A stretch of 64,000 nt of DNA, taken from NCBI RefSeq assembly GCF_002257585.1, contig NZ_CP022743.1, positions 4,092,001 through 4,156,000 on the forward strand, given 5' to 3'. The stretch is from Mucilaginibacter xinganensis. GTDB taxonomy: Bacteria; Bacteroidota; Bacteroidia; Sphingobacteriales; Sphingobacteriaceae. Shown in pieces: positions 1 through 64,000 of this stretch. The stretch's first letter is position 1; every line of letters starts with the position of its first letter. Both the position numbers and the translations under genes were made by a program. Under the pieces are notes generated by a model. That model was not told the DNA's origin. It searched no databases and was given only the letters and a program-made list of their open reading frames with translations.

Positions 1-684
1 TTTAAATAATATTTGCCCGCTAACATTATCGTCCGCAGGGGTATCGCCGGCCTGGTTTAAAGAGAATCCCTGGTATTTTTCAGGCTCCCCAAAAAAGAAC
101 AGCATCAGGTCAAGCTGGTGCGGCGCAAGGTCATGAAAATAGCCACCGCCCGATAGTTCGGGATGAACGCGCCAGTTATCGGCTACATCGGCTGCCGTCT
201 CAGCTTTCCGGCTTTGCCACATCCTGATTTGTACGGTACGGATCTCGCCAACAAGCCCACTTTCAAGTAATTGTTTCACTTTTAAAAACATTGGTACACC
301 CCGGCGGTAATGGGCCACGGTTAGCTTTTGATTCGGATGCTGTTTAACCGCTTCAGCAATCATTCGGGCTTCAGCTGCGTTACGCGTAACGGGCTTTTCT
401 ACATAAACGTTGAAACCTTTTTTAAGGGCAGCTATGGCATACGGCATGTGCGATGCCGGTGGGGTAGCAATATAAACAGCATTAATATTGGGGTCGTCCA
501 GCAGTTTATCAGCATCACTGTACCAGGTGCCAACGCCGTGGCGCAGGGCGTAGTCAGCAGCTTTTTCCGCATCGCGTCGCATTACCGCTATGAGCTTACT
601 ATTTGCAATTTTGCTAAATGCCGGGCCGCTTTTTTTTTCCGTTACATTGCCGCAACCTATTATTCCCCAGTTTACTTCTGACAT
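1..684 (-). CDS. Gfo/Idh/MocA family oxidoreductase (3' end outside window)
   Basis: The first 228 codons of an NAD(P)-dependent dehydrogenase are visible; the reading frame stays open to base 1, so the C-terminus lies outside. The protein begins MSEVNWGIIGCGNVTEKKSG, a Rossmann nucleotide-binding start with GxGxxx, and carries the family motif EKP at about residue 109 (YVEKPVTRN), where the lysine is normally catalytic. The second, alpha/beta substrate domain begins near residue 120. The ATG at 684-682 is the natural start because the Rossmann strand follows directly. The substrate is not predictable; family members oxidise sugars, inositols or related polyols. It is transcribed away from the aldo/keto reductase block with a short gap. 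Confidence 0.9.
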   Translation of the reverse strand, partial: MSEVNWGIIGCGNVTEKKSGPAFSKIANSKLIAVMRRDAEKAADYALRHGVGTWYSDADKLLDDPNINAVYIATPPASHMPYAIAALKKGFNVYVEKPVTRNAAEARMIAEAVKQHPNQKLTVAHYRRGVPMFLKVKQLLESGLVGEIRTVQIRMWQSRKAETAADVADNWRVHPELSGGGYFHDLAPHQLDLMLFFFGEPEKYQGFSLNQAGDTPADDNVSGQILFK

Positions 685-770
685 ATTTTTTATAGAGAGC
701 AACGAAACAGTCGGGTTAGAAACTTTTAATTGATGCTTCTACTAACGCCCACTGTTTTTATCCTTAAATC

Positions 771-1760
771 TTAGTTTAATATTTCTTCAATTTTTGCCAA
801 TTCTTCTTTCGAAAATTCAATATTGTCGAGGCATTTTAATGAATCAGCTAATTGCTCAGCCCTGCTTGCACCTATAAGTACAGAGGTTATCCTATGATCT
901 TTTAGCAACCAGGCTAATGCCATTTGCGCCAATGTTTGTCCGCGTTGCAGGGCTATCTCATTCAGTCGCGTTATCTGGCTTATACGTTCTTCGGTTACCT
1001 GGCTTTCCTGTAAAAAACCTGTTGATTTGGCCGCCCTTGAATCTGCCGGGATGCCGTGCAGGTATTTATTGGTTAATAACCCCTGTGCCAGCGGCGAAAA
1101 CGGGATGCAGCCCACACCATCTTTTTCTAAAACATCAAGTAATCCCCCTTCAACCCAACGTTCAAACATGGAGTATTTGGGCTGATGGATGAGGCATGGC
1201 GTGCCCAGCCGTTTTAAAATGGCAATTGCTTCATCAGCTTCCCTGGCCGGGTAGTTAGAAATGCCTGCATACAGTGCTTTTCCCTGCCTTACTATTAAAT
1301 CAAGTGCACCCATCGTTTCTTCAAGCGGTGTTTCCGGGTCCGGGCGGTGATGGTAAAATATATCAACATATTCCAGCCCCATTCGCTGTAAGCTTTGATC
1401 AAGGCTGGATACAAGGTACTTTTTCGATCCCCAGTCGCCATAGGGGCCATCCCACATGGTATAGCCTGCTTTGCTGCTGATGATCATTTCGTCGCGGTAG
1501 CCGCGAAAATCTTCTTTCAAAATGCGACCGAAGTTTTCTTCTGCTGACCCCGGAGGAGGGCCGTAATTATTGGCGAGATCGAAATGGGTGATGCCGCTAT
1601 CAAAAGCGAGGTGTAATATTTTGCGGTAGGTTTCGGTAACATCTACATGCCCGAAATTGTGCCACAGACCCAGTGAAACCGCCGGAAGCTTGATGCCGCT
1701 TTTTCCGCAGCGGCGGTATTGCATTTTTTCGTATCGGTTTTCTGCAGGTACGTAAGTCAT
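771..1760 (-). CDS. aldo/keto reductase (YghZ/Gpr-like)
   Basis: A 329-residue cytosolic NADPH-dependent aldo/keto reductase. The N-terminus (YRRCGKSGIKLPAVSLGLWH) and the insertion WDGPYGDWGSKKYL resemble the AKR14 branch that includes E. coli YghZ, an L-glyceraldehyde-3-phosphate/methylglyoxal reductase. The tetrad is visible: Asp in FDLANNYGP, Tyr in the same segment, Lys in SSKAGYT and His in FYHHRPD. The C-terminal cofactor loop (SVLIGASRAEQL) is intact and length is normal. The upstream partial oxidoreductase is on the same strand downstream of this gene, so the two could be cotranscribed. Exact substrate is inference from similarity. Confidence 0.92.
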   Translation of the reverse strand: MTYVPAENRYEKMQYRRCGKSGIKLPAVSLGLWHNFGHVDVTETYRKILHLAFDSGITHFDLANNYGPPPGSAEENFGRILKEDFRGYRDEMIISSKAGYTMWDGPYGDWGSKKYLVSSLDQSLQRMGLEYVDIFYHHRPDPETPLEETMGALDLIVRQGKALYAGISNYPAREADEAIAILKRLGTPCLIHQPKYSMFERWVEGGLLDVLEKDGVGCIPFSPLAQGLLTNKYLHGIPADSRAAKSTGFLQESQVTEERISQITRLNEIALQRGQTLAQMALAWLLKDHRITSVLIGASRAEQLADSLKCLDNIEFSKEELAKIEEILN

Positions 1761-1868
1761 AAATTTGGTTGAGTTGGTTTTAACTAAAGTAAAAATAGAC
1801 TTTTAAATAAATAACCGAAGTAAATTATTTTTTTCATGGCTTATCCCGCGATTTGCGGAAGGGATAGG

Positions 1869-3206
1869 TCAGACCACCTCTGCCACAACAAAAGTGCTCC
1901 CGCCTGCAAAAACCAGGTCGCCATGGCCGGCATTTTGCCGTGCCGCTGCTAGTGCTGCTTTTACCGATGGGTAGGTGTCGCCATGCAAACCAAATCCTTC
2001 AGCTTTAAGCCATAAGCTTTTTTCATCAAGGCCACGCGGAATATCGGGCCTGCAAAAATAGTAAAGGGCATTTGTTGGGAGTATGGTTAAAATTTTGCTG
2101 ATATCTTTATCATTTACCACACCTAAAACAAAATGCAGCTTGTTATATGTTACACCTGCAATATTTTGCAGCACTTCCTGCATGCCCTCCGGGTTGTGGC
2201 CGGTATCGCAAATAGTTAGTGGGTTGGTGCTTAAAACTTCCCAGCGGCCGTGTAAGCCTGTTAAGGTTTTTACCTGCCACAACGCAGTTTTTATGTGCTC
2301 ATCAGTAATTATAAAGCCCTGTGTGTGCAGTTCATCAACAGCGCATAGTACTGCTTTTATATTTTTAAGCTGGTAGGTGCCTGTTAAGTCGAGTTGGATA
2401 TTAGAAATTAGCTGCTGGCGATTAGCAGTTAGTTGATTGCTTTTAAGTTCTATATTTAAAAACTCATTCGCATTACCTTCTACCCCCTGATCTATAGCTC
2501 CAGATGGCTGACCGCTTATTTTCGACGTCATCACCTCCGAAGCAAAAGTAATTTTTGATTTGCAAGCTTTGGCTTTGGATATAAACACGTCGGCAACCTC
2601 CTCCTGGTACTCACCAACAATTACCGGGATTCCCTGCTTAATAATCCCTGCTTTTTCGGCTGCTATCAGCTGAAGCGTATCGCCCAAAATATTCATGTGG
2701 TCCCATCCTATGTTGGTGATCACAGAAAGCAGCGGGGTTATCACATTGGTTGAGTCCAGCCTACCGCCAAGGCCAACTTCAATAACGGCGACATCAACCT
2801 GCTCTTTAGCAAAAACATCAAATGCCAGGGCAACCGTCATTTCAAAAAAAGAGGGGCGAATTTCGTTGAAATGGTGCTGCTGGGTCGCAACAAAATCAAT
2901 AACCTGTTGCTCGCTGATCATTTGCCCGTTTATGCGGATACGTTCCCTGAAATCTTTTAAATGGGGTGAAGTATATAGCCCGGTTTTATAACCTGCGATC
3001 TGTAATATCGCTGCCAGCATGTGCGATGTTGATCCTTTGCCATTTGTACCGCCAACATGCACACATTTAAACTTGTGCTGCGGATTGTCTAGGTTATTCA
3101 ATAACGCAATGGTATTGGTTAGGTCCGCTTTATAGGCTGATGCGCCATCGCGGGTAAAAAGAGGTAGTTGACTATAAAGATATTGAATGGTTTCCGCGTA
3201 GTTCAT
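1869..3206 (-). CDS. folC: bifunctional folylpolyglutamate/dihydrofolate synthase
   Basis: FolC adds glutamate to dihydropteroate and to folates using ATP. The P-loop GTNGKGSTSHM, the DxxxLGGRLDSTNV segment and the C-terminal GSTFVVAEVV are present. I take the ATG at 3206 (MNYAETIQYLYSQLPLF) rather than in-frame upstream starts at 3239 and 3224, because Bacteroidota homologues begin at this point and the upstream codons run through a palindromic intergenic repeat. The segment between about residues 205 and 250 is long and low in complexity (SKISGQPSGAIDQG, then SNQLTANRQQL) and part of it resembles an intergenic repeat read in frame. It is the last gene of the TPR-barrel-exbBD-tonB run. Confidence 0.95.
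   Translation of the reverse strand: MNYAETIQYLYSQLPLFTRDGASAYKADLTNTIALLNNLDNPQHKFKCVHVGGTNGKGSTSHMLAAILQIAGYKTGLYTSPHLKDFRERIRINGQMISEQQVIDFVATQQHHFNEIRPSFFEMTVALAFDVFAKEQVDVAVIEVGLGGRLDSTNVITPLLSVITNIGWDHMNILGDTLQLIAAEKAGIIKQGIPVIVGEYQEEVADVFISKAKACKSKITFASEVMTSKISGQPSGAIDQGVEGNANEFLNIELKSNQLTANRQQLISNIQLDLTGTYQLKNIKAVLCAVDELHTQGFIITDEHIKTALWQVKTLTGLHGRWEVLSTNPLTICDTGHNPEGMQEVLQNIAGVTYNKLHFVLGVVNDKDISKILTILPTNALYYFCRPDIPRGLDEKSLWLKAEGFGLHGDTYPSVKAALAAARQNAGHGDLVFAGGSTFVVAEVV
2395..2452 (-). repeat. possible in-frame remnant of an intergenic repeat inside folC
   Basis: On the minus strand this stretch reads AACTAACTGCTAATCGCC and then AGCAGCTAATTTCTAA, the same vocabulary of AACTGCTAA/AACTGCAAA units that fills the exbD-tonB gap (4120-4195). 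It is translated as the odd SNQLTANRQQLISN segment before the conserved DLTGTYQLKN. The resemblance is by eye and short, so this may be chance. Confidence 0.35.
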
Positions 3207-3302
3207 GGTTGGATAGTTGTCCATGGTCGATAGTCCCAAGACATCGGCAAATTTAATTCAATCTTCATAAAAAACCATTTTCTATTGACTATCGTCAACG
3301 GA
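3207..3302. repeat. dispersed palindromic repeat upstream of folC
   Basis: The gap between tonB and folC is made of TGGTCGATAGTCC / GACTATCGTC-type units in both orientations. Its folC-proximal end contains CCATGGACAACTA (minus strand), which is found exactly again just upstream of the yebC-family gene at about 55890-55903. Such units recur in Sphingobacteriaceae intergenic regions (general knowledge). No gene is seen in it. Confidence 0.65.
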
Positions 3303-3309
3303 CTAATTC

Positions 3310-4113
3310 TCAATCCACCTTAAACCTGAAAGTATATTGCCCTTTTTGGGTGCCCGATGCTGGAGTGGATGCCGTAAATTTTGTATTTTTTATTGAATTG
3401 ATACAGGCTTCTATTAAACTCAGGTCTGCACGGGTTTTGGCTCTGTTTGAGGTTGCCGAAATGACGTTGCCGTTTTGATCAACTACGAAATCAACCACAA
3501 CCACACCCGGAATCCGGTGAATATTTTGGGGGTCGGGTGCGCTCACAAAGCTCCAGTTAGGCATATTTAAACCATTGCCCGATCCACCTTTCCCATAATT
3601 ATCACTCAGGGTCGATCCATTTTTGCTCCCCTGGTTACCGGGGGTTGCCGCAGTGCCATCGCCCTCGCCTGCGCCTTTATTGGTAGCCCCTTTATATAGC
3701 GCGTTTTGGTTCACAACTGCTTTAGCTGCCGGTTTAACCGGCTGGGTAGCTACCGTTTGACTTTGCTTTTTTGAATTAACAGCCACTGTAGGCGCATCTT
3801 CTGCGCCCTGGGTTACTACTTTTTTGTCGCTGTTATCCTCCTGCGTTTTTTGTTCGGTAGGCGGGGCTGTATTTACCTTTGTTGGCTGAGTTTTATTTGC
3901 CTTTTCCGCAACGGATGGCTCTTCGGTGCTTGATTGATTGGTACCCATACCTTCGTCAACCGTACCATAGTTTACCAGTATGCCACCGGTACCATCCTGC
4001 TGAACCGGCGGATTTATGAAAACAATAAAATAGCACAATGCAATTACAACGGCAAGTATAACGCCCGTTGCTAAAAATGCTTTGGGATAATTATTTTCTT
4101 CTTCCTGGTACAT
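3310..4113 (-). CDS. TonB-family energy transducer
   Basis: A 267-residue TonB protein that would carry proton-motive energy from ExbBD to outer-membrane partners. It has one N-terminal membrane helix (about residues 12-33), a long Thr/Lys/Gln/Pro-rich periplasmic linker (40-195) and a TonB C-terminal domain (about 200-267) with IPGVVVVDFVVDQNGNVISA and a terminal YTFRFKVD strand. It lies 91 bp after exbD on the same strand, so it is likely the dedicated partner of this motor. The linker is more acidic and Gly-rich than the classic Pro-Lys TonB linker. Confidence 0.9.
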   Translation of the reverse strand: MYQEEENNYPKAFLATGVILAVVIALCYFIVFINPPVQQDGTGGILVNYGTVDEGMGTNQSSTEEPSVAEKANKTQPTKVNTAPPTEQKTQEDNSDKKVVTQGAEDAPTVAVNSKKQSQTVATQPVKPAAKAVVNQNALYKGATNKGAGEGDGTAATPGNQGSKNGSTLSDNYGKGGSGNGLNMPNWSFVSAPDPQNIHRIPGVVVVDFVVDQNGNVISATSNRAKTRADLSLIEACINSIKNTKFTASTPASGTQKGQYTFRFKVD

Positions 4114-4204
4114 GTTCAGTTAGCAGTTTTGGTTCGCAGTTTGCAGTTATTATTTGGCAGCAATATGTTTAACTGCCAACTACTAGCTACCCGCTTAAAA
4201 CTTC
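4114..4204. repeat. dispersed repeat between exbD and tonB
   Basis: The gap contains units such as GTTAGCAGTTTTGG, CGCAGTTTGCAGTTA and AACTGCCAACTACTAG: a degenerate direct and inverted AACTGC/GCAGTT repeat. Similar wording occurs at 21296-21377 before the second FtsX-like permease. No gene is seen in it. Confidence 0.55.
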
Positions 4205-4603
4205 TTATTTCGGTTCTGTTGCCAAAACCATTTTAATATTTAATTTTTGCGATACATCCATTACCGCCACCACATCCTGTATAGCCACAGTTTTGTCAAC
4301 ATACAAAACTATAGTAAGTTCTGTAGCCATTTTTTTGTAGCCGGCTAAAACGGTTGGCAGGTCAGCAACAGCAACAACCTTTTTATCAACGGTATATTGA
4401 AGATCTTTACTGATGGATACATTAATGGTTTTTTTAGAAACCGACTGGCCCGATGATGATTTAGGCAGTAGTAACTTTACCACGTTCGGATTGGTCACCG
4501 TTGATGCGATCAGGAAAAAAAGGAGCAGGAAAAACATAATGTCATTCATTGCCGATGTATGCACCTCGGCCGATACCCCTCTTTGTTTTTTTCTTAAATT
4601 CAT
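4205..4603 (-). CDS. exbD: biopolymer transport protein ExbD/TolR family
   Basis: A 132-residue motor subunit that forms the rotor-like dimer inside the ExbB ring. A short basic cytoplasmic N-terminus is followed by one membrane helix (about 19-38) carrying the essential Asp at position 21 in AMNDIMFFLLLFFLIAS, the residue protonated in known ExbD/TolR proteins. The periplasmic domain (45-132) has normal length. Its ATG overlaps the exbB stop by the ATGA arrangement, so translation is coupled. Confidence 0.95.
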   Translation of the reverse strand: MNLRKKQRGVSAEVHTSAMNDIMFFLLLFFLIASTVTNPNVVKLLLPKSSSGQSVSKKTINVSISKDLQYTVDKKVVAVADLPTVLAGYKKMATELTIVLYVDKTVAIQDVVAVMDVSQKLNIKMVLATEPK

Positions 4604-5313
4604 TTGCTCGGTTCTTCTAACAGGTCAATAAATTCAATGGCATCGGTTTCAAGCTTCAGTATCACTTTATCAACCATCATATTTAAAATATGATAACACA
4701 CATAAGCCACAATACCTACAAATAAACCGGCTGCCGAGGTAACCATTTTAACATATAATCCACCGGATATAACGCCCATACTGATGTTATCCGTCTTTGA
4801 GATATCATAAAAAATTTTGATAACCCCGGCAATGGTTCCCAGGAAACCAAACATGGGTGCAATACCTGCAACTATACCCAAAATACCAATATTCTTTTCC
4901 AGTTTTGATACTTCCAGCTTGCCGATGTTTTCAATTGCGCCTTCAATATCCTTAATGGGGCGGCCAATTCTTAAAAGGCCTTTTTGCAGCATCCTGCCCA
5001 ATGGCGTATTGCTGTTGCGGCAAATGGCCACAGCCGACTCAAGGTTTCCTGAAATAATGCTTGAACGTACCTGCATCATCAGGTTCGATTCGTTTTTGGA
5101 GGCTTTACGAATGGTAAAATATCTTTCAAAAAATATCACCAGGCCCAGAACCGCCAAAATACCTATCGGGACCATTACCCAACCGCCTTTTATCAGCAAA
5201 TCGCCAAAACGCAATTCTTGCTGGGGCAGGGCTGCCAGTTGTTGGCCCGCCTGTTTGGCGGTGTCTATAAGCTTATTTGCAGTGTCGGTAGCCTGTATAA
5301 ATAGTAATGTCAT
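4600..5313 (-). CDS. exbB: MotA/TolQ/ExbB proton channel protein
   Basis: A 237-residue ExbB-type stator with three membrane segments: about 43-63 (WVMVPIGILAVLGLVIFFER), 135-162 (GILGIVAGIAPMFGFLGTIA) and 178-208. The conserved pore-lining small-residue and Thr pattern of the second and third segments is present. The N-terminal periplasmic extension is short. It starts one base after the stop of the HU/SPOR gene and overlaps exbD by 4 bp, so all three are probably one transcript. Confidence 0.95.
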   Translation of the reverse strand: MTLLFIQATDTANKLIDTAKQAGQQLAALPQQELRFGDLLIKGGWVMVPIGILAVLGLVIFFERYFTIRKASKNESNLMMQVRSSIISGNLESAVAICRNSNTPLGRMLQKGLLRIGRPIKDIEGAIENIGKLEVSKLEKNIGILGIVAGIAPMFGFLGTIAGVIKIFYDISKTDNISMGVISGGLYVKMVTSAAGLFVGIVAYVCYHILNMMVDKVILKLETDAIEFIDLLEEPSK

Positions 5314-5314
5314 C

Positions 5315-6400
5315 TTAAAAATTTATTGGTATTATGTATGATTTTTGATCGATTTTTGCTGCTTTTTTTAGTTCAGCCATTTTGGTGTCCGCATCATCTT
5401 GTGTTGCAAAAGTACCCACAGATATTTTTAACAGCGGACCGGGTGCGTCTGTTAATATTTTGGCGTCAAGGCCCTTGTCCTTTAAACGTTTTACTTCCGC
5501 GTTAGCAGCTCCAATCCGTTTCCGCTTTATGCTGCCCACAACTATTTCGTAACGTACATGTACAACCGTGTCAGTTTTTGCAGCGTTATTTGTTGATGCA
5601 ACTACCGGCGGCGAAGTTACAACTGGTGCTTTTTTTATATCTGTATCTTTTTTAACGGGTACAGGCTGTGCTTTCTTAATAGAGTCAGTATTCTCTTCGT
5701 GCCTGTAAACCGGCACAACGGTATCTGCCTTACCGGTCATCCGCTGGTAAGTAGCGCCTAGTTTATCAAATGCTTCCGGGTAAAATTTGTAAATACCAAA
5801 AACGGCAAGTACTATAACTGTTAATGCAATTAAAAGAATCAGCCAGATATTTTTCCTTTTCTTTTGTACAGGTTCATCTTCAAAATAACTGTCGTGTTCG
5901 TGCGGTTGGGCAGCCACAGGTTTTGAAATAAACACCGGCGCCGGTGAAGCTTCTGTGACAGCTGGCTTTGCGGGCTGCTGGCTTGCTGATGGGCTTAACT
6001 TGTAAATGTTAACAATCGGATAGCCGTAGAACTCCGGGTCATCGGCTATTCTGTCGTTAGCTTTAAAAATAAGCTGATCCTGGTCGGCATAAAACAGGCC
6101 AAGATCGGCAAAAAGGTACTTGCCTGTTGAAGCCTGCTCACGAAGTTTACCAACAAATTTCTCTGTAAAGTATTTGGAAGATGCCAGCGAAATATTTTTT
6201 TTATCTGCAACATATTGCGCAAAAGTATCATCCTCTTTAGGCTCGGGCACAAACTTCACCTTATGATAAGGAGGGTAAAACCTGGCTTCGTTGTCGTCAT
6301 AATATCCGCTCACCCGTTCGCGCACAAAATAGCCGAGGCCGGGTACGCTTACTTCCTCGTACTGCCCCAATAATTCTCTTAAATAATCGGCTAAATTCAT
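5315..6400 (-). CDS. HU-CCDC81-type / SPOR domain inner-membrane protein
   Basis: A 361-residue protein with a cytosolic N-terminal pair of HU-like domains of the prokaryotic CCDC81 type (about 1-65 and 66-137; motifs VSVPGLGYFVRE and FADLGLFY), a Pro-rich linker, one membrane helix (184-206), a second linker with many Lys/Pro/Asp residues, and a C-terminal SPOR domain (about 283-361) that in other proteins binds denuded peptidoglycan glycan strands. The topology places HU in the cytosol and SPOR in the periplasm. It sits immediately upstream of exbB, suggesting that it anchors the Ton motor to the cell wall or links it to chromosome or division; this role is inference. Confidence 0.88.
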   Translation of the reverse strand: MNLADYLRELLGQYEEVSVPGLGYFVRERVSGYYDDNEARFYPPYHKVKFVPEPKEDDTFAQYVADKKNISLASSKYFTEKFVGKLREQASTGKYLFADLGLFYADQDQLIFKANDRIADDPEFYGYPIVNIYKLSPSASQQPAKPAVTEASPAPVFISKPVAAQPHEHDSYFEDEPVQKKRKNIWLILLIALTVIVLAVFGIYKFYPEAFDKLGATYQRMTGKADTVVPVYRHEENTDSIKKAQPVPVKKDTDIKKAPVVTSPPVVASTNNAAKTDTVVHVRYEIVVGSIKRKRIGAANAEVKRLKDKGLDAKILTDAPGPLLKISVGTFATQDDADTKMAELKKAAKIDQKSYIIPINF

Positions 6401-6460
6401 TTCGCTAAAAGTACGCTTTATTATAAAATATCAAAACCCGGTGTGCCGGACAGGCAAATC

Positions 6461-8308
6461 TTAAAAACTATACCCTACACCGCCAAATATATTAAATCCA
6501 TAATCAGGATAAAATAAATAGCGTTGGCCGCTGGCATTCAATATATTATTTACATGAATGAATACCGAAAACCTATTGGTAGCCTTATAATCAACAGCGC
6601 CGCTCAAATCAGCAAACGAGTTGATGTTAGCATTGGCAGTTGTTGTTGCAGTAGCGGGAAACTGGTATGGATCCGTTATTGAACCGCGGATCAGCAGCGT
6701 TCCTGACACCGTTATCTTGTTATTTATGTTAAAAACGGTACCACCTTTAAACAAAAATTTTGGAAGGTTCCAGGGCTCGCTAACGGTTGCCATCTGGTAG
6801 TCTTTAAATTCAATTCTGCCAAAAATATCAACATCATCCGAAACCTTATAGTCCAGTTCGCCGGTGAGCCCGCTCACACGTGAACGACCGCCGTCATATA
6901 TCACTTTAAACCTGTTGTAGCCGGTCGCAAAATTAAAGTCGCTCACAAATAGCGGCATATTTTTAATTTCATTACGGTATATGGTAGCCTTAAATCCAAG
7001 CCCCGGTGCTATCGTGCCTTTTACACCGGCAGCAATATCAAGCTGATCTATTGAATTGGTGAGATCGATATTTTGCCCCAGGTAGGGATTAAGCATTGCA
7101 AAATCATGAATAGATGATTTATTTACATCGCCTTTGGCTTCCACAAAAATACGAACATATTTAGGGATCACCTGTAACTCGGCCCTGGCGGCCGGGAAAA
7201 TATAGAAAGCAGATTTGTAACCAAACTGGTCAACAATGTTTACACCCGCATCAATTTTATAATTATCTCCCTGGAATTTAATGTAAGGGTTAAGCCTTAT
7301 CAAGCTATTGTTGTGATCGTATAAGCTATCCTTCTGTGTGCTCAGGTCAAGCGACGCCGCTAAGCCGGTATAAAACTGGTTGATAGTTTGATTAAAAAAG
7401 CCCGATAGCACCAGGTTGTTTTCCCTGGCCTGGTAAGCATCGCTGAATGCATATCCTTTTAACTTCACTGCATAGGTGAAATCATTTTCAACATCCTTAT
7501 AGTTTTTGGCAAGTTCACCCTCGGCACCTATGGTGCTGAAATGTTGTTTATCTACCTGTAAAACAGCGGGGGCATTGTACTTATCAAAGCCATAAAAATA
7601 GTTGCTGTTGTAATTATAAGTGATCCTTCCGCTAATGTTATTTTCGTCGCCAACACTTTTACCAAATACACCAACCTCTTCTTTAGCCGAGTTTTGTTTG
7701 TACATGGTCCCGTTTTGGGCAAAGTGTTTCAGGTAACCACCTACCTGCAATGCTTCGTCACGGCCATTGGCAAAATACGCCTCGCCATAAGTTGTTTTTA
7801 AACTGCCCAGCCCGGCTTTTACATAGTTATTGGTGGGTAAAGAATCTTGCTCGGCAGGCCTTTTCATAGCATCCAGCTGTTTTATACTGGTGTTAAGCTC
7901 CAATCTTTTATCAACGGGAACATAAACCAATGGGGCTTTAAATGGCGTTTTATCTTCCAGGTCAGGGTTACGCCTGATTTTCACCGCATCAGCCAATACC
8001 GGTTTATATGCAGTGGTAACTACGATCTCTTCAGACAGGTTACCCTGTAAACCATCATTACCACCTTTTTTTAACGTATCAATCCTGGTAGCTGCATCAC
8101 CTAAACTTTTAGCATTGTTTTTTTGCGGAGCTACTTTTGTTTTAGCCGGCTTTTTTTCCGCAGGTTTTGCTGCCGGCTTTTTTGCCGCAACCTTTTGCGC
8201 CGGCTTTTTGGTTTTATGCTTTGTTTGCGCGTTTGCAGGAACAAAGTATAAAACTGTAATTAAGGTAAGCAGCGTGTATATATATTTAAAGTTCATTGCT
8301 TGTCTCAT
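6461..8308 (-). CDS. outer-membrane beta-barrel with Lys/Ala/Pro-rich N-terminus (TonB-receptor-like, no full plug)
   Basis: 615 residues with a signal peptide ending at about residue 28 (ANAQ), then a strongly basic K/A/P-rich segment (29-65), a TonB-box-like stretch EEIVVTTA (93-100), and alternating barrel strands from about 160 to the terminal GGVGYSF. A complete TonB-receptor plug is not evident: only about 60 residues separate the box-like segment from the first strands. The start at 8308 is two bases after the TPR gene stop; an internal ATG at 8296 also gives a good signal peptide. Tight coupling to the TPR gene and the downstream Ton motor suggests one complex. Substrate unknown. Confidence 0.8.
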   Translation of the reverse strand: MRQAMNFKYIYTLLTLITVLYFVPANAQTKHKTKKPAQKVAAKKPAAKPAEKKPAKTKVAPQKNNAKSLGDAATRIDTLKKGGNDGLQGNLSEEIVVTTAYKPVLADAVKIRRNPDLEDKTPFKAPLVYVPVDKRLELNTSIKQLDAMKRPAEQDSLPTNNYVKAGLGSLKTTYGEAYFANGRDEALQVGGYLKHFAQNGTMYKQNSAKEEVGVFGKSVGDENNISGRITYNYNSNYFYGFDKYNAPAVLQVDKQHFSTIGAEGELAKNYKDVENDFTYAVKLKGYAFSDAYQARENNLVLSGFFNQTINQFYTGLAASLDLSTQKDSLYDHNNSLIRLNPYIKFQGDNYKIDAGVNIVDQFGYKSAFYIFPAARAELQVIPKYVRIFVEAKGDVNKSSIHDFAMLNPYLGQNIDLTNSIDQLDIAAGVKGTIAPGLGFKATIYRNEIKNMPLFVSDFNFATGYNRFKVIYDGGRSRVSGLTGELDYKVSDDVDIFGRIEFKDYQMATVSEPWNLPKFLFKGGTVFNINNKITVSGTLLIRGSITDPYQFPATATTTANANINSFADLSGAVDYKATNRFSVFIHVNNILNASGQRYLFYPDYGFNIFGGVGYSF

Positions 8309-8310
8309 TT

Positions 8311-11300
8311 TTATTCTTTGTTATCCTTTTTCTTTTCATCTGTTCCTGCTGGTTTCTGATCAGTTTTTCCACCAGATAGCTGATCCAGCTTTTGTTTGGC
8401 TGTTGGCAAAATATCATCATCTCCCTTGTAGTTATCAATAACACTTTGCAGCGTTGCTTTAGCCTGGAAATTGTCTTTTAATGCCTCGTAATTGTCCGCA
8501 AGCAAAATAAAAGTCTTCGTAACCCAGTAATCATAGTTGGGCAGGTCCTTTATCAGCTCAAAGCAGGTTTTTTGTGATGCCTTATATTTACCCCTTTCAA
8601 ATTCAATTTCGGCAATGTTATATTTTGCCTCGGCCGCTGCCACGGTTTTGGTGTTGGTAAGGGTATAATCGAATTCTTTCACAGCGCTGGTGGTATCGCC
8701 CCTTTGCAGATAAGCTTGCCCGGCATAAAGGCCTGTTTTAAACTTATCTTCCTGGGCCGTTTTTTCATTTCCCCGCACCAATTTTACGTAGTTTAAAGCA
8801 TCGTCAGGCATTTCCATTTGCGCGTAGCAAAACAACAGGTTGTTTATTGCAAACGTATAGTCAGCTTTATACTCGGAGTTGGTTTCCAGTTTTTTAAGAA
8901 AAGGCACCGCCTCATTATATTTCTTTTGATTGATATACAGTTTCGCCATGCTGATCAGCGATTGCTCTGTGTATGGGCTGGTCCAGTCGTTCAAGATCAC
9001 GTTATAATCGTTAACGGCTTCGGTAAGCCTGTTCAGGTTGACAAAGCTTTGCGCGCGGATAAATCTTGCCTGTTTCTCATAGATCGGCTTATTCGGGAAT
9101 TTATCGTAATAAGCATTTACTGCTCCAACGGTACCCTGCCAGTCGCCTTTTACATAAAGGTTATTAGCAGCTGTTATCATAATGCTTTCCTGGTCGGCAG
9201 CGGTATAGTTAGCAATAGGCGTTGTGGAAGCATAATTAATAAAGGTTTGCGCATCGCCCTTGTCAGTATAGATCTTTTCAATCTCTTTCAGCGCCATTTT
9301 AGCTTCTTCAGATGATGAATAATCTTTGATCACCGTCTTGAATGATTCAACCGCCTGATCATCATTGCCTGCGTTGTAGTCAATAACACCAAGGGTTGCC
9401 AATGCCCGCGGCACATAGCTGCTGCTTGGGTATTTCTTTATCATATCCTGCAAACCTGTTTTTGCCCTGTCGCCGTCGTTTTTTAAATAGTAAGTATAGG
9501 CTATCTCAAATGATGCATCATCCGCATAATCTGAGTTTGGGTAAGTACCGAGCAGATCTGTAAGCGTGGCGATCTTAGTATCAGGGGCGTTTTGCAGGCC
9601 CTGGATCATCCCGCGCTGAAACAAAGCGTAATCCTGACCCGGAGCGTGTTTTTCAATTATCTGGTTGTAATATTCAAGCGCACGACTGTAGTTTTTCATC
9701 ACAAAGTAGCTGTCACCCAGGCGGGTCATTGCATCATTTGTCGTACTGGCGTCTTTTTGCTCGCCCTGTAAAAACTTCTGGAAATAAACAGCGGCTTTTT
9801 TGTATTGCTCATCGCCAAACGCAGCATAAGCTAATGCGTAATTTGCGTAGTTGTAGACATTGGTTTCGCGCGCTCCTTCAAAATCAAGGAACTTTTCAAA
9901 GTTCTGAACAGACTCACCGTATTTCCGTACTTCATACATAGCTTCAGCCATCCAGTAAGTAGTCATCACTTCAATTTTGTTATCAACCGGGTTTTTTAAC
10001 GAACGCAGAAAAATACCTATCGCATTTTCAAAAGCGCGTTCATTATAAAATTCAAGACCGCGGTAGTAAGTAACTTTTTGATAAGCCGCCTGCGCGCTGG
10101 CAGATTTGTTGGGGATTGGCTCCAGGATCTCAACAGCCTCTTTATAGTTATGTGAGTTAAGTAGTTCCTCGCCTAATAAAGTTTTCACTTCATCGGTGCG
10201 GCCTGATCGCGGGTAGTTTCTAAGGTAAGTCCGGGTAGCTTCAAGCGCCTGGGTGTTAAAATCAAGCTCGTATGATAATTTGGCATATTCATATAATGCG
10301 TCTTCCTGCAGTTGCTTGTCAAAGTCTAACCGCGATGCCGCAAAAAAAGCACTGCGTGCGCTTTGTTTATTGTTCATTTTCAGAAAAACGTTACCAAGCG
10401 TGTAATTACCATTCTGGCTAAAAACGTCATTTTGCTGCTGCAGTTTTTCAAGTTCGGAGGCTGCTTTGCCGAAATTGCCAACCTTAAAATAGGTATAGCC
10501 CATTTGGTAGCTATCCTGCGTGTTTTGCGTTTTACCCTGGTCCCTGTCTTCAAACAGGCCATAGTACTTGGCGGAATTGTCATAATCAGCCTTTGCAAAG
10601 TACGATGCTGCAATGATGCGCAGCATTTCAGTTTCGTGCTGCTGGTGTGTGTTTTTTAAAATAGGAACAGCGTAATTAAGTACGTCGTCATAACGCTTAT
10701 CTAAAAAATATACCGCTGTTATATAGTAAGGGTAACTATCTTCGTATTTTTTGGAGTTCTTTAAACGCTCAAAATTCACCAGCGCCAAATGGTAATCTTT
10801 ATTCAGGTAAGCGATGTAAGCAAAGTAGTAAACAGCGTCATCGGTAAACGGCGAGCGGGTGTTTTTCACTTCGCTAAACAGGGCCTGGGCGCTTTTATAA
10901 TCGTTAGTAGCAAAATAGGCGTAGCCCTTGCGGAATTTATACTCCGTATTTTGCCTTCCGCTTAGTTCACTTGCCTCCACCTTATCAAACCAGTGCAACG
11001 CATCGGTGTATTTTTCCTGTCGTGAATAGGAACGACCAATCTGGAAATAGGCCAGTTTTGTTAATGGATTTTCAGGATGTTCCTTGATAAAGCGGAGAAA
11101 CATGCTTTCGGCATCGTCATTTCCCAATTCAAGTGCGCAAAGCGCTTCGTAATATTGCGAGTTCTCTTTAATTACCGATAACTCAGATTCAAACTTTGGC
11201 TGCGTACTGGTTTTAATCCTTGAAGTTTCAACCAAGCGAAATTGTTCGGCCGCAGCAACGTACTTGTTTTTACCAAACAACTCCATAGCGGCATGGTAAG

Positions 11301-11394
11301 TGCGATAAACGTCAAAAGCCTGGTTTTGCTGGGCATGTATTGTTAAAACAAAAAACAGAGGTACAAGAAAAAATGTGTATTTAAGTTTTATCAT
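8311..11394 (-). CDS. large periplasmic/outer-membrane TPR protein
   Basis: About 1027 residues of tandem tetratricopeptide-type helical repeats after a signal peptide (MIKLKYTFFLVPLFFVLTIHAQ). Repeats with the YxxAxxxFxxxxxxxP spacing run through nearly the whole chain, and the C-terminus is a short charged tail (KKKDNKE). I choose the ATG at 11394; an in-frame start at 11460 would put 22 extra residues before the signal sequence. It is the first gene of the minus-strand operon that continues into the barrel, HU/SPOR, exbB, exbD and tonB genes. Proteins of this kind act as scaffolds (compare BamD or gliding-machinery TPR proteins); a specific role here is inference. Confidence 0.88.
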   Translation of the reverse strand: MIKLKYTFFLVPLFFVLTIHAQQNQAFDVYRTYHAAMELFGKNKYVAAAEQFRLVETSRIKTSTQPKFESELSVIKENSQYYEALCALELGNDDAESMFLRFIKEHPENPLTKLAYFQIGRSYSRQEKYTDALHWFDKVEASELSGRQNTEYKFRKGYAYFATNDYKSAQALFSEVKNTRSPFTDDAVYYFAYIAYLNKDYHLALVNFERLKNSKKYEDSYPYYITAVYFLDKRYDDVLNYAVPILKNTHQQHETEMLRIIAASYFAKADYDNSAKYYGLFEDRDQGKTQNTQDSYQMGYTYFKVGNFGKAASELEKLQQQNDVFSQNGNYTLGNVFLKMNNKQSARSAFFAASRLDFDKQLQEDALYEYAKLSYELDFNTQALEATRTYLRNYPRSGRTDEVKTLLGEELLNSHNYKEAVEILEPIPNKSASAQAAYQKVTYYRGLEFYNERAFENAIGIFLRSLKNPVDNKIEVMTTYWMAEAMYEVRKYGESVQNFEKFLDFEGARETNVYNYANYALAYAAFGDEQYKKAAVYFQKFLQGEQKDASTTNDAMTRLGDSYFVMKNYSRALEYYNQIIEKHAPGQDYALFQRGMIQGLQNAPDTKIATLTDLLGTYPNSDYADDASFEIAYTYYLKNDGDRAKTGLQDMIKKYPSSSYVPRALATLGVIDYNAGNDDQAVESFKTVIKDYSSSEEAKMALKEIEKIYTDKGDAQTFINYASTTPIANYTAADQESIMITAANNLYVKGDWQGTVGAVNAYYDKFPNKPIYEKQARFIRAQSFVNLNRLTEAVNDYNVILNDWTSPYTEQSLISMAKLYINQKKYNEAVPFLKKLETNSEYKADYTFAINNLLFCYAQMEMPDDALNYVKLVRGNEKTAQEDKFKTGLYAGQAYLQRGDTTSAVKEFDYTLTNTKTVAAAEAKYNIAEIEFERGKYKASQKTCFELIKDLPNYDYWVTKTFILLADNYEALKDNFQAKATLQSVIDNYKGDDDILPTAKQKLDQLSGGKTDQKPAGTDEKKKDNKE

Positions 11395-11644
11395 AAGGAG
11401 CAAACTAACGATTTGCGAAAATAGCGAAACCTGAAAAGGTATTCCACAATAGTAATTCACATAGTGTGGAGAACATTTTCTTTAACGGACTTAAAATGTT
11501 ACGTGGTATAGGTGTGGAAAACTTTATCAGATATTAGAAATAATTACCAGACAGCAGCTAATGTTTGAATTTATTGAAATTATTTAGTGGTTAGCCGGCT
11601 TGAAACACATAATAGCCTAAGGTATAAAACGTTTATATTTAGTA

Positions 11645-12736
11645 ATGATTAAACCCGTTGCTATATTTTTCTGTTTGGCTGTGGTGGTTTGCTCCGCCCA
11701 ATCCAGCTCCAACCAAAATGATGTTATTACTTTAATTGATGAGCGCCTGCCGGTTACCCCCGGCGAGTTTTATGTTGCTAACGTATTAGATGCGAGGACC
11801 GACAGCAGCCCAGTTGCATCGTTAGCGACGGGCACAAAAGGCTTACCATTTAAAACCCGCGCTGTTGATTTGAAAGGAGGCACCTTGGCCGCTGTTAAAA
11901 AATTCATCAATAACTGTGTGCCCCGCAATGCTGAATTGCTTCCGCTGATTATCAAACTAAAAAAGATAAGTGTAAAAGAACAGGCAAAAGAGGGCGGAAT
12001 GGTAGAAGGGCGGATAGAAGTGTCGTTTTCGTTTAACCTTGACAAGGGTGAAGACGATATGATATATCTGGCAAAATATAACGGCAACGCAGTTTATAAC
12101 AGGGATGCTGTACGTGCCGGTGATATAGAACCAACCCTGCGGCGCCTAATGATCAATGGATTACTATATATAAACAACTGGATGAATACACAGTCCGGGG
12201 CTAATATCAAACTCGCCCGCGGCGTTAAGGTTAACTTTGCAGATTATGCGGAAACACCGGAAGGCGACAGTATCTATTACAGTGTTAAACGACCGTTGAC
12301 CTGGGCTGATTTTCAATCAAAGGTACCTGCCAGCAATTACGAAGCTGAGGTTTTTCCGACATTGGGATATGACGAGCACACAGAAATTATTAATGGAATA
12401 ATAAACCTGCATATTGCTGTTAAAACCTGCTTACCCAAAAGCGCAAGCTGGGTTAAAGCGTATAGCAAAAATGATTACAGCTTAAACCATGAACAAAGGC
12501 ATTTTGATATTGCTAAAATAGCATCTGAACATTTTAAGCAAACCATAAAAGGGCGGCATTTAACCACGGCAAATTACGACGGCCCTATCAATGAAGAATA
12601 CCTGGATGCTTATCGCGAAATGACTAATCTCCAAAAGCAATACGATGAAGAAACCGTTCATGGTACCCATACGTTAATACAGCAGCAATGGAATGACAGG
12701 ATTGATAAGGAATTGAAAGTGCTGGGAATTAAATAG
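11645..12736 (+). CDS. secreted DUF922-like putative zinc protease
   Basis: 363 residues beginning with a signal peptide (MIKPVAIFFCLAVVVCSAQ). The N-terminal half (20-190) is an unrecognised domain. The C-terminal half has the zincin-type motif HEQRH at residues 282-286 (LNHEQRHFDIAKIASEHF), with a downstream Glu/Asp-rich helix, as in the DUF922 family of predicted Zn-dependent proteases. The segment LTWADFQSKVPAS before it is also typical of that family. It is divergent from the TPR operon, about 250 bp away. Protease activity is predicted from the motif only. Confidence 0.75.
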   Translation: MIKPVAIFFCLAVVVCSAQSSSNQNDVITLIDERLPVTPGEFYVANVLDARTDSSPVASLATGTKGLPFKTRAVDLKGGTLAAVKKFINNCVPRNAELLPLIIKLKKISVKEQAKEGGMVEGRIEVSFSFNLDKGEDDMIYLAKYNGNAVYNRDAVRAGDIEPTLRRLMINGLLYINNWMNTQSGANIKLARGVKVNFADYAETPEGDSIYYSVKRPLTWADFQSKVPASNYEAEVFPTLGYDEHTEIINGIINLHIAVKTCLPKSASWVKAYSKNDYSLNHEQRHFDIAKIASEHFKQTIKGRHLTTANYDGPINEEYLDAYREMTNLQKQYDEETVHGTHTLIQQQWNDRIDKELKVLGIK

Positions 12737-12765
12737 CGCAATACTAATGTTTAAATATTGAACGA

Positions 12766-13131
12766 TTAAGCAGCTGCCAACTGCATTTCTATGGTTGAGA
12801 GCAAATCGTCGATATCAAATGGTTTGGCTATAAAAGCGTTCGGAGCGCCTTTCTGATTCATCGAGTCAGACACATTGTGACTCGCAGAAATTAATATAAC
12901 GGGGATATCATGGGTTTCATCAGCAGTTTTTACAGCTTTACAAAGATCCCGCCCATCCATATTACCGAGCATTATATCAAGTAAAATTAAATCAGGGGTG
13001 TGCTCCTTTATTTTTTCAAACAAAAAATGCCCGTCTGAAAGTGTTTCTACCTCGTAACCAGAGTCTTCGAGTATAAATTGCAAAATCTCCAGTATGTCCT
13101 TATCGTCATCCACCGCTAATATCCTTCTCAT
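12766..13131 (-). CDS. receiver-only response regulator
   Basis: 121 residues consisting of a single REC domain with no output domain. Acidic pocket DDD at 8-10, phospho-acceptor Asp52 (LILLDIML), Ser82 in the switch position and Lys103 (FIAKPF) are all in place, so it should be phosphorylated. It lacks a neighbouring histidine kinase; it probably works as a phosphate relay or diffusible regulator like CheY/Spo0F-type proteins. A second such gene lies about 500 bp upstream on the same strand. Confidence 0.92.
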   Translation of the reverse strand: MRRILAVDDDKDILEILQFILEDSGYEVETLSDGHFLFEKIKEHTPDLILLDIMLGNMDGRDLCKAVKTADETHDIPVILISASHNVSDSMNQKGAPNAFIAKPFDIDDLLSTIEMQLAAA

Positions 13132-13638
13132 TTTGTATTATTAAGCATAGTTTATTTTATAATAGCAACATAATATCTACACTGCCCGTTATCTGCATCA
13201 GCAATATCTTATCCATAAATTAACAATTACTGTACCAGTTCTGTTAATTAGGCAGTTGAACTTTATTAACAACGGGTAAGTTTACAATTACTAAAGGTAA
13301 ACTTCCCTTTAATTATCGTAAAACAATTGTTTATAAATACTATTTATCAAAATTGCCGGCCAGTGCTAAATAGGCATTTGTAAATACGTTTGTTTGAAAA
13401 CAGTGTTCAGATTACTAAACTATTGTTCAAAAAAATGAATTAAATGACTGTTTTTGAAAGCGGTGAATAAGCTCAAATCAAGCCGACTGCAAATAATTTA
13501 CTTTTGTAAAACCTACGTAACAAGGCCTTTTACATTTGGCACAAAAAAGCTTTTGAAGGGCAATAAACAGGAGATTTGTTTCATTAACGTGCTTCCGGAA
13601 ATTTATATTTCAACTCATTTTGTAATGTTGCAAAGGTG
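13132..13638. other. AT-rich gap between the two response regulators
   Basis: About 500 bp with no convincing gene. An 86-codon plus-strand frame beginning at 13454 overlaps the end of the second regulator and lacks any recognisable domain. Boxes resembling TAnnTTTG occur on the plus strand (for example TACATTTG at 13531-13538), but no gene follows them. It may carry the promoter of the downstream regulator on the minus strand. Confidence 0.5.
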
Positions 13639-13995
13639 CTACAACAGGTTGTTGACCTTTTCCACCAGTTCTGTTAAGTCAAATGGTTTGTTGATAATGG
13701 CATCGCAGCCATAAGCAAAAAGTTCACTGTTGTTATTCACGTAGGCTGAGTATATAATTACCGGAATATTCTTAAAACGGGGGTGAGATTTAAATTGCAT
13801 ACAAAGTTCGCCACCATTTAAACCTGAAACTCGATAATCTAAAATAACAAGGTCAGGGATAAAAGTTTCTGCCAACGAAATAACAGCGTCGCTTCTTGAA
13901 GTGCTCTGTACCTCAAAGTTTTCGTAGGTTAATGTTTCGTGTACTATATCCAGTATATCCTGGTTATCATCCAACACTAAAATACGCTTTGCCAT
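13639..13995 (-). CDS. receiver-only response regulator
   Basis: 118 residues from the ATG at 13995 (MAKRILVLDDNQDIL); an upstream TTG at 14001 is in frame but less likely. A single REC domain with Asp9/Asp10, phospho-acceptor Asp53 (LVILDYRV), Ser in IIYSAY and Lys in INKPFD. There is no output domain. It is a diverged paralogue of the regulator at 12766-13131, and both may be served by hybrid kinases elsewhere in the genome. Confidence 0.9.
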   Translation of the reverse strand: MAKRILVLDDNQDILDIVHETLTYENFEVQSTSRSDAVISLAETFIPDLVILDYRVSGLNGGELCMQFKSHPRFKNIPVIIYSAYVNNNSELFAYGCDAIINKPFDLTELVEKVNNLL

Positions 13996-14124
13996 GCACA
14001 ATTATCAAATTAAAAAAAGTATGGATGTAAATAAAACCTTTAAGTGTTAAATGTTACTCCGGATAAATATAGCGCAATTATTGTATTAATAATTAAATAA
14101 TTGCCAAATTAGTAAAAAAGTTAC

Positions 14125-15339
14125 TTAGAAGGCTTCTCCAAGGCCAATAATAAGTCCATTATATCCCTTGCTAAATCCGTAGTCCAAGGCAATATTAGTG
14201 TCAGACCTTTTATTGAATTTTATCCGGAGGCCTCCACCTGCCGCTGGGTTAATATACGCAAAACGTCGGGTATTTGGTTCGCTGGCGGTGTTAAAGTTGG
14301 TAAAAATTACAAAGCCGAACAATCCGTTGGCTGTAATATCCCTGCGGTATTCTGCCTCAAAATAAAGCAAGCTTTCGCCCCTGTAACGGTTTTGCTCAAT
14401 CCCGCGGCCCGACCTTTGATAAGGATCATTCCCAATACCCGGTAAATTTAAAAATGGAGTGCCACTTGATATCGTAGTCCAATAGTAACTCCACATAGCC
14501 AAAACATTTTTAGGCCCTGAATTTGTTAACGATATGTACTTGCGAAAATCGATGTACACAGATTGGGAGTTATTATCGCTGCCCATAAAACCGGCATTGT
14601 GCCTGTAAATAAAACTGCCATAAATACCCGGAATAGGATTAATTGAGTTTTGCCTTGTATCATATACCGCATTCAACGTAAGTCCCGATGAAAATGAATT
14701 GTCACCTGAAGTGCCATATTGATAGCCGGTAAAATCTTTTAATGAAGTGGTATTGGTATTGTTTTTTGTATTAATACTGAAATAATAATCCAGGTTGTAG
14801 CCAAACCCAACGTAAAAATAAGGCTTAATCCGTTTTAACACGCTTTGGTAAAAGCGCACGTAATTAAAGTTAACTAAAAGCTTCTCATCTTCGGCGCGTT
14901 TACCACCCAACCCCCAGGTGTATTGCGGATATACCAAAAAACGGGTATCGCCCTGCACATTATAGGCATTGTCTGGTGTCCAGATACTTGAATGGATAGG
15001 CAGGCCATACCTGCCTTTTAAATTGAAGTAGGGTGCAAAAGTCACACTTGAAAGATAAGTTGTTTTGCGGTTACCCAAATAAAAGCCGGCAGTGGTTGAA
15101 GTAACCAGGGCCTTACTGCCACCGGGTACGGACGTCGAGATAGGTAAAATTGAAAAGTACACCTGCTTTTTTTCAGGGTGATAAGGCCTGGTTTTCAATT
15201 TAAACAACTTGGTTCCTATGTCAATAAGGTCTCTCTGACCTGTGGTATCCACTACAACATTTGCCGTATCAGTGGGTGTTTGCGCCAGCAGGCAAAAAGG
15301 CAACAAACAAAATATAATTACTCCCCAGAATTTATTCAT
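14125..15339 (-). CDS. Omp85/BamA-type outer-membrane barrel (POTRA-less)
   Basis: 404 residues with a signal peptide (MNKFWGVIIFCLLPFCLLAQ). After a short periplasmic piece the chain is an Omp85-like 16-strand barrel domain: features include the GRGIEQNRYRGESLLYFEAEYR block, where the RG pair corresponds to the conserved loop-6 (V/I)RG(F/Y) motif, and a terminal strand IIGLGEAF. There is no room for POTRA domains. It is a tandem paralogue of the next gene (15424-16635), with near-identical blocks such as STTAGxYLGxRKTTYLS. Function unknown; relatives assemble or secrete proteins, or move lipids. Confidence 0.8.
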   Translation of the reverse strand: MNKFWGVIIFCLLPFCLLAQTPTDTANVVVDTTGQRDLIDIGTKLFKLKTRPYHPEKKQVYFSILPISTSVPGGSKALVTSTTAGFYLGNRKTTYLSSVTFAPYFNLKGRYGLPIHSSIWTPDNAYNVQGDTRFLVYPQYTWGLGGKRAEDEKLLVNFNYVRFYQSVLKRIKPYFYVGFGYNLDYYFSINTKNNTNTTSLKDFTGYQYGTSGDNSFSSGLTLNAVYDTRQNSINPIPGIYGSFIYRHNAGFMGSDNNSQSVYIDFRKYISLTNSGPKNVLAMWSYYWTTISSGTPFLNLPGIGNDPYQRSGRGIEQNRYRGESLLYFEAEYRRDITANGLFGFVIFTNFNTASEPNTRRFAYINPAAGGGLRIKFNKRSDTNIALDYGFSKGYNGLIIGLGEAF

Positions 15340-15423
15340 GCCTATTTAAAAGAAAAAAAAGGAATTTTGTTTGGTTTTGGTAAATAAATAGTTATAAATT
15401 TTTATGTATATTTCAAAAAGAGG

Positions 15424-16635
15424 TTAAAAAGCTTCTCCCAAACTCAATGTACAGGAAGAATAACCCCTGCTTACGCCATAATCCATACAGATATTGGTGT
15501 CGGATTTTTTATTGAACTTTAGCCTAAGCCCGGTACCACCGGCCGGGTTCCAATAAACAAACCGGTTACTTCTCGGCTGACTTGCAGAATTTATGTTTGC
15601 AAAAAGCACAAAGCCCAGCAAACCGTTTTCAGTAAGGTCACGGCGGTATTCACTTTCAAAATACACCAGCCTTTTCCCCCGGAACCTGTTTTGTTCAATT
15701 CCCCTGCCCGACCGTTGGTAGGGGTCCATCCCTATGGCCGGTAAATTAAGATACGGAGCCCCCGAATTTAAGGTCGACCAATAGTAACTCCAAAATGCCA
15801 GGATGTTTTTCGGCCCTTTGTCAGTAAGGGCAACATATTTCCGGAAATCAACATATAACGATTGCCAGTTATTGTTACTTCCCGTTACAGTAGTATTGTA
15901 CCTGTAAATGGCATTCGCGTACAATCCGGGAAAAGGGTTTAACGAATTTTTACGGGTATCATATAGTAAATTAACGGTTGGGCCTGATGAACTGAAGCTT
16001 TTGTCATTTAATGTGCCGAATTTGTATTTGCTGAAATTAATTAGCGGGTTAGTGGTACTGGTTTCAACATCCAGGTAATAATCCAGATCAAAGCCTGCTC
16101 CAACAAAAAAGTAAGGTGTGATCCGTTTAAGCGCACTTTGGTAAAAACGTACATAATTATAGTTAACCAGCAATTTATAACTTTCGGGCTGGCCGCCGCC
16201 CAAACTCCATGTGTACTGAGGATAAACCAACAAGCGGGTGTCGCCCTGTATGTTCCAGCTGTTGTTGCTTAACCAAATGCTTGATCGCACAGGTAAACCA
16301 TACCTGCCCTTTAAATTAAAATATGGCGTAAAACTAATGGTAGATAGGTAGGTGGTTTTTCTATCGCCCAGATAAATGCCTGCGGTAGTTGAAGTTACCA
16401 GGGCCGTACCGCCGCCCGGTATGGATGTTGACAAGGGTAAAAAAGAAAAATAGATCTTCTTTTTTTCATCTAACGAAATAGGCCGCGACTGTGATTTAAA
16501 AAGTGTCCCTACTATATCTATCAGGTCCTTTTGCCCGGTAGTATCAATATTTAAATGGCTTTTGTCAATCGGGTTTTGAGCTATCAATAAAGACGGTAAT
16601 AAGCCAAAAATCAGGAATACATAAAATCTTCTCAT
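15424..16635 (-). CDS. Omp85/BamA-type outer-membrane barrel (tandem paralogue)
   Basis: 403 residues, signal peptide MRRFYVFLIFGLLPSLLIAQ, then the same barrel architecture as the neighbour at 14125-15339: shared GRGIEQNRFRGKRLVYFESE block and terminal strand LSLGEAF. The pair is in tandem on the minus strand with an 84-bp gap, evidence of a local duplication. The two have diverged most in the segments predicted to be external loops (after FSKYKFGTLND and around TTVTGSNNNW). No POTRA, patatin or other passenger domain is present. Confidence 0.8.
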   Translation of the reverse strand: MRRFYVFLIFGLLPSLLIAQNPIDKSHLNIDTTGQKDLIDIVGTLFKSQSRPISLDEKKKIYFSFLPLSTSIPGGGTALVTSTTAGIYLGDRKTTYLSTISFTPYFNLKGRYGLPVRSSIWLSNNSWNIQGDTRLLVYPQYTWSLGGGQPESYKLLVNYNYVRFYQSALKRITPYFFVGAGFDLDYYLDVETSTTNPLINFSKYKFGTLNDKSFSSSGPTVNLLYDTRKNSLNPFPGLYANAIYRYNTTVTGSNNNWQSLYVDFRKYVALTDKGPKNILAFWSYYWSTLNSGAPYLNLPAIGMDPYQRSGRGIEQNRFRGKRLVYFESEYRRDLTENGLLGFVLFANINSASQPRSNRFVYWNPAGGTGLRLKFNKKSDTNICMDYGVSRGYSSCTLSLGEAF

Positions 16636-16721
16636 TGATATTTAAACTGACGGGGGCTTTTTTGCATACTGATTAACAACCAGATAACGGCAAAACTTAT
16701 TACTTTATATACAGCAGGTAA

Positions 16722-17534
16722 TTAATCTTTTAAAAAACTTGTTACGGCTTCAGAAAATTCAGGATTTCTAATGGCCGTGTTGTGGTTTCCGGGCACATAA
16801 CTTAAACCTGAACGCGGAATGAGTTTATTTAAGCCTGTTTCTGAACCGTTTTCCAGGTCGGCTGTGCCGCGGATAATTAAAACAGGCTTGTGTACAGCCG
16901 CCAGTTCCTTTTTGCTGGTTGAGGGCTGCCACTTTTGCTGGTAAGCCAGCGCAAGTTCATCAAAATGTTGTGCGCGGATATATTTCACCATATCATCAAC
17001 ATCGTGCAGCGACGTATCGCCCATTAAAGCTTTATAGGCATGCACCCTGCGTGGCCAGTCTGGATTGGTAAAGGCATCGCCCATGCCGCCCATAACAGCC
17101 TTATGCAGGCGTTTATCTAAAACCAGTAACCGTGAAGTAATAATAGAACCCCGGGAGTATCCTACAACATCATAATTACTTAGTTTAAGAGAGGTAGCGA
17201 GGCCCATAATGTCTTTTGCTTCGGCATCATTTTCGTAACCAGCATCTGTATGAGGTTTGTCTGACCGCCCGTTCCCCCGCTGATCTATAAGAATAACCTT
17301 ATAACCTGCATTAAGCAGATCATTATAAACAGCGCAGTTTTTCCATCCCTGCCCCGTGCCAGAGAAACCGTGGATCAATACCACCGGATACCCTGCACCC
17401 TTCACCTCATAATAAATCTTTGCACCGTCAAACGAGGTGAAATAATCACCTTCGACAGCCGGTTGTGCATGCAGTTGCACGCTAAAAAGCAACAGGAAGA
17501 AAATTGTGGCGGCTGCGGATAGATTTTTCTTCAT
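16722..17534 (-). CDS. secreted alpha/beta hydrolase
   Basis: 270 residues with a signal peptide cleaved near residue 24 (LHAQ). Alpha/beta-hydrolase fold with oxyanion loop HGFSGTGQGW (55-64), nucleophile Ser127 in GYSRGS, and catalytic His in the late loop PGNHNTAIRN; the acid is probably in the RGTADLENG segment. It is the size of epoxide-hydrolase/esterase-type members, but no cap domain identifies a substrate. It stands alone between the barrel pair and the serine hydrolase on the same strand. Confidence 0.88.
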   Translation of the reverse strand: MKKNLSAAATIFFLLLFSVQLHAQPAVEGDYFTSFDGAKIYYEVKGAGYPVVLIHGFSGTGQGWKNCAVYNDLLNAGYKVILIDQRGNGRSDKPHTDAGYENDAEAKDIMGLATSLKLSNYDVVGYSRGSIITSRLLVLDKRLHKAVMGGMGDAFTNPDWPRRVHAYKALMGDTSLHDVDDMVKYIRAQHFDELALAYQQKWQPSTSKKELAAVHKPVLIIRGTADLENGSETGLNKLIPRSGLSYVPGNHNTAIRNPEFSEAVTSFLKD

Positions 17535-17675
17535 TATTGCGGTTATTTATGTTTTTTTGTTGATTAAGTTGTAAACGGGCTGTACGGTATTAGAGTTGTA
17601 AATATTTAACGATTAACGCCAAAAAAATCAACAGATTGTTAGCCTGGTTAACTTAATATAATCCCGTCAATCCAT

Positions 17676-18584
17676 CTACTCGTTCAACATGTATTTTTCA
17701 ACGCCATCGGCTGGTTTCCATTTGCTTTCAGGTTCAAAATAATGCCATAACAACGCAGATATTTTCTTTATCAGCACTGATGCTTCATTATCGGGCTTCC
17801 ACCGCTGGTCTTTGTTATGATTTGTGATAATAGAAAATACATAATCGCCATGCGGGGCATTTACCAACACGGTTTCTGATTTTGATTCATCCAGCGCACC
17901 TTGTTTGGAGGCTGTTTCTATAAATGGTGGAATTTGTGATATTGCTTTGTCATCCCAATAAATACGGCCCATGTTGCGGTACATGCGCTCACTGGCCCCC
18001 GCACTCACCGCCTCGCCCTTTCTGATGAGCGTGAACAAGCGGCACATCTCATAAGGCGTGGTAACTCCCCAGCCATATTTTGCACGAATTGCTTCGCGCC
18101 CCGGCACTCTTGAATTAACCCTCATTACCTTAAACCCGTTTTTTTCGAGCCAGTTATTGATGTACTCACCGCCTACCAGTTTTTGCAGCCAAACGCTGGC
18201 TGTATTATCGCTCATAGTAATCATTAACATGGCCACTTTACTTACTTCAATGGTATCCTTATCTTTGAATGATCCTAAAATATCCTCGCCCGGGTACAAC
18301 AGCGAATCGTGGTAAACCAGTTTTTGGTTATACTGCATTTCACCCTTTTCTATCTTGTCCATCAATCCGCACTGAATGCTTACTTTAATCATGCTGGCAG
18401 TAGGGAAAAGCGTATCGGCATTTATCGCCGCCGTTTTACCTGTTTTTAAATTATGCACGTAAACGCCAATCTGCCCATTAAAACCTTTAACAGCCTCCTG
18501 CAGTTTGATGGTGAGCCTCGGATCTGTTTGGGCAAATGTGGCCGTGGCGGTGATAATCAGTAATAATAAAAGCCTGTATTTCAT
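17676..18584 (-). CDS. class A beta-lactamase-fold serine hydrolase
   Basis: 302 residues from the ATG at 18584 (MKYRLLLLLIITATATFAQ signal peptide); an in-frame start at 18626 would add 14 residues before the signal. The penicillin-interacting triad is present: SMIK (Ser64, Lys67), SDN (125-127) and KQG (227-229) in place of KTG. I do not see the ExxxN omega-loop motif that gives class A enzymes their deacylating Glu166. That suggests a cell-wall or peptide hydrolase rather than a true beta-lactamase, although resistance activity cannot be excluded. Confidence 0.85.
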   Translation of the reverse strand: MKYRLLLLLIITATATFAQTDPRLTIKLQEAVKGFNGQIGVYVHNLKTGKTAAINADTLFPTASMIKVSIQCGLMDKIEKGEMQYNQKLVYHDSLLYPGEDILGSFKDKDTIEVSKVAMLMITMSDNTASVWLQKLVGGEYINNWLEKNGFKVMRVNSRVPGREAIRAKYGWGVTTPYEMCRLFTLIRKGEAVSAGASERMYRNMGRIYWDDKAISQIPPFIETASKQGALDESKSETVLVNAPHGDYVFSIITNHNKDQRWKPDNEASVLIKKISALLWHYFEPESKWKPADGVEKYMLNE

Positions 18585-18862
18585 ATCAGAGAGGATTATT
18601 TCTCTAAAGTATAAAACCGGCTTCAATCATCGAAATCTTATTCATCATCACAAATCGGTTTCATGCTATTCCCGGGCGGTCAAAGCTTATTATTATCGAA
18701 CATTCACTGTATCAAAATCGAACAACTTAAATTTACAAATCGAGTATAAGTAATTGATAATTAATAATATAAGTATTTGGCATTTTCTTAGACTGTTTAT
18801 TTACCGGTTGCCGGTTTCAACCTGCCGGCATCCATAATAAGTGAACTAATGAACCCAATAGT

Positions 18863-21292
18863 ATGTTAAAGAGCTATTTAAAAACCGCACTTCGCTTTTT
18901 GCTGAAAAATAAGACCTTCAGCTTTATCAATATTTTTGGCCTGGCCACAGGTACTCTTTGCTGCTTATATATATTGCTATATGTGCAAAATCAGTACAGT
19001 TATGATAAGCAGCATAAAGATGTTAAAAGCGTATATCGCCTAACTACCGACCTGGTATTAACGGGCGATAAGCACCACGGTGCGGCATCGTCGCCGCCAA
19101 TTGCACCTGCCATGAAAAGCAATTTCCCCGAAGTAGCCGCATATACCAGGGCGGTTAAAACCGATATGCTGGGAGCAAAGCAGCATTTGTTGCGTTATAA
19201 AGAACAGTCGTTTTATGAAACGGGGGCCTTTTATGTCGATTCTACTTTTTTTGACGTTTTGAGCTATAATTTTGTAGAAGGCCATGTACAGCATGCGCTG
19301 GACGAACCTTACGACATCGTATTAGTGAAGTCAACTGCCGAAAAACTTTTTGGCCGGGACGCGGCTGTTGGTAAAATAATAAATATCAACGACGCGTATG
19401 GAAAACATGATTTTAAAGTAACCGGGGTAATTGATCAGAGCCTGGGCCGCTCGCACCTGGAGGGCAATATGTTCATCAGTATGAAAAGTGGTGCTGTTGG
19501 CGCGTCAATTGCCAATGATGACGAATGGGCCGGTAATAACTTTCTTTTTTCATACATAAAATTGCGCCCGGGCGCCGATGCCGCTGCGCTGGAGAAAAAG
19601 CTACCTGCTTTTTTAAATAAGTATGCCGGATCAAAAATGAAACAATTAGGCATGCAAAAGGAATTGCATTTGCAACCTGTTTCAGCTATCCACACCACAG
19701 CGGGTTATGACGTTGAGCCCAGCAAAACTGCCGATCCTTCGTTCCTGCTGATCCTGGTTTTGATAGCAGTTATGATCCAGGTGATAGCCTGTATCAACTT
19801 CATGAACCTGTCGACAGCAAGGGCATCAAAAAGGGCAAAAGAAGTGGGCGTACGCAAGGTTATTGGCGCAGGCAAGTTTGATCTGATCAAACAGTTCCTC
19901 GGCGAATCATTCCTGCTTGCATTTATTGGTGTGATTATAGCTTTACCATTATTATGGGTGGCACTACCATACCTTAATGGTATAACGCACACTGACATTC
20001 GCTTATCATTTTTTGCCGATTATCGCCTTTGGCTAATGCTGGCTTCGCTTGTGGCGGTTACAGGTTTGGTTGCGGGTAGTTACCCGGCCTTTTATCTGTC
20101 GGCTTTTGAGGCTATTAAAGTTATAAAAGGCAATTTTAGTAGTAAAGTATCGGCAGCGGGCATCAGGCGCTCACTCGTGGTATTCCAGTTTGTACTTTCC
20201 ATTGTGCTTATTACAGGTATTATTATCATCTACAGTCAGCTAAATTATATCAAATCAAAAGATCTCGGGTTTGACAAGGATCAGAAACTGGTTTTCAACT
20301 TTTATACCAATGATGCGCAAACGCAAATGCCTGTGCTGGCCAATGATCTGAAACAACTTTCCGGCGTTAAAGCAGTTTCAAGTGCCGATAATTATCTCAG
20401 CCAGTTTGTAATGCATGATCATGGGGTTTATCCCGAAGGTGGCAATATGGCGACAGCAATTGATGCCCAAAATATAGCTTGCGACCAGTTCTTTATGAAA
20501 ACAAATGGTATAAAACTGATCAGCGGCAGGGATTTTATGCCCGGCGACTCGGGGAAAGTACTAATTAACCAAACGCTGGCCAAAAGGCTCAATTTAAACG
20601 AACAAAATGCTGCTGGCAAAAGGCTTTACACACAATATGGCAATACCCCGGCGTCTTACGTAACTGTTGCCGGAGTAATGAAAGATTTTAACTATAATTC
20701 GCTGCACAGCGACGTGCGCCCGTTTATGCTGGTTTATGATAAAAACCCGGGTAACTTCTCCTGTATGGTAGTATCAACCAGCAGTAAAGATTATAAAATG
20801 TTATTAAGCCAAATGGGGGCTATATGGAAAAAGGATTTGCCGGCAGTGCCTTTCACCTATTCGTTTCTTGACAGTGAAGTACAAAAGCAGTATGAAACCG
20901 AGATCGTTTTATCGCAGATCATCAATTCGTTTACGTTGGTTGCTATCTTTATTTCTTGTTTGGGATTATTTGGTTTGGCCGCATTCAGCGCCGAGCAACG
21001 CAGCAAGGAAATAGGCATCCGCAAAGTATTGGGTTCGAGCGTAAGCGGCATTGTTCAGTTATTGTCAAGAGACTTTTTATTGCTGGTGATCGTATCATTT
21101 ATTATTGCAACACCAATAGCCTGGTATGGAATGAGCAAATGGCTGCAGGCGTTCGCCTACCGCATACCGCTAAGCTGGTGGATGTTTGCCCTGGCAGGCG
21201 TAATTGCCATGTTTATTGCACTGTTTACCGTGAGTTTCCAGGCCATAAAGGCGGCATTGATGAACCCGGTAAAGAGCCTTAAGACGGAGTAA
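18863..21292 (+). CDS. ABC transporter permease, FtsX/MacB type (paralogue 1 of 3)
   Basis: 809 residues: N-terminal helix (about 21-41), MacB-like periplasmic core (50-270), a three-helix FtsX block (285-405) with ASKRAKEVGVRKVIG, then helix (435-455), a second periplasmic core (460-670), and a second FtsX block (685-800) with SAEQRSKEIGIRKVLG. This is two fused half-permeases giving eight membrane helices. No ATPase is encoded next to it. Permeases of this shape in Bacteroidota work as mechanotransmission machines with a separate ATP-binding subunit; substrate unknown. It starts a three-gene tandem array. Confidence 0.9.
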   Translation: MLKSYLKTALRFLLKNKTFSFINIFGLATGTLCCLYILLYVQNQYSYDKQHKDVKSVYRLTTDLVLTGDKHHGAASSPPIAPAMKSNFPEVAAYTRAVKTDMLGAKQHLLRYKEQSFYETGAFYVDSTFFDVLSYNFVEGHVQHALDEPYDIVLVKSTAEKLFGRDAAVGKIININDAYGKHDFKVTGVIDQSLGRSHLEGNMFISMKSGAVGASIANDDEWAGNNFLFSYIKLRPGADAAALEKKLPAFLNKYAGSKMKQLGMQKELHLQPVSAIHTTAGYDVEPSKTADPSFLLILVLIAVMIQVIACINFMNLSTARASKRAKEVGVRKVIGAGKFDLIKQFLGESFLLAFIGVIIALPLLWVALPYLNGITHTDIRLSFFADYRLWLMLASLVAVTGLVAGSYPAFYLSAFEAIKVIKGNFSSKVSAAGIRRSLVVFQFVLSIVLITGIIIIYSQLNYIKSKDLGFDKDQKLVFNFYTNDAQTQMPVLANDLKQLSGVKAVSSADNYLSQFVMHDHGVYPEGGNMATAIDAQNIACDQFFMKTNGIKLISGRDFMPGDSGKVLINQTLAKRLNLNEQNAAGKRLYTQYGNTPASYVTVAGVMKDFNYNSLHSDVRPFMLVYDKNPGNFSCMVVSTSSKDYKMLLSQMGAIWKKDLPAVPFTYSFLDSEVQKQYETEIVLSQIINSFTLVAIFISCLGLFGLAAFSAEQRSKEIGIRKVLGSSVSGIVQLLSRDFLLLVIVSFIIATPIAWYGMSKWLQAFAYRIPLSWWMFALAGVIAMFIALFTVSFQAIKAALMNPVKSLKTE

Positions 21293-21377
21293 GGGGAAGA
21301 AGTTGGCAGTAACGAGCTGGCAGCAGGCAGAAATTAAAGGTCTGCCTATGAACTATAAACCATTAACGATGAACTAA
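21293..21377. repeat. dispersed repeat before permease 2
   Basis: The short gap is filled with AGTTGGCAGTAACGAGC, GGCAGCAGGCAGAAA and CATTAACGATGAACTAA-type wording, similar to the exbD-tonB gap. It ends directly at the ATG of the next permease. No gene is seen in it. Confidence 0.45.
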
Positions 21378-23747
21378 ATGATAAAGAACTATATAAAGAT
21401 CGCCTGGCGCAATATTCTTAACAATAAGGTTTACAGCGCACTCAATATTGTAGGTTTAGGCGCCGGTATGGCCGTTGCGTTGCTTATTGCGCTATGGGTT
21501 AATTACCAGTATTCCTTTGATAAATTTTTACCGGATGGTGAACGGCTGTACCAGGTACGACGAAATTTTAACAGTAATGGTGATACTTTAACCTTTAGCT
21601 CTACTTCGTTAAAGCTGGCCGGCGCCCTCCGTAACCTTCCTGAATTTGAGCAAGTTGCTGAAGCTGACTGGACGGCCCCTCATGGATTGCTGGTTGGTGA
21701 TAAAAAATTATTTCCGGTGGGGTTGCAGGTGGCGGGTAATTTTTTAAAGATGTTTAGGTTTCCATTAATAAGCGGTAACGTAGAAGCTGCGTTAAAGGAA
21801 CCATATTCCATTGTGCTGTCTGAATCAACCGCTAAAGCGTTGTTTGGCAACGCCGATCCCTTGAATAAAATGGTTAGAATTGACAATAAGGATAATTTAA
21901 AAGTTACGGCTATTTTAAAAGATCTGCCGGCCAACTCAAGCCTGCAGTTTAGCTATATTGTCCCATTCAGCTATGCCGAACTGACACAGGCTTATATAAA
22001 GGAGGCACGCGTTGGGGGCTATTCATATAATTCGTTTCAGATCTTCGCTCAACTCAAGCCCGGTGTTACGTATGCGCAGGTGGCAACTAAAATAAAAAAT
22101 ATAGAAAAAACAGAAACCAACAGCGTAAATGCAATGCATTCCAATGTAATTATGCAGCCGCTTGCCGACTGGCACCTTTACGCTGATTATAAAAATGGGA
22201 AGGCTCTTGATGGCTTTATTCAATATGTACGCATTTTTAGCATCATCGGCGCACTTGTATTGCTCATAGCCTGCATCAATTTTATCAACCTGTCAACCGC
22301 CCGTTCCGAAAAAAGAGCGCGGGAGGTGGGCGTACGGAAAGCTATTGGCTCACAACGGAAAGACCTGATCTTCCAGTTTTTAATTGAATCGGCAGTAATT
22401 ACTTTTATCTCATTTTTATTTTCAATACTGCTTGTGCAGTTAGCGTTACCTGCATTTAACTCGCTTACGGGCACCATAATCAGTATCCCGTTCAATAATT
22501 TTGTTTTTTGGCTGATAATGCTCGGGTGCGTATTAACTACTGCGATGTTAGCTGGCAGCAGGCCTGCATTTTATCTTTCATCATTTAACGTGGTTAAGGT
22601 TTTAAAAGGGACTGTAAAAGTTGGCCGGTCAGCCTCTATCTCCCGAAAGATGCTGGTAATAACACAGTTTAGTTGTTCTATTGCGCTCATCATTAGCACG
22701 GTAGTAATTTACCGTCAAATACAATTCGGTAAAGATCGCCCCACAGGTTATAACGTTAACAGGTTAATGACTTCGAATATGAACGATGAATTGGACCATA
22801 ACTACCGTGCACTTAAAAACGAATTGTTACAAAGCGGAGTGGTACAATCTGTAACTACAGCTTCAAGCCCCGCAACCGGGGTTGATTCGCATGGCGACAT
22901 TGACCAATGGCCGGGTAAATACGCTGGTGAAACTGTTGAAATGGGGTATGTTTTTGTTTCGGGCGACTATTTTAAAACGCTGGGAATGCAAATGGAGTCG
23001 GGAAGGGACTTTATTGAAAACTCAAAAACCGACACAGCCAACATCATATTTAACCAGGCTGCGGTTAAACGCCTTCGCCTAAAAAATCCAGTTGGGCAAA
23101 TAATCACCAAATCCGGCAGGCAATATAAAGTAATTGGTGTAGTAAAAGATGCCCTGATGAATTCACCTTATGCCTCCGCCGATCCAACTTTATTTGCTTA
23201 TGGCGGCGGATGGAGCCTCAATTACCGGTTATCGGCAGGGGTAAAAACGCATGAGGCAATAGCGAAACTTGCAAAAATTTTCAATAAATATAATCCCGCT
23301 TACGCCTATGAATACCGTTTTGTTGATGCGGAGTATAGCCGCAAATTCAGCGAAGAAGTGCTTGTTGGAAAACTTGCAGGCGTGTTTGCAGGCCTGGCTA
23401 TATTTATATCATGCCTTGGTTTGTTTGGCCTTGCGGCATTTGTTGCCGAGCAGCGTACCAAAGAAATAGGCGTGCGAAAAGTATTAGGCGCAACTGTAAC
23501 CCAGGTGTGGATGTTGTTGTCAAAAGATTTTTTACTGCTGGTAATCATTAGCTGTGTGATCGCGTCGCCGATAGCGTTTTACTTTTTACAAAAATGGTTG
23601 ATGAAGTATGATTATCATGTTACTGTTGGCCCGGGGGTATTTATTATATCGGCAGTGGCGGCAATAGTAATTACATTGTTAACTATAAGTACGCAGGCAA
23701 TTAAGGCTGCGCTTGCAAACCCGGTGAAGAGCTTGAAGAATGAGTAG
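21378..23747 (+). CDS. ABC transporter permease, FtsX/MacB type (paralogue 2 of 3)
   Basis: 789 residues with the same two-core, two-FtsX-block layout as its neighbours: N-terminal helix (20-40), first FtsX signature SEKRAREVGVRKAIG near residue 310, and second AEQRTKEIGVRKVLG near residue 690. The periplasmic cores are the least conserved parts relative to paralogues 1 and 3, as expected if they contact different partners. It lies 85 bp after paralogue 1 on the same strand. Confidence 0.9.
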   Translation: MIKNYIKIAWRNILNNKVYSALNIVGLGAGMAVALLIALWVNYQYSFDKFLPDGERLYQVRRNFNSNGDTLTFSSTSLKLAGALRNLPEFEQVAEADWTAPHGLLVGDKKLFPVGLQVAGNFLKMFRFPLISGNVEAALKEPYSIVLSESTAKALFGNADPLNKMVRIDNKDNLKVTAILKDLPANSSLQFSYIVPFSYAELTQAYIKEARVGGYSYNSFQIFAQLKPGVTYAQVATKIKNIEKTETNSVNAMHSNVIMQPLADWHLYADYKNGKALDGFIQYVRIFSIIGALVLLIACINFINLSTARSEKRAREVGVRKAIGSQRKDLIFQFLIESAVITFISFLFSILLVQLALPAFNSLTGTIISIPFNNFVFWLIMLGCVLTTAMLAGSRPAFYLSSFNVVKVLKGTVKVGRSASISRKMLVITQFSCSIALIISTVVIYRQIQFGKDRPTGYNVNRLMTSNMNDELDHNYRALKNELLQSGVVQSVTTASSPATGVDSHGDIDQWPGKYAGETVEMGYVFVSGDYFKTLGMQMESGRDFIENSKTDTANIIFNQAAVKRLRLKNPVGQIITKSGRQYKVIGVVKDALMNSPYASADPTLFAYGGGWSLNYRLSAGVKTHEAIAKLAKIFNKYNPAYAYEYRFVDAEYSRKFSEEVLVGKLAGVFAGLAIFISCLGLFGLAAFVAEQRTKEIGVRKVLGATVTQVWMLLSKDFLLLVIISCVIASPIAFYFLQKWLMKYDYHVTVGPGVFIISAVAAIVITLLTISTQAIKAALANPVKSLKNE

Positions 23748-23833
23748 GCAGCGGGCTATTTGCGGGTGGGCAGTAAGCCTCTTCTAATGCCTGCCCACAG
23801 CCCCTAATGACACAATGACTAATGACCAATACA
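23748..23833. repeat. dispersed repeat before permease 3
   Basis: Contains GCGGGTGGGCAGTAAG facing TGCCTGCCCACAGCCC as an imperfect inverted pair, followed by CTAATGACACAATGACTAA and ATGACCAATACA direct units that run up to the start codon. An in-frame ATG at 23822 lies within the direct units, so I prefer the ATG at 23834. No separate gene is seen. Confidence 0.5.
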
Positions 23834-26251
23834 ATGATAAAGAATTACTTAAAAATAGCTATTCGTCAACTACGAAAGCAAAAAATGTATGCCGCCATTA
23901 AGGTCGGTGGTTTTGCGTTAGGTATTACGGCGTGTTTATTAATTGGGCTTTATATAATGGAGGAGCTTAATTATGATAAGAGCTATCCGGATACCGCACG
24001 GATTTACCGTATATTAAGCACGGTGCCAATTGACGGTAAGGTTCAGCGGGGCCCCTCGTTTCCCGCTCCGTTTTCTGCTGCCGTAAAGTCAAATTTTCCG
24101 GAGGTAGAAAAGAGCGCAAGGATCATGGCGAGCGCTTTATTTGATGGTGCAGGCAGTAATGAATTAAGGCGTGCTGACCGGGCTGAAAACAACCATGAGG
24201 AAGGGTTTGCTTATACCGATCAGGCTCTGCTTGATATGCTTAAACTCCCTATGGTTTATGGTGACCGAAGCAACGCGCTTGCAGAACCATTTACGATGGT
24301 GATTACTAAAAAGAAAGCTGATAAATATTTTCCCGGTATAAACCCTGTTGGGAAAATCATGTATTTGAATAACGATACTAAACAGCCTTACAAAATAGGT
24401 GGAGTGATTCAGGATTTCCCATCCACGTCTCATCTGCAATTTGATTTCTTCCTTACCATGACGGGCAAGGAATTATGGCGTGGGGAACAAACCGACTGGG
24501 CGGCGTTCAATTACGATACCTATATATTGCTTAAACCAGGAACAAATATAGCTATGTTTCAGAAAAAGCTAACCAATGTAACGCTGAACAACTATATAAT
24601 CCCCGGCTTGCTAAACGTTGGGTTTAAAGCGGCCAGAACGTTATTTGCTCACGCCACTATTGATTTGCAGCCTATTTCAGACATTCATCTTAAATCATAC
24701 GATATACCCGGCTCTCATGGTGATATCAGGTTTATCTGGTTGTTTGGGGCTGTAGCTGGCTTTATATTGGTTATTGCCTGTATCAATTTTGTAAACCTTT
24801 CCACTGCCAAATCTGCAAACCGGGCGAAGGAAGTAGGATTGAGAAAAGTTGTTGGTTCAACAAGGGTGAGCCTGATCAAACAATTTCTTACAGAGTCAAT
24901 GCTGTTTAGTTTTTTGTCGTTTGCGTTGGGAACAATATTAGCACTGGGCTTGTTACCGTATTTTAATATACTTGCCGGGAAATCTTTAACTATACCCTGG
25001 GGTTCACCCTGGCTTATCCCGATAATAGTGATAGCGGCATTTATTATAGGGATAATTGCAGGGGTTTATCCCGCATTCTACTTGTCGGCGTTTAAACCGG
25101 CAAGCGTTTTAAAAGGTTCAATAAGCTCAGGCAGCAAAAATTCAGTTTTGAGAAACGGGCTGGTGGTATTTCAGTTTACTACATCGGTAATCCTGATTAT
25201 TTGCACCATAGTAGTTTATAACCAGATGCAGTTTATTCTCAACAAGGACCTTGGTTATGATAAAAACCAGGTGGTTGTAATACAGGGTGCAAATATACTT
25301 GGCAATGACGTAAAGAATTTCAAGAACGAATTGCTGAAAATATCATCCGTAAAAAGTGCATCTATCAGCGATTACCTGCCGGTTGAAGGAACCAAGCGCA
25401 ACGGGAACACATTTACTGTTGAGGGCCGGGAAAAAATTGATGCGGGTGTGGGCGGCCAATCATGGGTGGTTGATAATGATTACCTGAAAACCATGGGTTT
25501 AAAACTAGCTGAGGGCAGGAATTTCGATCCCGCCGTGACAACAGATTCAACTGCGATAATTATCAACGAAACACTGGCAAAAAAACTCAACATTAAACAC
25601 CCCTTAGGGACAAAAATTACCAATACAGGTACTATAATAGGGGTTGTTAAAGATTTTAATTTTGAATCATTGCGTGACCCGATAGGCGGGCTTGTTTTGC
25701 ATTGGGGCATCAGTCCTTCTATCGTAACCGTAAAGGTAAATGCGGCTAAAATGCAAAGCACAATGGCCTCAATATCGGCCACGTGGAAGAAATTCTCGCC
25801 ATCAGAGCCTGTCCGCTATACTTTTTTAGATGAGCGCTTCATCATTATGTATGCCGATGTACAACGAATGGGGCATATATTCACAAGCTTTGCCATACTT
25901 GCAATTATCATAGCCTGCCTTGGCTTATTTGCATTAGCCGCCTTTATGGCCGAGCAGCGGAGCAAGGAAATAGGCATTCGTAAAGTGCTGGGTGCAAGTG
26001 TAGAGAGCATAACCCGCTTACTTTCTGTTGATTTTATAAAGCTGGTGGCCTTATCTATCGTAATTGCATCGCCAATTGCCTGGTGGGCCATGAACAAATG
26101 GCTTCAGGATTTCACCTACCGCACCACAATAACCTGGTGGATTTTTGCTGCGGCCGGCTTGGTGGCGATAGTAATAGCTTTAGCAACGGTAAGTTTTCAA
26201 TCAATAAAAGCTGCCATTGCCAACCCGATAAAAGCGCTTAAGAGCGAGTAA
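23834..26251 (+). CDS. ABC transporter permease, FtsX/MacB type (paralogue 3 of 3)
   Basis: 805 residues from the ATG at 23834 (MIKNYLKIAIRQLRKQK), aligned with the starts of paralogues 1 and 2; the in-frame ATG at 23822 only adds MTNT encoded by a repeat. Layout: N-terminal helix, MacB-like core, FtsX block with SANRAKEVGLRKVVG, central helix, second core, and FtsX block with MAEQRSKEIGIRKVLG. There is no ATPase gene next to the array on either side. Confidence 0.9.
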   Translation: MIKNYLKIAIRQLRKQKMYAAIKVGGFALGITACLLIGLYIMEELNYDKSYPDTARIYRILSTVPIDGKVQRGPSFPAPFSAAVKSNFPEVEKSARIMASALFDGAGSNELRRADRAENNHEEGFAYTDQALLDMLKLPMVYGDRSNALAEPFTMVITKKKADKYFPGINPVGKIMYLNNDTKQPYKIGGVIQDFPSTSHLQFDFFLTMTGKELWRGEQTDWAAFNYDTYILLKPGTNIAMFQKKLTNVTLNNYIIPGLLNVGFKAARTLFAHATIDLQPISDIHLKSYDIPGSHGDIRFIWLFGAVAGFILVIACINFVNLSTAKSANRAKEVGLRKVVGSTRVSLIKQFLTESMLFSFLSFALGTILALGLLPYFNILAGKSLTIPWGSPWLIPIIVIAAFIIGIIAGVYPAFYLSAFKPASVLKGSISSGSKNSVLRNGLVVFQFTTSVILIICTIVVYNQMQFILNKDLGYDKNQVVVIQGANILGNDVKNFKNELLKISSVKSASISDYLPVEGTKRNGNTFTVEGREKIDAGVGGQSWVVDNDYLKTMGLKLAEGRNFDPAVTTDSTAIIINETLAKKLNIKHPLGTKITNTGTIIGVVKDFNFESLRDPIGGLVLHWGISPSIVTVKVNAAKMQSTMASISATWKKFSPSEPVRYTFLDERFIIMYADVQRMGHIFTSFAILAIIIACLGLFALAAFMAEQRSKEIGIRKVLGASVESITRLLSVDFIKLVALSIVIASPIAWWAMNKWLQDFTYRTTITWWIFAAAGLVAIVIALATVSFQSIKAAIANPIKALKSE

Positions 26252-26556
26252 TTGAAAAATCTGCCGTTCCTTTTATCGTACTGAGCGTCGAAGGATCTTA
26301 TCTGCAGGACATCTGCCTTTTAAGAGAGATGCGACATTGCGCAACTCTCTTAAAAGGTAATTACTATTTCTTTTTAGCCACCTTCACCCCTTCTTTTCGA
26401 GTTTCTGATAACCTATTGCTATTGCTTGTTTTCTGCTGGTAACGGAGCAACCTTTCTGCCGTTATTTTCTTGATGAAAAAATATTATCATTCATTTATCC
26501 TTATATTCAAACTAATAAATTAAAATTGTGTTCATATCACAAAATAAATCCCCTTT
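26252..26556. other. intergenic region with repeat and inverted repeat
   Basis: About 300 bp without a gene. It holds a repeat arm CGAAGGATCTTAT (26289-26301) and a perfect 13-bp inverted repeat (26316-26357). The remaining AT-rich part (26400-26556) probably contains the promoter of the AI-2E-family gene; no clear box can be assigned. Confidence 0.6.
26316..26357. repeat. perfect inverted repeat, 13-bp arms
   Basis: CCTTTTAAGAGAG at 26316-26328 pairs perfectly with CTCTCTTAAAAGG at 26345-26357 around a 16-base loop that itself contains GCGACATTGCGC. No T-run follows directly on either strand, so a simple intrinsic terminator is unlikely. It sits beside the CGAAGGATCTTAT arm shared with the element at 60536-60643. 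Confidence 0.7.
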
Positions 26557-27666
26557 ATGGCCGTAAAAACCCCTGCACACCCTTTTTATGAACGACTCTC
26601 GCTGGTGCTCATCGGCATATTATCGCTTGGATATATCATTGTACAGGGAAAGGAGGTGCTTGACCCCTTAATATTTGGATTTTTATTTGCCATCCTGCTC
26701 TTCCCTATTGCTCATTTCCTGGAAAAAAAACTTCGGCTGCCACGTGCAATTGCTTCAATCGTTTCCATCATTTTATTGCTGGCTTTTATCAGCATTATTA
26801 TTTATCTGGTAGGTGCACAAATCTCCAATCTGGCAAGTGACTGGCCGCAGCTAAAGAGCCAGGTAAGCCAATCGCTCGATGATCTTAAAGACTGGATCCA
26901 CGGCGCTTTTCATATTACCGCTAAAAAGCAGATGAGCTATGTGAACAGTACCACGCAAAAGATCATTGCGTCAGGCACAGATGTGCTTGGGACCACGTTC
27001 GGCGCGGTGTCGTCGCTGATGCTTTTTTATACGTTTATCTTTATATTCTCCTTCTTTATTTTGCTTTACCGGCGCATCCTGATAAATTTTATCATATGGG
27101 TTTTTACGGACAACTATGAATCAATCGTGCGTGATATAGTTGAAAACATTCAGAGCATCTTAAGGCAATACATACTGGGTCTATTGCTCGAAATGTTTGT
27201 AGTTGCCTGCCTTGCCTGTACGGCATTTTGGTTGATAGGGGCAAAATATGCCGTCTTGCTGGGTATCATAGTGGCTTTATTTAACCTGATCCCTTACCTG
27301 GGTATTTTTACCGCGTTACTGTTAGGTACATTAATAACATTTGCCACCGGCGGCGTAAACCAGGCCGCTTTGGTTGCCGGTTCTGTATTGGGCATACATA
27401 TAGTTGATTCAAATTTCTTACTGCCAACCATTGTTGGTTCAAAAGTAAAACTGAATGCCCTCATCACCTTTTTAGGCATCATTTTGGGTGAAATGATCTG
27501 GGGACTGTCGGGCATGTTTCTGTCTATCCCGATCATGGCGATCTTTAAAATAATCTTTGACAGGGTTGAAAGCCTTAAACCCTGGGGATACCTTTTAGGC
27601 GGCGGCCAGGAAGACAAAAAATCGGCTATGAAAAAGATGAAACCTGCCGCAGCAGATAAGGCCTAA
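26557..27666 (+). CDS. AI-2E family (PerM/YdiK-type) membrane transporter
   Basis: 369 residues with about eight membrane segments arranged as in the AI-2E exporter/PerM family: paired helices at the N-terminus (14-60), a soluble stretch with amphipathic helices (90-150), then helices from 155 to 340 containing the typical PYLGIFTALLLGTLITF and HIVDSNFLLPTIVGSKV motifs. A basic tail follows (KKSAMKKMKP). Family members are proton-coupled transporters with varied or unknown substrates; the autoinducer-2 name should not be taken literally here. Confidence 0.92.
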   Translation: MAVKTPAHPFYERLSLVLIGILSLGYIIVQGKEVLDPLIFGFLFAILLFPIAHFLEKKLRLPRAIASIVSIILLLAFISIIIYLVGAQISNLASDWPQLKSQVSQSLDDLKDWIHGAFHITAKKQMSYVNSTTQKIIASGTDVLGTTFGAVSSLMLFYTFIFIFSFFILLYRRILINFIIWVFTDNYESIVRDIVENIQSILRQYILGLLLEMFVVACLACTAFWLIGAKYAVLLGIIVALFNLIPYLGIFTALLLGTLITFATGGVNQAALVAGSVLGIHIVDSNFLLPTIVGSKVKLNALITFLGIILGEMIWGLSGMFLSIPIMAIFKIIFDRVESLKPWGYLLGGGQEDKKSAMKKMKPAAADKA

Positions 27667-27676
27667 GCCCCCCCCC

Positions 27677-28270
27677 TTATTTGTCCTCTAAAATATCAAT
27701 ACAATGGGTGCCCAGTTCTTTCAACCGGCTATTGAGCGTATTAAGCCCTTCGGTATTTTTCATGTTTTTGTAAAGCGATTTAATTTCGTCGAGGGTTTCA
27801 TCGCTTGGATCACAGGCCTGGGCTTTTTCAAGATGGGGCAGTGCTTTCAGGGCTATTGCATTATAATCGGCTGTTAGTTTTTTTATTGCTGCCGGCTCAC
27901 TCGCCGCATTCAGTTTATTTTTAATGTCTTTGGCCTGCTCCAAAAAAATATATCCTATTCCCCGGTGAACTACGTAATAATAAGGAACCGCTGCGGCTAC
28001 CTTTTCATAATAAATCAGGGCTTTTTCAGGTTGGTTATTATCCTCGTAAACCTTACCTATGGCAAAATAAAAATTTGTCCTGGCTTTTTCAGGTAACTTA
28101 CCGGCAGCGGGTAACAGGTTTTCGCCAAGGCTCACCAATTTTTCGTTCTCGCCCTGGAAACGCGCAAGGTTAAAATCGAGGTATTGATTATAAACAGAAT
28201 CAGCAGATTGCGCACGCACGGCACTGTTCCCCAAAACAATAAATACCAGTAACAATATATTTTTTAACAT
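27677..28270 (-). CDS. secreted TPR protein
   Basis: 197 residues with a signal peptide (MLKNILLLVFIVLGNSAVRAQ) and about three tetratricopeptide-type helical pairs between residues 25 and 175 (for example YFAIGKVYEDNNQPEKALIYYEKVA). No other domain. It is convergent with the AI-2E-family gene, separated by 10 bp that include a run of nine C (27668-27676). Specific function unknown. Confidence 0.82.
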   Translation of the reverse strand: MLKNILLLVFIVLGNSAVRAQSADSVYNQYLDFNLARFQGENEKLVSLGENLLPAAGKLPEKARTNFYFAIGKVYEDNNQPEKALIYYEKVAAAVPYYYVVHRGIGYIFLEQAKDIKNKLNAASEPAAIKKLTADYNAIALKALPHLEKAQACDPSDETLDEIKSLYKNMKNTEGLNTLNSRLKELGTHCIDILEDK

Positions 28271-28413
28271 AATTGATGTTCCGATCCAAATATAATACCC
28301 AAACGTAACTTATCCGCTGCTATTCTATCTGCTTGTAATCATTTTTAAAATTTTCCCTTCCAGGTGTATTTGTGCCATATTTTATTTAAAGCTGCATATC
28401 ACGAAGAACTGCT

Positions 28414-28421
28414 TACATTTG
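28414..28421 (+). promoter_or_regulatory. TAnnTTTG promoter box before the small barrel gene
   Basis: TACATTTG matches the -7 element of the Bacteroidota primary sigma factor, 21 bases before the ATG at 28443. No clear TTG at -33 is visible. Confidence 0.45.
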
Positions 28422-28442
28422 CGGCACTTAAAAATCACAATT

Positions 28443-29057
28443 ATGCAAAAAATCTTCACTACACTTTTGGTTGTATTGGGTATCTACACAACCGCATCTG
28501 CACAAACAACCGGCACTAACGAATTTGGTGTAAACATTGGCTATAATGCGGCCACCGTTACCACCAGCCAGTACACTAACTCGGCTTACCGCAGTGGGTT
28601 CAATGTCGGCGTTTCTATGGATCATTATTTTTCTGACCGGTGGAGCATCAAAATCAAAGCTGTTTATGATCAGAAAGGCTGGAACGACGGCTATATAGAC
28701 TTTGGCGGGAGCAATGGCGCCGTAACCACCGATTACAAATTAGATTACATCACCATCCCCGTAATGGCAAACTGGCATTTTGGGAGAACAAGAAACTGGT
28801 ATTTAAACTTTGGCCCTTACCTTGGCATCTTGCTGAATGCAAAGGAATCAGCAACAAACACTGATTTAAAAGATGCTTTTAATAAAGCTGACGCAGGCCT
28901 GGACGTTGGTATTGGCATTAAATTCCCGATTGCTGAAAAAGCCAAATTCTTTATTGAGCTTAACGGACAAGGCGGAGTAACAGACCTGGTAAAAGACAAC
29001 ACCGGTTCGGCGCTGAGAAGCAGTGTATCAAACATCAATATCGGGATTAACTTTTAA
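28443..29057 (+). CDS. small outer-membrane beta-barrel (PorT/OmpA-like fold)
   Basis: 204 residues from the ATG at 28443 (signal peptide MQKIFTTLLVVLGIYTTASAQ). The mature chain alternates hydrophobic residues in about eight strands (FGVNIGYNAATV, SGFNVGVSMDHYF, WYLNFGPYLGILLNAK), ending in a terminal strand SNINIGINF, as in PorT-family eight-strand barrels. There is no OmpA peptidoglycan-binding domain. It appears monocistronic, with a promoter box upstream and a terminator downstream. Confidence 0.85.
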   Translation: MQKIFTTLLVVLGIYTTASAQTTGTNEFGVNIGYNAATVTTSQYTNSAYRSGFNVGVSMDHYFSDRWSIKIKAVYDQKGWNDGYIDFGGSNGAVTTDYKLDYITIPVMANWHFGRTRNWYLNFGPYLGILLNAKESATNTDLKDAFNKADAGLDVGIGIKFPIAEKAKFFIELNGQGGVTDLVKDNTGSALRSSVSNINIGINF

Positions 29058-29069
29058 GATCATTAACCT

Positions 29070-29103
29070 AACACTTATGAAGTTTTAAAACTTCATAAGT
29101 GTT
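29070..29103. terminator. bidirectional terminator between convergent genes
   Basis: A perfect palindrome: AACACTTATGAAGTTTT followed by its exact complement AAAACTTCATAAGTGTT. It lies between the barrel gene (plus) and the GNAT gene (minus) and can fold on either strand; an A/T-rich context follows both ways. Confidence 0.8.
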
Positions 29104-29107
29104 AAAA

Positions 29108-29638
29108 TTAGCCTTTCTTCATTTTTACAATCTCCAGCACCTCGCCATCCGGCAAAGGGGCATCAATCCTTTCAACAGCCGTATAACCCATAACCTTATA
29201 TAACGGAACACCCGGCAAAGTAGCGCCAAGTTCAAAACTGCTAAAACCGGCACTTACTGCTGCGGCCTCACAAACGTTAATAATCTGCCTGCCTATCCCC
29301 TGCCTGGCATAATCCGGGTGTACGAAAAAGGCCCTGATCCGCGCGGCATCATATTCAGGATCTAACAATGGATCTTCAATTTCTTTATGCTGATCGCCGC
29401 CATAAAGAGTGTTGCGTTTGCTCCATCCGCCGCAGCCAACTATTACGTTCTCTGCTTCGGCAATGTAATAAGTGCCATCAATTATCAGCTGTGTATCTAC
29501 ACCAAATATATATTTAATAGCGCTTTCAATTTGCGTTGGGGTATAGTATCCCCTACTCAATCCGCGAACGGAAAGGGCTATCAATTCATTGAGTTGTGAG
29601 ATGTCCGCTAACGTGGCGAGACGGGTAGTTACTGGCAT
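29108..29638 (-). CDS. GNAT family N-acetyltransferase
   Basis: 176 residues with the acetyl-CoA-binding pattern of the GNAT fold: the beta-4 strand RAFFVHPDYARQGIGRQIIN contains the Q/RxxGxG/A motif, followed by CEAAAVSAGFSSFELGATL and a C-terminal GYTAVER segment. N-terminal substrate region (RLATLADISQLNELIALS) is typical of the family. The acceptor substrate is unknown. Confidence 0.9.
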   Translation of the reverse strand: MPVTTRLATLADISQLNELIALSVRGLSRGYYTPTQIESAIKYIFGVDTQLIIDGTYYIAEAENVIVGCGGWSKRNTLYGGDQHKEIEDPLLDPEYDAARIRAFFVHPDYARQGIGRQIINVCEAAAVSAGFSSFELGATLPGVPLYKVMGYTAVERIDAPLPDGEVLEIVKMKKG

Positions 29639-29649
29639 GCGGTTAAAAT

Positions 29650-29880
29650 TTACAGCTGGTAAATCTGCAAATTATTTCCGCAGGTGTCATCAAATACAGC
29701 AAGTGTTACAGGCTCCATTTGAGTTGGCTCCATACTGAATGCAACCCCTAAACTGCTAAGCCTTTCATATTCCATATTAATATCGTCCACATTAAAAGCC
29801 GTAGCAGGCATGCCTGCATTAAACTATTCCTGCTGTTGTATGTGTTGCTTGCAAAATTATCATCAATAAATTTCTTGGAC
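29650..29880 (-). pseudogene. decayed VOC (glyoxalase/bleomycin-resistance fold) gene
   Basis: Reading the minus strand back from the stop at 29650-29652 gives a good VOC C-terminus: MPATAFNVDDINMEYERLSS, then LGVAFSMEPTQMEPVTLAVF and DDTCGNNLQIYQL. In the expected position upstream, the matching segment DDNFASNTY lies in another frame, and following the VOC frame through the junction meets a TAG codon (near 29828). So a single-base indel plus a nonsense codon break the gene, and the N-terminal half is missing or unrecognisable. An in-frame 70-codon ORF over the region (29748-29960) is not a real gene. Confidence 0.75.
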
Positions 29881-30076
29881 ATGATAATTTGCGTAACCAG
29901 GTAATCTTTTGGATAAAGCTTTTTTTGGAGATATTGAACTTGGTAGGAGTAATAGGTCATTAATTGTTTTTAACGGATCTATTCGCAGTATTTGTAATGG
30001 TTTTTAAGATAAATTTGTTGTGAGTTATTACAGAAAATTATTTATTAATCATCGTTACATTCTTTTAAACAAATAA

Positions 30077-30862
30077 TCAGATGTTAGTTGTTAATCTTAT
30101 GAATCTGTCGCCAATTGATGTAAAAACAAATGCTTCATCGTTATAGACATAGACCTCGACATCGATATCACTATCAGGATCGTCATTATCTTTGGTAGCT
30201 TCCACTTGGACATCGGTTTCCCACTTCAATAAACCTAATGTTATTAGATTTGAAATTTTGAAATACAATTCTTTCTCGCTGATATTATTTTCTTTCGCAT
30301 AACTCGCAATATTGAATTCGAAACTTGTAATCGAATATTCATCAGGCTTTTTAGGATAGACATTCCCTTTACTATTTGGATAATGCGCTTCGTTTTGATG
30401 ATATCGTTTCAATTGCGTATTATGTCTTTCAATTCTTCGGCGTTGCAATTTCTTAAAAAGCCCTTCTAATAGTATTGCCTCGTCCGACGAAAGTTTACTT
30501 AAAATTGAGATACAATTTTGCTGAAATATAATATCTGAATTTCCACTTAAGACATGTGCAACCAACTTTGACCATTTTTCTTGTAAAGTTTCCTCTTCTT
30601 CATAAGAACTCATTTCAATTAAAGGGGCTAATACTTTCAAGGAAACTTTTTTAGGGTCAATTTTATGTTCTTTCAAAATCTCCTGTGCTTTACTAAAAAT
30701 TTTGATTTGATTTTTAAACCTTCGGAGTTTTACTTGGTCAGCTATTATCCCGCCCATTTCATCAAATGACTGGCCAAACAAAGCTTTTAAAAGCTGTTCA
30801 CTCTTATCAATAATCTGTTTAGGGATGTTTAAATTATCAAGGATTTTTTCAATATCTGCCAT
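30077..30862 (-). CDS. Abi-alpha (DUF4393)-like protein, candidate phage defence
   Basis: 261 residues, soluble and charged. The centre (about 45-110) has the family-like pattern: KIFSKAQEILKEHKIDPKKV, then SLKVLAPLIEMSSYEEEETL and QEKWSKLVAHVLSG, recognised as the Abi-alpha/DUF4393 type associated with abortive infection. A coiled basic helix follows (LFKKLQRRRIERHNTQLKRY), and the C-terminal part (175-261) may be a winged-helix-like domain ending in VFTSIGDRFIRLT. It stands alone in an AT-rich stretch between a broken gene and guaA. Defence activity is inference from family naming. Confidence 0.7.
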   Translation of the reverse strand: MADIEKILDNLNIPKQIIDKSEQLLKALFGQSFDEMGGIIADQVKLRRFKNQIKIFSKAQEILKEHKIDPKKVSLKVLAPLIEMSSYEEEETLQEKWSKLVAHVLSGNSDIIFQQNCISILSKLSSDEAILLEGLFKKLQRRRIERHNTQLKRYHQNEAHYPNSKGNVYPKKPDEYSITSFEFNIASYAKENNISEKELYFKISNLITLGLLKWETDVQVEATKDNDDPDSDIDVEVYVYNDEAFVFTSIGDRFIRLTTNI

Positions 30863-31065
30863 ATATAAAGATACATATATTGAAAGTTAATTTTAGAATC
30901 AATGGCGTTTTATATTGATAACTTGCCGATTAAATCTAAATCAATTTGTCAATTTCTTCGACCCGTCTGGGAGCCTAACCTAGGTGAAATCAATCAATTC
31001 TATTGAAGTTTTATAGGATTAATGATTTATTTTATATCTTTATCAATAACTGAAATGTATCAGAT
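30863..31065. other. AT-rich gap upstream of the Abi-alpha-like gene
   Basis: About 200 bp, AT-rich compared with its surroundings, between the divergent Abi-alpha-like gene and a small plus-strand ORF. No repeat or hairpin stands out. Confidence 0.5.
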
Positions 31066-31245
31066 ATGAGTTATATATTAAGAAATAAAAACGGTCGCTC
31101 GATAGAAGTAAATCACTCAGATATTGTAAGTTTTGAGAGATACGGAAATGGGGTAATATTAATTCTAAATAGGAATGGTAATGGGCTATCGAGACAATCG
31201 GTAGATTTATCGTTAGAGGCTTTTTCATATCTTTATAATTCCTAG
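31066..31245 (+). CDS. small hypothetical protein, 59 residues
   Basis: An ATG-initiated frame encoding MSYILRNKNGRSIEVNHSDI and ending FSYLYNS. It has alternating strand-like segments (SDIVSFERYGNGVILILNRNG) and a final short helix (LSLEAFSYLYN), a plausible small folded protein, and its codon use is AT-rich like the adjacent Abi-alpha-like gene. It is divergent from that gene. No family recognised. A minus-strand frame over the same bases has no protein-like features. Confidence 0.5.
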   Translation: MSYILRNKNGRSIEVNHSDIVSFERYGNGVILILNRNGNGLSRQSVDLSLEAFSYLYNS

Positions 31246-31322
31246 TTTCGAGAAAATAATCATCGTTTTTTCTATAATCCCGTATATCTTGAGACGCGAG
31301 ATTACTGACTGCTGGCATTGCA

Positions 31323-31398
31323 TCGTGTCAAAAATCCGAAATCCGAAATCCAAATTCCTAAATTTCTCAAATCTCCTGCCTCAAATCACCAACCAAAT
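31323..31398. repeat. dispersed repeat upstream of guaA
   Basis: Direct units ATCCGAAATCCGA, AATCCAAATTCC and CAAATCTCC fill the space before guaA. ATCCGAAATCCGA also occurs exactly just upstream of pyrB (48718-48730). No gene is seen. Confidence 0.55.
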
Positions 31399-31401
31399 TT
31401 C

Positions 31402-31409
31402 TATCTTTG
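31402..31409 (+). promoter_or_regulatory. TAnnTTTG box abutting the guaA start
   Basis: TATCTTTG matches the Bacteroidota -7 element but ends only three bases before the ATG at 31413, so it could drive guaA only as a leaderless or near-leaderless transcript. It may be a chance match. Confidence 0.3.
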
Positions 31410-31412
31410 CCC

Positions 31413-32942
31413 ATGCAAGAAAAAATCCTCATTCTTGACTTTGGCTCGCAGTTCACCCAACTTATTGCGCGCCGTGTCAGGGAGCTCAACATTTACTGCG
31501 AGATCCACCCCTTCAATCATTTTCCAGAAGTTGACAGCAGTGTAAAAGGTATCATCCTTTCAGGCAGCCCTTATTCGGTTCGCCAGGAAAACCCGCCTAC
31601 TTTTGATTTTGAAAAATTTCATGGCACCCTGCCTATTTTGGGCGTTTGTTATGGGGCGCAGTATATGGCGCATTTTCATGGTGGCGAGGTATTGCCATCA
31701 AGCACCCGCGAATACGGACGGGCCAACCTGCAATATATTAATGCACAGAACCCGTTGTTCCGGATGATTCAGCCTGATTCACAGGTTTGGATGTCGCACG
31801 CGGACACCATTGCTACCATCGGCGCTAACTTCGAGGTAATTGCCAGTACAGATACCGTAAAGGTTGCAGCTTACCAGGTTACGGGTACACAAACCTACGG
31901 CATCCAGTTTCACCCTGAAGTTACCCACAGTACAGACGGCAAACAATTGCTACATAATTTCCTGGTTGATATTTGCGGTTGCAAACAAGACTGGACAGCA
32001 GATTCATTTGTAGAAACCACTATAGCGGCCCTTAAAGAAAAGCTGGGCGATGATAAAGTAGTGCTTGGCCTTTCAGGCGGCGTTGATTCATCGGTTGCGG
32101 CGGTATTGCTGCACCATGCCATCGGCAAAAACCTGCATTGTATATTTGTTGATAACGGCCTCTTGCGTAAGGATGAATACCAGAGTGTGCTGGACTCCTA
32201 CCAGCACATGGGTTTAAATATAAAAGGCGTTGATGCCAAACAGCGTTTTTATGATGCGCTGGCAGGATTAACCGATCCGGAGAAAAAGCGTAAAGCTATT
32301 GGGCGCGTTTTCATTGAAGTTTTTGATGATGCTGCGCATGAAGTTCAGGACGTAAAATGGCTTGGCCAGGGAACCATTTATCCCGACGTTATTGAGTCGG
32401 TTTCGGTAAAAGGGCCTTCTGCTACCATCAAATCGCACCACAACGTTGGCGGTTTGCCTGATTTTATGAAGCTGAAGGTTGTTGAACCACTTAATACCCT
32501 GTTTAAGGACGAGGTGAGGCGTGTAGGCGCGGCGTTAGGCATTGATCCGAATATTTTAGGCCGTCACCCTTTTCCGGGTCCGGGACTGGCTATCAGGATC
32601 TTAGGTGAGGTTACATCCGAGAAAGTTGCGATTTTACAGGAAGCCGATGCGATTTATATCAACAATTTAAGGGCAGGCGGTGTTTATGATAAAGTTTGGC
32701 AGGCGGGCTCCATATTTTTACCGGTACAATCGGTAGGTGTTATGGGCGATGAACGTACTTACGAGAACGTTATTTGCCTCCGCGCTGTGGAATCATTAGA
32801 CGGAATGACTGCCGATTGGTGTCACCTGCCTTATGACCTGCTGGCAAAGATCAGTAACGAGATCATAAATAATGTAAAGGGTATAAACCGGGTAGTATAT
32901 GATATCAGTTCAAAACCACCGGCCACTATTGAGTGGGAATAA
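31413..32942 (+). CDS. guaA: GMP synthase (glutamine-hydrolysing)
   Basis: 509 residues from the ATG at 31413. GuaA converts XMP, ATP and glutamine to GMP, the last step of guanine-nucleotide synthesis. Class I amidotransferase domain (1-190) with nucleophile Cys in [10 protein letters not shown] and the HPE pair in [13 protein letters not shown]-pyrophosphatase domain with P-loop [16 protein letters not shown] (about 215); C-terminal dimerisation domain with [15 protein letters not shown] and the conserved end [11 protein letters not shown]. Length is normal. The next gene overlaps its 3' end by 44 bp. Confidence 0.98.
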
Positions 32943-34149
32943 GTGGTTAACGTTTTTAATTATAGCGCTTATAGCTGCGGCATGTTCCCCAAAAGTGCGG
33001 TCCGTAGCTGTACAGCCAAAAAAAAACGAAGCCGGTAAGCCTTCGGTTAAAACCCCGGTTGAAAAAGCAGCTAACCCGGCAGCACCCAAGGTATCAAACA
33101 TTGCTTTGCTCCTGCCTTTTGGTTTGGATCATTTACGACCAGGATCACCTTACACATCCGTTACTTTAAAAGAAGCAGATATAGCCCTTGATTATTACAG
33201 GGGCTTTAAACTTGCCCTTGACTCGCTTACCGGGCAGGGTTATAATTTTAAACTGCAGGTATTTGACTCAAAAGGCGAAAAATCACAGGCGCACAGCCTG
33301 GCACTTAACCCCGCCGTGCGCAGCAGCGACCTGATTGTCGGCCCTGTTTTTCCTGATGACATCAAAACCTTTACCAGTACTTATCCAAATAGCAGCCAGC
33401 CGGTGGTATCCCCCCTGTCAGCTGCATCGCCTGCCGGTATAAAAAATCAGCAATTGGTTACCATGATGCCCCCGCTTGAATACCATGCCTGGGGTGCTGC
33501 AAAATATGTTAATGACAGAATAAAACCAAAGAAGATCTTCATTCTAAAATCGGGCTACAGCGAGGAAAATGATTATTTGATCCCTTTTAAAAAAGCAACT
33601 GACAGTTTAAGCAAAAAACATGTGCAGCTGGTTTATTTAACAGTTATTCACGGTCAGTTAAATTCGCTCATTCCGCAACTGTCAGCAAACAGCGAAAACG
33701 TTTTTATAATCCCGGCTACTGACCAGCATTTTTTGAATGTTACGCTGCGTGCCCTCGACACTTTAAGCAGAAGCTACCAGCTGGCTGTATTTGGCCACCC
33801 AAGCTGGGTAAATCTTTCCTTCTTAAAGGCCGACCTGCTGCAGCGCCTAAATACCCATGTTACCGTTACCGACCATATCGATTATAAATCGGCCAATGCC
33901 GTAACCTTCATAAAAGATTACCGGGGCGAGTATAATGCCGAACCTACAACTTATGCGTTTAAGGGCTTTGATGAAGGCCTTTATTGGGGACAGCTACTTG
34001 GCAGCGGTGAGGTGAAGAATTTGGCAGGTAAAGACTTTGAAGGTTTGCACAACAACTTTCATTTTCAGAAAAAACCGGGCCTGGGCTGGGTTAACACGCA
34101 CATCAGCATTTATAAATACAGTAACTTTGAATTGAAAAAGGTAGAATGA
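32899..34149 (+). CDS. periplasmic-binding-fold lipoprotein (LpoA/substrate-binding-like)
   Basis: 416 residues. An N-terminal hydrophobic stretch ends in a lipobox-like AAACSPK, so it is probably a lipoprotein, followed by a Lys/Pro-rich linker and a type I periplasmic-binding fold (65-400; segments [40 protein letters not shown]). The family covers amino-acid ABC receptors and the peptidoglycan-synthase activator LpoA; lack of a transporter nearby favours the second kind or an unknown role. The start ATG at 32899 lies inside guaA, and the stop overlaps the next gene's ATG by 4 bp, so all three are likely translationally coupled. Confidence 0.8.
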
Positions 34150-35309
34150 AGGCAATAAATCAGCTTAAAACGTTTCAGCGTATTTTGGATGAGTATCCGG
34201 CAGAAACGCCTCTAAGTAAGTTTTTACCGGGCTTTTACCGTCAAAACAAACAAATGGGCTCAACCGACAGGCGCATTGCCAGCCGGCTGATGTATAATTA
34301 CTTCCGCCTGGGCAGGGCGCTGCCGAACGTATCCCCGGATGAACGCCTTTTTGTTGCCGAGTTTTTGTGCAACACACAACTTAATTCTTTTTTACAGCAC
34401 TTTAAGCCCGACTGGGCAGCATGTGTAGGCTTTGGCATTACCGAAAAACTGGCGATGGTAAAAACTACCCACCCCGAGTTTAATTTGAATGATGTTTTCC
34501 CATGGGCAGACCGGCTTTCTGCCGGGATAGATAAGGAAGCTTTTTTACGCTCATTTTTTAATCAGCCAGATCTTTTTATCCGCGTGCATAAAGGTTACGA
34601 ACCACAGGTGAAGGCAGCGCTGGCGGCATCGGGGATTATATTTAAGGATGAGGGCAACAATTGCATCTCGCTGCCAAACGGCACCCGGCTGGAAACCATA
34701 TTCCCCAACCAGCACTGGTATGAAGTGCAGGACCAATCGTCGCAGCAAACGGCACAATTCTTTAAGCCTAATAAATGGGATGCCTGGTGGGATGCCTGTG
34801 CGGCCTCCGGCGGAAAATCGCTCTTATTGCACGACCTGGAGCCAAATATTAAGCTGGTGGTATCAGATATCCGAGAATCTATCCTCTCCAATCTGGATGA
34901 GCGTTTTCAACAGGCAGGGCTTACCAAATACCAGAAAAAACTGCTGGACCTAACCCAAAACAACGACCTGTTAATGCATGATTATGAATTTGACGGCATT
35001 ATCCTTGACGCTCCATGCAGCGGCTCAGGCACCTGGGGGCGCACGCCGGAGATGATCAGCCAGTTTGAAACCCACAGCATAGAATTCTTTCAAAAGCTAC
35101 AGCAAAATATTGTTCGTAACGTGGTTAAATATCTAAAACCCGGCAAACCGCTTATTTATATTACCTGCTCGGCCTTTAAAGCAGAGAATGAGGATGTGGT
35201 TAATTTTATTGTAAGGGAACTTGGATTGAAATTAGCGGAGAGTAAGGTTTTGAAGGGCTATGAGGGCAAGGCCGATACGATGTTTGTGGCGAGGCTGATT
35301 GGGGCTTAA
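34146..35309 (+). CDS. RsmB/NOP family RNA (cytosine-5) methyltransferase
   Basis: 387 residues. N-terminal RNA-binding/NusB-like region (1-140), then a SAM-dependent Rossmann domain: DACAASGGKSLLL (SAM motif I, around 221), and the two cysteines expected for m5C chemistry in LDAPCSGSGTWGRT (catalytic loop, motif IV) and YITCSAFKAEN (motif VI). Similar to RsmB, which modifies 16S rRNA C967, but the exact target is not certain. ATGA overlap with the upstream lipoprotein gene. Confidence 0.9.
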   Translation: MKAINQLKTFQRILDEYPAETPLSKFLPGFYRQNKQMGSTDRRIASRLMYNYFRLGRALPNVSPDERLFVAEFLCNTQLNSFLQHFKPDWAACVGFGITEKLAMVKTTHPEFNLNDVFPWADRLSAGIDKEAFLRSFFNQPDLFIRVHKGYEPQVKAALAASGIIFKDEGNNCISLPNGTRLETIFPNQHWYEVQDQSSQQTAQFFKPNKWDAWWDACAASGGKSLLLHDLEPNIKLVVSDIRESILSNLDERFQQAGLTKYQKKLLDLTQNNDLLMHDYEFDGIILDAPCSGSGTWGRTPEMISQFETHSIEFFQKLQQNIVRNVVKYLKPGKPLIYITCSAFKAENEDVVNFIVRELGLKLAESKVLKGYEGKADTMFVARLIGA

Positions 35310-35401
35310 ATATTAATTCTCTACACCCATCGAAATTTATTAGCATCAGCCGGTTTTAGACATTTTACGTTAAATTCCGAATATTAATAGAACAATGAAA
35401 G

Positions 35402-35626
35402 ATGGATTATACTAAAATTTTAGCAATTGCTGAAAGCAAACTGCATACTCACTATGAATATGTAATTGATGAAATTAAACTAAAAATCAGCAGCGCATCC
35501 ACAGGAGGTGAGATTGGTTCTTTAGTCGGAGGTTATTTAAAGTTCTTACGAGATCAAAACCATCCCGCTTATTTGCTCATAAAAAATGATGTAGATTCTT
35601 ATCTTTCATCATTTATATTTAAATGA
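35402..35626 (+). CDS. small hypothetical protein, 74 residues
   Basis: ATG-initiated frame with balanced composition and helix-turn-helix-like amphipathic segments (MDYTKILAIAESKLHTHYEY, GGEIGSLVGGYLKFLRDQ, AYLLIKNDVDSYLSSF). AT-rich and flanked downstream by a dispersed repeat. No family recognised; it could be an accessory gene that arrived after the conserved guaA operon. Confidence 0.55.
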   Translation: MDYTKILAIAESKLHTHYEYVIDEIKLKISSASTGGEIGSLVGGYLKFLRDQNHPAYLLIKNDVDSYLSSFIFK

Positions 35627-35644
35627 AAATATAAATTCATTTTC

Positions 35645-35665
35645 AAATCTTCAAATCAACACATC
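35645..35665. repeat. dispersed 21-mer, copy 1
   Basis: A 21-base string starting AAATCTTCAAATC and ending AACACATC, repeated exactly at 56668-56688 upstream of the DUF2442 gene. Here it lies between the 74-codon gene and marC. Confidence 0.7.
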
Positions 35666-35671
35666 TTGAAA

Positions 35672-36241
35672 TTACAAATGTGTATTACTTCTGAACAGCT
35701 TTATCGCGATAGCTAATAATATTACGCCAAACGCTTTACGGAGGATATTCACGCCTGTTTCGCCCAGCAGCCTCTCCAGCAGTTTTACATTTTTTAAAAC
35801 CAGGTAAACAAAAAGGGTATTGAGCACTATGCCTACCAAAATATTTTGGGTTTGGTATTGAGATTTAAGCGATAAAAGGGTGGTCATGGTTCCGGCGCCT
35901 GCTATCAGCGGAAAGGCAAGCGGCACAATCGATGCCGTGGTTGACATCTCCTCTTTAAACAATTTTATCCCCAGTATCATTTCCATCGCTATAATGAAGA
36001 TCACTAATGAACCGGCGATGGCAAAAGATGAAACATCAAGGCCGATTATGGTAAGTAACTCATCGCCACCAAATAAAAAGCCAACCATTAATACCAGCAC
36101 TGCGATACTCGCTTTCTCCGATTCGATATGCCCCACCCGCTGGCGCAGCTCAATAATTACCGGAATGGCGCCCAGGATATCAATTATCGCAAACAGGATC
36201 ATCGTTACGGATATGATCTCTCTTAAAATCAGTGGATGCAT
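35672..36241 (-). CDS. MarC family integral membrane protein
   Basis: 189 residues with six predicted membrane helices and the MarC/UPF0056 pattern: IIDILGAIPVIIEL near the N-terminus, FAIAGSLVIFIIAMEMILG in the middle and VPLAFPLIAGAGTMTTL, the family's small-residue-rich helix. Function of the family is unsettled; early links to multiple antibiotic resistance were not supported. It lies 12 bp after the MFS gene on the same strand, so cotranscription is likely. Confidence 0.92.
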   Translation of the reverse strand: MHPLILREIISVTMILFAIIDILGAIPVIIELRQRVGHIESEKASIAVLVLMVGFLFGGDELLTIIGLDVSSFAIAGSLVIFIIAMEMILGIKLFKEEMSTTASIVPLAFPLIAGAGTMTTLLSLKSQYQTQNILVGIVLNTLFVYLVLKNVKLLERLLGETGVNILRKAFGVILLAIAIKLFRSNTHL

Positions 36242-36253
36242 GGCGTTAGGGTG

Positions 36254-37417
36254 TTATTCTTTTTTCTTTAACCTGAAACTTAATATAAGCGCTATTAAAA
36301 TATACAATGAAGATAAGAAGAAAACACTATGAATGGAAATAACGGTAACTAATCCGGCTGTTATTGGGCCCAGTGTTTGCCCTATTGAGGCGTACGACTG
36401 GTTGATGCCCAACACCTGGCCCTGCTCTTTTTGGTCGATATTATCGGCAATTATTGCGTTCAGCATAGGGTTCCGCAAGCCATTGAAAAGCGCATAAACC
36501 AGCGTACAAACGGCATAAGGCACAAAAGCCGAGGTTAAACCCGAACAAAACATGGCAACCAGGCATAAAATGGTTGACAGGATAAGAATAAGTGATTTGG
36601 ACGAAATGAGTTTGGTAAACAATGGAACACACAGTTGCATAATGATGCCGCAAACCCCAAACGCGGCTAAAAATAAACCTATTTGCGTAGCCGTGATCTT
36701 TAAAACATCGACGCTTAACGTTTGAAAACCAATGATCATGGTAAACTGCGCCATGGTAAGCAGGAACCCTATAAACACTGCGGTACCTATGGTACACCGT
36801 TTAAGTGTGGTTACAAGCATTATGAACTTAAATTTATCGCGTTTTCCAGCTCTTGTCTTTTTACTGGTTGGGTTGGTTTCCTTTAATAAAAGCAGCGCCA
36901 GCAAGGTGCCAACAAACGAGATGGCCGCAGCAAAAAAGAAAGGAGCCTGCGGGCTAAGGTTGGTAAACACCCCGCCAACAAAAGGCCCTATTACAAAACC
37001 AAAGGCCAGCGACGACCCTAAGATCCCAAACCGCTTTGCCCTGTTTTGTGGGGTAGCTGTATCAGCCACCATGGCCTGCGCAACGGATACGTTGCCACCC
37101 GTTAACCCATCAAGGATGCGCGCAGCAAAAAGCACCAGTAATGTGCGGGCCCCGGCAAACATCAAGAACGAAATACAGGTACCCGCCAGGCTGATGACCA
37201 GCAATGGCTTTCGCCCCCATTTATCGGAAAGAGAACCCAGGATGGGCGTAGCAAAAAACTGTGCAATAGAAAACGAAGCCGTAAGGATACCAAGGGTTGT
37301 GCCGGTAAGCCCGAAGGTTTTGCCGTATTGGTACAGCACCGGCACTATGATGCCAAAACCCAGGGAGTTAATAACGCAGACGAGCACTAAGATCCAAAGG
37401 TTTTTATCCGATTTCAT
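36254..37417 (-). CDS. MFS transporter (TetA/drug-efflux type)
   Basis: 387 residues with 12 membrane helices. The loop 2-3 signature GSLSDKWGRKPLLVISL (motif A) is intact, and motif C-like GPFVGGV occurs in helix 5, as in drug:H+ antiporters with 12 helices. The substrate cannot be assigned; TetA-like similarity is not evidence of tetracycline efflux. Starts a two-gene unit with marC. Confidence 0.9.
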   Translation of the reverse strand: MKSDKNLWILVLVCVINSLGFGIIVPVLYQYGKTFGLTGTTLGILTASFSIAQFFATPILGSLSDKWGRKPLLVISLAGTCISFLMFAGARTLLVLFAARILDGLTGGNVSVAQAMVADTATPQNRAKRFGILGSSLAFGFVIGPFVGGVFTNLSPQAPFFFAAAISFVGTLLALLLLKETNPTSKKTRAGKRDKFKFIMLVTTLKRCTIGTAVFIGFLLTMAQFTMIIGFQTLSVDVLKITATQIGLFLAAFGVCGIIMQLCVPLFTKLISSKSLILILSTILCLVAMFCSGLTSAFVPYAVCTLVYALFNGLRNPMLNAIIADNIDQKEQGQVLGINQSYASIGQTLGPITAGLVTVISIHSVFFLSSLYILIALILSFRLKKKE

Positions 37418-37439
37418 TAAGCAGTGTATCGTTTAGCCT

Positions 37440-37540
37440 CACCTAATCCTCTCCAGGGGAAAGAACTTAAACTTCGCCTTTTTCAGAGCCCTCTCCTTCA
37501 GCGAGGGCAAACTGAGGCGAATGGTGGGTTACTTTTTAAA
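37440..37540. repeat. dispersed imperfect inverted repeat
   Basis: Contains AATCCTCTCCAGGGGAAAGA facing AGCCCTCTCCTTCAGCGAGG, wording common to Bacteroidota intergenic repeats (CCTCTCC...GGGGAAAGAACTTAAACT). It lies between the MFS gene and the terminator of the amino-acid permease. No gene is seen. Confidence 0.5.
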
Positions 37541-37556
37541 AAAGCAATGTAACAAA

Positions 37557-37582
37557 AAAGGCTCCGATAAATCGGAACCTTT
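37557..37582 (-). terminator. intrinsic terminator of the amino-acid permease
   Basis: On the minus strand AAAGGTTCCGAT pairs with ATCGGAGCCTTT around a TT loop and is followed by a run of T. It lies about 70 bp after the stop of the permease gene. Confidence 0.8.
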
Positions 37583-37652
37583 TCAATATTATGGTTAAAT
37601 TATTTAATGAACGGAACTTTAAACGCTACATTTAAAGACCCGGTTTAGCAAA

Positions 37653-39176
37653 TTATTTCTTTTCAAAATCTGAAGCTGTAGGCAATATATCGGCCACATT
37701 GCCCAGTTTGCTATGCTTCCTGCTGTAGCCAAAATAAATAATCAGACCTATTAACATCCAAACCAGCGCGCTGATTTGCGTTTCAAGTGGCAAGCTCAAT
37801 ATCATAGCTGCACATATCAGGATACCAAGTATGGGTACCAGCGGTACAAGCGGCGTTTTGAATGGGCGCACCAGATCAGGATCAGTTTTTCTAAGCAGCA
37901 TTACACCGATACACACCAGTACGAATGCAAATAAGGTACCAATAGAGGTTAAATCGCCGGCAATGCTTGCAGGTAAAAATGCAGCGAACAGACCTACAAA
38001 AACAAACAGGATCATGTTGCTTTTGTAAGGTGTACTGAATTTTGGATGCAGGTCAGAAAATACTTTTGGCAATAAACCATCTGTTGACATAGTATAGAAT
38101 ACCCTTGACTGGCCCAACAACATTACCAGGATAACTGAAGAAAAGCCTGCTAATATAGCAACGGTTACCAGTGTTGACAACCATGCATAATGCTGCATGT
38201 AGTGGCTGATAGCATAAGCTACCGAAGCTTCTTTACCTGCACGCATAAAATCCTGGTATGGCGCTACGCCTGTTAATACCCATGAGAACAGGATATACAG
38301 GATAGTACACACAACCAACGACCCCAGAATGCCTATAGGCATATCCCTTTTGGGATTTTTTGCTTCCTGAGCAGCAGTTGAAACTGCATCAAACCCGATG
38401 AATGCAAAGAACACGATACCTGCACCGGTAAGTACCCCACCCCAGCCATGGTTAAAGAATGGCAAATAAGAGTAAGTTGTACCATCTGGCAAAATTGCCG
38501 GTGGCGCGTTTGCAGGGATAAGGTACGGTGTGTGGTTTGCAGGATTGATAAACTGCCATCCGATAGCAATAAATACCAATACGATTGCCACTTTTATAAA
38601 TACGATAACAGCGTTAACTGTTGCTGATTCCTGTGTGCCTTTGATTAACAGCGCAGACAGTAAAAATAAGATCAGCAATGCTGGCAGGTTAATAATGCCG
38701 GTATGTGTAACATTGTTGATAATGGCGGACTCCATGGGCGAGTGGCACCATTCGAACGGTATTCGATGCCCGAGGAGATTATTCAGATACTCGCTCCAGC
38801 TTATTGATACGGTGGCTGCACCGAGGGCATATTCCAGTATAAGGGCCCATCCAATTATCCAGGCAACTATTTCGCCCATAGTGGCATACGCGTACGTATA
38901 AGCACTACCTGCAATCGGGATAATAGACGCAAATTCCGCATAGCATAAGCCGGCGAAAGCACAACCTACTGCTGCAATAATAAATGATATGGTTACGGCA
39001 GAACCTGCGTGGGCACCTGCTGCTGCGGCTGTTCTTACAAAAAGACCAGCACCAATAATAGCTCCAATACCAAGGGCAATCAGATTGCCCGCTCCAAGCG
39101 TTCGTTTAAGCGTTGAGGCCCCTTCTTCCGGAGTGGCCATCAATTGTTCAAGAGATTTTTTTACAAATACCTTCAT
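37653..39176 (-). CDS. APC-family amino acid permease (CAT-like)
   Basis: 507 residues with about 12 helices (helix 1 at 28-50: LIALGIGAIIGAGLFVRTA, the unwound substrate-binding segment GAIIGAG; helix 3 with AGSAYTYAYATMGEIVAWII). The length and the C-terminal pair of extra helices match the cationic-amino-acid-transporter branch of the APC superfamily. Substrate is unproven. Monocistronic, with its own terminator. Confidence 0.92.
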   Translation of the reverse strand: MKVFVKKSLEQLMATPEEGASTLKRTLGAGNLIALGIGAIIGAGLFVRTAAAAGAHAGSAVTISFIIAAVGCAFAGLCYAEFASIIPIAGSAYTYAYATMGEIVAWIIGWALILEYALGAATVSISWSEYLNNLLGHRIPFEWCHSPMESAIINNVTHTGIINLPALLILFLLSALLIKGTQESATVNAVIVFIKVAIVLVFIAIGWQFINPANHTPYLIPANAPPAILPDGTTYSYLPFFNHGWGGVLTGAGIVFFAFIGFDAVSTAAQEAKNPKRDMPIGILGSLVVCTILYILFSWVLTGVAPYQDFMRAGKEASVAYAISHYMQHYAWLSTLVTVAILAGFSSVILVMLLGQSRVFYTMSTDGLLPKVFSDLHPKFSTPYKSNMILFVFVGLFAAFLPASIAGDLTSIGTLFAFVLVCIGVMLLRKTDPDLVRPFKTPLVPLVPILGILICAAMILSLPLETQISALVWMLIGLIIYFGYSRKHSKLGNVADILPTASDFEKK

Positions 39177-39394
39177 GTTTTAATTATAAGATCAGTTTTC
39201 CAAACATACTTAAATTTATTTAAAACATAAAGCACCGAATGTAACAATGGGATTGGGGTATTTTTCGGAATAAAAGTGAGGATCAATTGTTAAAATATTT
39301 TTGCAGGATTATTGAATTGCTAAATAAAAGCACCGCTTGTGCATCATTGGTAAAGCCACCAGCAGTTGTATATTTATCCTAAATATCTTTTACG

Positions 39395-40678
39395 ATGAAA
39401 AAATCAATCATGGCACTGTGCATAACATTGGTATCTATAGCGTGTACGCCGGCTTATAGCCAAACAGCCTTCGGCGATGTCGCGCTAACCGGGGTTACAA
39501 TTATCGATGCCAATCATCAGGCAACACTAACAGGTCAAACCATTCTTTTGAAAGGCAAAATCATCAGCTTTATCTTTCCTGATAATAGCCAACCGATTGC
39601 GTACAATTTCACTATAATACCGCTTAAAGGCAAATACATTATTCCCGGCCTGATTGATACCCACGTTCACATGGCTACCGACCCGTCCGGTATCGACAAC
39701 CGGGTACACGCGCTTGCAACACTAAATGATATGCTTTACAGCGGAATTACCACGGTTAGAGATATGGCCGGGGATGCCCGCACGCTCGCCGGCTTGTCGC
39801 GCGACGCCAGAACAGGCGACATTAATTCGCCGGATATTTACTATTCTTCCCTAATGGCCGGCCCCGAATTCTTTACCGATCCGCGTACCGCTACTGCCAC
39901 CACCGGTGGAGTGCCAGGCAAAATGCCTTACATGCGCGCAGTCACCGATTCTTCCGACCTTATTCGCGCCGTTGCTGAGGCAAAAGGCACCGGCGCAACC
40001 GGTATCAAACTTTATGCTAACCTTAGTGCGGGCCTGGTTCAAAAGATTACCAGCGAAGCAGCCAAACAACATCTTACTGTTTGGGGGCATGCCTGGCTAC
40101 AGGATGCCATTCCCTCAAACCTGGCCGACGCCGGGGTAAGCTCCATTTCTCATGCGCCCCTGTTACTGCATGAAACTATTAGCATTGTTCCTAAGGAATG
40201 GAAAAGCCAAACCCATGATGCAGCCTATTGGGATAAAGTTACCCCCGATCTATCTGTATTGTTCCGCCTTATGGTAACCAAACACACTATTCTTGACGCC
40301 ACACTGCTTACCTACAAAAAGTGGGGCGAAAGTGATAAAACGATGCAGTACGACTATCAGATCGGCAAACGCCTTACCAGGCAAGCATATAAGGCCGGTG
40401 TCATCATATCTGCCGGAACAGATGACGACCAGGAACAATTTGTACAGGAGGAAATAAAGCTTTTGGTTACCGAAGCCCAATTCAAACCTATAGATGCACT
40501 CATCGCCGCAACGCTAAACGGGGCCAAAGCACTCGGTCTTGAAAATCAAATAGGTACAATAGAACAGGGTAAAGATGCCAACCTGCTGATCCTTGATAAA
40601 AACCCGCTGGACAACCCCGATAATATTAAAGCTGTTTTTATGGTGTTCAAAGGCGGAAGGATGTATAAAAAGCAATAA
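39395..40678 (+). CDS. secreted amidohydrolase family metal-dependent hydrolase
   Basis: 427 residues, signal peptide MKKSIMALCITLVSIACTPAYSQ. TIM-barrel amidohydrolase: the first metal motif HVH in LIDTHVHMATD, a lysine in TGIKLYANL that could be the carboxylated bridge, His residues in WGHAWLQ and SISHAPLLLH, and the final metal Asp in SAGTDDDQEQF. The C-terminal beta-sandwich ends GKDANLLILDKNP. Related to imidazolonepropionase/prolidase-type exported hydrolases; substrate unknown. Confidence 0.9.
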   Translation: MKKSIMALCITLVSIACTPAYSQTAFGDVALTGVTIIDANHQATLTGQTILLKGKIISFIFPDNSQPIAYNFTIIPLKGKYIIPGLIDTHVHMATDPSGIDNRVHALATLNDMLYSGITTVRDMAGDARTLAGLSRDARTGDINSPDIYYSSLMAGPEFFTDPRTATATTGGVPGKMPYMRAVTDSSDLIRAVAEAKGTGATGIKLYANLSAGLVQKITSEAAKQHLTVWGHAWLQDAIPSNLADAGVSSISHAPLLLHETISIVPKEWKSQTHDAAYWDKVTPDLSVLFRLMVTKHTILDATLLTYKKWGESDKTMQYDYQIGKRLTRQAYKAGVIISAGTDDDQEQFVQEEIKLLVTEAQFKPIDALIAATLNGAKALGLENQIGTIEQGKDANLLILDKNPLDNPDNIKAVFMVFKGGRMYKKQ

Positions 40679-40843
40679 AATGCATGATATTGGGCTTAGT
40701 TGGAATAAAAGTTTTCTACTACACCAAAACAGCCTGATTGGCTGCCGGGAAGGGAACTAGTTTAAACAAGCTCAGCAGCTACTTCAGGTTAATAACCGAT
40801 TTTAATGCTGTCACTTTAAATCAGCCCAATAAGATTCAACTAA

Positions 40844-40869
40844 AAAGGGACACATCTCAGTGTCCCTTT
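40844..40869 (-). terminator. intrinsic terminator of the pyrophosphatase gene
   Basis: On the minus strand AAAGGGACA pairs with TGTCCCTTT around an eight-base loop and leads into TTTAG. It is just after the stop of the hppA gene. Confidence 0.8.
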
Positions 40870-40872
40870 ATC

Positions 40873-43113
40873 TTAAGCTTTTTTATCAGCCTTAATCACA
40901 TGCGTTATATGTGATTTTTGCTGCAGTTCGTTTTGAACGCGCTCAGTTGGGCTCACATCCTTGTGCAGATGCGGTGCGATCACCAGCGACACGATAGACA
41001 TGAGTTTGATAAGGATGTTCATTGACGGGCCTGAAGTATCCTTAAACGGATCGCCAACGGTATCACCTGTTACAGATGCCTTATGCGGCTCTGATTTTTT
41101 GTAATACATTTCGCCATTGATCAAACAGCCTTTTTCAAACGATTTTTTAGCATTATCCCATGCACCGCCCGCGTTGCTCTGGAAAATACCCATCAATACG
41201 CCGGATACGGTTACGCCCGCCAGCAATCCGCCCAAAACCTCCGGACCAAATGCAAAACCGATGATGATCGGCGTAATTAAAGCAATAAGTCCCGGTGCAA
41301 CCATTTCGCGAATAGATGCTTTGGTTGAGATGGCCACGCATTTTTCATACTCGGGTTTAGCCTTATATTCCATAATGCCGGGGATCTCGCGAAACTGGCG
41401 CCTTACTTCCTCTACCATCGCCATAGCTGCACGGCCCACCGCCGAGATACACAATGCCGAGAAGATAAAAGGGATCATGCCGCCCACGAACAAACCTGCA
41501 AGTACATCTGCCTTATAAATATCTATATGTTCAATACCGGCCACACCCACAAAGGCTGCAAATAAGGCCAGGGAGGTTAATGCTGCCGATGCGATAGCGA
41601 ACCCCTTACCTGTTGCTGCGGTAGTGTTACCTACGGCGTCAAGGTTATCTGTACGGTGACGAACCTCTTCGGGTAAACGGCTCATTTCGGCAATACCGCC
41701 TGCATTATCAGCTATCGGGCCAAATGCGTCAATAGCCAGTTGCATGGCGGTGGTCGCCATCATACCGGCTGCAGCGATAGCAACGCCATACAAGCCTGCA
41801 AAATGGTATGAGCCATAAATGCCTGATGCTAAAACTAAAATCGGCAGCACGGTTGATTCCATTCCAACCGCTAAACCGCCAATGATATTGGTGGCATGCC
41901 CTGTTGACGACTGGCGGATAATGCTTAGTACCGGGCGTTTACCCATTGCAGTATAATACTCCGTAATTATCGACATTAAGGTACCTACTACCAACCCTAC
42001 CACTATCGACATAAAAACACCGTTTTTGGTAAACACCAGCGAGCCCGCTTTTATAGCGCCCCCGGCGTCTTCATCACGTACCATGTGGAACGCGTCATTT
42101 GGCAGCATCCATTGCACTACAAAATAAGTGGCAACCGCTGTTAATACGATCGACATCCAGTTACCCAGGTTTAGTGCTTTTTGTACGCTGTCGGTTTCAT
42201 TTTTTATTTTAACAAAGGCAGCGCCTACAATGGAGAAAATTAAGCCTAAGCCAGCTATCACCATTGGCAACAATATAGGTGCAATACCGCCAAAAGCGTC
42301 ATGTGATACAATTTCGCGGCCCAGCACCATTGTAGCAAGCATGGTAGCCACATACGATCCGAACAAATCGGCACCCATACCGGCCACGTCGCCTACGTTA
42401 TCACCTACGTTATCGGCAATGGTTGCGGGGTTGCGCACATCATCCTCAGGGATGCCGGCTTCAACTTTACCTACAAGGTCGGCACCAACGTCGGCCGCTT
42501 TGGTATAAATACCTCCGCCTACGCGGGCAAACAGGGCTATGGATTCAGCGCCTAATGAAAACCCTGCTAAAACATCAAGTGCTTTTGCCATGGCCTCGCC
42601 ATTAACGCTGCTGCCTGTAACATGCACAACATAATATTGATAAAACACGATGAACAAAGATCCCAAACCTACAATTGCAAGTCCGGCAACACCTAAACCC
42701 ATAACGGTACCACCCGTAAATGATACTTTCAAAGCTTTTGCCAGGCTGGTACGTGCGGCCTGCGTGGTACGTACGTTGGCTTTGGTAGCAATCCGCATCC
42801 CCAGAAAACCTGCAAATGCTGAAAGAAATGCCCCGCAGACAAATGAGATAGCAATAACGGGGCTTGATGTTACTACTGTGGTGCCAGACCATGCCAGTAA
42901 TAAACCTGCAACCACCACAAAGTAGCTCAGCACTTTCCATTCTGCACGTAAAAACGCCATGGCACCGTCTGCAATGTAACCTGCAAGGGTTACCATATCG
43001 CCATCGCCGGCATCTTGTTTAGTAACCCATGCGGCTTTAATTGCCATCGCTATAATCCCGATGAGCCCGAAGACAGGAATTAAATAAATTAAGTAATTGT
43101 TTAATAGATCCAT
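40873..43113 (-). CDS. hppA: membrane-bound ion-pumping pyrophosphatase
   Basis: 746 residues with about 16 helices. Hydrolyses pyrophosphate while pumping Na+ or H+ across the inner membrane. The pyrophosphate site is intact: [38 protein letters not shown] and the C-terminal GGAWDNAKK and [15 protein letters not shown] blocks. The segment [11 protein letters not shown] has Ala where K+-independent enzymes carry Lys, pointing to the K+-dependent class. Na+ against H+ specificity is not decided by eye. Monocistronic. Confidence 0.96.
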
Positions 43114-43257
43114 ATTTAAATTTTGTTATAAGTATTGCGGTTTTATAATTGGCTTAAATTATAATTGGTAGCGCAAAATAGCAAATTAATTTCTTTACAA
43201 TAGCGTGTCAATATTAAAGTTTTTTGAATAGTTTAGAACTTTCAACATAAACTATTG

Positions 43258-44706
43258 ATGACGACAAAATCAACACAACCAAAATTAAAACATGAACTGG
43301 GCTTGCTTGACGGCACAATGCTGGTAGCAGGCTCAATGATAGGCTCAGGAATTTTTATAGTAAGTGCCGATATTACCCGAAACGTAGGTTCAGCAGGCTG
43401 GCTTATAGCGGTTTGGCTAATTACCGGATTTATGACCTTAACAGCTGCCGTTAGTTATGGCGAGCTGAGCGCCATGTTTCCAAAAGCAGGCGGGCAATAT
43501 GTTTATCTGAAAGAGTCATATAATAAGCTGATTGCCTTTTTATACGGCTGGAGCTTTTTTGCGGTGATCCAAACCGGCACTATTGCTGCGGTGGGTGTTG
43601 CATTCTCAAAATTTACAGCTTATTTAATACCTGCGGTAAGTGAAGATAATATATTATTCGGCACCATGATAGGCAGCTGGCACTTTACCATCAGTGCTGC
43701 GCAGTGTGTTTCTATCGTAGTTATTGTGCTGCTTACCTTTATCAACACCAAAGGCGTTCAAAGCGGCAAGATCATTCAAAACATATTCACCATTACCAAA
43801 CTGCTGAGTTTGTTCGGCCTGATTGGTTTTGGTTTTTTAGCCTTTAAGGGCGATGTATGGCATGCCAACTGGAGCCACGCCTGGGATATGCACAAGCTTA
43901 ACGCAGATGGCAGCATCGGTACTTTAACAATTGCAGCCGCCTTAGGCGCCATTGCTGCTTCAATGGTAGGTTCTATTTTTAGTAGCGACAGCTGGAACAA
44001 CGTAACTTTTATTGCCGGCGAAATGAGCAACCCCAAACGTAATATTGGGCTAAGCTTGTTTTTAGGCACCTTGATAGTTACCATTATTTATGTTTCAGCC
44101 AATGTGATGTACACGGGCGTATTGTCGCTGCATGATATTGCAACAGCCGATAAGGACCGTGTTGCCGTTGCAGCGTCGCATGTCATTTTCGGGAACGTGG
44201 GAACCTACGTTATCGCTGTGATGATCATGATCTCGACCTTTGGCTGCAACAACGGTTTGATTATGGCAGGTGCCAGGGTGTATTATACCATGGCTAAAGA
44301 CGGGTTATTTTTTAAGAAAACAGGAACACTAAACAAAGCAGCCGTACCTGAGTTTGGTTTATGGATCCAGGCAATTGTTGCGTCAGTACTTTGCATGAGC
44401 GGCAAATACGGCGATCTGCTGGATATGATCTCTTTTGTAGTGGTAATCTTCTACGTGCTTACCATTATCGGCATTTACAAATTAAGGATCACCCGGCCCG
44501 ATGCAGAAAGACCATACAAAGCATTTGGCTACCCTGTATTACCTGCCATTTATATTTTAATGGGGATTGCATTTTGTATTTTGCTGATCATTTACAAACC
44601 TGCCTTTACCTGGCCGGGACTGATCATTGTATTAATCGGCATTCCTATTTATTATATCGCACAACGAAATTCTACAAATGAGGATACACCAGGGCTGGCT
44701 GATTAG
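43258..44706 (+). CDS. APC-family amino acid permease (LAT/AGT-like)
   Basis: 482 residues from the ATG at 43258; a TTG three bases earlier is also in frame. Twelve helices with helix-1 segment VAGSMIGSGIFIVSADITRN and the FPKAGGQYVYLKE loop, closest by eye to the L-type/heteromeric branch of the APC superfamily. Its last 29 bp overlap the dacB start, so the two are probably expressed together; a link between amino-acid uptake and wall-peptide trimming is possible but is inference. Confidence 0.92.
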   Translation: MTTKSTQPKLKHELGLLDGTMLVAGSMIGSGIFIVSADITRNVGSAGWLIAVWLITGFMTLTAAVSYGELSAMFPKAGGQYVYLKESYNKLIAFLYGWSFFAVIQTGTIAAVGVAFSKFTAYLIPAVSEDNILFGTMIGSWHFTISAAQCVSIVVIVLLTFINTKGVQSGKIIQNIFTITKLLSLFGLIGFGFLAFKGDVWHANWSHAWDMHKLNADGSIGTLTIAAALGAIAASMVGSIFSSDSWNNVTFIAGEMSNPKRNIGLSLFLGTLIVTIIYVSANVMYTGVLSLHDIATADKDRVAVAASHVIFGNVGTYVIAVMIMISTFGCNNGLIMAGARVYYTMAKDGLFFKKTGTLNKAAVPEFGLWIQAIVASVLCMSGKYGDLLDMISFVVVIFYVLTIIGIYKLRITRPDAERPYKAFGYPVLPAIYILMGIAFCILLIIYKPAFTWPGLIIVLIGIPIYYIAQRNSTNEDTPGLAD

Positions 44707-46090
44707 TTTAATTTTTGTTACAGGGCACAGCTTTGCCCAGCCTTTGGATCAAAAGCTGCAATCAGCATTTGGCAGGCTGCAGGCCGATAGCCAGTGCAGG
44801 TATGCATCGGTATCGCTTACCGTGCTGGATGCCAAAACAGGCGAAAAGGTTTTTACCGCTAACCCTAATATGGGGCTGGCCACGGCGTCAACTTTAAAAA
44901 CCATAACCACAATTACAGCCTTTAATTTGCTGGGGAAGGATTTTCAATACCAAACCCGATTCGGTTATAGCGGTTCCATCGGCAGCGATGGCACGCTGAA
45001 CGGGGATGTTATCATAAAAGGTGCCGGCGACCCTACCCTAGGCAGCTGGCGATATGAAAACACCCATGAGGGCCATGTACTTGCCTTGATGGTTGACGCG
45101 CTGAAAAAAGCAGGGATCAAAAAAATTAACGGGCGGGTTATCGGCGATGATTCCATCTTCGGTTCACAGGCTATCCCCGAGGGCTGGATCTGGATGGACG
45201 TGGGCAATTATTACGGTGCGGGCACATCGGGCCTTTGCTGGCGCGAAAACCAGTTTGATATAAAATTAAAGACCGGCGCAATTGACAGCCCGGTAAGTAT
45301 TTTGCGCGAAGTGCCCGAAATGCCTTACCTCGGTTTCAAAAGCGAGCTAGTTAATGCGCCATCGGGCACGGGTGATAATGCCTATGCCTTTTTACCCGTT
45401 AACGGCAAAACCATGTACCTGCGCGGCACCTATGCCCGGGATCAAACCAAAAAAAGCATTTCCGCAGCCCTCCCCGACCCGGCTTATGATGCTGCCTTCA
45501 GGTTGATGGATACCTTGAAAAAACTGGGGATCGGCGTAAGCAACGAGCCGGAATCATCCAATACTTTAACCGCAAAAGGATTAACCGCGCCGCAGTTAGC
45601 CACCAAGTTAACTACCCTGCTATCGCCGCGTTTAAGCCAGATCATTTACTGGCTAAACCACAAAAGTATTAACCTGTATGCAGAGCAATTGCTCAAAACT
45701 ATTGCCTGGAAAGCTGGAAAACAACCATCAACCATGAATGGCGTTGAGGTGGAACAGGCCTTTTGGAAAGCCAGGGGGATAGATCCCAACTCCTTAAATA
45801 TTGTTGACGGCAGCGGTCTTTCGCCCGGCGACAGGGTGACCACCTTAACGCTGGCTACCATCCTGCAATCTGCAAAAAAAGAAACCTGGTTTGCTGATTT
45901 TTACGACAGCCTGCCTACCTACAACGATATGCGAATGAAGAGTGGCAGCATTTTGAACGTGCTTACCTACGCGGGGTACCATAACTATAAAGGGCGCGAA
46001 CTCTGCTTCTCTATTATGGTGAATAACTACAACGGCAGCAGCAGGGCCATAAAAGAAAAGATATTCAGGGTACTGGATGAGCTGAAGTAG
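44678..46090 (+). CDS. dacB: D-alanyl-D-alanine carboxypeptidase/endopeptidase (PBP4, S13)
   Basis: 470 residues, signal peptide ending at SFAQ. Periplasmic low-molecular-mass penicillin-binding protein that trims or opens peptidoglycan peptides. S13 motifs: STLK (Ser71, Lys74), SIN in NHKSINLYAEQLLK and KSG in MRMKSGSILN replacing KTG, all usual in PBP4. The inserted domains between the first and second motif are of normal length (VIIKGAGDPTLGSWRY region). The start codon lies inside the permease gene. Confidence 0.93.
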   Translation: MRIHQGWLISLIFVTGHSFAQPLDQKLQSAFGRLQADSQCRYASVSLTVLDAKTGEKVFTANPNMGLATASTLKTITTITAFNLLGKDFQYQTRFGYSGSIGSDGTLNGDVIIKGAGDPTLGSWRYENTHEGHVLALMVDALKKAGIKKINGRVIGDDSIFGSQAIPEGWIWMDVGNYYGAGTSGLCWRENQFDIKLKTGAIDSPVSILREVPEMPYLGFKSELVNAPSGTGDNAYAFLPVNGKTMYLRGTYARDQTKKSISAALPDPAYDAAFRLMDTLKKLGIGVSNEPESSNTLTAKGLTAPQLATKLTTLLSPRLSQIIYWLNHKSINLYAEQLLKTIAWKAGKQPSTMNGVEVEQAFWKARGIDPNSLNIVDGSGLSPGDRVTTLTLATILQSAKKETWFADFYDSLPTYNDMRMKSGSILNVLTYAGYHNYKGRELCFSIMVNNYNGSSRAIKEKIFRVLDELK

Positions 46091-46110
46091 CGGTTGCGTT
46101 TTGCGGAGCA

Positions 46111-46148
46111 AATAAGATTACCAGATCTTTCAACCGGGTAATCTTATT
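46111..46148. terminator. bidirectional terminator between dacB and the M24 gene
   Basis: AATAAGATTACC at 46111-46122 pairs with GGTAATCTTATT at 46137-46148 and is followed by T bases on the plus strand and preceded by A-rich sequence. The flanking genes converge here. Confidence 0.75.
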
Positions 46149-46192
46149 TTCAATATACTTTTCAAGGCATCCTATAACGGCTTTTCTGAAAG

Positions 46193-47809
46193 CTATTTCA
46201 ATGCCGGGAAAAGCCGGCCGCCGTCGAAAATACTTTTTTCGGCTATAGTTTTTTCCACATCCTGCCATTTACGCGGTGCATCAATGGAGAGCAGTGTGCC
46301 CTGGGATTTCCCTATCAAAACATCATCCTCAATCCGCACACCAATATTCCACCATTTTTTATCGCAGGGACTGCCGGCAGGAATATAAATGCCAGGCTCA
46401 ACAGTAATTACCATGCCTGCTTTCAGGTCGCCGCTGTAATCACCTTTATCATGTACATCAAGGCCCAGGTGGTGCGATACGCCGTGCGGGTAATACTTAC
46501 CCACCTCTTTAGCGTCTTTAATAATCCCCAACCCGATGAGCCGCGCTGACAGCACTTCGCGGGTTTTAGTTTCAAGGCTGCTGTAATTAACTCCCTCTTT
46601 ACAAAGTTTAAATACTTCCTCCTGCGCATCATAAACCGCCTGGTATATTACCCGTTGCTCATCGGTAAACTTACCATTTGCCGGGAAGGTACGGGTAACA
46701 TCGGCACTGTAGCCGTGGTATTCGGCACCTACATCCATCAGCACCAGCTGGTTATCTACTTTTGTAGCGCTATTTTCTTCATAATGTAAAATACAGCCGT
46801 TGCCACCGGCACCAACAATTGGCGGATAGCCCTCATCTTCGGCACCGTAATGTTTATGTACATACAGCATAATGCCCTCCAGCTCTGTTTCAGACATTTG
46901 CGGCTTAACTGCCCGCATGGCTTCGGCATGGGCAATGCTTGAGATCTCGACAGATTTCTTTAGCAGCGCCAGTTCTTCAGGCGTTTTAACGCCCCGCAGC
47001 TCAACCGTTGCTTTTTCAAAAAGTGCCAGGCCCGAAGGGTTGGCGTCAATTTTCGCTTTAACATCCATTAACGTGGCCGAATCCGGTTTGGCCACCAGTT
47101 CCTGGATCAAAGGGTTGTTCTTGTAGGCCTCGCCATCCAAACGCGGTCTTATGTAGGCCATTATCCGGTCAATATTTTTAGGGGTTCCGCGCTGGCTAAT
47201 GAGGTTCAGGTCACTCAATAAACGCTTATCCACATCTTTTATATCGCCTTTGGATTTAAATGTGGCCACTAATTCCTTTAAGCTGCCGCTTGCATCATCA
47301 GGTAGGTCGTCATATAATATGGTTTTGAATTTTTTAAGGTCGATAGGGAATTTTTCGAATTCATCACTGTTATAAACCCTTTTAAAGCCCAGCTGTGCTT
47401 TTACACCTGCAACACCCAGCCGCCTGCCGGTCCACTGCTCCTGTGCAGGATCACGATGCCGCACAAAGATCATTTCATTATAACTACCTTCGCCGTCCGT
47501 CTGCATTTCCTTAAATACCAGCAAAACAGCATCAGGCTCTTTATAGCCCGAGAAATAATACAGGTCAGGATTGGCGTGATAAACATAGTTTACATCCTTC
47601 GAGAAAACCCGTTCAGGGTAAGCGAAAATGGCTGTAACAGAATTTGCCGGCATCATATCGCGCAAAGCCTGCCTGCGCCCGGCATGAAATTCTTTGGTAA
47701 GGTAATCGGTTGGTAAATTCTGTGCCGCGTTTTCAGCCTGCGAAAAGGCCTGCATCCCGGTGCTGCAAACCAAAGCTGCAACAATAAGGCTCCTGTTTAA
47801 AAAGTTCAT
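46193..47809 (-). CDS. secreted M24B aminopeptidase P family (Xaa-Pro) peptidase
   Basis: 538 residues, signal peptide ending near AFSQ. N-terminal creatinase-like domain (40-235), then a pita-bread metallopeptidase domain with the five ligands in order: Asp in LMDVGAEYHG, Asp in YSADVTRTF, His in PHGVSHHLGLDVH, Glu in VTVEPGIYIP and Glu in GVRIEDDVLI. Removes N-terminal residues before proline. A predicted export signal differs from the usual cytosolic E. coli PepP. Monocistronic. Confidence 0.93.
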   Translation of the reverse strand: MNFLNRSLIVAALVCSTGMQAFSQAENAAQNLPTDYLTKEFHAGRRQALRDMMPANSVTAIFAYPERVFSKDVNYVYHANPDLYYFSGYKEPDAVLLVFKEMQTDGEGSYNEMIFVRHRDPAQEQWTGRRLGVAGVKAQLGFKRVYNSDEFEKFPIDLKKFKTILYDDLPDDASGSLKELVATFKSKGDIKDVDKRLLSDLNLISQRGTPKNIDRIMAYIRPRLDGEAYKNNPLIQELVAKPDSATLMDVKAKIDANPSGLALFEKATVELRGVKTPEELALLKKSVEISSIAHAEAMRAVKPQMSETELEGIMLYVHKHYGAEDEGYPPIVGAGGNGCILHYEENSATKVDNQLVLMDVGAEYHGYSADVTRTFPANGKFTDEQRVIYQAVYDAQEEVFKLCKEGVNYSSLETKTREVLSARLIGLGIIKDAKEVGKYYPHGVSHHLGLDVHDKGDYSGDLKAGMVITVEPGIYIPAGSPCDKKWWNIGVRIEDDVLIGKSQGTLLSIDAPRKWQDVEKTIAEKSIFDGGRLFPALK

Positions 47810-47959
47810 TTAATAAGTATAATTGATAAGTCAGTTAAACGAGGTTAAGTTACATAAATATCACTAACCAAAAAATAATATCACAGGCCGGTAACCATAC
47901 GCACCTATCCCGATTCTCCAATTAACTAATCTCTATTTCCAACTAATCCTTAAAATTAT

Positions 47960-47967
47960 TACCTTTG
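47960..47967 (+). promoter_or_regulatory. TAnnTTTG promoter box of pyrR
   Basis: TACCTTTG matches the Bacteroidota -7 element and ends 18 bases before the pyrR ATG. No clear -33 TTG is seen. Confidence 0.5.
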
Positions 47968-47985
47968 CCCAAATCCACCCTTACG

Positions 47986-48528
47986 ATGCAAAATCTTACG
48001 CTGCTCGACGGTCAAAAATTTCAAATAACATTACAACGTTTATGTCGCCAATTAATAGAAAATCACAATGATTTTTCTGAATCGGTGCTCATTGGAATCC
48101 AGCCGCGAGGCATTTACCTGGCCAAACGCATAGCCGAAGAACTCCGCAAAATTTTACCCGGTAAAACCATTTTACAGGGCGATCTTGACATTACTTTTTA
48201 CCGCGACGATTTTCGCCGCCGCGACCAGCTGGTGCCTAATCAAACTAAAATAGATTTTATTATAGAGGGCAAAAAGGTGATCATGATGGATGATGTACTT
48301 TGGACGGGCCGCACCATCCGCGCAGCAATGGATGCCCTGCAGGCATTTGGCCGCCCGGAGAAGATTGAGCTGCTGGCATTGGTTGACAGGCGTTATTCAA
48401 GGCACATCCCTGTTGAAGCAGATTACGTGGGTATTGAAGTAGATTCCATTGCATCGCAAAAAGTTGTGGTAAGCTGGATTGAAACCGACGGCGAAGACAG
48501 GATAACGCTGATATCTGATACAAAATAA
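47986..48528 (+). CDS. pyrR: PyrR bifunctional regulator / uracil phosphoribosyltransferase
   Basis: 180 residues from the ATG at 47986 (MQNLTLLDG); a TTG at 47965 is in frame but less likely and lies within the promoter box region. Type I PRTase fold with the PRPP-binding loop VIMMDDVLWTGRTIRAAMDAL. PyrR proteins bind pyr mRNA in some bacteria; no attenuator hairpin with a clear PyrR site is seen here, so the regulatory role is not shown by the sequence. It precedes pyrB on the same strand. Confidence 0.93.
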   Translation: MQNLTLLDGQKFQITLQRLCRQLIENHNDFSESVLIGIQPRGIYLAKRIAEELRKILPGKTILQGDLDITFYRDDFRRRDQLVPNQTKIDFIIEGKKVIMMDDVLWTGRTIRAAMDALQAFGRPEKIELLALVDRRYSRHIPVEADYVGIEVDSIASQKVVVSWIETDGEDRITLISDTK

Positions 48529-48548
48529 AATTTAAATCAATAAACACT

Positions 48549-48630
48549 CGTCATTACGAGGCACGAAACAAACCCCGGTTTACAAGCCGGACCTGCACAG
48601 TTCGCTATGGCTTCGTTCCCCGCAATGACA
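48549..48630. repeat. dispersed palindromic (GTCATTGCGAGG-type) element between pyrR and pyrB
   Basis: Left arm GTCATTACGAGGCACGAA (48550-48567) and right arm TTCGTTCCCCGCAATGAC (48612-48629) are inverted copies with three differences, around a core that itself has CCGGTTTACAAGCCGG. This is a known shape of dispersed bacterial REP-like elements. It may affect pyrR-pyrB read-through. Confidence 0.7.
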
Positions 48631-48742
48631 AAGTATAGAACAAAATATAACAGATCCGAAACGGCTTAGCCTTCTTGAGTGCCGTTAAGGAGCGAAACAA
48701 TAACGAAAAATCGAACATCCGAAATCCGATATTTAACAACCC

Positions 48743-49669
48743 ATGGCAGGACTAAGCACACGACATCTTTTAGGAATTAAGGATCTGAACCCGGCAGATA
48801 TTCAACTGATATTTGAAACTGCGGATAACTTTAAAACGGTTTTGAACAGGCCGATAAAGAAAGTCCCGTCCCTGCGTGATGTTACTATTGCTAACATATT
48901 TTTTGAGAATTCAACCCGTACACGCCTTTCGTTCGAGCTGGCGGAGAAACGCTTATCTGCCGATGTGGTAAACTTTGCCGCCTCGTCGTCATCTGTTAGT
49001 AAAGGCGAAACACTGATAGATACGGTAAACAACATCCTGGCAATGAAGGTTGATATGGTGGTAATGCGCCATCCTTACGCCGGGGCAGGCATCTTCCTTT
49101 CCAAACATGTAAAAGCACAGATAGTAAATGCCGGAGACGGTGCGCATGAGCACCCTACCCAAGCCTTGCTGGATGCCTTTTCTATCCGCGAAAAACTGGG
49201 CGATGTGGCTGGTAAAAAAGTAGTTATAGTAGGCGATATACTACACTCACGCGTGGCCTTGTCAAACATATTGTGCCTTAAACACCTTGGGGCCGAAGTG
49301 ATGGTATGCGGCCCCACCACCCTGATCCCGAAATATATTGGCTCCCTGGGGGTGAAGGTAGAGCATAATTTAATGAAGGCATTAAACTGGTGCGATGTAG
49401 CCAATATGCTGCGCATCCAGCTGGAACGCCAGGATATTAAATATTTTCCGTCGCTACGGGAATATACCATGCTTTACGGCTTAAATAAACAGATCCTCGA
49501 CTCACTGGATAAAGAGATTATTGTGATGCACCCCGGCCCTATTAACCGCGGCGTAGAGATCACCAGCGATGTGGCCGACAGCAAGCAATCTATTATACTG
49601 GACCAGGTAGAAAATGGCGTGGCTATCCGTATGGCCGTATTGTTTTTGCTGGCAGGGCAAACACCGTAA
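48743..49669 (+). CDS. pyrB: aspartate carbamoyltransferase catalytic subunit
   Basis: 308 residues. Makes carbamoyl-aspartate, the committed step of pyrimidine synthesis. Carbamoyl-phosphate site NSTRTRLSFELAEK, the SSSVSKGETL loop, HPTQALLDAFSIRE and the aspartate-binding LRIQLER and HPGPINRG motifs are all present. No pyrI regulatory subunit gene follows, as in the non-enteric ATCase classes. It starts about 215 bp after pyrR, with a dispersed repeat in between. Confidence 0.97.
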   Translation: MAGLSTRHLLGIKDLNPADIQLIFETADNFKTVLNRPIKKVPSLRDVTIANIFFENSTRTRLSFELAEKRLSADVVNFAASSSSVSKGETLIDTVNNILAMKVDMVVMRHPYAGAGIFLSKHVKAQIVNAGDGAHEHPTQALLDAFSIREKLGDVAGKKVVIVGDILHSRVALSNILCLKHLGAEVMVCGPTTLIPKYIGSLGVKVEHNLMKALNWCDVANMLRIQLERQDIKYFPSLREYTMLYGLNKQILDSLDKEIIVMHPGPINRGVEITSDVADSKQSIILDQVENGVAIRMAVLFLLAGQTP

Positions 49670-49687
49670 TAACAACATTAATTTGCA

Positions 49688-50203
49688 ATGGAAACGGTAT
49701 TAAGCTTTATAAAAAAACATCGTTTCGATTTAATTGTTACCTGCTCTGTATTTGCATTTTTATACGATGTTTATTTCAGTAAGCATACATTTTCATTAAC
49801 TATTGTTGCGTTGTACTTGCTTGGCTACGCGGCTGATAACGAGAAAAGCAAAACCAATATTGAAGAACGGAAAAAGCTAAGGCTAAGAGGATTAACAAAA
49901 GTAGATATTAGAAATATAGCTTTTGTTAAAAGCTGGGAGGAAACCCGAAAAAAAGGGCTGATAAAATTCTCCCTGGTTTACGGGGGCGTGTTCTTTGGAT
50001 TTGTGTTATGTGGGATTATAAGCATTGCTGCTATGTTCATTATTAAAAACATGATCAAATATGTTTCAGACGAGCCCTCCCATATGCTTAATTTTATTGG
50101 CTACACCTATATAGCCGGCACAATAGGCGGAACTGTATTTTACCGGCTTTTATGGATCTATAACGAACGAAAATTTATCCGCTTAACTAATCCCCTGCAT
50201 TAA
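49688..50203 (+). CDS. hypothetical inner-membrane protein
   Basis: 171 residues with about four membrane helices in two hairpins (roughly 12-46 and 92-152), separated by a basic cytoplasmic loop (NEKSKTNIEERKKLRLRGLT). It starts 18 bp after pyrB and may be cotranscribed with it. No family recognised. Confidence 0.75.
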   Translation: METVLSFIKKHRFDLIVTCSVFAFLYDVYFSKHTFSLTIVALYLLGYAADNEKSKTNIEERKKLRLRGLTKVDIRNIAFVKSWEETRKKGLIKFSLVYGGVFFGFVLCGIISIAAMFIIKNMIKYVSDEPSHMLNFIGYTYIAGTIGGTVFYRLLWIYNERKFIRLTNPLH

Positions 50204-50241
50204 ATTCAATATAAGACCGTTATATTAGGAATCAATATTTT

Positions 50242-51663
50242 ATGAGGTCTGCAATTATCATTCTTTTATTTTCCGCCATGTCATTAACCGTATCAGCACA
50301 AAGCCTGCAACAAAAAAAGGTTGATTCGGTATTTACGCTGGTAAAAAAGTACTTTAACGAAAAAAATGCTGATGCCATTTACAATCTGTCGGGTAATGCC
50401 TTTCAGGAGGAGATCAGCATAACTGCGTTTAGCGACATTGCGGTAAAACAGCTATTTCCGCTTGGTGAAATGAAGGAAACATCGCTGGTGAGCTTTGTGA
50501 ACAACAGCCTGGCTACCTACAAAGTTAATTTCGCCAGTACCAAACTACAGATTTTTATCAGCGTTGATCAGAAAAATAAATTAGAGACTTTTATTTTTAA
50601 ACCTTACACCGAACCTGTAAGCAACAAAACTGCGCTGGTAGCCACCACTAACCCCATGTTTAGCGAAACGGACCGAAAAGTGGATACCGTTGCCCGCACC
50701 TACATTCAAAAAGCGAATACGGTTGGCTTGTGCATCGGCATTATTAAGGACGGGCAAACAAAGATCTATCAATATGGCGAATCAAAAAAGGGTACCGGTA
50801 AATTACCAAACCCGGATAGCTTTTTCGAGATTGGCTCCATTACCAAAACCTTTACGGCAACCCTGCTGGCCTGGTATGTAAACGAGGGAAAAGTTAAACT
50901 AAGCGACCCGATAACGCTATACCTACCCGACTCGGTAGCGGTTAACCAGTCGCTTAAAGGTATTACACTGCTTAACCTCATCAACCATACCTCCGGGTTA
51001 GTCAGCGTTCCGGATAATTTAAAAGACTACATGACCGATCAGTTTAATCCGTATAAGGATTATACCAAGCAGTTAATGTACAGTTATTTAAAAACCTGCA
51101 GGCTTAACAGCAAGCCAGGCGAAAAGTATGCTTATTCAAATTTGGGCGTAGGCCTGCTGGGTAGTATTTTGCAATATGTAAGCGGAAAAACGTTTGAGCA
51201 GATGGTTGGCGAAATAATAACGCGACCGCTGGGAATGCTCAGTACTTCGCAATATTTAAATCCTTTACTGTCGCCGCGTTTTGTATCGGTTTACAATTCA
51301 AACGGGCAACCCACCCTTGCATGGGATTTTGACGTTTTAGCCCCTTGCGGTGCGCTGCGGTCCACTTTAAATGATTTGCTAAAATATGCCAGCGCTAACA
51401 TGCATCCCGGTAAAGATTCGCTTTCAAAAGCCATTGAGCTAACCCACCAAATTACGTTCAACAGGGATGTAAAAATTGGCCTGGGCTGGCATACCATGGT
51501 GGTAAATGGAATAAATTATTATTTTCACAACGGTGGTACCTATGGCAGCAACAGCTTTTTGGCTTTCAACGCAGAAAAAAATATAGCCATCGTAGTGCTG
51601 TCAAACGCCTACGAACCTACGGACCCGGTTGCTGCCGGGATATTGGGGAAATTAGTTAAGTAA
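50242..51663 (+). CDS. class C beta-lactamase-like serine hydrolase with N-terminal DUF3887-type domain
   Basis: 473 residues with a signal peptide (MRSAIIILLFSAMSLTVSAQ). Residues 25-120 form an NTF2/DUF3887-like small domain, common before such hydrolases. The catalytic domain has SITK as the SxxK motif, YSN in EKYAYSNLGVG and HNG in YYFHNGGTYGSN as the third element. Members include esterases and D-amino peptidases, so beta-lactamase activity is not implied. Confidence 0.88.
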   Translation: MRSAIIILLFSAMSLTVSAQSLQQKKVDSVFTLVKKYFNEKNADAIYNLSGNAFQEEISITAFSDIAVKQLFPLGEMKETSLVSFVNNSLATYKVNFASTKLQIFISVDQKNKLETFIFKPYTEPVSNKTALVATTNPMFSETDRKVDTVARTYIQKANTVGLCIGIIKDGQTKIYQYGESKKGTGKLPNPDSFFEIGSITKTFTATLLAWYVNEGKVKLSDPITLYLPDSVAVNQSLKGITLLNLINHTSGLVSVPDNLKDYMTDQFNPYKDYTKQLMYSYLKTCRLNSKPGEKYAYSNLGVGLLGSILQYVSGKTFEQMVGEIITRPLGMLSTSQYLNPLLSPRFVSVYNSNGQPTLAWDFDVLAPCGALRSTLNDLLKYASANMHPGKDSLSKAIELTHQITFNRDVKIGLGWHTMVVNGINYYFHNGGTYGSNSFLAFNAEKNIAIVVLSNAYEPTDPVAAGILGKLVK

Positions 51664-51741
51664 GTAGTAGTTGAAAGGTTTGTTAGCGGTTGGAAAATAA
51701 CCCTCCCCAACAAACCCTTTCAACTATTTACGAGGTTATCA

Positions 51742-52263
51742 TCATGCATGAACGCCTTCGGCAATCTCTTCTATCATTTTTTTGTTGAAAGCTTCAAGAT
51801 CGGCTGGCGTACGGCTGATAACAAGACCATGATCTGAAACCACTTCCTCATCTATCCAGTGCGCCCCTGCATTTTTAAGGTCGGTTTTAAGGGATGGGAA
51901 CGAGGTTAATGTCCTGCCACCTATCATACCGGTTTCTATGAGCATTTGCGGCCCGTGGCAAATAGCTGCAACCGGCTTACCCTCATCTAAAAATGCCGAT
52001 ACAAAAGCCACCGCTTCTTTATTTTGACGCAGTTTGTCAGGGTTTAAAACGCCGCCGGGTAATACCAGTGCATCGTAATCATCCGGACTAACATCGCTTA
52101 ATTGCCGGTCAACGTTAACTTCTATCCCCCAATTGGTTTGGTCCCATGCTTTAACTTTGCCGCTCTTTGGTGATACTACGTGTACCGTAGCGCCCGCTGC
52201 CTCCAGCGCTGCTTTGGGGCTGGTAAGTTCTACCTGTTCAAATCCTTCTTCGGTAAGAATCAC
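51742..52263 (-). CDS. DJ-1/PfpI family protein, start region damaged (TAA at codon 2)
   Basis: 173 residues in the open frame, which begins at a GTG at 52263. The DJ-1/PfpI glutaminase-like fold is otherwise complete: Glu in TEEGFEQVEL, nucleophile Cys in AAICHGPQMLIE, and the ASxTPADLEAF end. Ten codons upstream, in the same frame, an ATG is followed immediately by TAA and then ACTTTAAGTGGGAAAAAAGTT (read with codons for TLSGKKV), which matches the family start MKTLSGKKVV with AAA changed to TAA. So the usual start is blocked, and the gene survives only with the GTG start, which removes half of the first strand. Confidence 0.75.
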   Translation of the reverse strand: MILTEEGFEQVELTSPKAALEAAGATVHVVSPKSGKVKAWDQTNWGIEVNVDRQLSDVSPDDYDALVLPGGVLNPDKLRQNKEAVAFVSAFLDEGKPVAAICHGPQMLIETGMIGGRTLTSFPSLKTDLKNAGAHWIDEEVVSDHGLVISRTPADLEAFNKKMIEEIAEGVHA

Positions 52264-52339
52264 AACTTTTTTCCCACTTAAAGTTTACATAGTATATATA
52301 TTTATTGATTTTTAATTATGTAAATTAATCTATATATAA

Positions 52340-52490
52340 TTACAAGTGGTAGCGGAAATGGTTTTAGGAAAGTCAGAATTGCCATGGCGAGGTTGTCTGA
52401 ACCATGATTTATGGGATTAAAGGATTTTAGTGATTCCTTATCGCTCGGCTGGCGTCGGGCTAATCCTTAAAATCTCTAAATTCCGGTCCA
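52340..52490. repeat. dispersed repeat between the DJ-1 and LysR genes
   Basis: Imperfect inverted wording ATTTATGGGATTAAAGGATT and CTAATCCTTAAAATCTCTAA, with GCGAGGTTGTCTGAACC on one side. No gene is seen. It follows the LysR gene on the minus strand and precedes the DJ-1 start region. Confidence 0.45.
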
Positions 52491-52492
52491 AA

Positions 52493-53392
52493 TTACCCCC
52501 TGATTTGCTGCAGCGCATAATTGATAAAATTACCTGTCAATCCATAATCTTCGGTGCCTTTGCGGCGGATGAAAAAGAAATCGCGGGTTATTTTTAAACC
52601 ATCAACGGGCACTTCAACCAGGTCGCCTTCTTTAAGTTCGCGAATGATGGACGGGCGGGGCATAAAGCCGAGACACTGATCGGCCAGCAGGAAGTTCTTC
52701 AATGCTTCGGTACCGCCCAAACGGATCTTAACAGACAGGTCCGCAGGCTTGATGTGCACCAGCGATAAGGATTTGAGTAAGGCGTTTAAAGTTCCCGATC
52801 CGCGTTCGCGCAGCGCAAGCGGGGTTTTAATAAACTGCTTTAATGTTAACGATTTCCCCGCCAGCGAACTCTTAGCCGAACATACCGGGATCACCTCATC
52901 GCTCATAAATGGTGTATAAGATACTGTGGTCAGTTTGTTATCCACCTCTATGATGCCAATGTCCACCTCGTGGTTCAGCAGGGCATTTAAAATATATTCC
53001 GAATTGCGGTTTACCAGCTGTACATCTACATTGGCATACTCCCGCTGAAAGCCGGACAGGATAGAGGGTAAAATATACAGGGCAATAGTAGTGCTGGCCC
53101 CAAGCCGCAAATGCCCGGCAGCCTGTGAAAGACTGCTCAATACCGAGAGGTCATATTCAATTTTACGCTCAATTTCGGTGGCCTGCTGCAAGTATTCGTT
53201 GAGCTTTTGGCCGGCCCCGGTGAGCGAAATACTGTTTCCCTTGCGCTCAAAAAGCGGTACTTTATACTGATCTTCCAGCGCCTTGATGTGCTTGCTGATG
53301 GCAGGTTGCGTTACAAACAGCACCTGCGCCGCCTTTGAGAAACTCAAATTGGCAGCAACTTCCATAAAAACACGGTGAGCAAAGGAGATCAT
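52493..53392 (-). CDS. LysR family transcriptional regulator
   Basis: 299 residues from the ATG at 53392 (MISFAHRVFMEVAANLSFSK). The longer in-frame start at 53521 would translate across the terminator of asd, so it is rejected. The N-terminal winged HTH (about 5-60: AAQVLFVTQPAISKHIKALE) is followed by a typical effector-binding domain. Its divergent neighbours do not include a plainly regulated target; the adjacent asd gene is on the same strand. Confidence 0.93.
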   Translation of the reverse strand: MISFAHRVFMEVAANLSFSKAAQVLFVTQPAISKHIKALEDQYKVPLFERKGNSISLTGAGQKLNEYLQQATEIERKIEYDLSVLSSLSQAAGHLRLGASTTIALYILPSILSGFQREYANVDVQLVNRNSEYILNALLNHEVDIGIIEVDNKLTTVSYTPFMSDEVIPVCSAKSSLAGKSLTLKQFIKTPLALRERGSGTLNALLKSLSLVHIKPADLSVKIRLGGTEALKNFLLADQCLGFMPRPSIIRELKEGDLVEVPVDGLKITRDFFFIRRKGTEDYGLTGNFINYALQQIRG

Positions 53393-53490
53393 GGCTTCAA
53401 AGATAAGGAAACAGTATAAAAGAAAGTTATAATGTATTTCGATTCTTGTACGATTCAAGGGCTTCAGTTTAGAAAAGTCCCTAAATAAAA

Positions 53491-53518
53491 ATAGGGATAA
53501 TCTCCCGATCATCCCTAT
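53491..53518 (-). terminator. intrinsic terminator of asd
   Basis: On the minus strand ATAGGGAT pairs with ATCCCTAT around a 12-base loop containing CGGGAG, and the right arm is followed by TTTTTA. It lies between the asd stop and the LysR gene. Confidence 0.7.
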
Positions 53519-53561
53519 CATTTATATCTCAAAGAATAGAAAACTAATCTCCAGTCTCCAA

Positions 53562-54572
53562 TTAACTAACCTCTGCTACCGCGCCAATCAAATGCTTCGC
53601 CGCCAGATACTCTGCTATCTGCACAGCATTGGTAGCAGCACCTTTACGCAGGTTATCTGATACTATCCAGCAGTTTAGGGTTTTTTCCTGGCTTTCGTCG
53701 CGGCGCAAACGGCCTACAAAAACATCGTCTTTGTCGTGCGCATCCAGCGGCATCGGGTATTTCAGGTTGGCTATATCGTCAACTACAACAATGCCCGGCG
53801 AATTCGCCAGCAGCTCACGGACTTCGCTCAAATCAAAATCATGCAAAAACTCAATATTTACAGATTCTGAGTGACCACCCATCACCGGGATGCGTACCGT
53901 AGTAGCAGTTACCTGGATGCTGTCGTCGCCCATGATCTTTTTGGTCTCCAGGATCATTTTCATTTCCTCTTTGGTGTAACCATTTTCTGTAAATACATCA
54001 ATCTGCGGGATAACGTTCAGGTCGATGGTGTAAGGATATACCTTAGGGCCGTCAATACCGTTACGCTCATTAAACAACTGATCCACGGCCTTTACACCGG
54101 TGCCGGTAACGCTCTGGTAGGTTGATACCACTACCCTTTTTATTTTATATTTATCGTGCAATGGCTTTAAGGCCACTACCATTTGGATGGTTGAGCAATT
54201 TGGGTTTGCTATGATCTTATCTTCAGCAGTTAATACATCGGCATTAACTTCGGGCACTACCAGTTTCTTGGTAGGGTCCATGCGCCACGCTGATGAATTA
54301 TCGATAACGGTTGTTCCGGCAGCTGCAAATAGCGGCGCCTGGCTTAAAGAAGTGCTCCCGCCTGCCGAAAATATGGCAACGTCGGGCTTCTGTTTTATCG
54401 CATCCTCAACAGAAACCACCTTATATTGCTTACCCTTAAAAGTGATTTCCTTACCAACACTTTTTTCTGAAGCTACGGGGATTAATTCTGTAACGGGGAA
54501 GTTGCGTTCTTCAAGAACCTGCAACATTTTAGTGCCTACCAAACCGGTAGCACCTACTACTGCGACTTTCAT
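53562..54572 (-). CDS. asd: aspartate-semialdehyde dehydrogenase
   Basis: 336 residues. Reduces beta-aspartyl phosphate to the semialdehyde, the branch point to lysine, threonine, methionine and diaminopimelate for the wall. NADP-binding GATGLVGTKML at the N-terminus, catalytic Cys in NPNCSTIQMV, the Arg/His substrate pair in RIPVMGGHSESV. Normal length. Monocistronic with its own terminator. Confidence 0.96.
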   Translation of the reverse strand: MKVAVVGATGLVGTKMLQVLEERNFPVTELIPVASEKSVGKEITFKGKQYKVVSVEDAIKQKPDVAIFSAGGSTSLSQAPLFAAAGTTVIDNSSAWRMDPTKKLVVPEVNADVLTAEDKIIANPNCSTIQMVVALKPLHDKYKIKRVVVSTYQSVTGTGVKAVDQLFNERNGIDGPKVYPYTIDLNVIPQIDVFTENGYTKEEMKMILETKKIMGDDSIQVTATTVRIPVMGGHSESVNIEFLHDFDLSEVRELLANSPGIVVVDDIANLKYPMPLDAHDKDDVFVGRLRRDESQEKTLNCWIVSDNLRKGAATNAVQIAEYLAAKHLIGAVAEVS

Positions 54573-54822
54573 TTGTTTTATTTGTTATTAAATAATTAAA
54601 AATTAGACAAAGATGTGATTTTTTTTTGACTTGATAATCCTGTTTGCCTACCTTTTTACTGGGGATGATTGGCTGAACCAGGTTAAGTTGACTTACCCGG
54701 ATTAAGTTTGTTTTGCAACAGCTATTTTACCTCATTAACCATTTACTTAATCAACTTAATCCAACCTAATCAACTTCTAAATTCATACAAATTTTTACCT
54801 TTGCCGTTTAACTGGCAATTGT
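54573..54822. repeat. intergenic region with inverted repeat between asd and the SDR gene
   Basis: Contains a run of nine T and the imperfect inverted units GGTTAAGTTGACTTACCC and TTAATCAACTTAATCC, then AACCTAATCAACTTC. Divergent promoters are expected here; TACCTTTG at 54796-54803 is the one clear box. No gene is seen. Confidence 0.55.
54796..54803 (+). promoter_or_regulatory. TAnnTTTG promoter box of the SDR gene
   Basis: TACCTTTG matches the Bacteroidota -7 element, 19 bases before the ATG at 54823. A -33 TTG is not clear. Confidence 0.5.
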
Positions 54823-55773
54823 ATGAGTGAAAAGATCCTGATCATTGGGGCAAACGGGCAAATAGGCACCGAACTGGTAAAAGCATTAAGAAATATTCAC
54901 GGTGCAGAAGCGGTTATAGCTTCGGATATTAAAAGCCCGGCATACGCCATCCGCAACAGCGGGCCTTATGAAATAGCCAACGTGCTGGACAGGGACAACC
55001 TTCACCATATTTTTGAGAAACACCGCCCAACGCAGGTGTATTTACTTGCCGCTATATTATCTGCCGTAGGCGAACAAAAACCTAAAGTGGCCTGGGACCT
55101 TAACATGACCGGCTTACTGTCAGTACTTGATTTTGCGGTAGAATTTAAAGTGGCCAAAGTTTTTTGGCCAAGCAGCATTGCGGTTTTCGGGCCGCATTCG
55201 CCGCAGCATGACACGCCGCAGTATTGCGTAATGGACCCTAATACCGTTTACGGTTTCAGCAAGCTTGCCGGCGAGCGCTGGTGCGAATACTACTTTGAAA
55301 AATACGGGCTGGATGTACGGAGTATCCGCTATCCGGGGCTGATAGGCTGGCGCGCAAACCCGGGCGGCGGCACTACTGATTATGCAGTGCATATTTTTCA
55401 CGAAGCATTAAAAACAGGCAAATACGAAAGCTTTCTATCGGCAGGCACTGCTTTGCCTATGATGTATATGGACGATGCGATAAGGGCAACTATTACCCTT
55501 ATGGATGCCCCGGCAGATACATTGAGCATCCGCTCGTCCTATAACCTGGGCGGCATCAGCTTTAACCCTGAGCAACTGGCTGATGAAATTAAAAAGCATA
55601 TCCCCAATTTTGAGATGAGTTATGTTGACAGCGACCCGCGCCAGGCAATTGCTGACAGCTGGCCAAAATCAATAGATGACAGCTATGCCCAAAAAGATTG
55701 GGGCTGGCAGCTGGAATTTGACCTGGCAAAGATGACAGCGGATATGCTGGTGAATTTGAAGACTATTATTTGA
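54823..55773 (+). CDS. L-threonine 3-dehydrogenase-like NAD-dependent epimerase/dehydratase
   Basis: 316 residues of the extended short-chain dehydrogenase fold. NAD-binding GANGQIGTE, catalytic Tyr/Lys in VYGFSKLAGE, and the substrate-loop SSIAVFGPHSPQ plus GWRANPGGGTTDYAVHIF match the UDP-galactose-epimerase-like L-threonine dehydrogenases of Bacteroidota that oxidise threonine to 2-amino-3-ketobutyrate. Such enzymes work with a 2-amino-3-ketobutyrate ligase, not seen here. Confidence 0.88.
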   Translation: MSEKILIIGANGQIGTELVKALRNIHGAEAVIASDIKSPAYAIRNSGPYEIANVLDRDNLHHIFEKHRPTQVYLLAAILSAVGEQKPKVAWDLNMTGLLSVLDFAVEFKVAKVFWPSSIAVFGPHSPQHDTPQYCVMDPNTVYGFSKLAGERWCEYYFEKYGLDVRSIRYPGLIGWRANPGGGTTDYAVHIFHEALKTGKYESFLSAGTALPMMYMDDAIRATITLMDAPADTLSIRSSYNLGGISFNPEQLADEIKKHIPNFEMSYVDSDPRQAIADSWPKSIDDSYAQKDWGWQLEFDLAKMTADMLVNLKTII

Positions 55774-55827
55774 GGTGAAAGGTTAAAGCTGAAAGACAAA
55801 AGGTTTTAAAAACAAATATTATATTCG

Positions 55828-55905
55828 CAGTGTCCATAGTCGATAGACCATAGTCGAAAGAAATTTTTGCTATGGTCTATCAACCATGGACCATGGACAA
55901 CTAAA
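55828..55905. repeat. dispersed palindromic repeat upstream of yebC
   Basis: TGTCCATAGTCGATAGACC and TATGGTCTATCAACC face each other as inverted units, followed by CCATGGACCATGGACAACTA ending three bases before the start region. CCATGGACAACTA is shared exactly with the folC upstream repeat. Confidence 0.65.
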
Positions 55906-55908
55906 ACA

Positions 55909-56634
55909 ATGGGAAGAGCATTCGAATTCCGTAAAGAAAGAAAATTTAAGCGCTGGGCCAAAATGGCGGTGCAGTTTACCCGTTTGGGAAAAGAAATTGT
56001 AATGGCGGTGAAAGCCGGTGGTGGCGATATCAACACCAACTCGCGCTTAAGAACGGCTGTTCAAAACTCCAAGGCCGTTAACATGCCGAAGGACCGGGTT
56101 GAAGCGGCTATTAAACGCGCAATCAGTCGTGATGAAAAAGATTACGAAGAGCTGGTTTACGAAGGCTATGCGCCTTATGGCGTTGCCGTATTGGTTGAAA
56201 CAGCTACTGACAATACCAATCGTACTGTTGCCAACGTGCGCAGCTACTTTACCAAATATGGCGGAGCTTTGGGTAAAACCGGCTCGCTTGATTTTATTTT
56301 CAGCCGTAAATCTGTTTTTACGTTTGAACCCGGCGAACGCGACCTGGAAGAACTTGAGTTTGAACTAATAGATGCCGGTTTAGAGGATCTTTTTGTTGAG
56401 GCTGATGAAAACGGCAACGATATTGCCGTGATTCATACCGCTTTTGAAGATTTCGGCAAGATGCAAAAGATGCTGGAAGAAATTGGCATCGAAGTAAAAT
56501 CGGCCAAACTGGAGCGTGTACCGCAGTCATTCCACGAAGTTACCGAAGAACAGGTTGTTGATATAATGAAACTGATTGACCGCCTGGAAGAAGACGACGA
56601 CGTGCAGGCGGTGTATCATAACATGGCGGAGTAA
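55909..56634 (+). CDS. YebC/PmpR family protein
   Basis: 241 residues from the ATG at 55909 (MGRAFEFRKERKFKRWAKMA), the conserved family start; an upstream in-frame ATG at 55867 would translate a repeat. Three-domain YebC fold with GGGDINTNSRLRTAVQNSKA, MPKDRVEAAIKRA and the C-terminal ERVPQSFHEV region. YebC proteins are described as transcription regulators and, more recently, as factors that help ribosomes at proline-rich stretches; which applies here is unknown. Confidence 0.94.
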   Translation: MGRAFEFRKERKFKRWAKMAVQFTRLGKEIVMAVKAGGGDINTNSRLRTAVQNSKAVNMPKDRVEAAIKRAISRDEKDYEELVYEGYAPYGVAVLVETATDNTNRTVANVRSYFTKYGGALGKTGSLDFIFSRKSVFTFEPGERDLEELEFELIDAGLEDLFVEADENGNDIAVIHTAFEDFGKMQKMLEEIGIEVKSAKLERVPQSFHEVTEEQVVDIMKLIDRLEEDDDVQAVYHNMAE

Positions 56635-56639
56635 GTTTG

Positions 56640-56772
56640 ATTTGAAGATGTGCCAGTTTGGAAATTTAAATCTTCAAATCAACACATCATCAAGTTTTCA
56701 AATTGGAAATATGGCCGCATTATTGATAGATAAAGTCCATCATCAACACATCACCAAATTTTCAAATTAAAA
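56640..56772. repeat. dispersed repeat upstream of the DUF2442 gene
   Basis: Direct units AAATCTTCAAATCAACACAT (56668 onward), CATCAAGTTTTCAAATTGG, and CATCAACACATCACCAAATT / TTTTCAAATTAAAAC, with GATTTGAAGATGTGCCAG at the left as an inverted unit. The 21-mer at 56668-56688 occurs also at 35645-35665. It ends three bases before an ATG. Confidence 0.65.
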
Positions 56773-56774
56773 CT

Positions 56775-56990
56775 ATGCCACTATTCACCTCACGTAAACA
56801 GGAAAAAAAGGTAAAGGTAACTTTTGCCAATGGCTTGCTGCTGGTTGAAAAGAACAACGGGAAACAGCAGGTTTTTCCGTTGGATTTTTTCCCCAGGCTG
56901 CTAAACGCTACCGACGAGGAGCGCGAAGACTGGACTCAAATTGACAACGGCATCCATTTTAATCAGCTTGATATTGATGTTTCTTTTTAG
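56775..56990 (+). CDS. DUF2442 domain-containing protein
   Basis: 71 residues. A short N-terminal basic part (MPLFTSRKQEKKVKV) is followed by a compact beta-rich domain with the DUF2442 pattern: VTFANGLLLVEKNN, QVFPLDFFPRLLNAT and the end GIHFNQLDIDVSF. Biochemical role of the family is unknown. It lies 12 bp before the PRF-repeat gene on the same strand and is probably cotranscribed. Confidence 0.85.
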   Translation: MPLFTSRKQEKKVKVTFANGLLLVEKNNGKQQVFPLDFFPRLLNATDEEREDWTQIDNGIHFNQLDIDVSF

Positions 56991-57002
56991 CCTGTTCCAA
57001 TT

Positions 57003-57767
57003 ATGACTTTTGATGAGTTTTTTAAAAAGAAGAGAATAGACCTTGTTGCGCTGGAAAAGGCAGAGCCGGGTTTGTTTAATGAATTTAAAAATCATTTCGG
57101 GCAAATGGGCGAAAAAAGCTTTGATCACACCAAAAAATACTGGTTCAATAAAACAAGGCGGCAATTCCCGCTGGCGCCTGAAGTTAAAACCGAAAAGCCG
57201 CAGATTGCCAATCCGCTGGCCGAACAAACCATTACAGATAGTTTAACGGAAACACCCGCATTAGCAGCCACTCCCAAAGTGGGTTTTACGCCGAGGTTCA
57301 AAGCTGCCGCGGCACCCTTGCCAGCGGTTGAAGATAAAAAGAGCGAAGAAACACCCGCAGCTGCTACATCGCCTAAAATCGGTTTTACGCCAAAATTCAG
57401 GGCATCTTCACCGCCAAAACCAGTTACAGACGACAAAAAGGAAGAATTGCCTTCTTCAGTTGAAGCTACATTACCCGCTGCCGAGAACGCAGCCGCAAAA
57501 CCTGCCGGCTTTGTACCAAGGTTTAAAATGAAGCCAAAAGCAGGAGCCGAAGAAAGTACACCTGCTGAAAATGCTGCTGCCCCACAGTCCGCTGAAAGCG
57601 TACCAGTAAAACCGGCCTACAAACCCCGGTTTGTACCGCCAAAACCGAAAGCTGAAATTAAAGAGGAAACCCCTGCTGCGGATGACACCCCTGCTGCAAC
57701 GGAAAACACCGAAAAGAAACCTGCTTACAAGCCGAGGTTTATTCCGCCCAAACCTAAGGAGCAATAA
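57003..57767 (+). CDS. novel Pro/Lys-rich repeat protein with five PRF motifs
   Basis: 254 residues. Residues 1-58 form a conserved-looking basic helical domain (MTFDEFFKKKRIDLVALEKA). The remainder is a disordered Ala/Pro/Lys/Glu region with five spaced copies of a short motif, GFTPRF (94-99), GFTPKF (127-132), GFVPRF (169-174), AYKPRF (205-210) and AYKPRF (241-246), the last three followed by Pro-Lys-rich tails. The spacers are acidic, giving alternating charge. No signal peptide and no recognised domain. It may be a multivalent linear-motif scaffold; function unknown. Confidence 0.7.
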   Translation: MTFDEFFKKKRIDLVALEKAEPGLFNEFKNHFGQMGEKSFDHTKKYWFNKTRRQFPLAPEVKTEKPQIANPLAEQTITDSLTETPALAATPKVGFTPRFKAAAAPLPAVEDKKSEETPAAATSPKIGFTPKFRASSPPKPVTDDKKEELPSSVEATLPAAENAAAKPAGFVPRFKMKPKAGAEESTPAENAAAPQSAESVPVKPAYKPRFVPPKPKAEIKEETPAADDTPAATENTEKKPAYKPRFIPPKPKEQ

Positions 57768-57828
57768 TATGCCACTGGTAATTAGCTGCAGCACGGTTAA
57801 TTCGTTAGCAACTACGCTTAGCTTATAT

Positions 57829-58626
57829 TTACTTCCTGTGCGAAAACAGCCATGGGATCAGCAATGGTTCCCTGAAGGCATCATCCCAGCTGTTATGGTC
57901 ATCGTTGGGGTAAAGGGTATATAACGGCTCGCCGCCAGCTTCCTTTATAGCTGCTACAATAGCTTCAGAATGTGCGTAGGGAACTACGCTGTCCTTTTGC
58001 CCATGAAAGATCCATAGCGGTACTTTTTTTGCGTATTTTTTTACGTTATTGGTATTATCGCCGCCGCAAACGGCAAATGCTGCCGCAAATAATTTAGGCC
58101 GGCGCCCGATGATTTCGTAGGTACCCATTCCGCCCATTGACAGGCCACCGATATAAACCTGGTGCTTGTTAACGTAAGGCTTATCTAAAAATTGATCTAT
58201 CAGCCCCAACAGGCTCTTCATGGCGGGGATCGGCGGATCACCAACAGTAAAAACAAACCTGGTTTTATGTGTCAGGGAATCTTCCTCAAATTTATTATTG
58301 GCCCACCAGCCGTTGGCAGGGCATTGCGGATAAATCACAATAGCAGGATATTTTTGGCGGATGGTATCTTTCAAAAACAGCCCCGTGCCATACAGCAGCT
58401 GCGATTCATTATTATTCCCGCGCTCACCAGCGCCATGCAGCACCAGGATTAAAGGATATTTTTTTGCCGGATCGAAGTTTTGAGGGAACAGGATGCGGTA
58501 AGGCAGTGTATCGCCCTTTGCAATAAATGAGCCACGATCAAATGAAGAGTGGCTTTGAGCTTTTGAAAAAATCGGAAATATCAGGCAGATAAACAGCAGC
58601 AGAGACAGGGAAAAAGCTTTTTTCAT
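57829..58626 (-). CDS. secreted alpha/beta hydrolase (esterase/PHB-depolymerase type)
   Basis: 265 residues from the ATG at 58626; a TTG at 58635 is also in frame. Signal peptide ending near SKAQ. Oxyanion-type loop VLHGAGERGNN, nucleophile Ser in GLSMGGMGTYE, acid in HGQKDSVVP and His in YPNDDHNSWDD. Similar to secreted carbohydrate esterases and PHB-depolymerase-like enzymes. Its place beside GH43 and GH144 genes suggests a role in removing acyl groups from glycans (inference). Confidence 0.85.
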   Translation of the reverse strand: MKKAFSLSLLLFICLIFPIFSKAQSHSSFDRGSFIAKGDTLPYRILFPQNFDPAKKYPLILVLHGAGERGNNNESQLLYGTGLFLKDTIRQKYPAIVIYPQCPANGWWANNKFEEDSLTHKTRFVFTVGDPPIPAMKSLLGLIDQFLDKPYVNKHQVYIGGLSMGGMGTYEIIGRRPKLFAAAFAVCGGDNTNNVKKYAKKVPLWIFHGQKDSVVPYAHSEAIVAAIKEAGGEPLYTLYPNDDHNSWDDAFREPLLIPWLFSHRK

Positions 58627-58771
58627 ACGTATCAAACATTAAAACCAGCAAATAGTTGTGGCCTAATATCCCAAATTTAATAATAGGTTTCGGTAAATAA
58701 TTACTTTTATCCTGAAAATGAGCCGTGTGGCTTCGTTACTATCTACAATGCCACACGTATTTATCAATACA

Positions 58772-60520
58772 TTACTCTACTTTCATAACCTTAGTCCGTT
58801 CTGATACGCCGTTTTCATTAATGGCTTCTATCTGAAAATAATAGGGCTTTTCTTTATCCATCGCTTTAAAGTAATACTCGTTAGCGGTGTGGATCATGAT
58901 GCAGTTATAAAGCTTATCGGGCGCTGTTCCGGTGTATATATTGTAGGCAAAAGCGTTATCAACAGTTTGCCATTTTATCCAGGCGCTGCGTTTATCTTTT
59001 TCAGTACGTAATACTATAAAGCCCTGCACGGTATCCGGCCTGGCCCCTCCCCCGTTTCCAAATACCCGTAAACCGCTAATGGCAAATTTGCCGGTTGGCA
59101 TGTGCACATTTTCCAGTTTAATGTAACGTGCCTTTATAGGTTGAGGCAATTCAATATAATCATGCGGTACATCTGTTTTATTCCGGCTCTTATCTGTAAG
59201 CATCTTCCATTTTTTATTGTCAGAAGAGTAAAACAGCTTGTATTGGGTATAAGTGTCGGTTGATTTACCCAGGATGGTTGCATCCTGATCAGCATAGTTT
59301 ATCTGGATGGCGTTTACGGTGCTTTCGTTACCAAGGTCGCTGGTTATCCACTCGCCGGCATTCCCAGTTTTGGCACTCCAGTAGGTTTTTATGCTTTCAT
59401 CAACAGCATTATTTGGCATGTAACCACCCAGCGTTGAAGAAACCCAAACCGGTTTGTTATAGTTCAGCAGCATCCAGCCGGTAAAGCGGCTTTTTAAATG
59501 GTCTTCTTTTCCATCGGGCAAATAGGTAGGGTAATCGCCAAACGCGGTATTGCTGTACATTACCCCATCGTTATCAAACCCGGTAGGCCAGATCCCAAGT
59601 CTGCGTTCAAAACTATTCTTAACGCCAATAACAATAGTAGCTATGTGCCAGTAATTACCCCATGCATCAGTATAGGTGCTGCCATGGCCCGCACCCCGGG
59701 CAAAACCGCCGGGTTTATAGCTAAACGGCATACTTTGCGGCGTAAAGGGCCCCAACGGACTATCGCCCACCACTACCCCATCGGCATAGCCGCTAAACTC
59801 GGTGCCGGGGGCGCCATATTGCAAATAATATTTGCCATTGTTTTTGGTCATCCAGGCACCTTCAATAAAGGGGTCGAGGAAGGTATCGTCCAGGTATTCA
59901 CCGAAACGCTGCCAGCCATAACGGAACGGCTGCAGGAAATACATTTCTTTGCGATAGGCTTTTAAATGAAAAGTTTTAGGATCTATCTCGGCACCATACA
60001 ATGGATAAGTGTTGCTGCTGCCATTGTACATATACAGTTTACCATCATCGTCGCTGAAAAAATCGGGGTCCCATCCACCCGGCTCAAACTCGTGGATAGC
60101 TTCTTTCCATTCGTTAGCTTTCGGGTTGGTACTCATCCAGATAGGGAAATTTGCCGAATAAGTGGAACCAAATACCATCAGCGTATCGCCACGTACAAAA
60201 ACTGCAGGCGCACACAAATCATCATAAACCTTGTGTTCAGGCCTTAAAAAATGCCGGAAGATAAAATTCCAGTGGTACATATCGTGGCTCCACCAGTAAC
60301 CCCATTGGTTGGTGGAGAACAGGTAATAATCACCTTTATACATGGTTATAACCGGGTCGGCTGTGGCGCGGTGTTTTCCTTGTGTCGCGAAGTTGGGAAT
60401 GGGGGTATAACCGTAATCAATGTTTATCGGGTTACAGTAGGTTTTTTGTTTTTGCTGCGCGATTGATGACGTAGCTGCCAGTAACAGGCAAATGGTAAAG
60501 CAAATGAGATACTTTTTCAT
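58772..60520 (-). CDS. family 43 glycoside hydrolase with F5/8C and Fn3 domains
   Basis: 582 residues with a signal peptide (MKKYLICFTICLLLAATSSIAQ). Five-bladed GH43 propeller (about 28-340) with base Asp55 (ATADPVITM), the pKa-modulating Asp in GGWDPDFFSDDDG and acid Glu in FIEGAWMTKNNGKYYL. Then a discoidin/F5-8C carbohydrate-binding domain (about 370-485) and a fibronectin-III-like C-terminal domain (498-582). Family activities are mostly arabinofuranosidase/xylosidase, but some act on other glycans; substrate here is open. Confidence 0.92.
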   Translation of the reverse strand: MKKYLICFTICLLLAATSSIAQQKQKTYCNPINIDYGYTPIPNFATQGKHRATADPVITMYKGDYYLFSTNQWGYWWSHDMYHWNFIFRHFLRPEHKVYDDLCAPAVFVRGDTLMVFGSTYSANFPIWMSTNPKANEWKEAIHEFEPGGWDPDFFSDDDGKLYMYNGSSNTYPLYGAEIDPKTFHLKAYRKEMYFLQPFRYGWQRFGEYLDDTFLDPFIEGAWMTKNNGKYYLQYGAPGTEFSGYADGVVVGDSPLGPFTPQSMPFSYKPGGFARGAGHGSTYTDAWGNYWHIATIVIGVKNSFERRLGIWPTGFDNDGVMYSNTAFGDYPTYLPDGKEDHLKSRFTGWMLLNYNKPVWVSSTLGGYMPNNAVDESIKTYWSAKTGNAGEWITSDLGNESTVNAIQINYADQDATILGKSTDTYTQYKLFYSSDNKKWKMLTDKSRNKTDVPHDYIELPQPIKARYIKLENVHMPTGKFAISGLRVFGNGGGARPDTVQGFIVLRTEKDKRSAWIKWQTVDNAFAYNIYTGTAPDKLYNCIMIHTANEYYFKAMDKEKPYYFQIEAINENGVSERTKVMKVE

Positions 60521-60660
60521 TTTGGTTCAAATATTTTGTAATGCTGAACGCTCGAAGAATCTTATACATCGTACCTTAACTATGGACAGGTAAAGAGCAT
60601 ACCTGTCCATAGCATAAGATCCTTCGCTCACGCGCAGGATAACAAAAATTCTTTTTATAA
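60521..60660. other. repeat element between the GH43 and GH144 genes
   Basis: Gap with a dispersed element (detailed separately at 60536-60643). No gene is seen. Confidence 0.6.
60536..60643. repeat. dispersed element with nested perfect stem-loop
   Basis: Outer arms CGAAGAATCTTAT and ATAAGATCCTTCG are inverted with one difference. Inside, CTATGGACAGGTA (60580-60592) pairs perfectly with TACCTGTCCATAG (60600-60612) over a seven-base loop. The outer arm sequence CGAAGGATCTTAT recurs exactly at 26289-26301, so this is a two-copy-or-more family in which the arms are kept while the core differs. Confidence 0.8.
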
Positions 60661-62001
60661 TTAGTTCAGCGCCGGGCTTTGGAAGTTAAGTTTTTTCAAA
60701 CCGTTCTTCACCTCCGGACAGCTCATAAATAAGTTCCAGATTAAGCCGCTGCGGTGATTTTCAATCATTACCACAATCGGCCCCTGGTCAATGGCAAGAT
60801 ACGATTTTGCATACCAATTATGCGATTCGCTGAATGCATCTGTAAAACCATATTCACCCCAGATCTTATCGCCCAAATCATAATAAAAATGACGCAGTGC
60901 CTTCATCGAATATTCCGGTGTATAAGGAAACGCCGATAAGGCTGCTGTAGGTGTGATCACGCCGAGGTCGTTATTTGGGGCATGGGCATTATAACCTTCA
61001 AAATTATCACTTGCGGTTAATCCCCAGCAGTTTTCGCCATAACCTTTAAATTTTTTAGGGTTATCAACGCAATAATCATGGTTAATCAGGGTGTGATTTA
61101 AATTCTGCTCCCAATAGTCGGCATAATCATCCTTTAAACCTTTTGGGTTAAGCGCCTGGAAAGTGTATTGCGAAAAGAAAAGCGGGCCGCCGTAAGGAAA
61201 GCCCAGGGGCAGTTTATGCCCGTAATAAGTATTGCCGTTTTTAAAAAAATCGCTTTGCGCCCATCCATCGCGATAAATGTCTGCGCTTACCGGGTACCGG
61301 GTTGCAGATTCGGCCAACACGTAGGTGATCATACACTCATTAAAGCCGCGGATAGCAAAGTTCATGGCCCAGCCATTGTTGGGCGACCAATGCCAGTATA
61401 AGTTTGGTCTGCCCTCACGGGTAAACCAGTTCCATTCCATGTCGTTCCACAAACCGTTTATCATCCCCCGAATACGATCCTCTTTTTGGTTATCGGCGTT
61501 AAAATATTGCCGGGCGCAAAGCAGCCCCTCAAAAAGGTACGAAGTTTCAACAATATCGGCACCGTCATCTTTACGGCCAAAAGGTACTACCTTACCAGTA
61601 GTTCCGTTAAGCCAATGTGGAAATGCACCGTGAAAAGAATCAGCCTTGCTTAAAAACAACAGCATCTTCAGCATCCGGTTCACAGCCTGTTCGTGCGTGA
61701 TCCATTTACGGTGATCGGCCACAATCATAGCCATAATTCCAAAGCCCGATCCCCCGGTGGTAACCACTTCGTTTCCGTAGTCGTAAGCCACATTGCTCCG
61801 CTCGCGGGCAAGGCCGCTAACGGGGTGCCCAAAGTCCCAGAAATACCGGAAAGTTTGCCGCTGCACAACATCAAGCAAGGCGCTGTCGGTAAGATTTTTA
61901 ATGATCCCTACGGGCTTAATCGCATCCTCTTTTGCAGCGGGCGGTTGCGCCATTGCAAAACCAGTTAATAATATTAATATGGGCAGTATTAGTTTCTTCA
62001 T
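60661..62001 (-). CDS. GH144-type (glucoamylase-fold) beta-glucan hydrolase
   Basis: 446 residues with a signal peptide (MKKLILPILILLTGFAMAQ). An (alpha/alpha)6-barrel of the GH144 type (PF10091, DUF-era name glucoamylase domain): LLDVVQRQTFRYFWDFGHPV, the TTGGSGFGIMAMIVA block, FHGAFPHWLNGTTG, KDDGADIVETSYLFEG and the terminal FMSCPEVKNGLKK. Family members include the endo-beta-1,2-glucanase of Chitinophaga pinensis, so a beta-1,2-glucan (sophoran) substrate is likely but inferred. Exported to the periplasm. Confidence 0.9.
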   Translation of the reverse strand: MKKLILPILILLTGFAMAQPPAAKEDAIKPVGIIKNLTDSALLDVVQRQTFRYFWDFGHPVSGLARERSNVAYDYGNEVVTTGGSGFGIMAMIVADHRKWITHEQAVNRMLKMLLFLSKADSFHGAFPHWLNGTTGKVVPFGRKDDGADIVETSYLFEGLLCARQYFNADNQKEDRIRGMINGLWNDMEWNWFTREGRPNLYWHWSPNNGWAMNFAIRGFNECMITYVLAESATRYPVSADIYRDGWAQSDFFKNGNTYYGHKLPLGFPYGGPLFFSQYTFQALNPKGLKDDYADYWEQNLNHTLINHDYCVDNPKKFKGYGENCWGLTASDNFEGYNAHAPNNDLGVITPTAALSAFPYTPEYSMKALRHFYYDLGDKIWGEYGFTDAFSESHNWYAKSYLAIDQGPIVVMIENHRSGLIWNLFMSCPEVKNGLKKLNFQSPALN

Positions 62002-62115
62002 TAGTTTTGGTTCATTGTTTTTTGTTCAGTAATAACATCGCGCCTCATTAGCCGAAGGGCAGCACTTTAACTTCGCTGTTTTTAAACCGCTCCTGTTTAG
62101 CGCACGGCTCAGCGT

Positions 62116-63789
62116 CTATAAGTTAGGGCTGGTAAAGCCCAGTTTCTTCATGCCCGTTTTAACTTCGGGGCAGCTCATAAATAAATTCCACAACAGGCCG
62201 CTCCGGTAGTTTTCGGTCATTACAATTATTGGCCCCTGGTCAATGGCCAGGTATGAGTCGGCAAACCAGGTGGTATTTAAATTAAATGCATCATAAAACC
62301 CATACTGGCCCCAGGTTTTGTCGCCCAGTTTATAGTAAAAGAATTTTAAAGCCTGCATAGATTGTGTTGGTGTGTAAGGCAACGAAGCTATTGCCGCTGT
62401 GGGTGCTATAACGCCAACATCATTAGTGGGCGAACTCGCCGTATAGCCATTTTCAATATCGCTCGCGGTTAATCCCCAGCAATCCGCACTGTAGCCATTG
62501 TAAGCTTTAGGGTTGGTTACACAATAGTTATAATTTATTTGCGTGTGTGCCTTGTTCTGCACATCGTAACTGGCATAGGCGTCAGCTAAACCATTTGGAT
62601 TGATGCCCAAAAATGAATACTGTGCAAAAAACAAAGGGCCGCCAGCGTCGGGGCCAAGTGGTAATTTAACCCCGTAAAAAGTGTTCCCGTTTTTTATAGC
62701 ACCATTTAGCGCCCAGCCATTATCATAAACAACCTTAGGAATGGTATGCGTGGTGGATGACGCGGCCATAACATAAGTTATTAATGCTTCGTCCCAGCCA
62801 TTAACCTGCATATTGGATGACCATGCATAATTGGAGCTCCAGTGCCAGAACAAGGTATTCTGGTTGTTTTGCCTGAACCAGTCCCATTCCACATTATTCC
62901 AGATGGCATTGATATCTGTTCTTAATCCGGTTTCGGCAACGCCGGCCCCGTTAAAATACTGACGGGCAGTTAAAAGCCCCTGCATTAGGTAGCTGGTCTC
63001 TACCAAATCAGCACCGTCATCCTGCGCACTAAAGGGAACTACTGCGCCGGTGGCACCATTCATCCAGTGCGGGAAAGCACCATGAAACTTTTGAGCGGTA
63101 TTTTTTAAGAAAGATACGATCTTTTGCATCCTGGCCAAACCATCGGCGCGTGTAATAAAGCTGCGGTTTACGCCGGCAACAATAGCCATTATGCCAAAGC
63201 CTGATCCGCCGGTGGTTACAACGTCGCCCGAGGTATTGCGCTCGCGCGCCAGGCCGCTGGTGGGATGCCCGAATTCCCAGAAATATTTTAGGGTTTGTTT
63301 CTCCACCAGATCCAGTAGCTGATCATCAGAAATAACAGGGAATTTATTTATTGAATCAATAGCGGTAGTCAGCTTTATAGCAAGGCTGGATTGCAGCGAA
63401 CCATTTGCTGATGACAGCAGTCCGGTTGATACTTCCAGCGCATACTGGGTTATGGGCTGCAAGGCTGCAGGGTTGATAACAATGGTGCTATCATTATTTT
63501 CATAAGTGGTGCTAAACGTTGCTGCCGTGCCTGTTTTAGTTTTCAAACTCACACTGCCGGTTACAGAGGTATGATTTACCGGCGCGTTGAATGATATTTT
63601 AATAACCGGTTTAGTATTTACATTAACATAAGTAAAACCGTTATACACACCATTTACTTTTAACGCATTAAAACTGAAAGAGGCAGGCACCGGGGGAGCC
63701 GGTGGTGTCGGGGTAACTGTTTTTCCCTTGCTGCACGCCATCAATATCACCAATAGCCATAACCCGCTATAAACTTTAAAATACTTCAT
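62116..63789 (-). CDS. GH144-type lipoprotein with N-terminal Ig-like domain
   Basis: 557 residues. Lipoprotein signal with lipobox ILMACSKG, a Pro-rich linker, a bacterial Ig-like domain (about 35-150; PVNHTSVTGSVSLKT), and then a GH144 domain (160-557) paralogous to the gene at 60661-62001: LLDLVEKQTLKYFWEFGHPT, GDVVTTGGSGFGIMAIV, FHGAFPHWMNGATG, DDGADLVETSYLMQG and FMSCPEVKTGMKK. Probably displayed on the outer-membrane surface to cut polymer before import, whereas its paralogue is exported without a lipid anchor. Confidence 0.9.
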   Translation of the reverse strand: MKYFKVYSGLWLLVILMACSKGKTVTPTPPAPPVPASFSFNALKVNGVYNGFTYVNVNTKPVIKISFNAPVNHTSVTGSVSLKTKTGTAATFSTTYENNDSTIVINPAALQPITQYALEVSTGLLSSANGSLQSSLAIKLTTAIDSINKFPVISDDQLLDLVEKQTLKYFWEFGHPTSGLARERNTSGDVVTTGGSGFGIMAIVAGVNRSFITRADGLARMQKIVSFLKNTAQKFHGAFPHWMNGATGAVVPFSAQDDGADLVETSYLMQGLLTARQYFNGAGVAETGLRTDINAIWNNVEWDWFRQNNQNTLFWHWSSNYAWSSNMQVNGWDEALITYVMAASSTTHTIPKVVYDNGWALNGAIKNGNTFYGVKLPLGPDAGGPLFFAQYSFLGINPNGLADAYASYDVQNKAHTQINYNYCVTNPKAYNGYSADCWGLTASDIENGYTASSPTNDVGVIAPTAAIASLPYTPTQSMQALKFFYYKLGDKTWGQYGFYDAFNLNTTWFADSYLAIDQGPIIVMTENYRSGLLWNLFMSCPEVKTGMKKLGFTSPNL

Positions 63790-63824
63790 CCTTTTATCAG
63801 CTATACCTGCCCGTTTTAAAAAAA

Positions 63825-63853
63825 GAGGCTGCCCGGATTACCCAGGCAACCTC
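63825..63853 (-). terminator. strong intrinsic terminator of the LamG gene
   Basis: On the minus strand GAGGTTGCCTGG pairs with CCGGGCAGCCTC (12 bp with two G-U pairs) and is followed by a run of seven T. It ends the partial gene at 63870-64000. Confidence 0.85.
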
Positions 63854-63869
63854 ACAATCAATCAACTGT

Positions 63870-64000
63870 TTACCTTCCGGCTTTCTCTAAACCGTATAAT
63901 CCCCTTATTTCTGAAGTGGATAACGCTTTATTATAAATTCGCACCTGGTCCATTGACCCTGTTAAATAACCTGCCCATGGTTGAGCGCCTGTATTAGCGG
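63870..64000 (-). CDS. LamG/concanavalin-like domain protein, C-terminus only
   Basis: The last 43 codons of a gene that begins outside the window. The visible part includes GYLTGSMDQVRIYNKALST and SEIRGLYGLEKAGR, the classic end of a LamG/laminin-G-type (or related jelly-roll) carbohydrate-binding domain with its D.VRIYNxAL..xEI pattern. It ends in a strong terminator. It probably belongs to the same glycan-utilisation locus and may be a SusE/F-like surface protein or a larger enzyme; the family of the whole protein cannot be told. Confidence 0.75.
   Translation of the reverse strand, partial: ANTGAQPWAGYLTGSMDQVRIYNKALSTSEIRGLYGLEKAGR

Follow-up and report, generated by a model that had tools for sequence, protein, structure and literature searches.

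It is not settled how members of the Bacteroidota, a dominant phylum of gut and soils, draw in and secure the outer membrane when they have no canonical Tol-Pal system. A 2025 survey recorded Bacteroidetes without identifiable tol-pal loci, noted the resulting gap and expected undiscovered systems (PMC12204202). The locus studied here raises the question of whether one such system is encoded in the window, that is, in the whole stretch of 64,000 nucleotides that was analysed. Six co-directional genes occupy its minus strand from position 11394 to 3310, with folC behind them, and encode, in this order, a TPR solenoid, an outer-membrane barrel, an HU-TM-SPOR protein, ExbB, ExbD and TonB. We consider, with a probability of about 0.5, that this block of long standing in the Bacteroidota would encode a Ton-type trans-envelope machine and that its product would take over the role of Tol-Pal at division. 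The features of the block are as follows.

8311..11394, minus strand: TPR protein of 1027 aa, with a Sec signal followed by an unbroken helical solenoid of about 54 helices (TPR repeats, AF2)
6461..8308, minus strand: TonB-dependent-receptor barrel without a plug domain, 615 aa (AF2, PDB fold matches, sequence profile)
8009..8032, minus strand: TonB-box-like segment EEIVVTTA, barrel residues 93-100 (sequence)
7958..8008, minus strand: conserved motif YKPVLADAVKIRRNPDL at barrel residues 101-117 (predicted disordered by AF2)
6464..7825, minus strand: beta-barrel domain, barrel residues 162-615 (AF2)
5315..6400, minus strand: HU-HU-TM-SPOR inner-membrane protein, 361 aa (profile matches)
6044..6397, minus strand: cytosolic HU-CCDC81 pair, residues 2-119 (first domain above cut-off, second below)
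5351..5551, minus strand: periplasmic SPOR domain, residues 284-350 (above curated cut-off)
4600..5313, minus strand: ExbB, 237 aa (MotA_ExbB 2e-22)
4205..4603, minus strand: ExbD, 132 aa (ExbD domain 2e-24)
3310..4113, minus strand: TonB, 267 aa, with TM, low-complexity linker and TonB C-terminal domain (TonB_Cterm 8e-7)
1869..3224, minus strand: folC, last conserved gene of the block in Bacteroidia

The six open reading frames lie where the first-pass annotation had placed them, all on the minus strand, and their domains were matched by profile search; its gene list stood for these six and missed folC, which lies on the same strand and belongs to the conserved block in Bacteroidia, probably as a passenger. 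The intergenic distances from the TPR gene to tonB are 2, 60, 1, -4 and 91 bp. A scan of the locus with promoter consensus sequences gave matches no more frequent than in shuffled sequence. Terminator-like sites occurred at about twice the shuffled expectation.

Analysis of the last three products revealed all the features of a Ton motor: ExbB, an ExbD in which Asp21 matches, in the alignment, the trans-membrane Asp25 that carries protons in ExbD, and a TonB C-terminal domain. Only two ExbB loci were found in the genome, the nutritional ExbB-ExbD-ExbD set and the ExbB-ExbD-TonB set of the block. As in Ton systems serving TonB-dependent receptors, the motor is accompanied by a 22-strand barrel of the receptor family with a TonB-box-like segment. 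Every one of the best PDB fold matches of this barrel was a TonB-dependent receptor, with E-values as low as 6e-16, and its sequence profile matched TonB-dependent receptors with an E of 9e-9. Pfam and NCBIfam searches of the barrel matched no family and no N-terminal plug domain. The earlier remark that the protein leaves little room for a plug was borne out by the AF2 model, in which residues 21-159 are disordered and about 22 strands extend across residues 162-614. Within the order, conservation along the barrel protein is highest at residues 93-117, which comprise EEIVVTTA and YKPVLADAVKIRRNPDL, and from its sequence the highly conserved EEIVVTTA is a putative TonB contact. The block differs from Ton receptor systems in the missing plug, the single ExbD, the dedicated TonB and the large TPR and HU-SPOR partners, and it does not lie in a nutrient locus.

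The AF2 model of the TPR protein (mean pLDDT 87.8) shows helices spanning residues 25-1006, and the protein is a probable periplasmic scaffold; its fold matches in the PDB were generic TPR solenoids and uninformative. For the HU-TM-SPOR protein, Pfam E-values were 6e-11 for HU-CCDC81_bac_1, 5e-4 for HU-CCDC81_bac_2 (under the cut-off) and 6e-6 for SPOR, and the genome holds only one other SPOR match above the curated cut-off. The combination of an HU pair, a TM segment and SPOR is the architecture of HU-CCDC81/SPOR proteins (Pfam PF18174/PF18175), so that this gene is a member of that family; among 14 control genomes, the HU Pfam family was matched only in Bacteroides. SPOR domains bind denuded septal glycan. 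Membrane proteins of the HU-CCDC81/SPOR kind were reportedly described by Burroughs and colleagues in 2017, and in the literature searched we found no description of them as a system with a TonB motor, a TPR protein and a plugless barrel. Literature searches of incomplete coverage likewise returned no paper describing the whole operon.

The distribution of the block was determined in 148 genomes of the phylum, 37 of them from the class. The TPR gene was present in 107 of the 148 phylum genomes and in all 37 class genomes, and the barrel was found in 61/61 order-level genomes and, in a count of its own, in 73/74 class genomes. Of 87 loci, 75 had the genes for the TPR protein and the barrel next to each other, and 31, from nine families of several classes, kept the whole order from the TPR gene to tonB. 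The full seven-gene order including folC was seen in 67 among the 80 matches listed, mostly from Mucilaginibacter; these matches come from a DNA-pattern search with the order-level barrel alignment and cover close relatives only, the broad barrel alignment being too variable for such a search. Apart from a DUF92 gene and passengers of the folC/holA type, no informative recurrent neighbours of the block were found. Conservation of the block is far beyond chance. The gene order, which the first-pass annotation had offered as a check on its proposal, spans classes and is not limited to close relatives, and the separate Ton-type motor including a TonB, the barrel with its TonB-box-like segment and the SPOR protein described there do constitute one ancient gene set; the barrel and the TPR protein, taken there for clients of the motor, are putative clients.

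With respect to Tol-Pal, Pal was found above the curated cut-off in exactly 30 genomes, all belonging to the Chlorobiaceae-like family f17, which has no TPR gene; sub-threshold OmpA-like proteins were common. Full-size TolB was likewise restricted to f17, and no TolB_N was found in the source genome or its class. The f17 locus is canonical (tolQ-tolR-tolA ... tolB-pal-pal-ybgF). This complementarity between Tol-Pal and the block is a single phylogenetic contrast involving one family, and 11 of the 148 genomes carry neither system, which speaks against a Tol-Pal-like reading. A positional link was also observed: in families f16, f19, f34 and f45 the TPR gene comes after the DUF92 gene (HMM E 1e-115) that in f17 precedes tolQ, this gene lying directly upstream of five block loci in the four families vs two f17 tolQ loci. 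The TPR profile, when run on two f17 genomes, had the ybgF/cpoB gene of tol-pal as its top match, and the TPR protein scored 179 bits with the tol_pal_ybgF model (cut-off 90 bits), but this score is summed over many repeats.

The block shares with Tol-Pal (TolQ-TolR-TolA-TolB-Pal-CpoB/YbgF) a PMF motor, a stator, a trans-periplasmic arm and a TPR protein in one operon, as well as a single copy phylum-wide, a DUF92-flanked locus in sister lineages and a septal link suggested by its SPOR domain. It was nevertheless rejected as a member of that system, having no TolQ orthologue, no TolB and no Pal. Block ExbB reached 65 bits with the tolQ model (cut-off 221 bits), and an ExbB tree separated the block and nutritional ExbBs of the Bacteroidota from E. 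coli TolQ/ExbB and f17 TolQ with a support of 100/100, subject to a long-branch caveat. The top NCBIfam and PDB matches of block ExbB are TolQ; since the nutritional Bacteroidota ExbBs score alike and the tree denies orthology, this likeness was dropped as evidence. The arm of the block matches TonB C-terminal models. Moreover, the outer-membrane partner is a lipoprotein in Tol-Pal and an integral plugless receptor barrel in the block, the TPR protein is about four times the size of that of Tol-Pal, and the HU-SPOR protein has no Tol-Pal counterpart. This last component also provides arguments against a Tol-Pal-like reading: among 40 relatives, SPOR was detected in 27, HU_bac_2 in 26 and HU_bac_1 in 22, SPOR being absent from several HU proteins (e.g. 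most f2 loci), and in some families the HU-SPOR gene is unlinked from the block.

Further points against a Tol-Pal-like reading come from the literature. Another candidate for the Tol-Pal role has been proposed, a Pal-like TPR-PD40-OmpA protein of the PorE type (PMC12204202). In Cytophaga hutchinsonii, deletion of a PorE-type gene raised vesicle release about six-fold with no division defect (PMC5891637), and deletion of the genes called tolA and tolB produced no defect in growth or cellulose digestion. This lipoprotein, proposed as an outer membrane-peptidoglycan tether or Tol-Pal analogue of the Bacteroidota (PMC12204202, PMC5891637), is a single fused protein without a motor and unrelated to the six genes; it may be a partner of the block or a competitor for the role.

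In the machine that we propose, proton flow through ExbB/ExbD would move the block's own TonB, which would span the periplasm and engage the exposed, unstructured N-terminus of the plugless 22-strand barrel; the force would thus fall on an integral outer-membrane protein and not on a plug. The TPR solenoid, by analogy with CpoB beside Tol-Pal, may serve as a periplasmic scaffold bound to the barrel and/or the motor. The HU-TM-SPOR protein would bring the complex to the denuded peptidoglycan of the septum, and it may also convey information about the nucleoid. The net outcome would be active constriction and tethering of the outer membrane at division, and envelope integrity; the contacts, the localisation and the division role are what we infer from the gene set. 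A tentative extension, which we judge possible but distinctly less probable than the machine itself, is a second Tol-Pal of independent construction: a common ancestor of most Bacteroidota would have exchanged its tol-pal genes, at one and the same chromosomal locus, for a machine derived from Ton parts. Its receptor barrel, once deprived of the plug, would have turned into an outer-membrane anchor that bears force, and its HU-TM-SPOR protein would link the nucleoid to the septal wall and the outer membrane in a single assembly.

The same parts could instead serve export or surface assembly, with the plugless barrel as outer-membrane exit pore, the TPR protein as periplasmic adaptor or chaperone and TonB opening or driving the pore. 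A 22-strand barrel without a predicted folded plug is consistent with this view, TPR scaffolds are common in secretion, and protease secretion in Myxococcus is reported to need a TonB-dependent receptor (PMC6434023). We nevertheless regard export as doubtful, given that genes for cargo or its modification are not among the recurrent neighbours of the block and that canonical Tol-Pal exclusion and the shared locus are left unexplained. Links to known export partners were also rejected: several TPR-positive genomes lack SusD (e.g. G068, G078, G086, G090 and G102), the block-bearing genome G001 lacks SprA, and SprA occurs in families f12, f15 and f28 without the TPR gene, so that the block is independent of both SusCD-type lipoproteins and type IX secretion. 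Of the functions suggested in the first-pass annotation, export and surface assembly therefore obtained no specific support, and wall or envelope remodelling fits better because the distribution of the block, and in four families its position as well, is that of a replacement for canonical Tol-Pal.

It is also conceivable, if unlikely, that the block is a set of co-travelling modules: a TPR-barrel pair acting, for example, in outer-membrane biogenesis or tethering, a second general Ton system and an HU-SPOR division factor. The modules are indeed divided between loci in f2-f7, f10 and f11, and in Bacteroidia they are accompanied by the unrelated folC. Against this, many families far apart from one another have the modules in the joint order, all modules remain in the genomes after splitting, and the TonB-box-like region is kept in the barrel. 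Where the block is split, the block-type ExbB, an orthologue distinct from the nutritional one, keeps its ExbD and TonB.

The Agl-Glt complex of Myxococcus combines a TolQR-like motor, TonB-like arms, a TPR protein and outer-membrane barrels in one trans-envelope assembly, and GldL/GldM form the proton-driven motor for secretion and gliding in the Bacteroidota. The resemblance of the parts list to the Agl-Glt machinery (the subject of PMC3169522), together with a weak match of block TonB to the AgmX/PglI C-terminal domain model, would suit a machine for surface motility or adhesin movement. This is very unlikely, as the block occurs in all class genomes tested, inferred to include non-gliders, and secretion and gliding have their own motor in the phylum (PMC8986121); the likeness seen to Agl-Glt, which is phylogenetically and functionally distinct, is confined to the motor and generic folds. 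An ordinary nutrient-uptake operon, suggested by the barrel fold and by ExbB, ExbD and TonB of uptake-system type, is scarcely credible for a phylum-wide, single-copy locus with no plug and no SusD-type lid in a genome that has a separate ExbB-ExbD-ExbD set.

If the block does fill the Tol-Pal gap, the question of how the outer membrane is pulled in and held in this phylum becomes testable by a handful of knockouts. The proposed machine, if true, would show that a receptor barrel can be put to use as a mechanical anchor, and would account for the second Ton-type motor that the phylum carries beside the nutritional one.

The window (G000:C1:4092001-4156000) forms part of a complete 5.3-Mb Mucilaginibacter-type genome, in which the genes of the operon are arranged as follows.

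Genes of the operon in transcription order (window coordinates)
11394-8311, minus strand: TPR protein, 1027 aa, first in order
8308-6461, minus strand: outer-membrane barrel, 615 aa
6400-5315, minus strand: HU-HU-TM-SPOR protein, 361 aa
5313-4600, minus strand: ExbB
4603-4205, minus strand: ExbD
4113-3310, minus strand: TonB
3224-1869, minus strand: folC, last in order

The intergenic gaps from the TPR gene to folC are 2, 60, 1, -4, 91 and about 85 bp. The ORFs and domains found agree with the Ton-powered trans-envelope operon described in the first-pass annotation, from which only folC was missing. Since the operon's upstream neighbour has the opposite orientation, this layout places the transcription start of the operon probably between 11394 and 11645. 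A DUF922-like protein is encoded divergently from the operon at 11645-12736, a neighbourhood retained in some loci of Mucilaginibacter (L040, L041). Elsewhere in the window, two adjacent genes, each about 400 aa long and clearly related to each other, were observed at 14125-16635, the first with a weak Omp85-superfamily match and the second with none, along with three large ABC-type permease genes in series on the plus strand (18863-26251; 789-809 aa; MacB/FtsX-like by eye) and, at 60661-63789, a pair of related neighbours (446 and 557 aa) resembling, by eye, paralogous secreted glycoside hydrolases.

The six genes from the TPR protein to TonB constitute, with a probability of about 0.9, a single conserved trans-envelope gene set of the Ton type. 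The barrel was present in 61/61 order genomes sampled and, by profile search, in 73/74 class genomes, and the TPR protein (E<=1e-40) in 107 of the 148 phylum genomes, including 37/37 of the class. Gene order was tabulated for 87 loci from 28 families, an uneven census in which family f1 was sampled more heavily: TPR-barrel adjacency was found in 75 loci, barrel-HU in 52, HU-ExbB in 41 and ExbD-TonB in 37, and the full TPR-to-TonB order in 31 loci spanning nine families, of which several belong to other classes. All seven genes occurred in 67 of 80 named loci, mostly from Mucilaginibacter, the remainder including short contigs. Where the operon is broken (e.g. families f3, f4, f5, f7 and f11), the pieces kept are TPR-barrel, HU-SPOR and ExbB-ExbD-TonB, with folC accompanying the unlinked motor genes in one case seen. 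A second strong TPR match was observed in two genomes only: G184, a possible duplicated system with two giant TPR proteins (L087 and G184:C66; E 5e-269 and 9e-115), and G001, where the second protein (G001:C1:1170328-1172787; E 3e-215) shares or adjoins an 875-aa open frame matching the N-terminal part of the barrel and is perhaps a copy produced by duplication or fusion.

The AF2 model of the TPR protein (50 relatives; mean pLDDT 88) revealed a single unbroken helical solenoid at residues 25-1006, whose PDB matches are generic TPR solenoids. That of the barrel (70 relatives; mean pLDDT 70) contains about 22 strands at residues 162-614, preceded by a signal helix and nothing else folded. All 50 of its best PDB matches are TonB-dependent receptors, and a profile built on 45 barrel homologues matched receptor barrels from sequence alone (E 9e-9). 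No plug-family match was found in Pfam or NCBIfam. Together these results identify the protein as a receptor barrel whose plug has been lost. Conservation along the entire protein, measured in 18-residue windows, peaks within residues 94-117 (a TonB-box-like EEIVVTTA followed by YKPVLADAVKIRRNPDL) in order-level and genus-level alignments, and not in the phylum-wide one. Such conservation of an unstructured segment fits the pattern of a linear binding motif, with TonB as the putative partner. The trans-membrane aspartate of ExbD is kept (Asp21, aligning with Asp25 of ExbD). The HU-SPOR architecture persists among relatives, with SPOR detected in 27 of 40, HU_bac_2 in 26 and HU_bac_1 in 22; some relatives, including most of family f2, have shortened HU proteins ending shortly after the TM. 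In the f2 loci L068-L075, the barrel-adjacent HU membrane protein mostly lacks SPOR, and the motor is encoded at other loci. HU-CCDC81/SPOR proteins have reportedly been described earlier.

Only two MotA/ExbB-family loci exist in the genome of the window, the operon and one encoding an ExbB followed by two ExbDs (the nutritional set), and unlinked ExbBs from broken operons form one clade with operon ExbBs, separate from the nutritional ones; the operon motor is therefore a second, distinct motor. Orthology of its ExbB with TolQ was rejected by the ExbB tree (with long-branch warnings), and its higher tolQ-model score was discarded as evidence, since ordinary Bacteroidota ExbBs score likewise. 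A Tol-Pal label therefore fails as membership.

No identifiable tol-pal loci were reported for Bacteroidetes in a 2025 study (PMC12204202). In our phylum sample, Pal exceeded the curated threshold in exactly 30/148 genomes, all from family f17, judged from gene content to be a Chlorobiaceae-like group. This family was also the only one in which full-size TolB was detected, and none of its genomes has the giant TPR protein (E<=1e-40). The complementarity of operon and tol-pal amounts to a single phylogenetic contrast. Representative f17 loci carry canonical tolQ, tolR, a tolA-like gene, tolB, two pal genes and ybgF, the last being the best TPR-profile match in the two f17 genomes tested; in G069, the sole f17 locus annotated in full, TolQ, TolR, TolB and YbgF score above curated cut-offs. 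Both canonical loci, L262 (G069; 7437-16428) and L263 (G079), have a DUF92 membrane protein gene (~525 aa) directly upstream of tolQ; in L262, pal is duplicated and an unrelated 559-aa ORF (10969-12648) separates tolA from tolB. A homologue of this gene (HMM E 1e-115; DUF92 assignment made for four proteins) immediately precedes the TPR gene in five loci from families f16, f19, f34 and f45. Operon and tol-pal thus share one genomic position across sister lineages, suggesting in-situ replacement or remodelling. By the Pal/TolB and TPR tests, neither system is present in eleven genomes, from f12, f15 and f28 plus G073 (G061, G064, G065, G070, G073, G075, G138, G145, G181, G189 and G193), all of which have SprA; in the eight examined, no other operon genes stood beside the best TPR matches. 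G061, G065 and G073 encode a TPR protein of about 1200 aa, with no barrel or motor adjacent.

Beyond the observed parts, order, conservation, folds, distribution and position of the operon, we infer its contacts, localisation and function, for which the best-supported reading, at roughly even odds, is that it works like Tol-Pal. Its strongest published competitor is the claim that tethering is done by a PorE/Pal-like lipoprotein (PMC12204202), with a vesicle phenotype reported in C. hutchinsonii (PMC5891637); both ideas can hold together if PorE serves the operon motor as its wall-binding partner. T9SS and SusCD-type associations were rejected, as the operon's distribution follows neither SprA nor SusD, and the neighbourhood survey of loci revealed no recurring neighbours hinting at cargo or nutrient.

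In a Tol-Pal-like mode of action, proton flow through ExbB/ExbD would drive movement of TonB, which would engage the N-terminal motif of the barrel; with no plug to unfold, the barrel itself would bear the pull. Scaffolding of the periplasmic part would fall to the TPR solenoid, SPOR would recruit the machine to denuded glycan at the septum, and HU might sense or hold the nucleoid. Each protein family of the operon was already known, and no paper on the six-gene set as a system was found in the literature, incompletely covered; the arrangement is best called a novel variant of a Ton/Tol-kind machine, whose action would constrict and tether the outer membrane during division.
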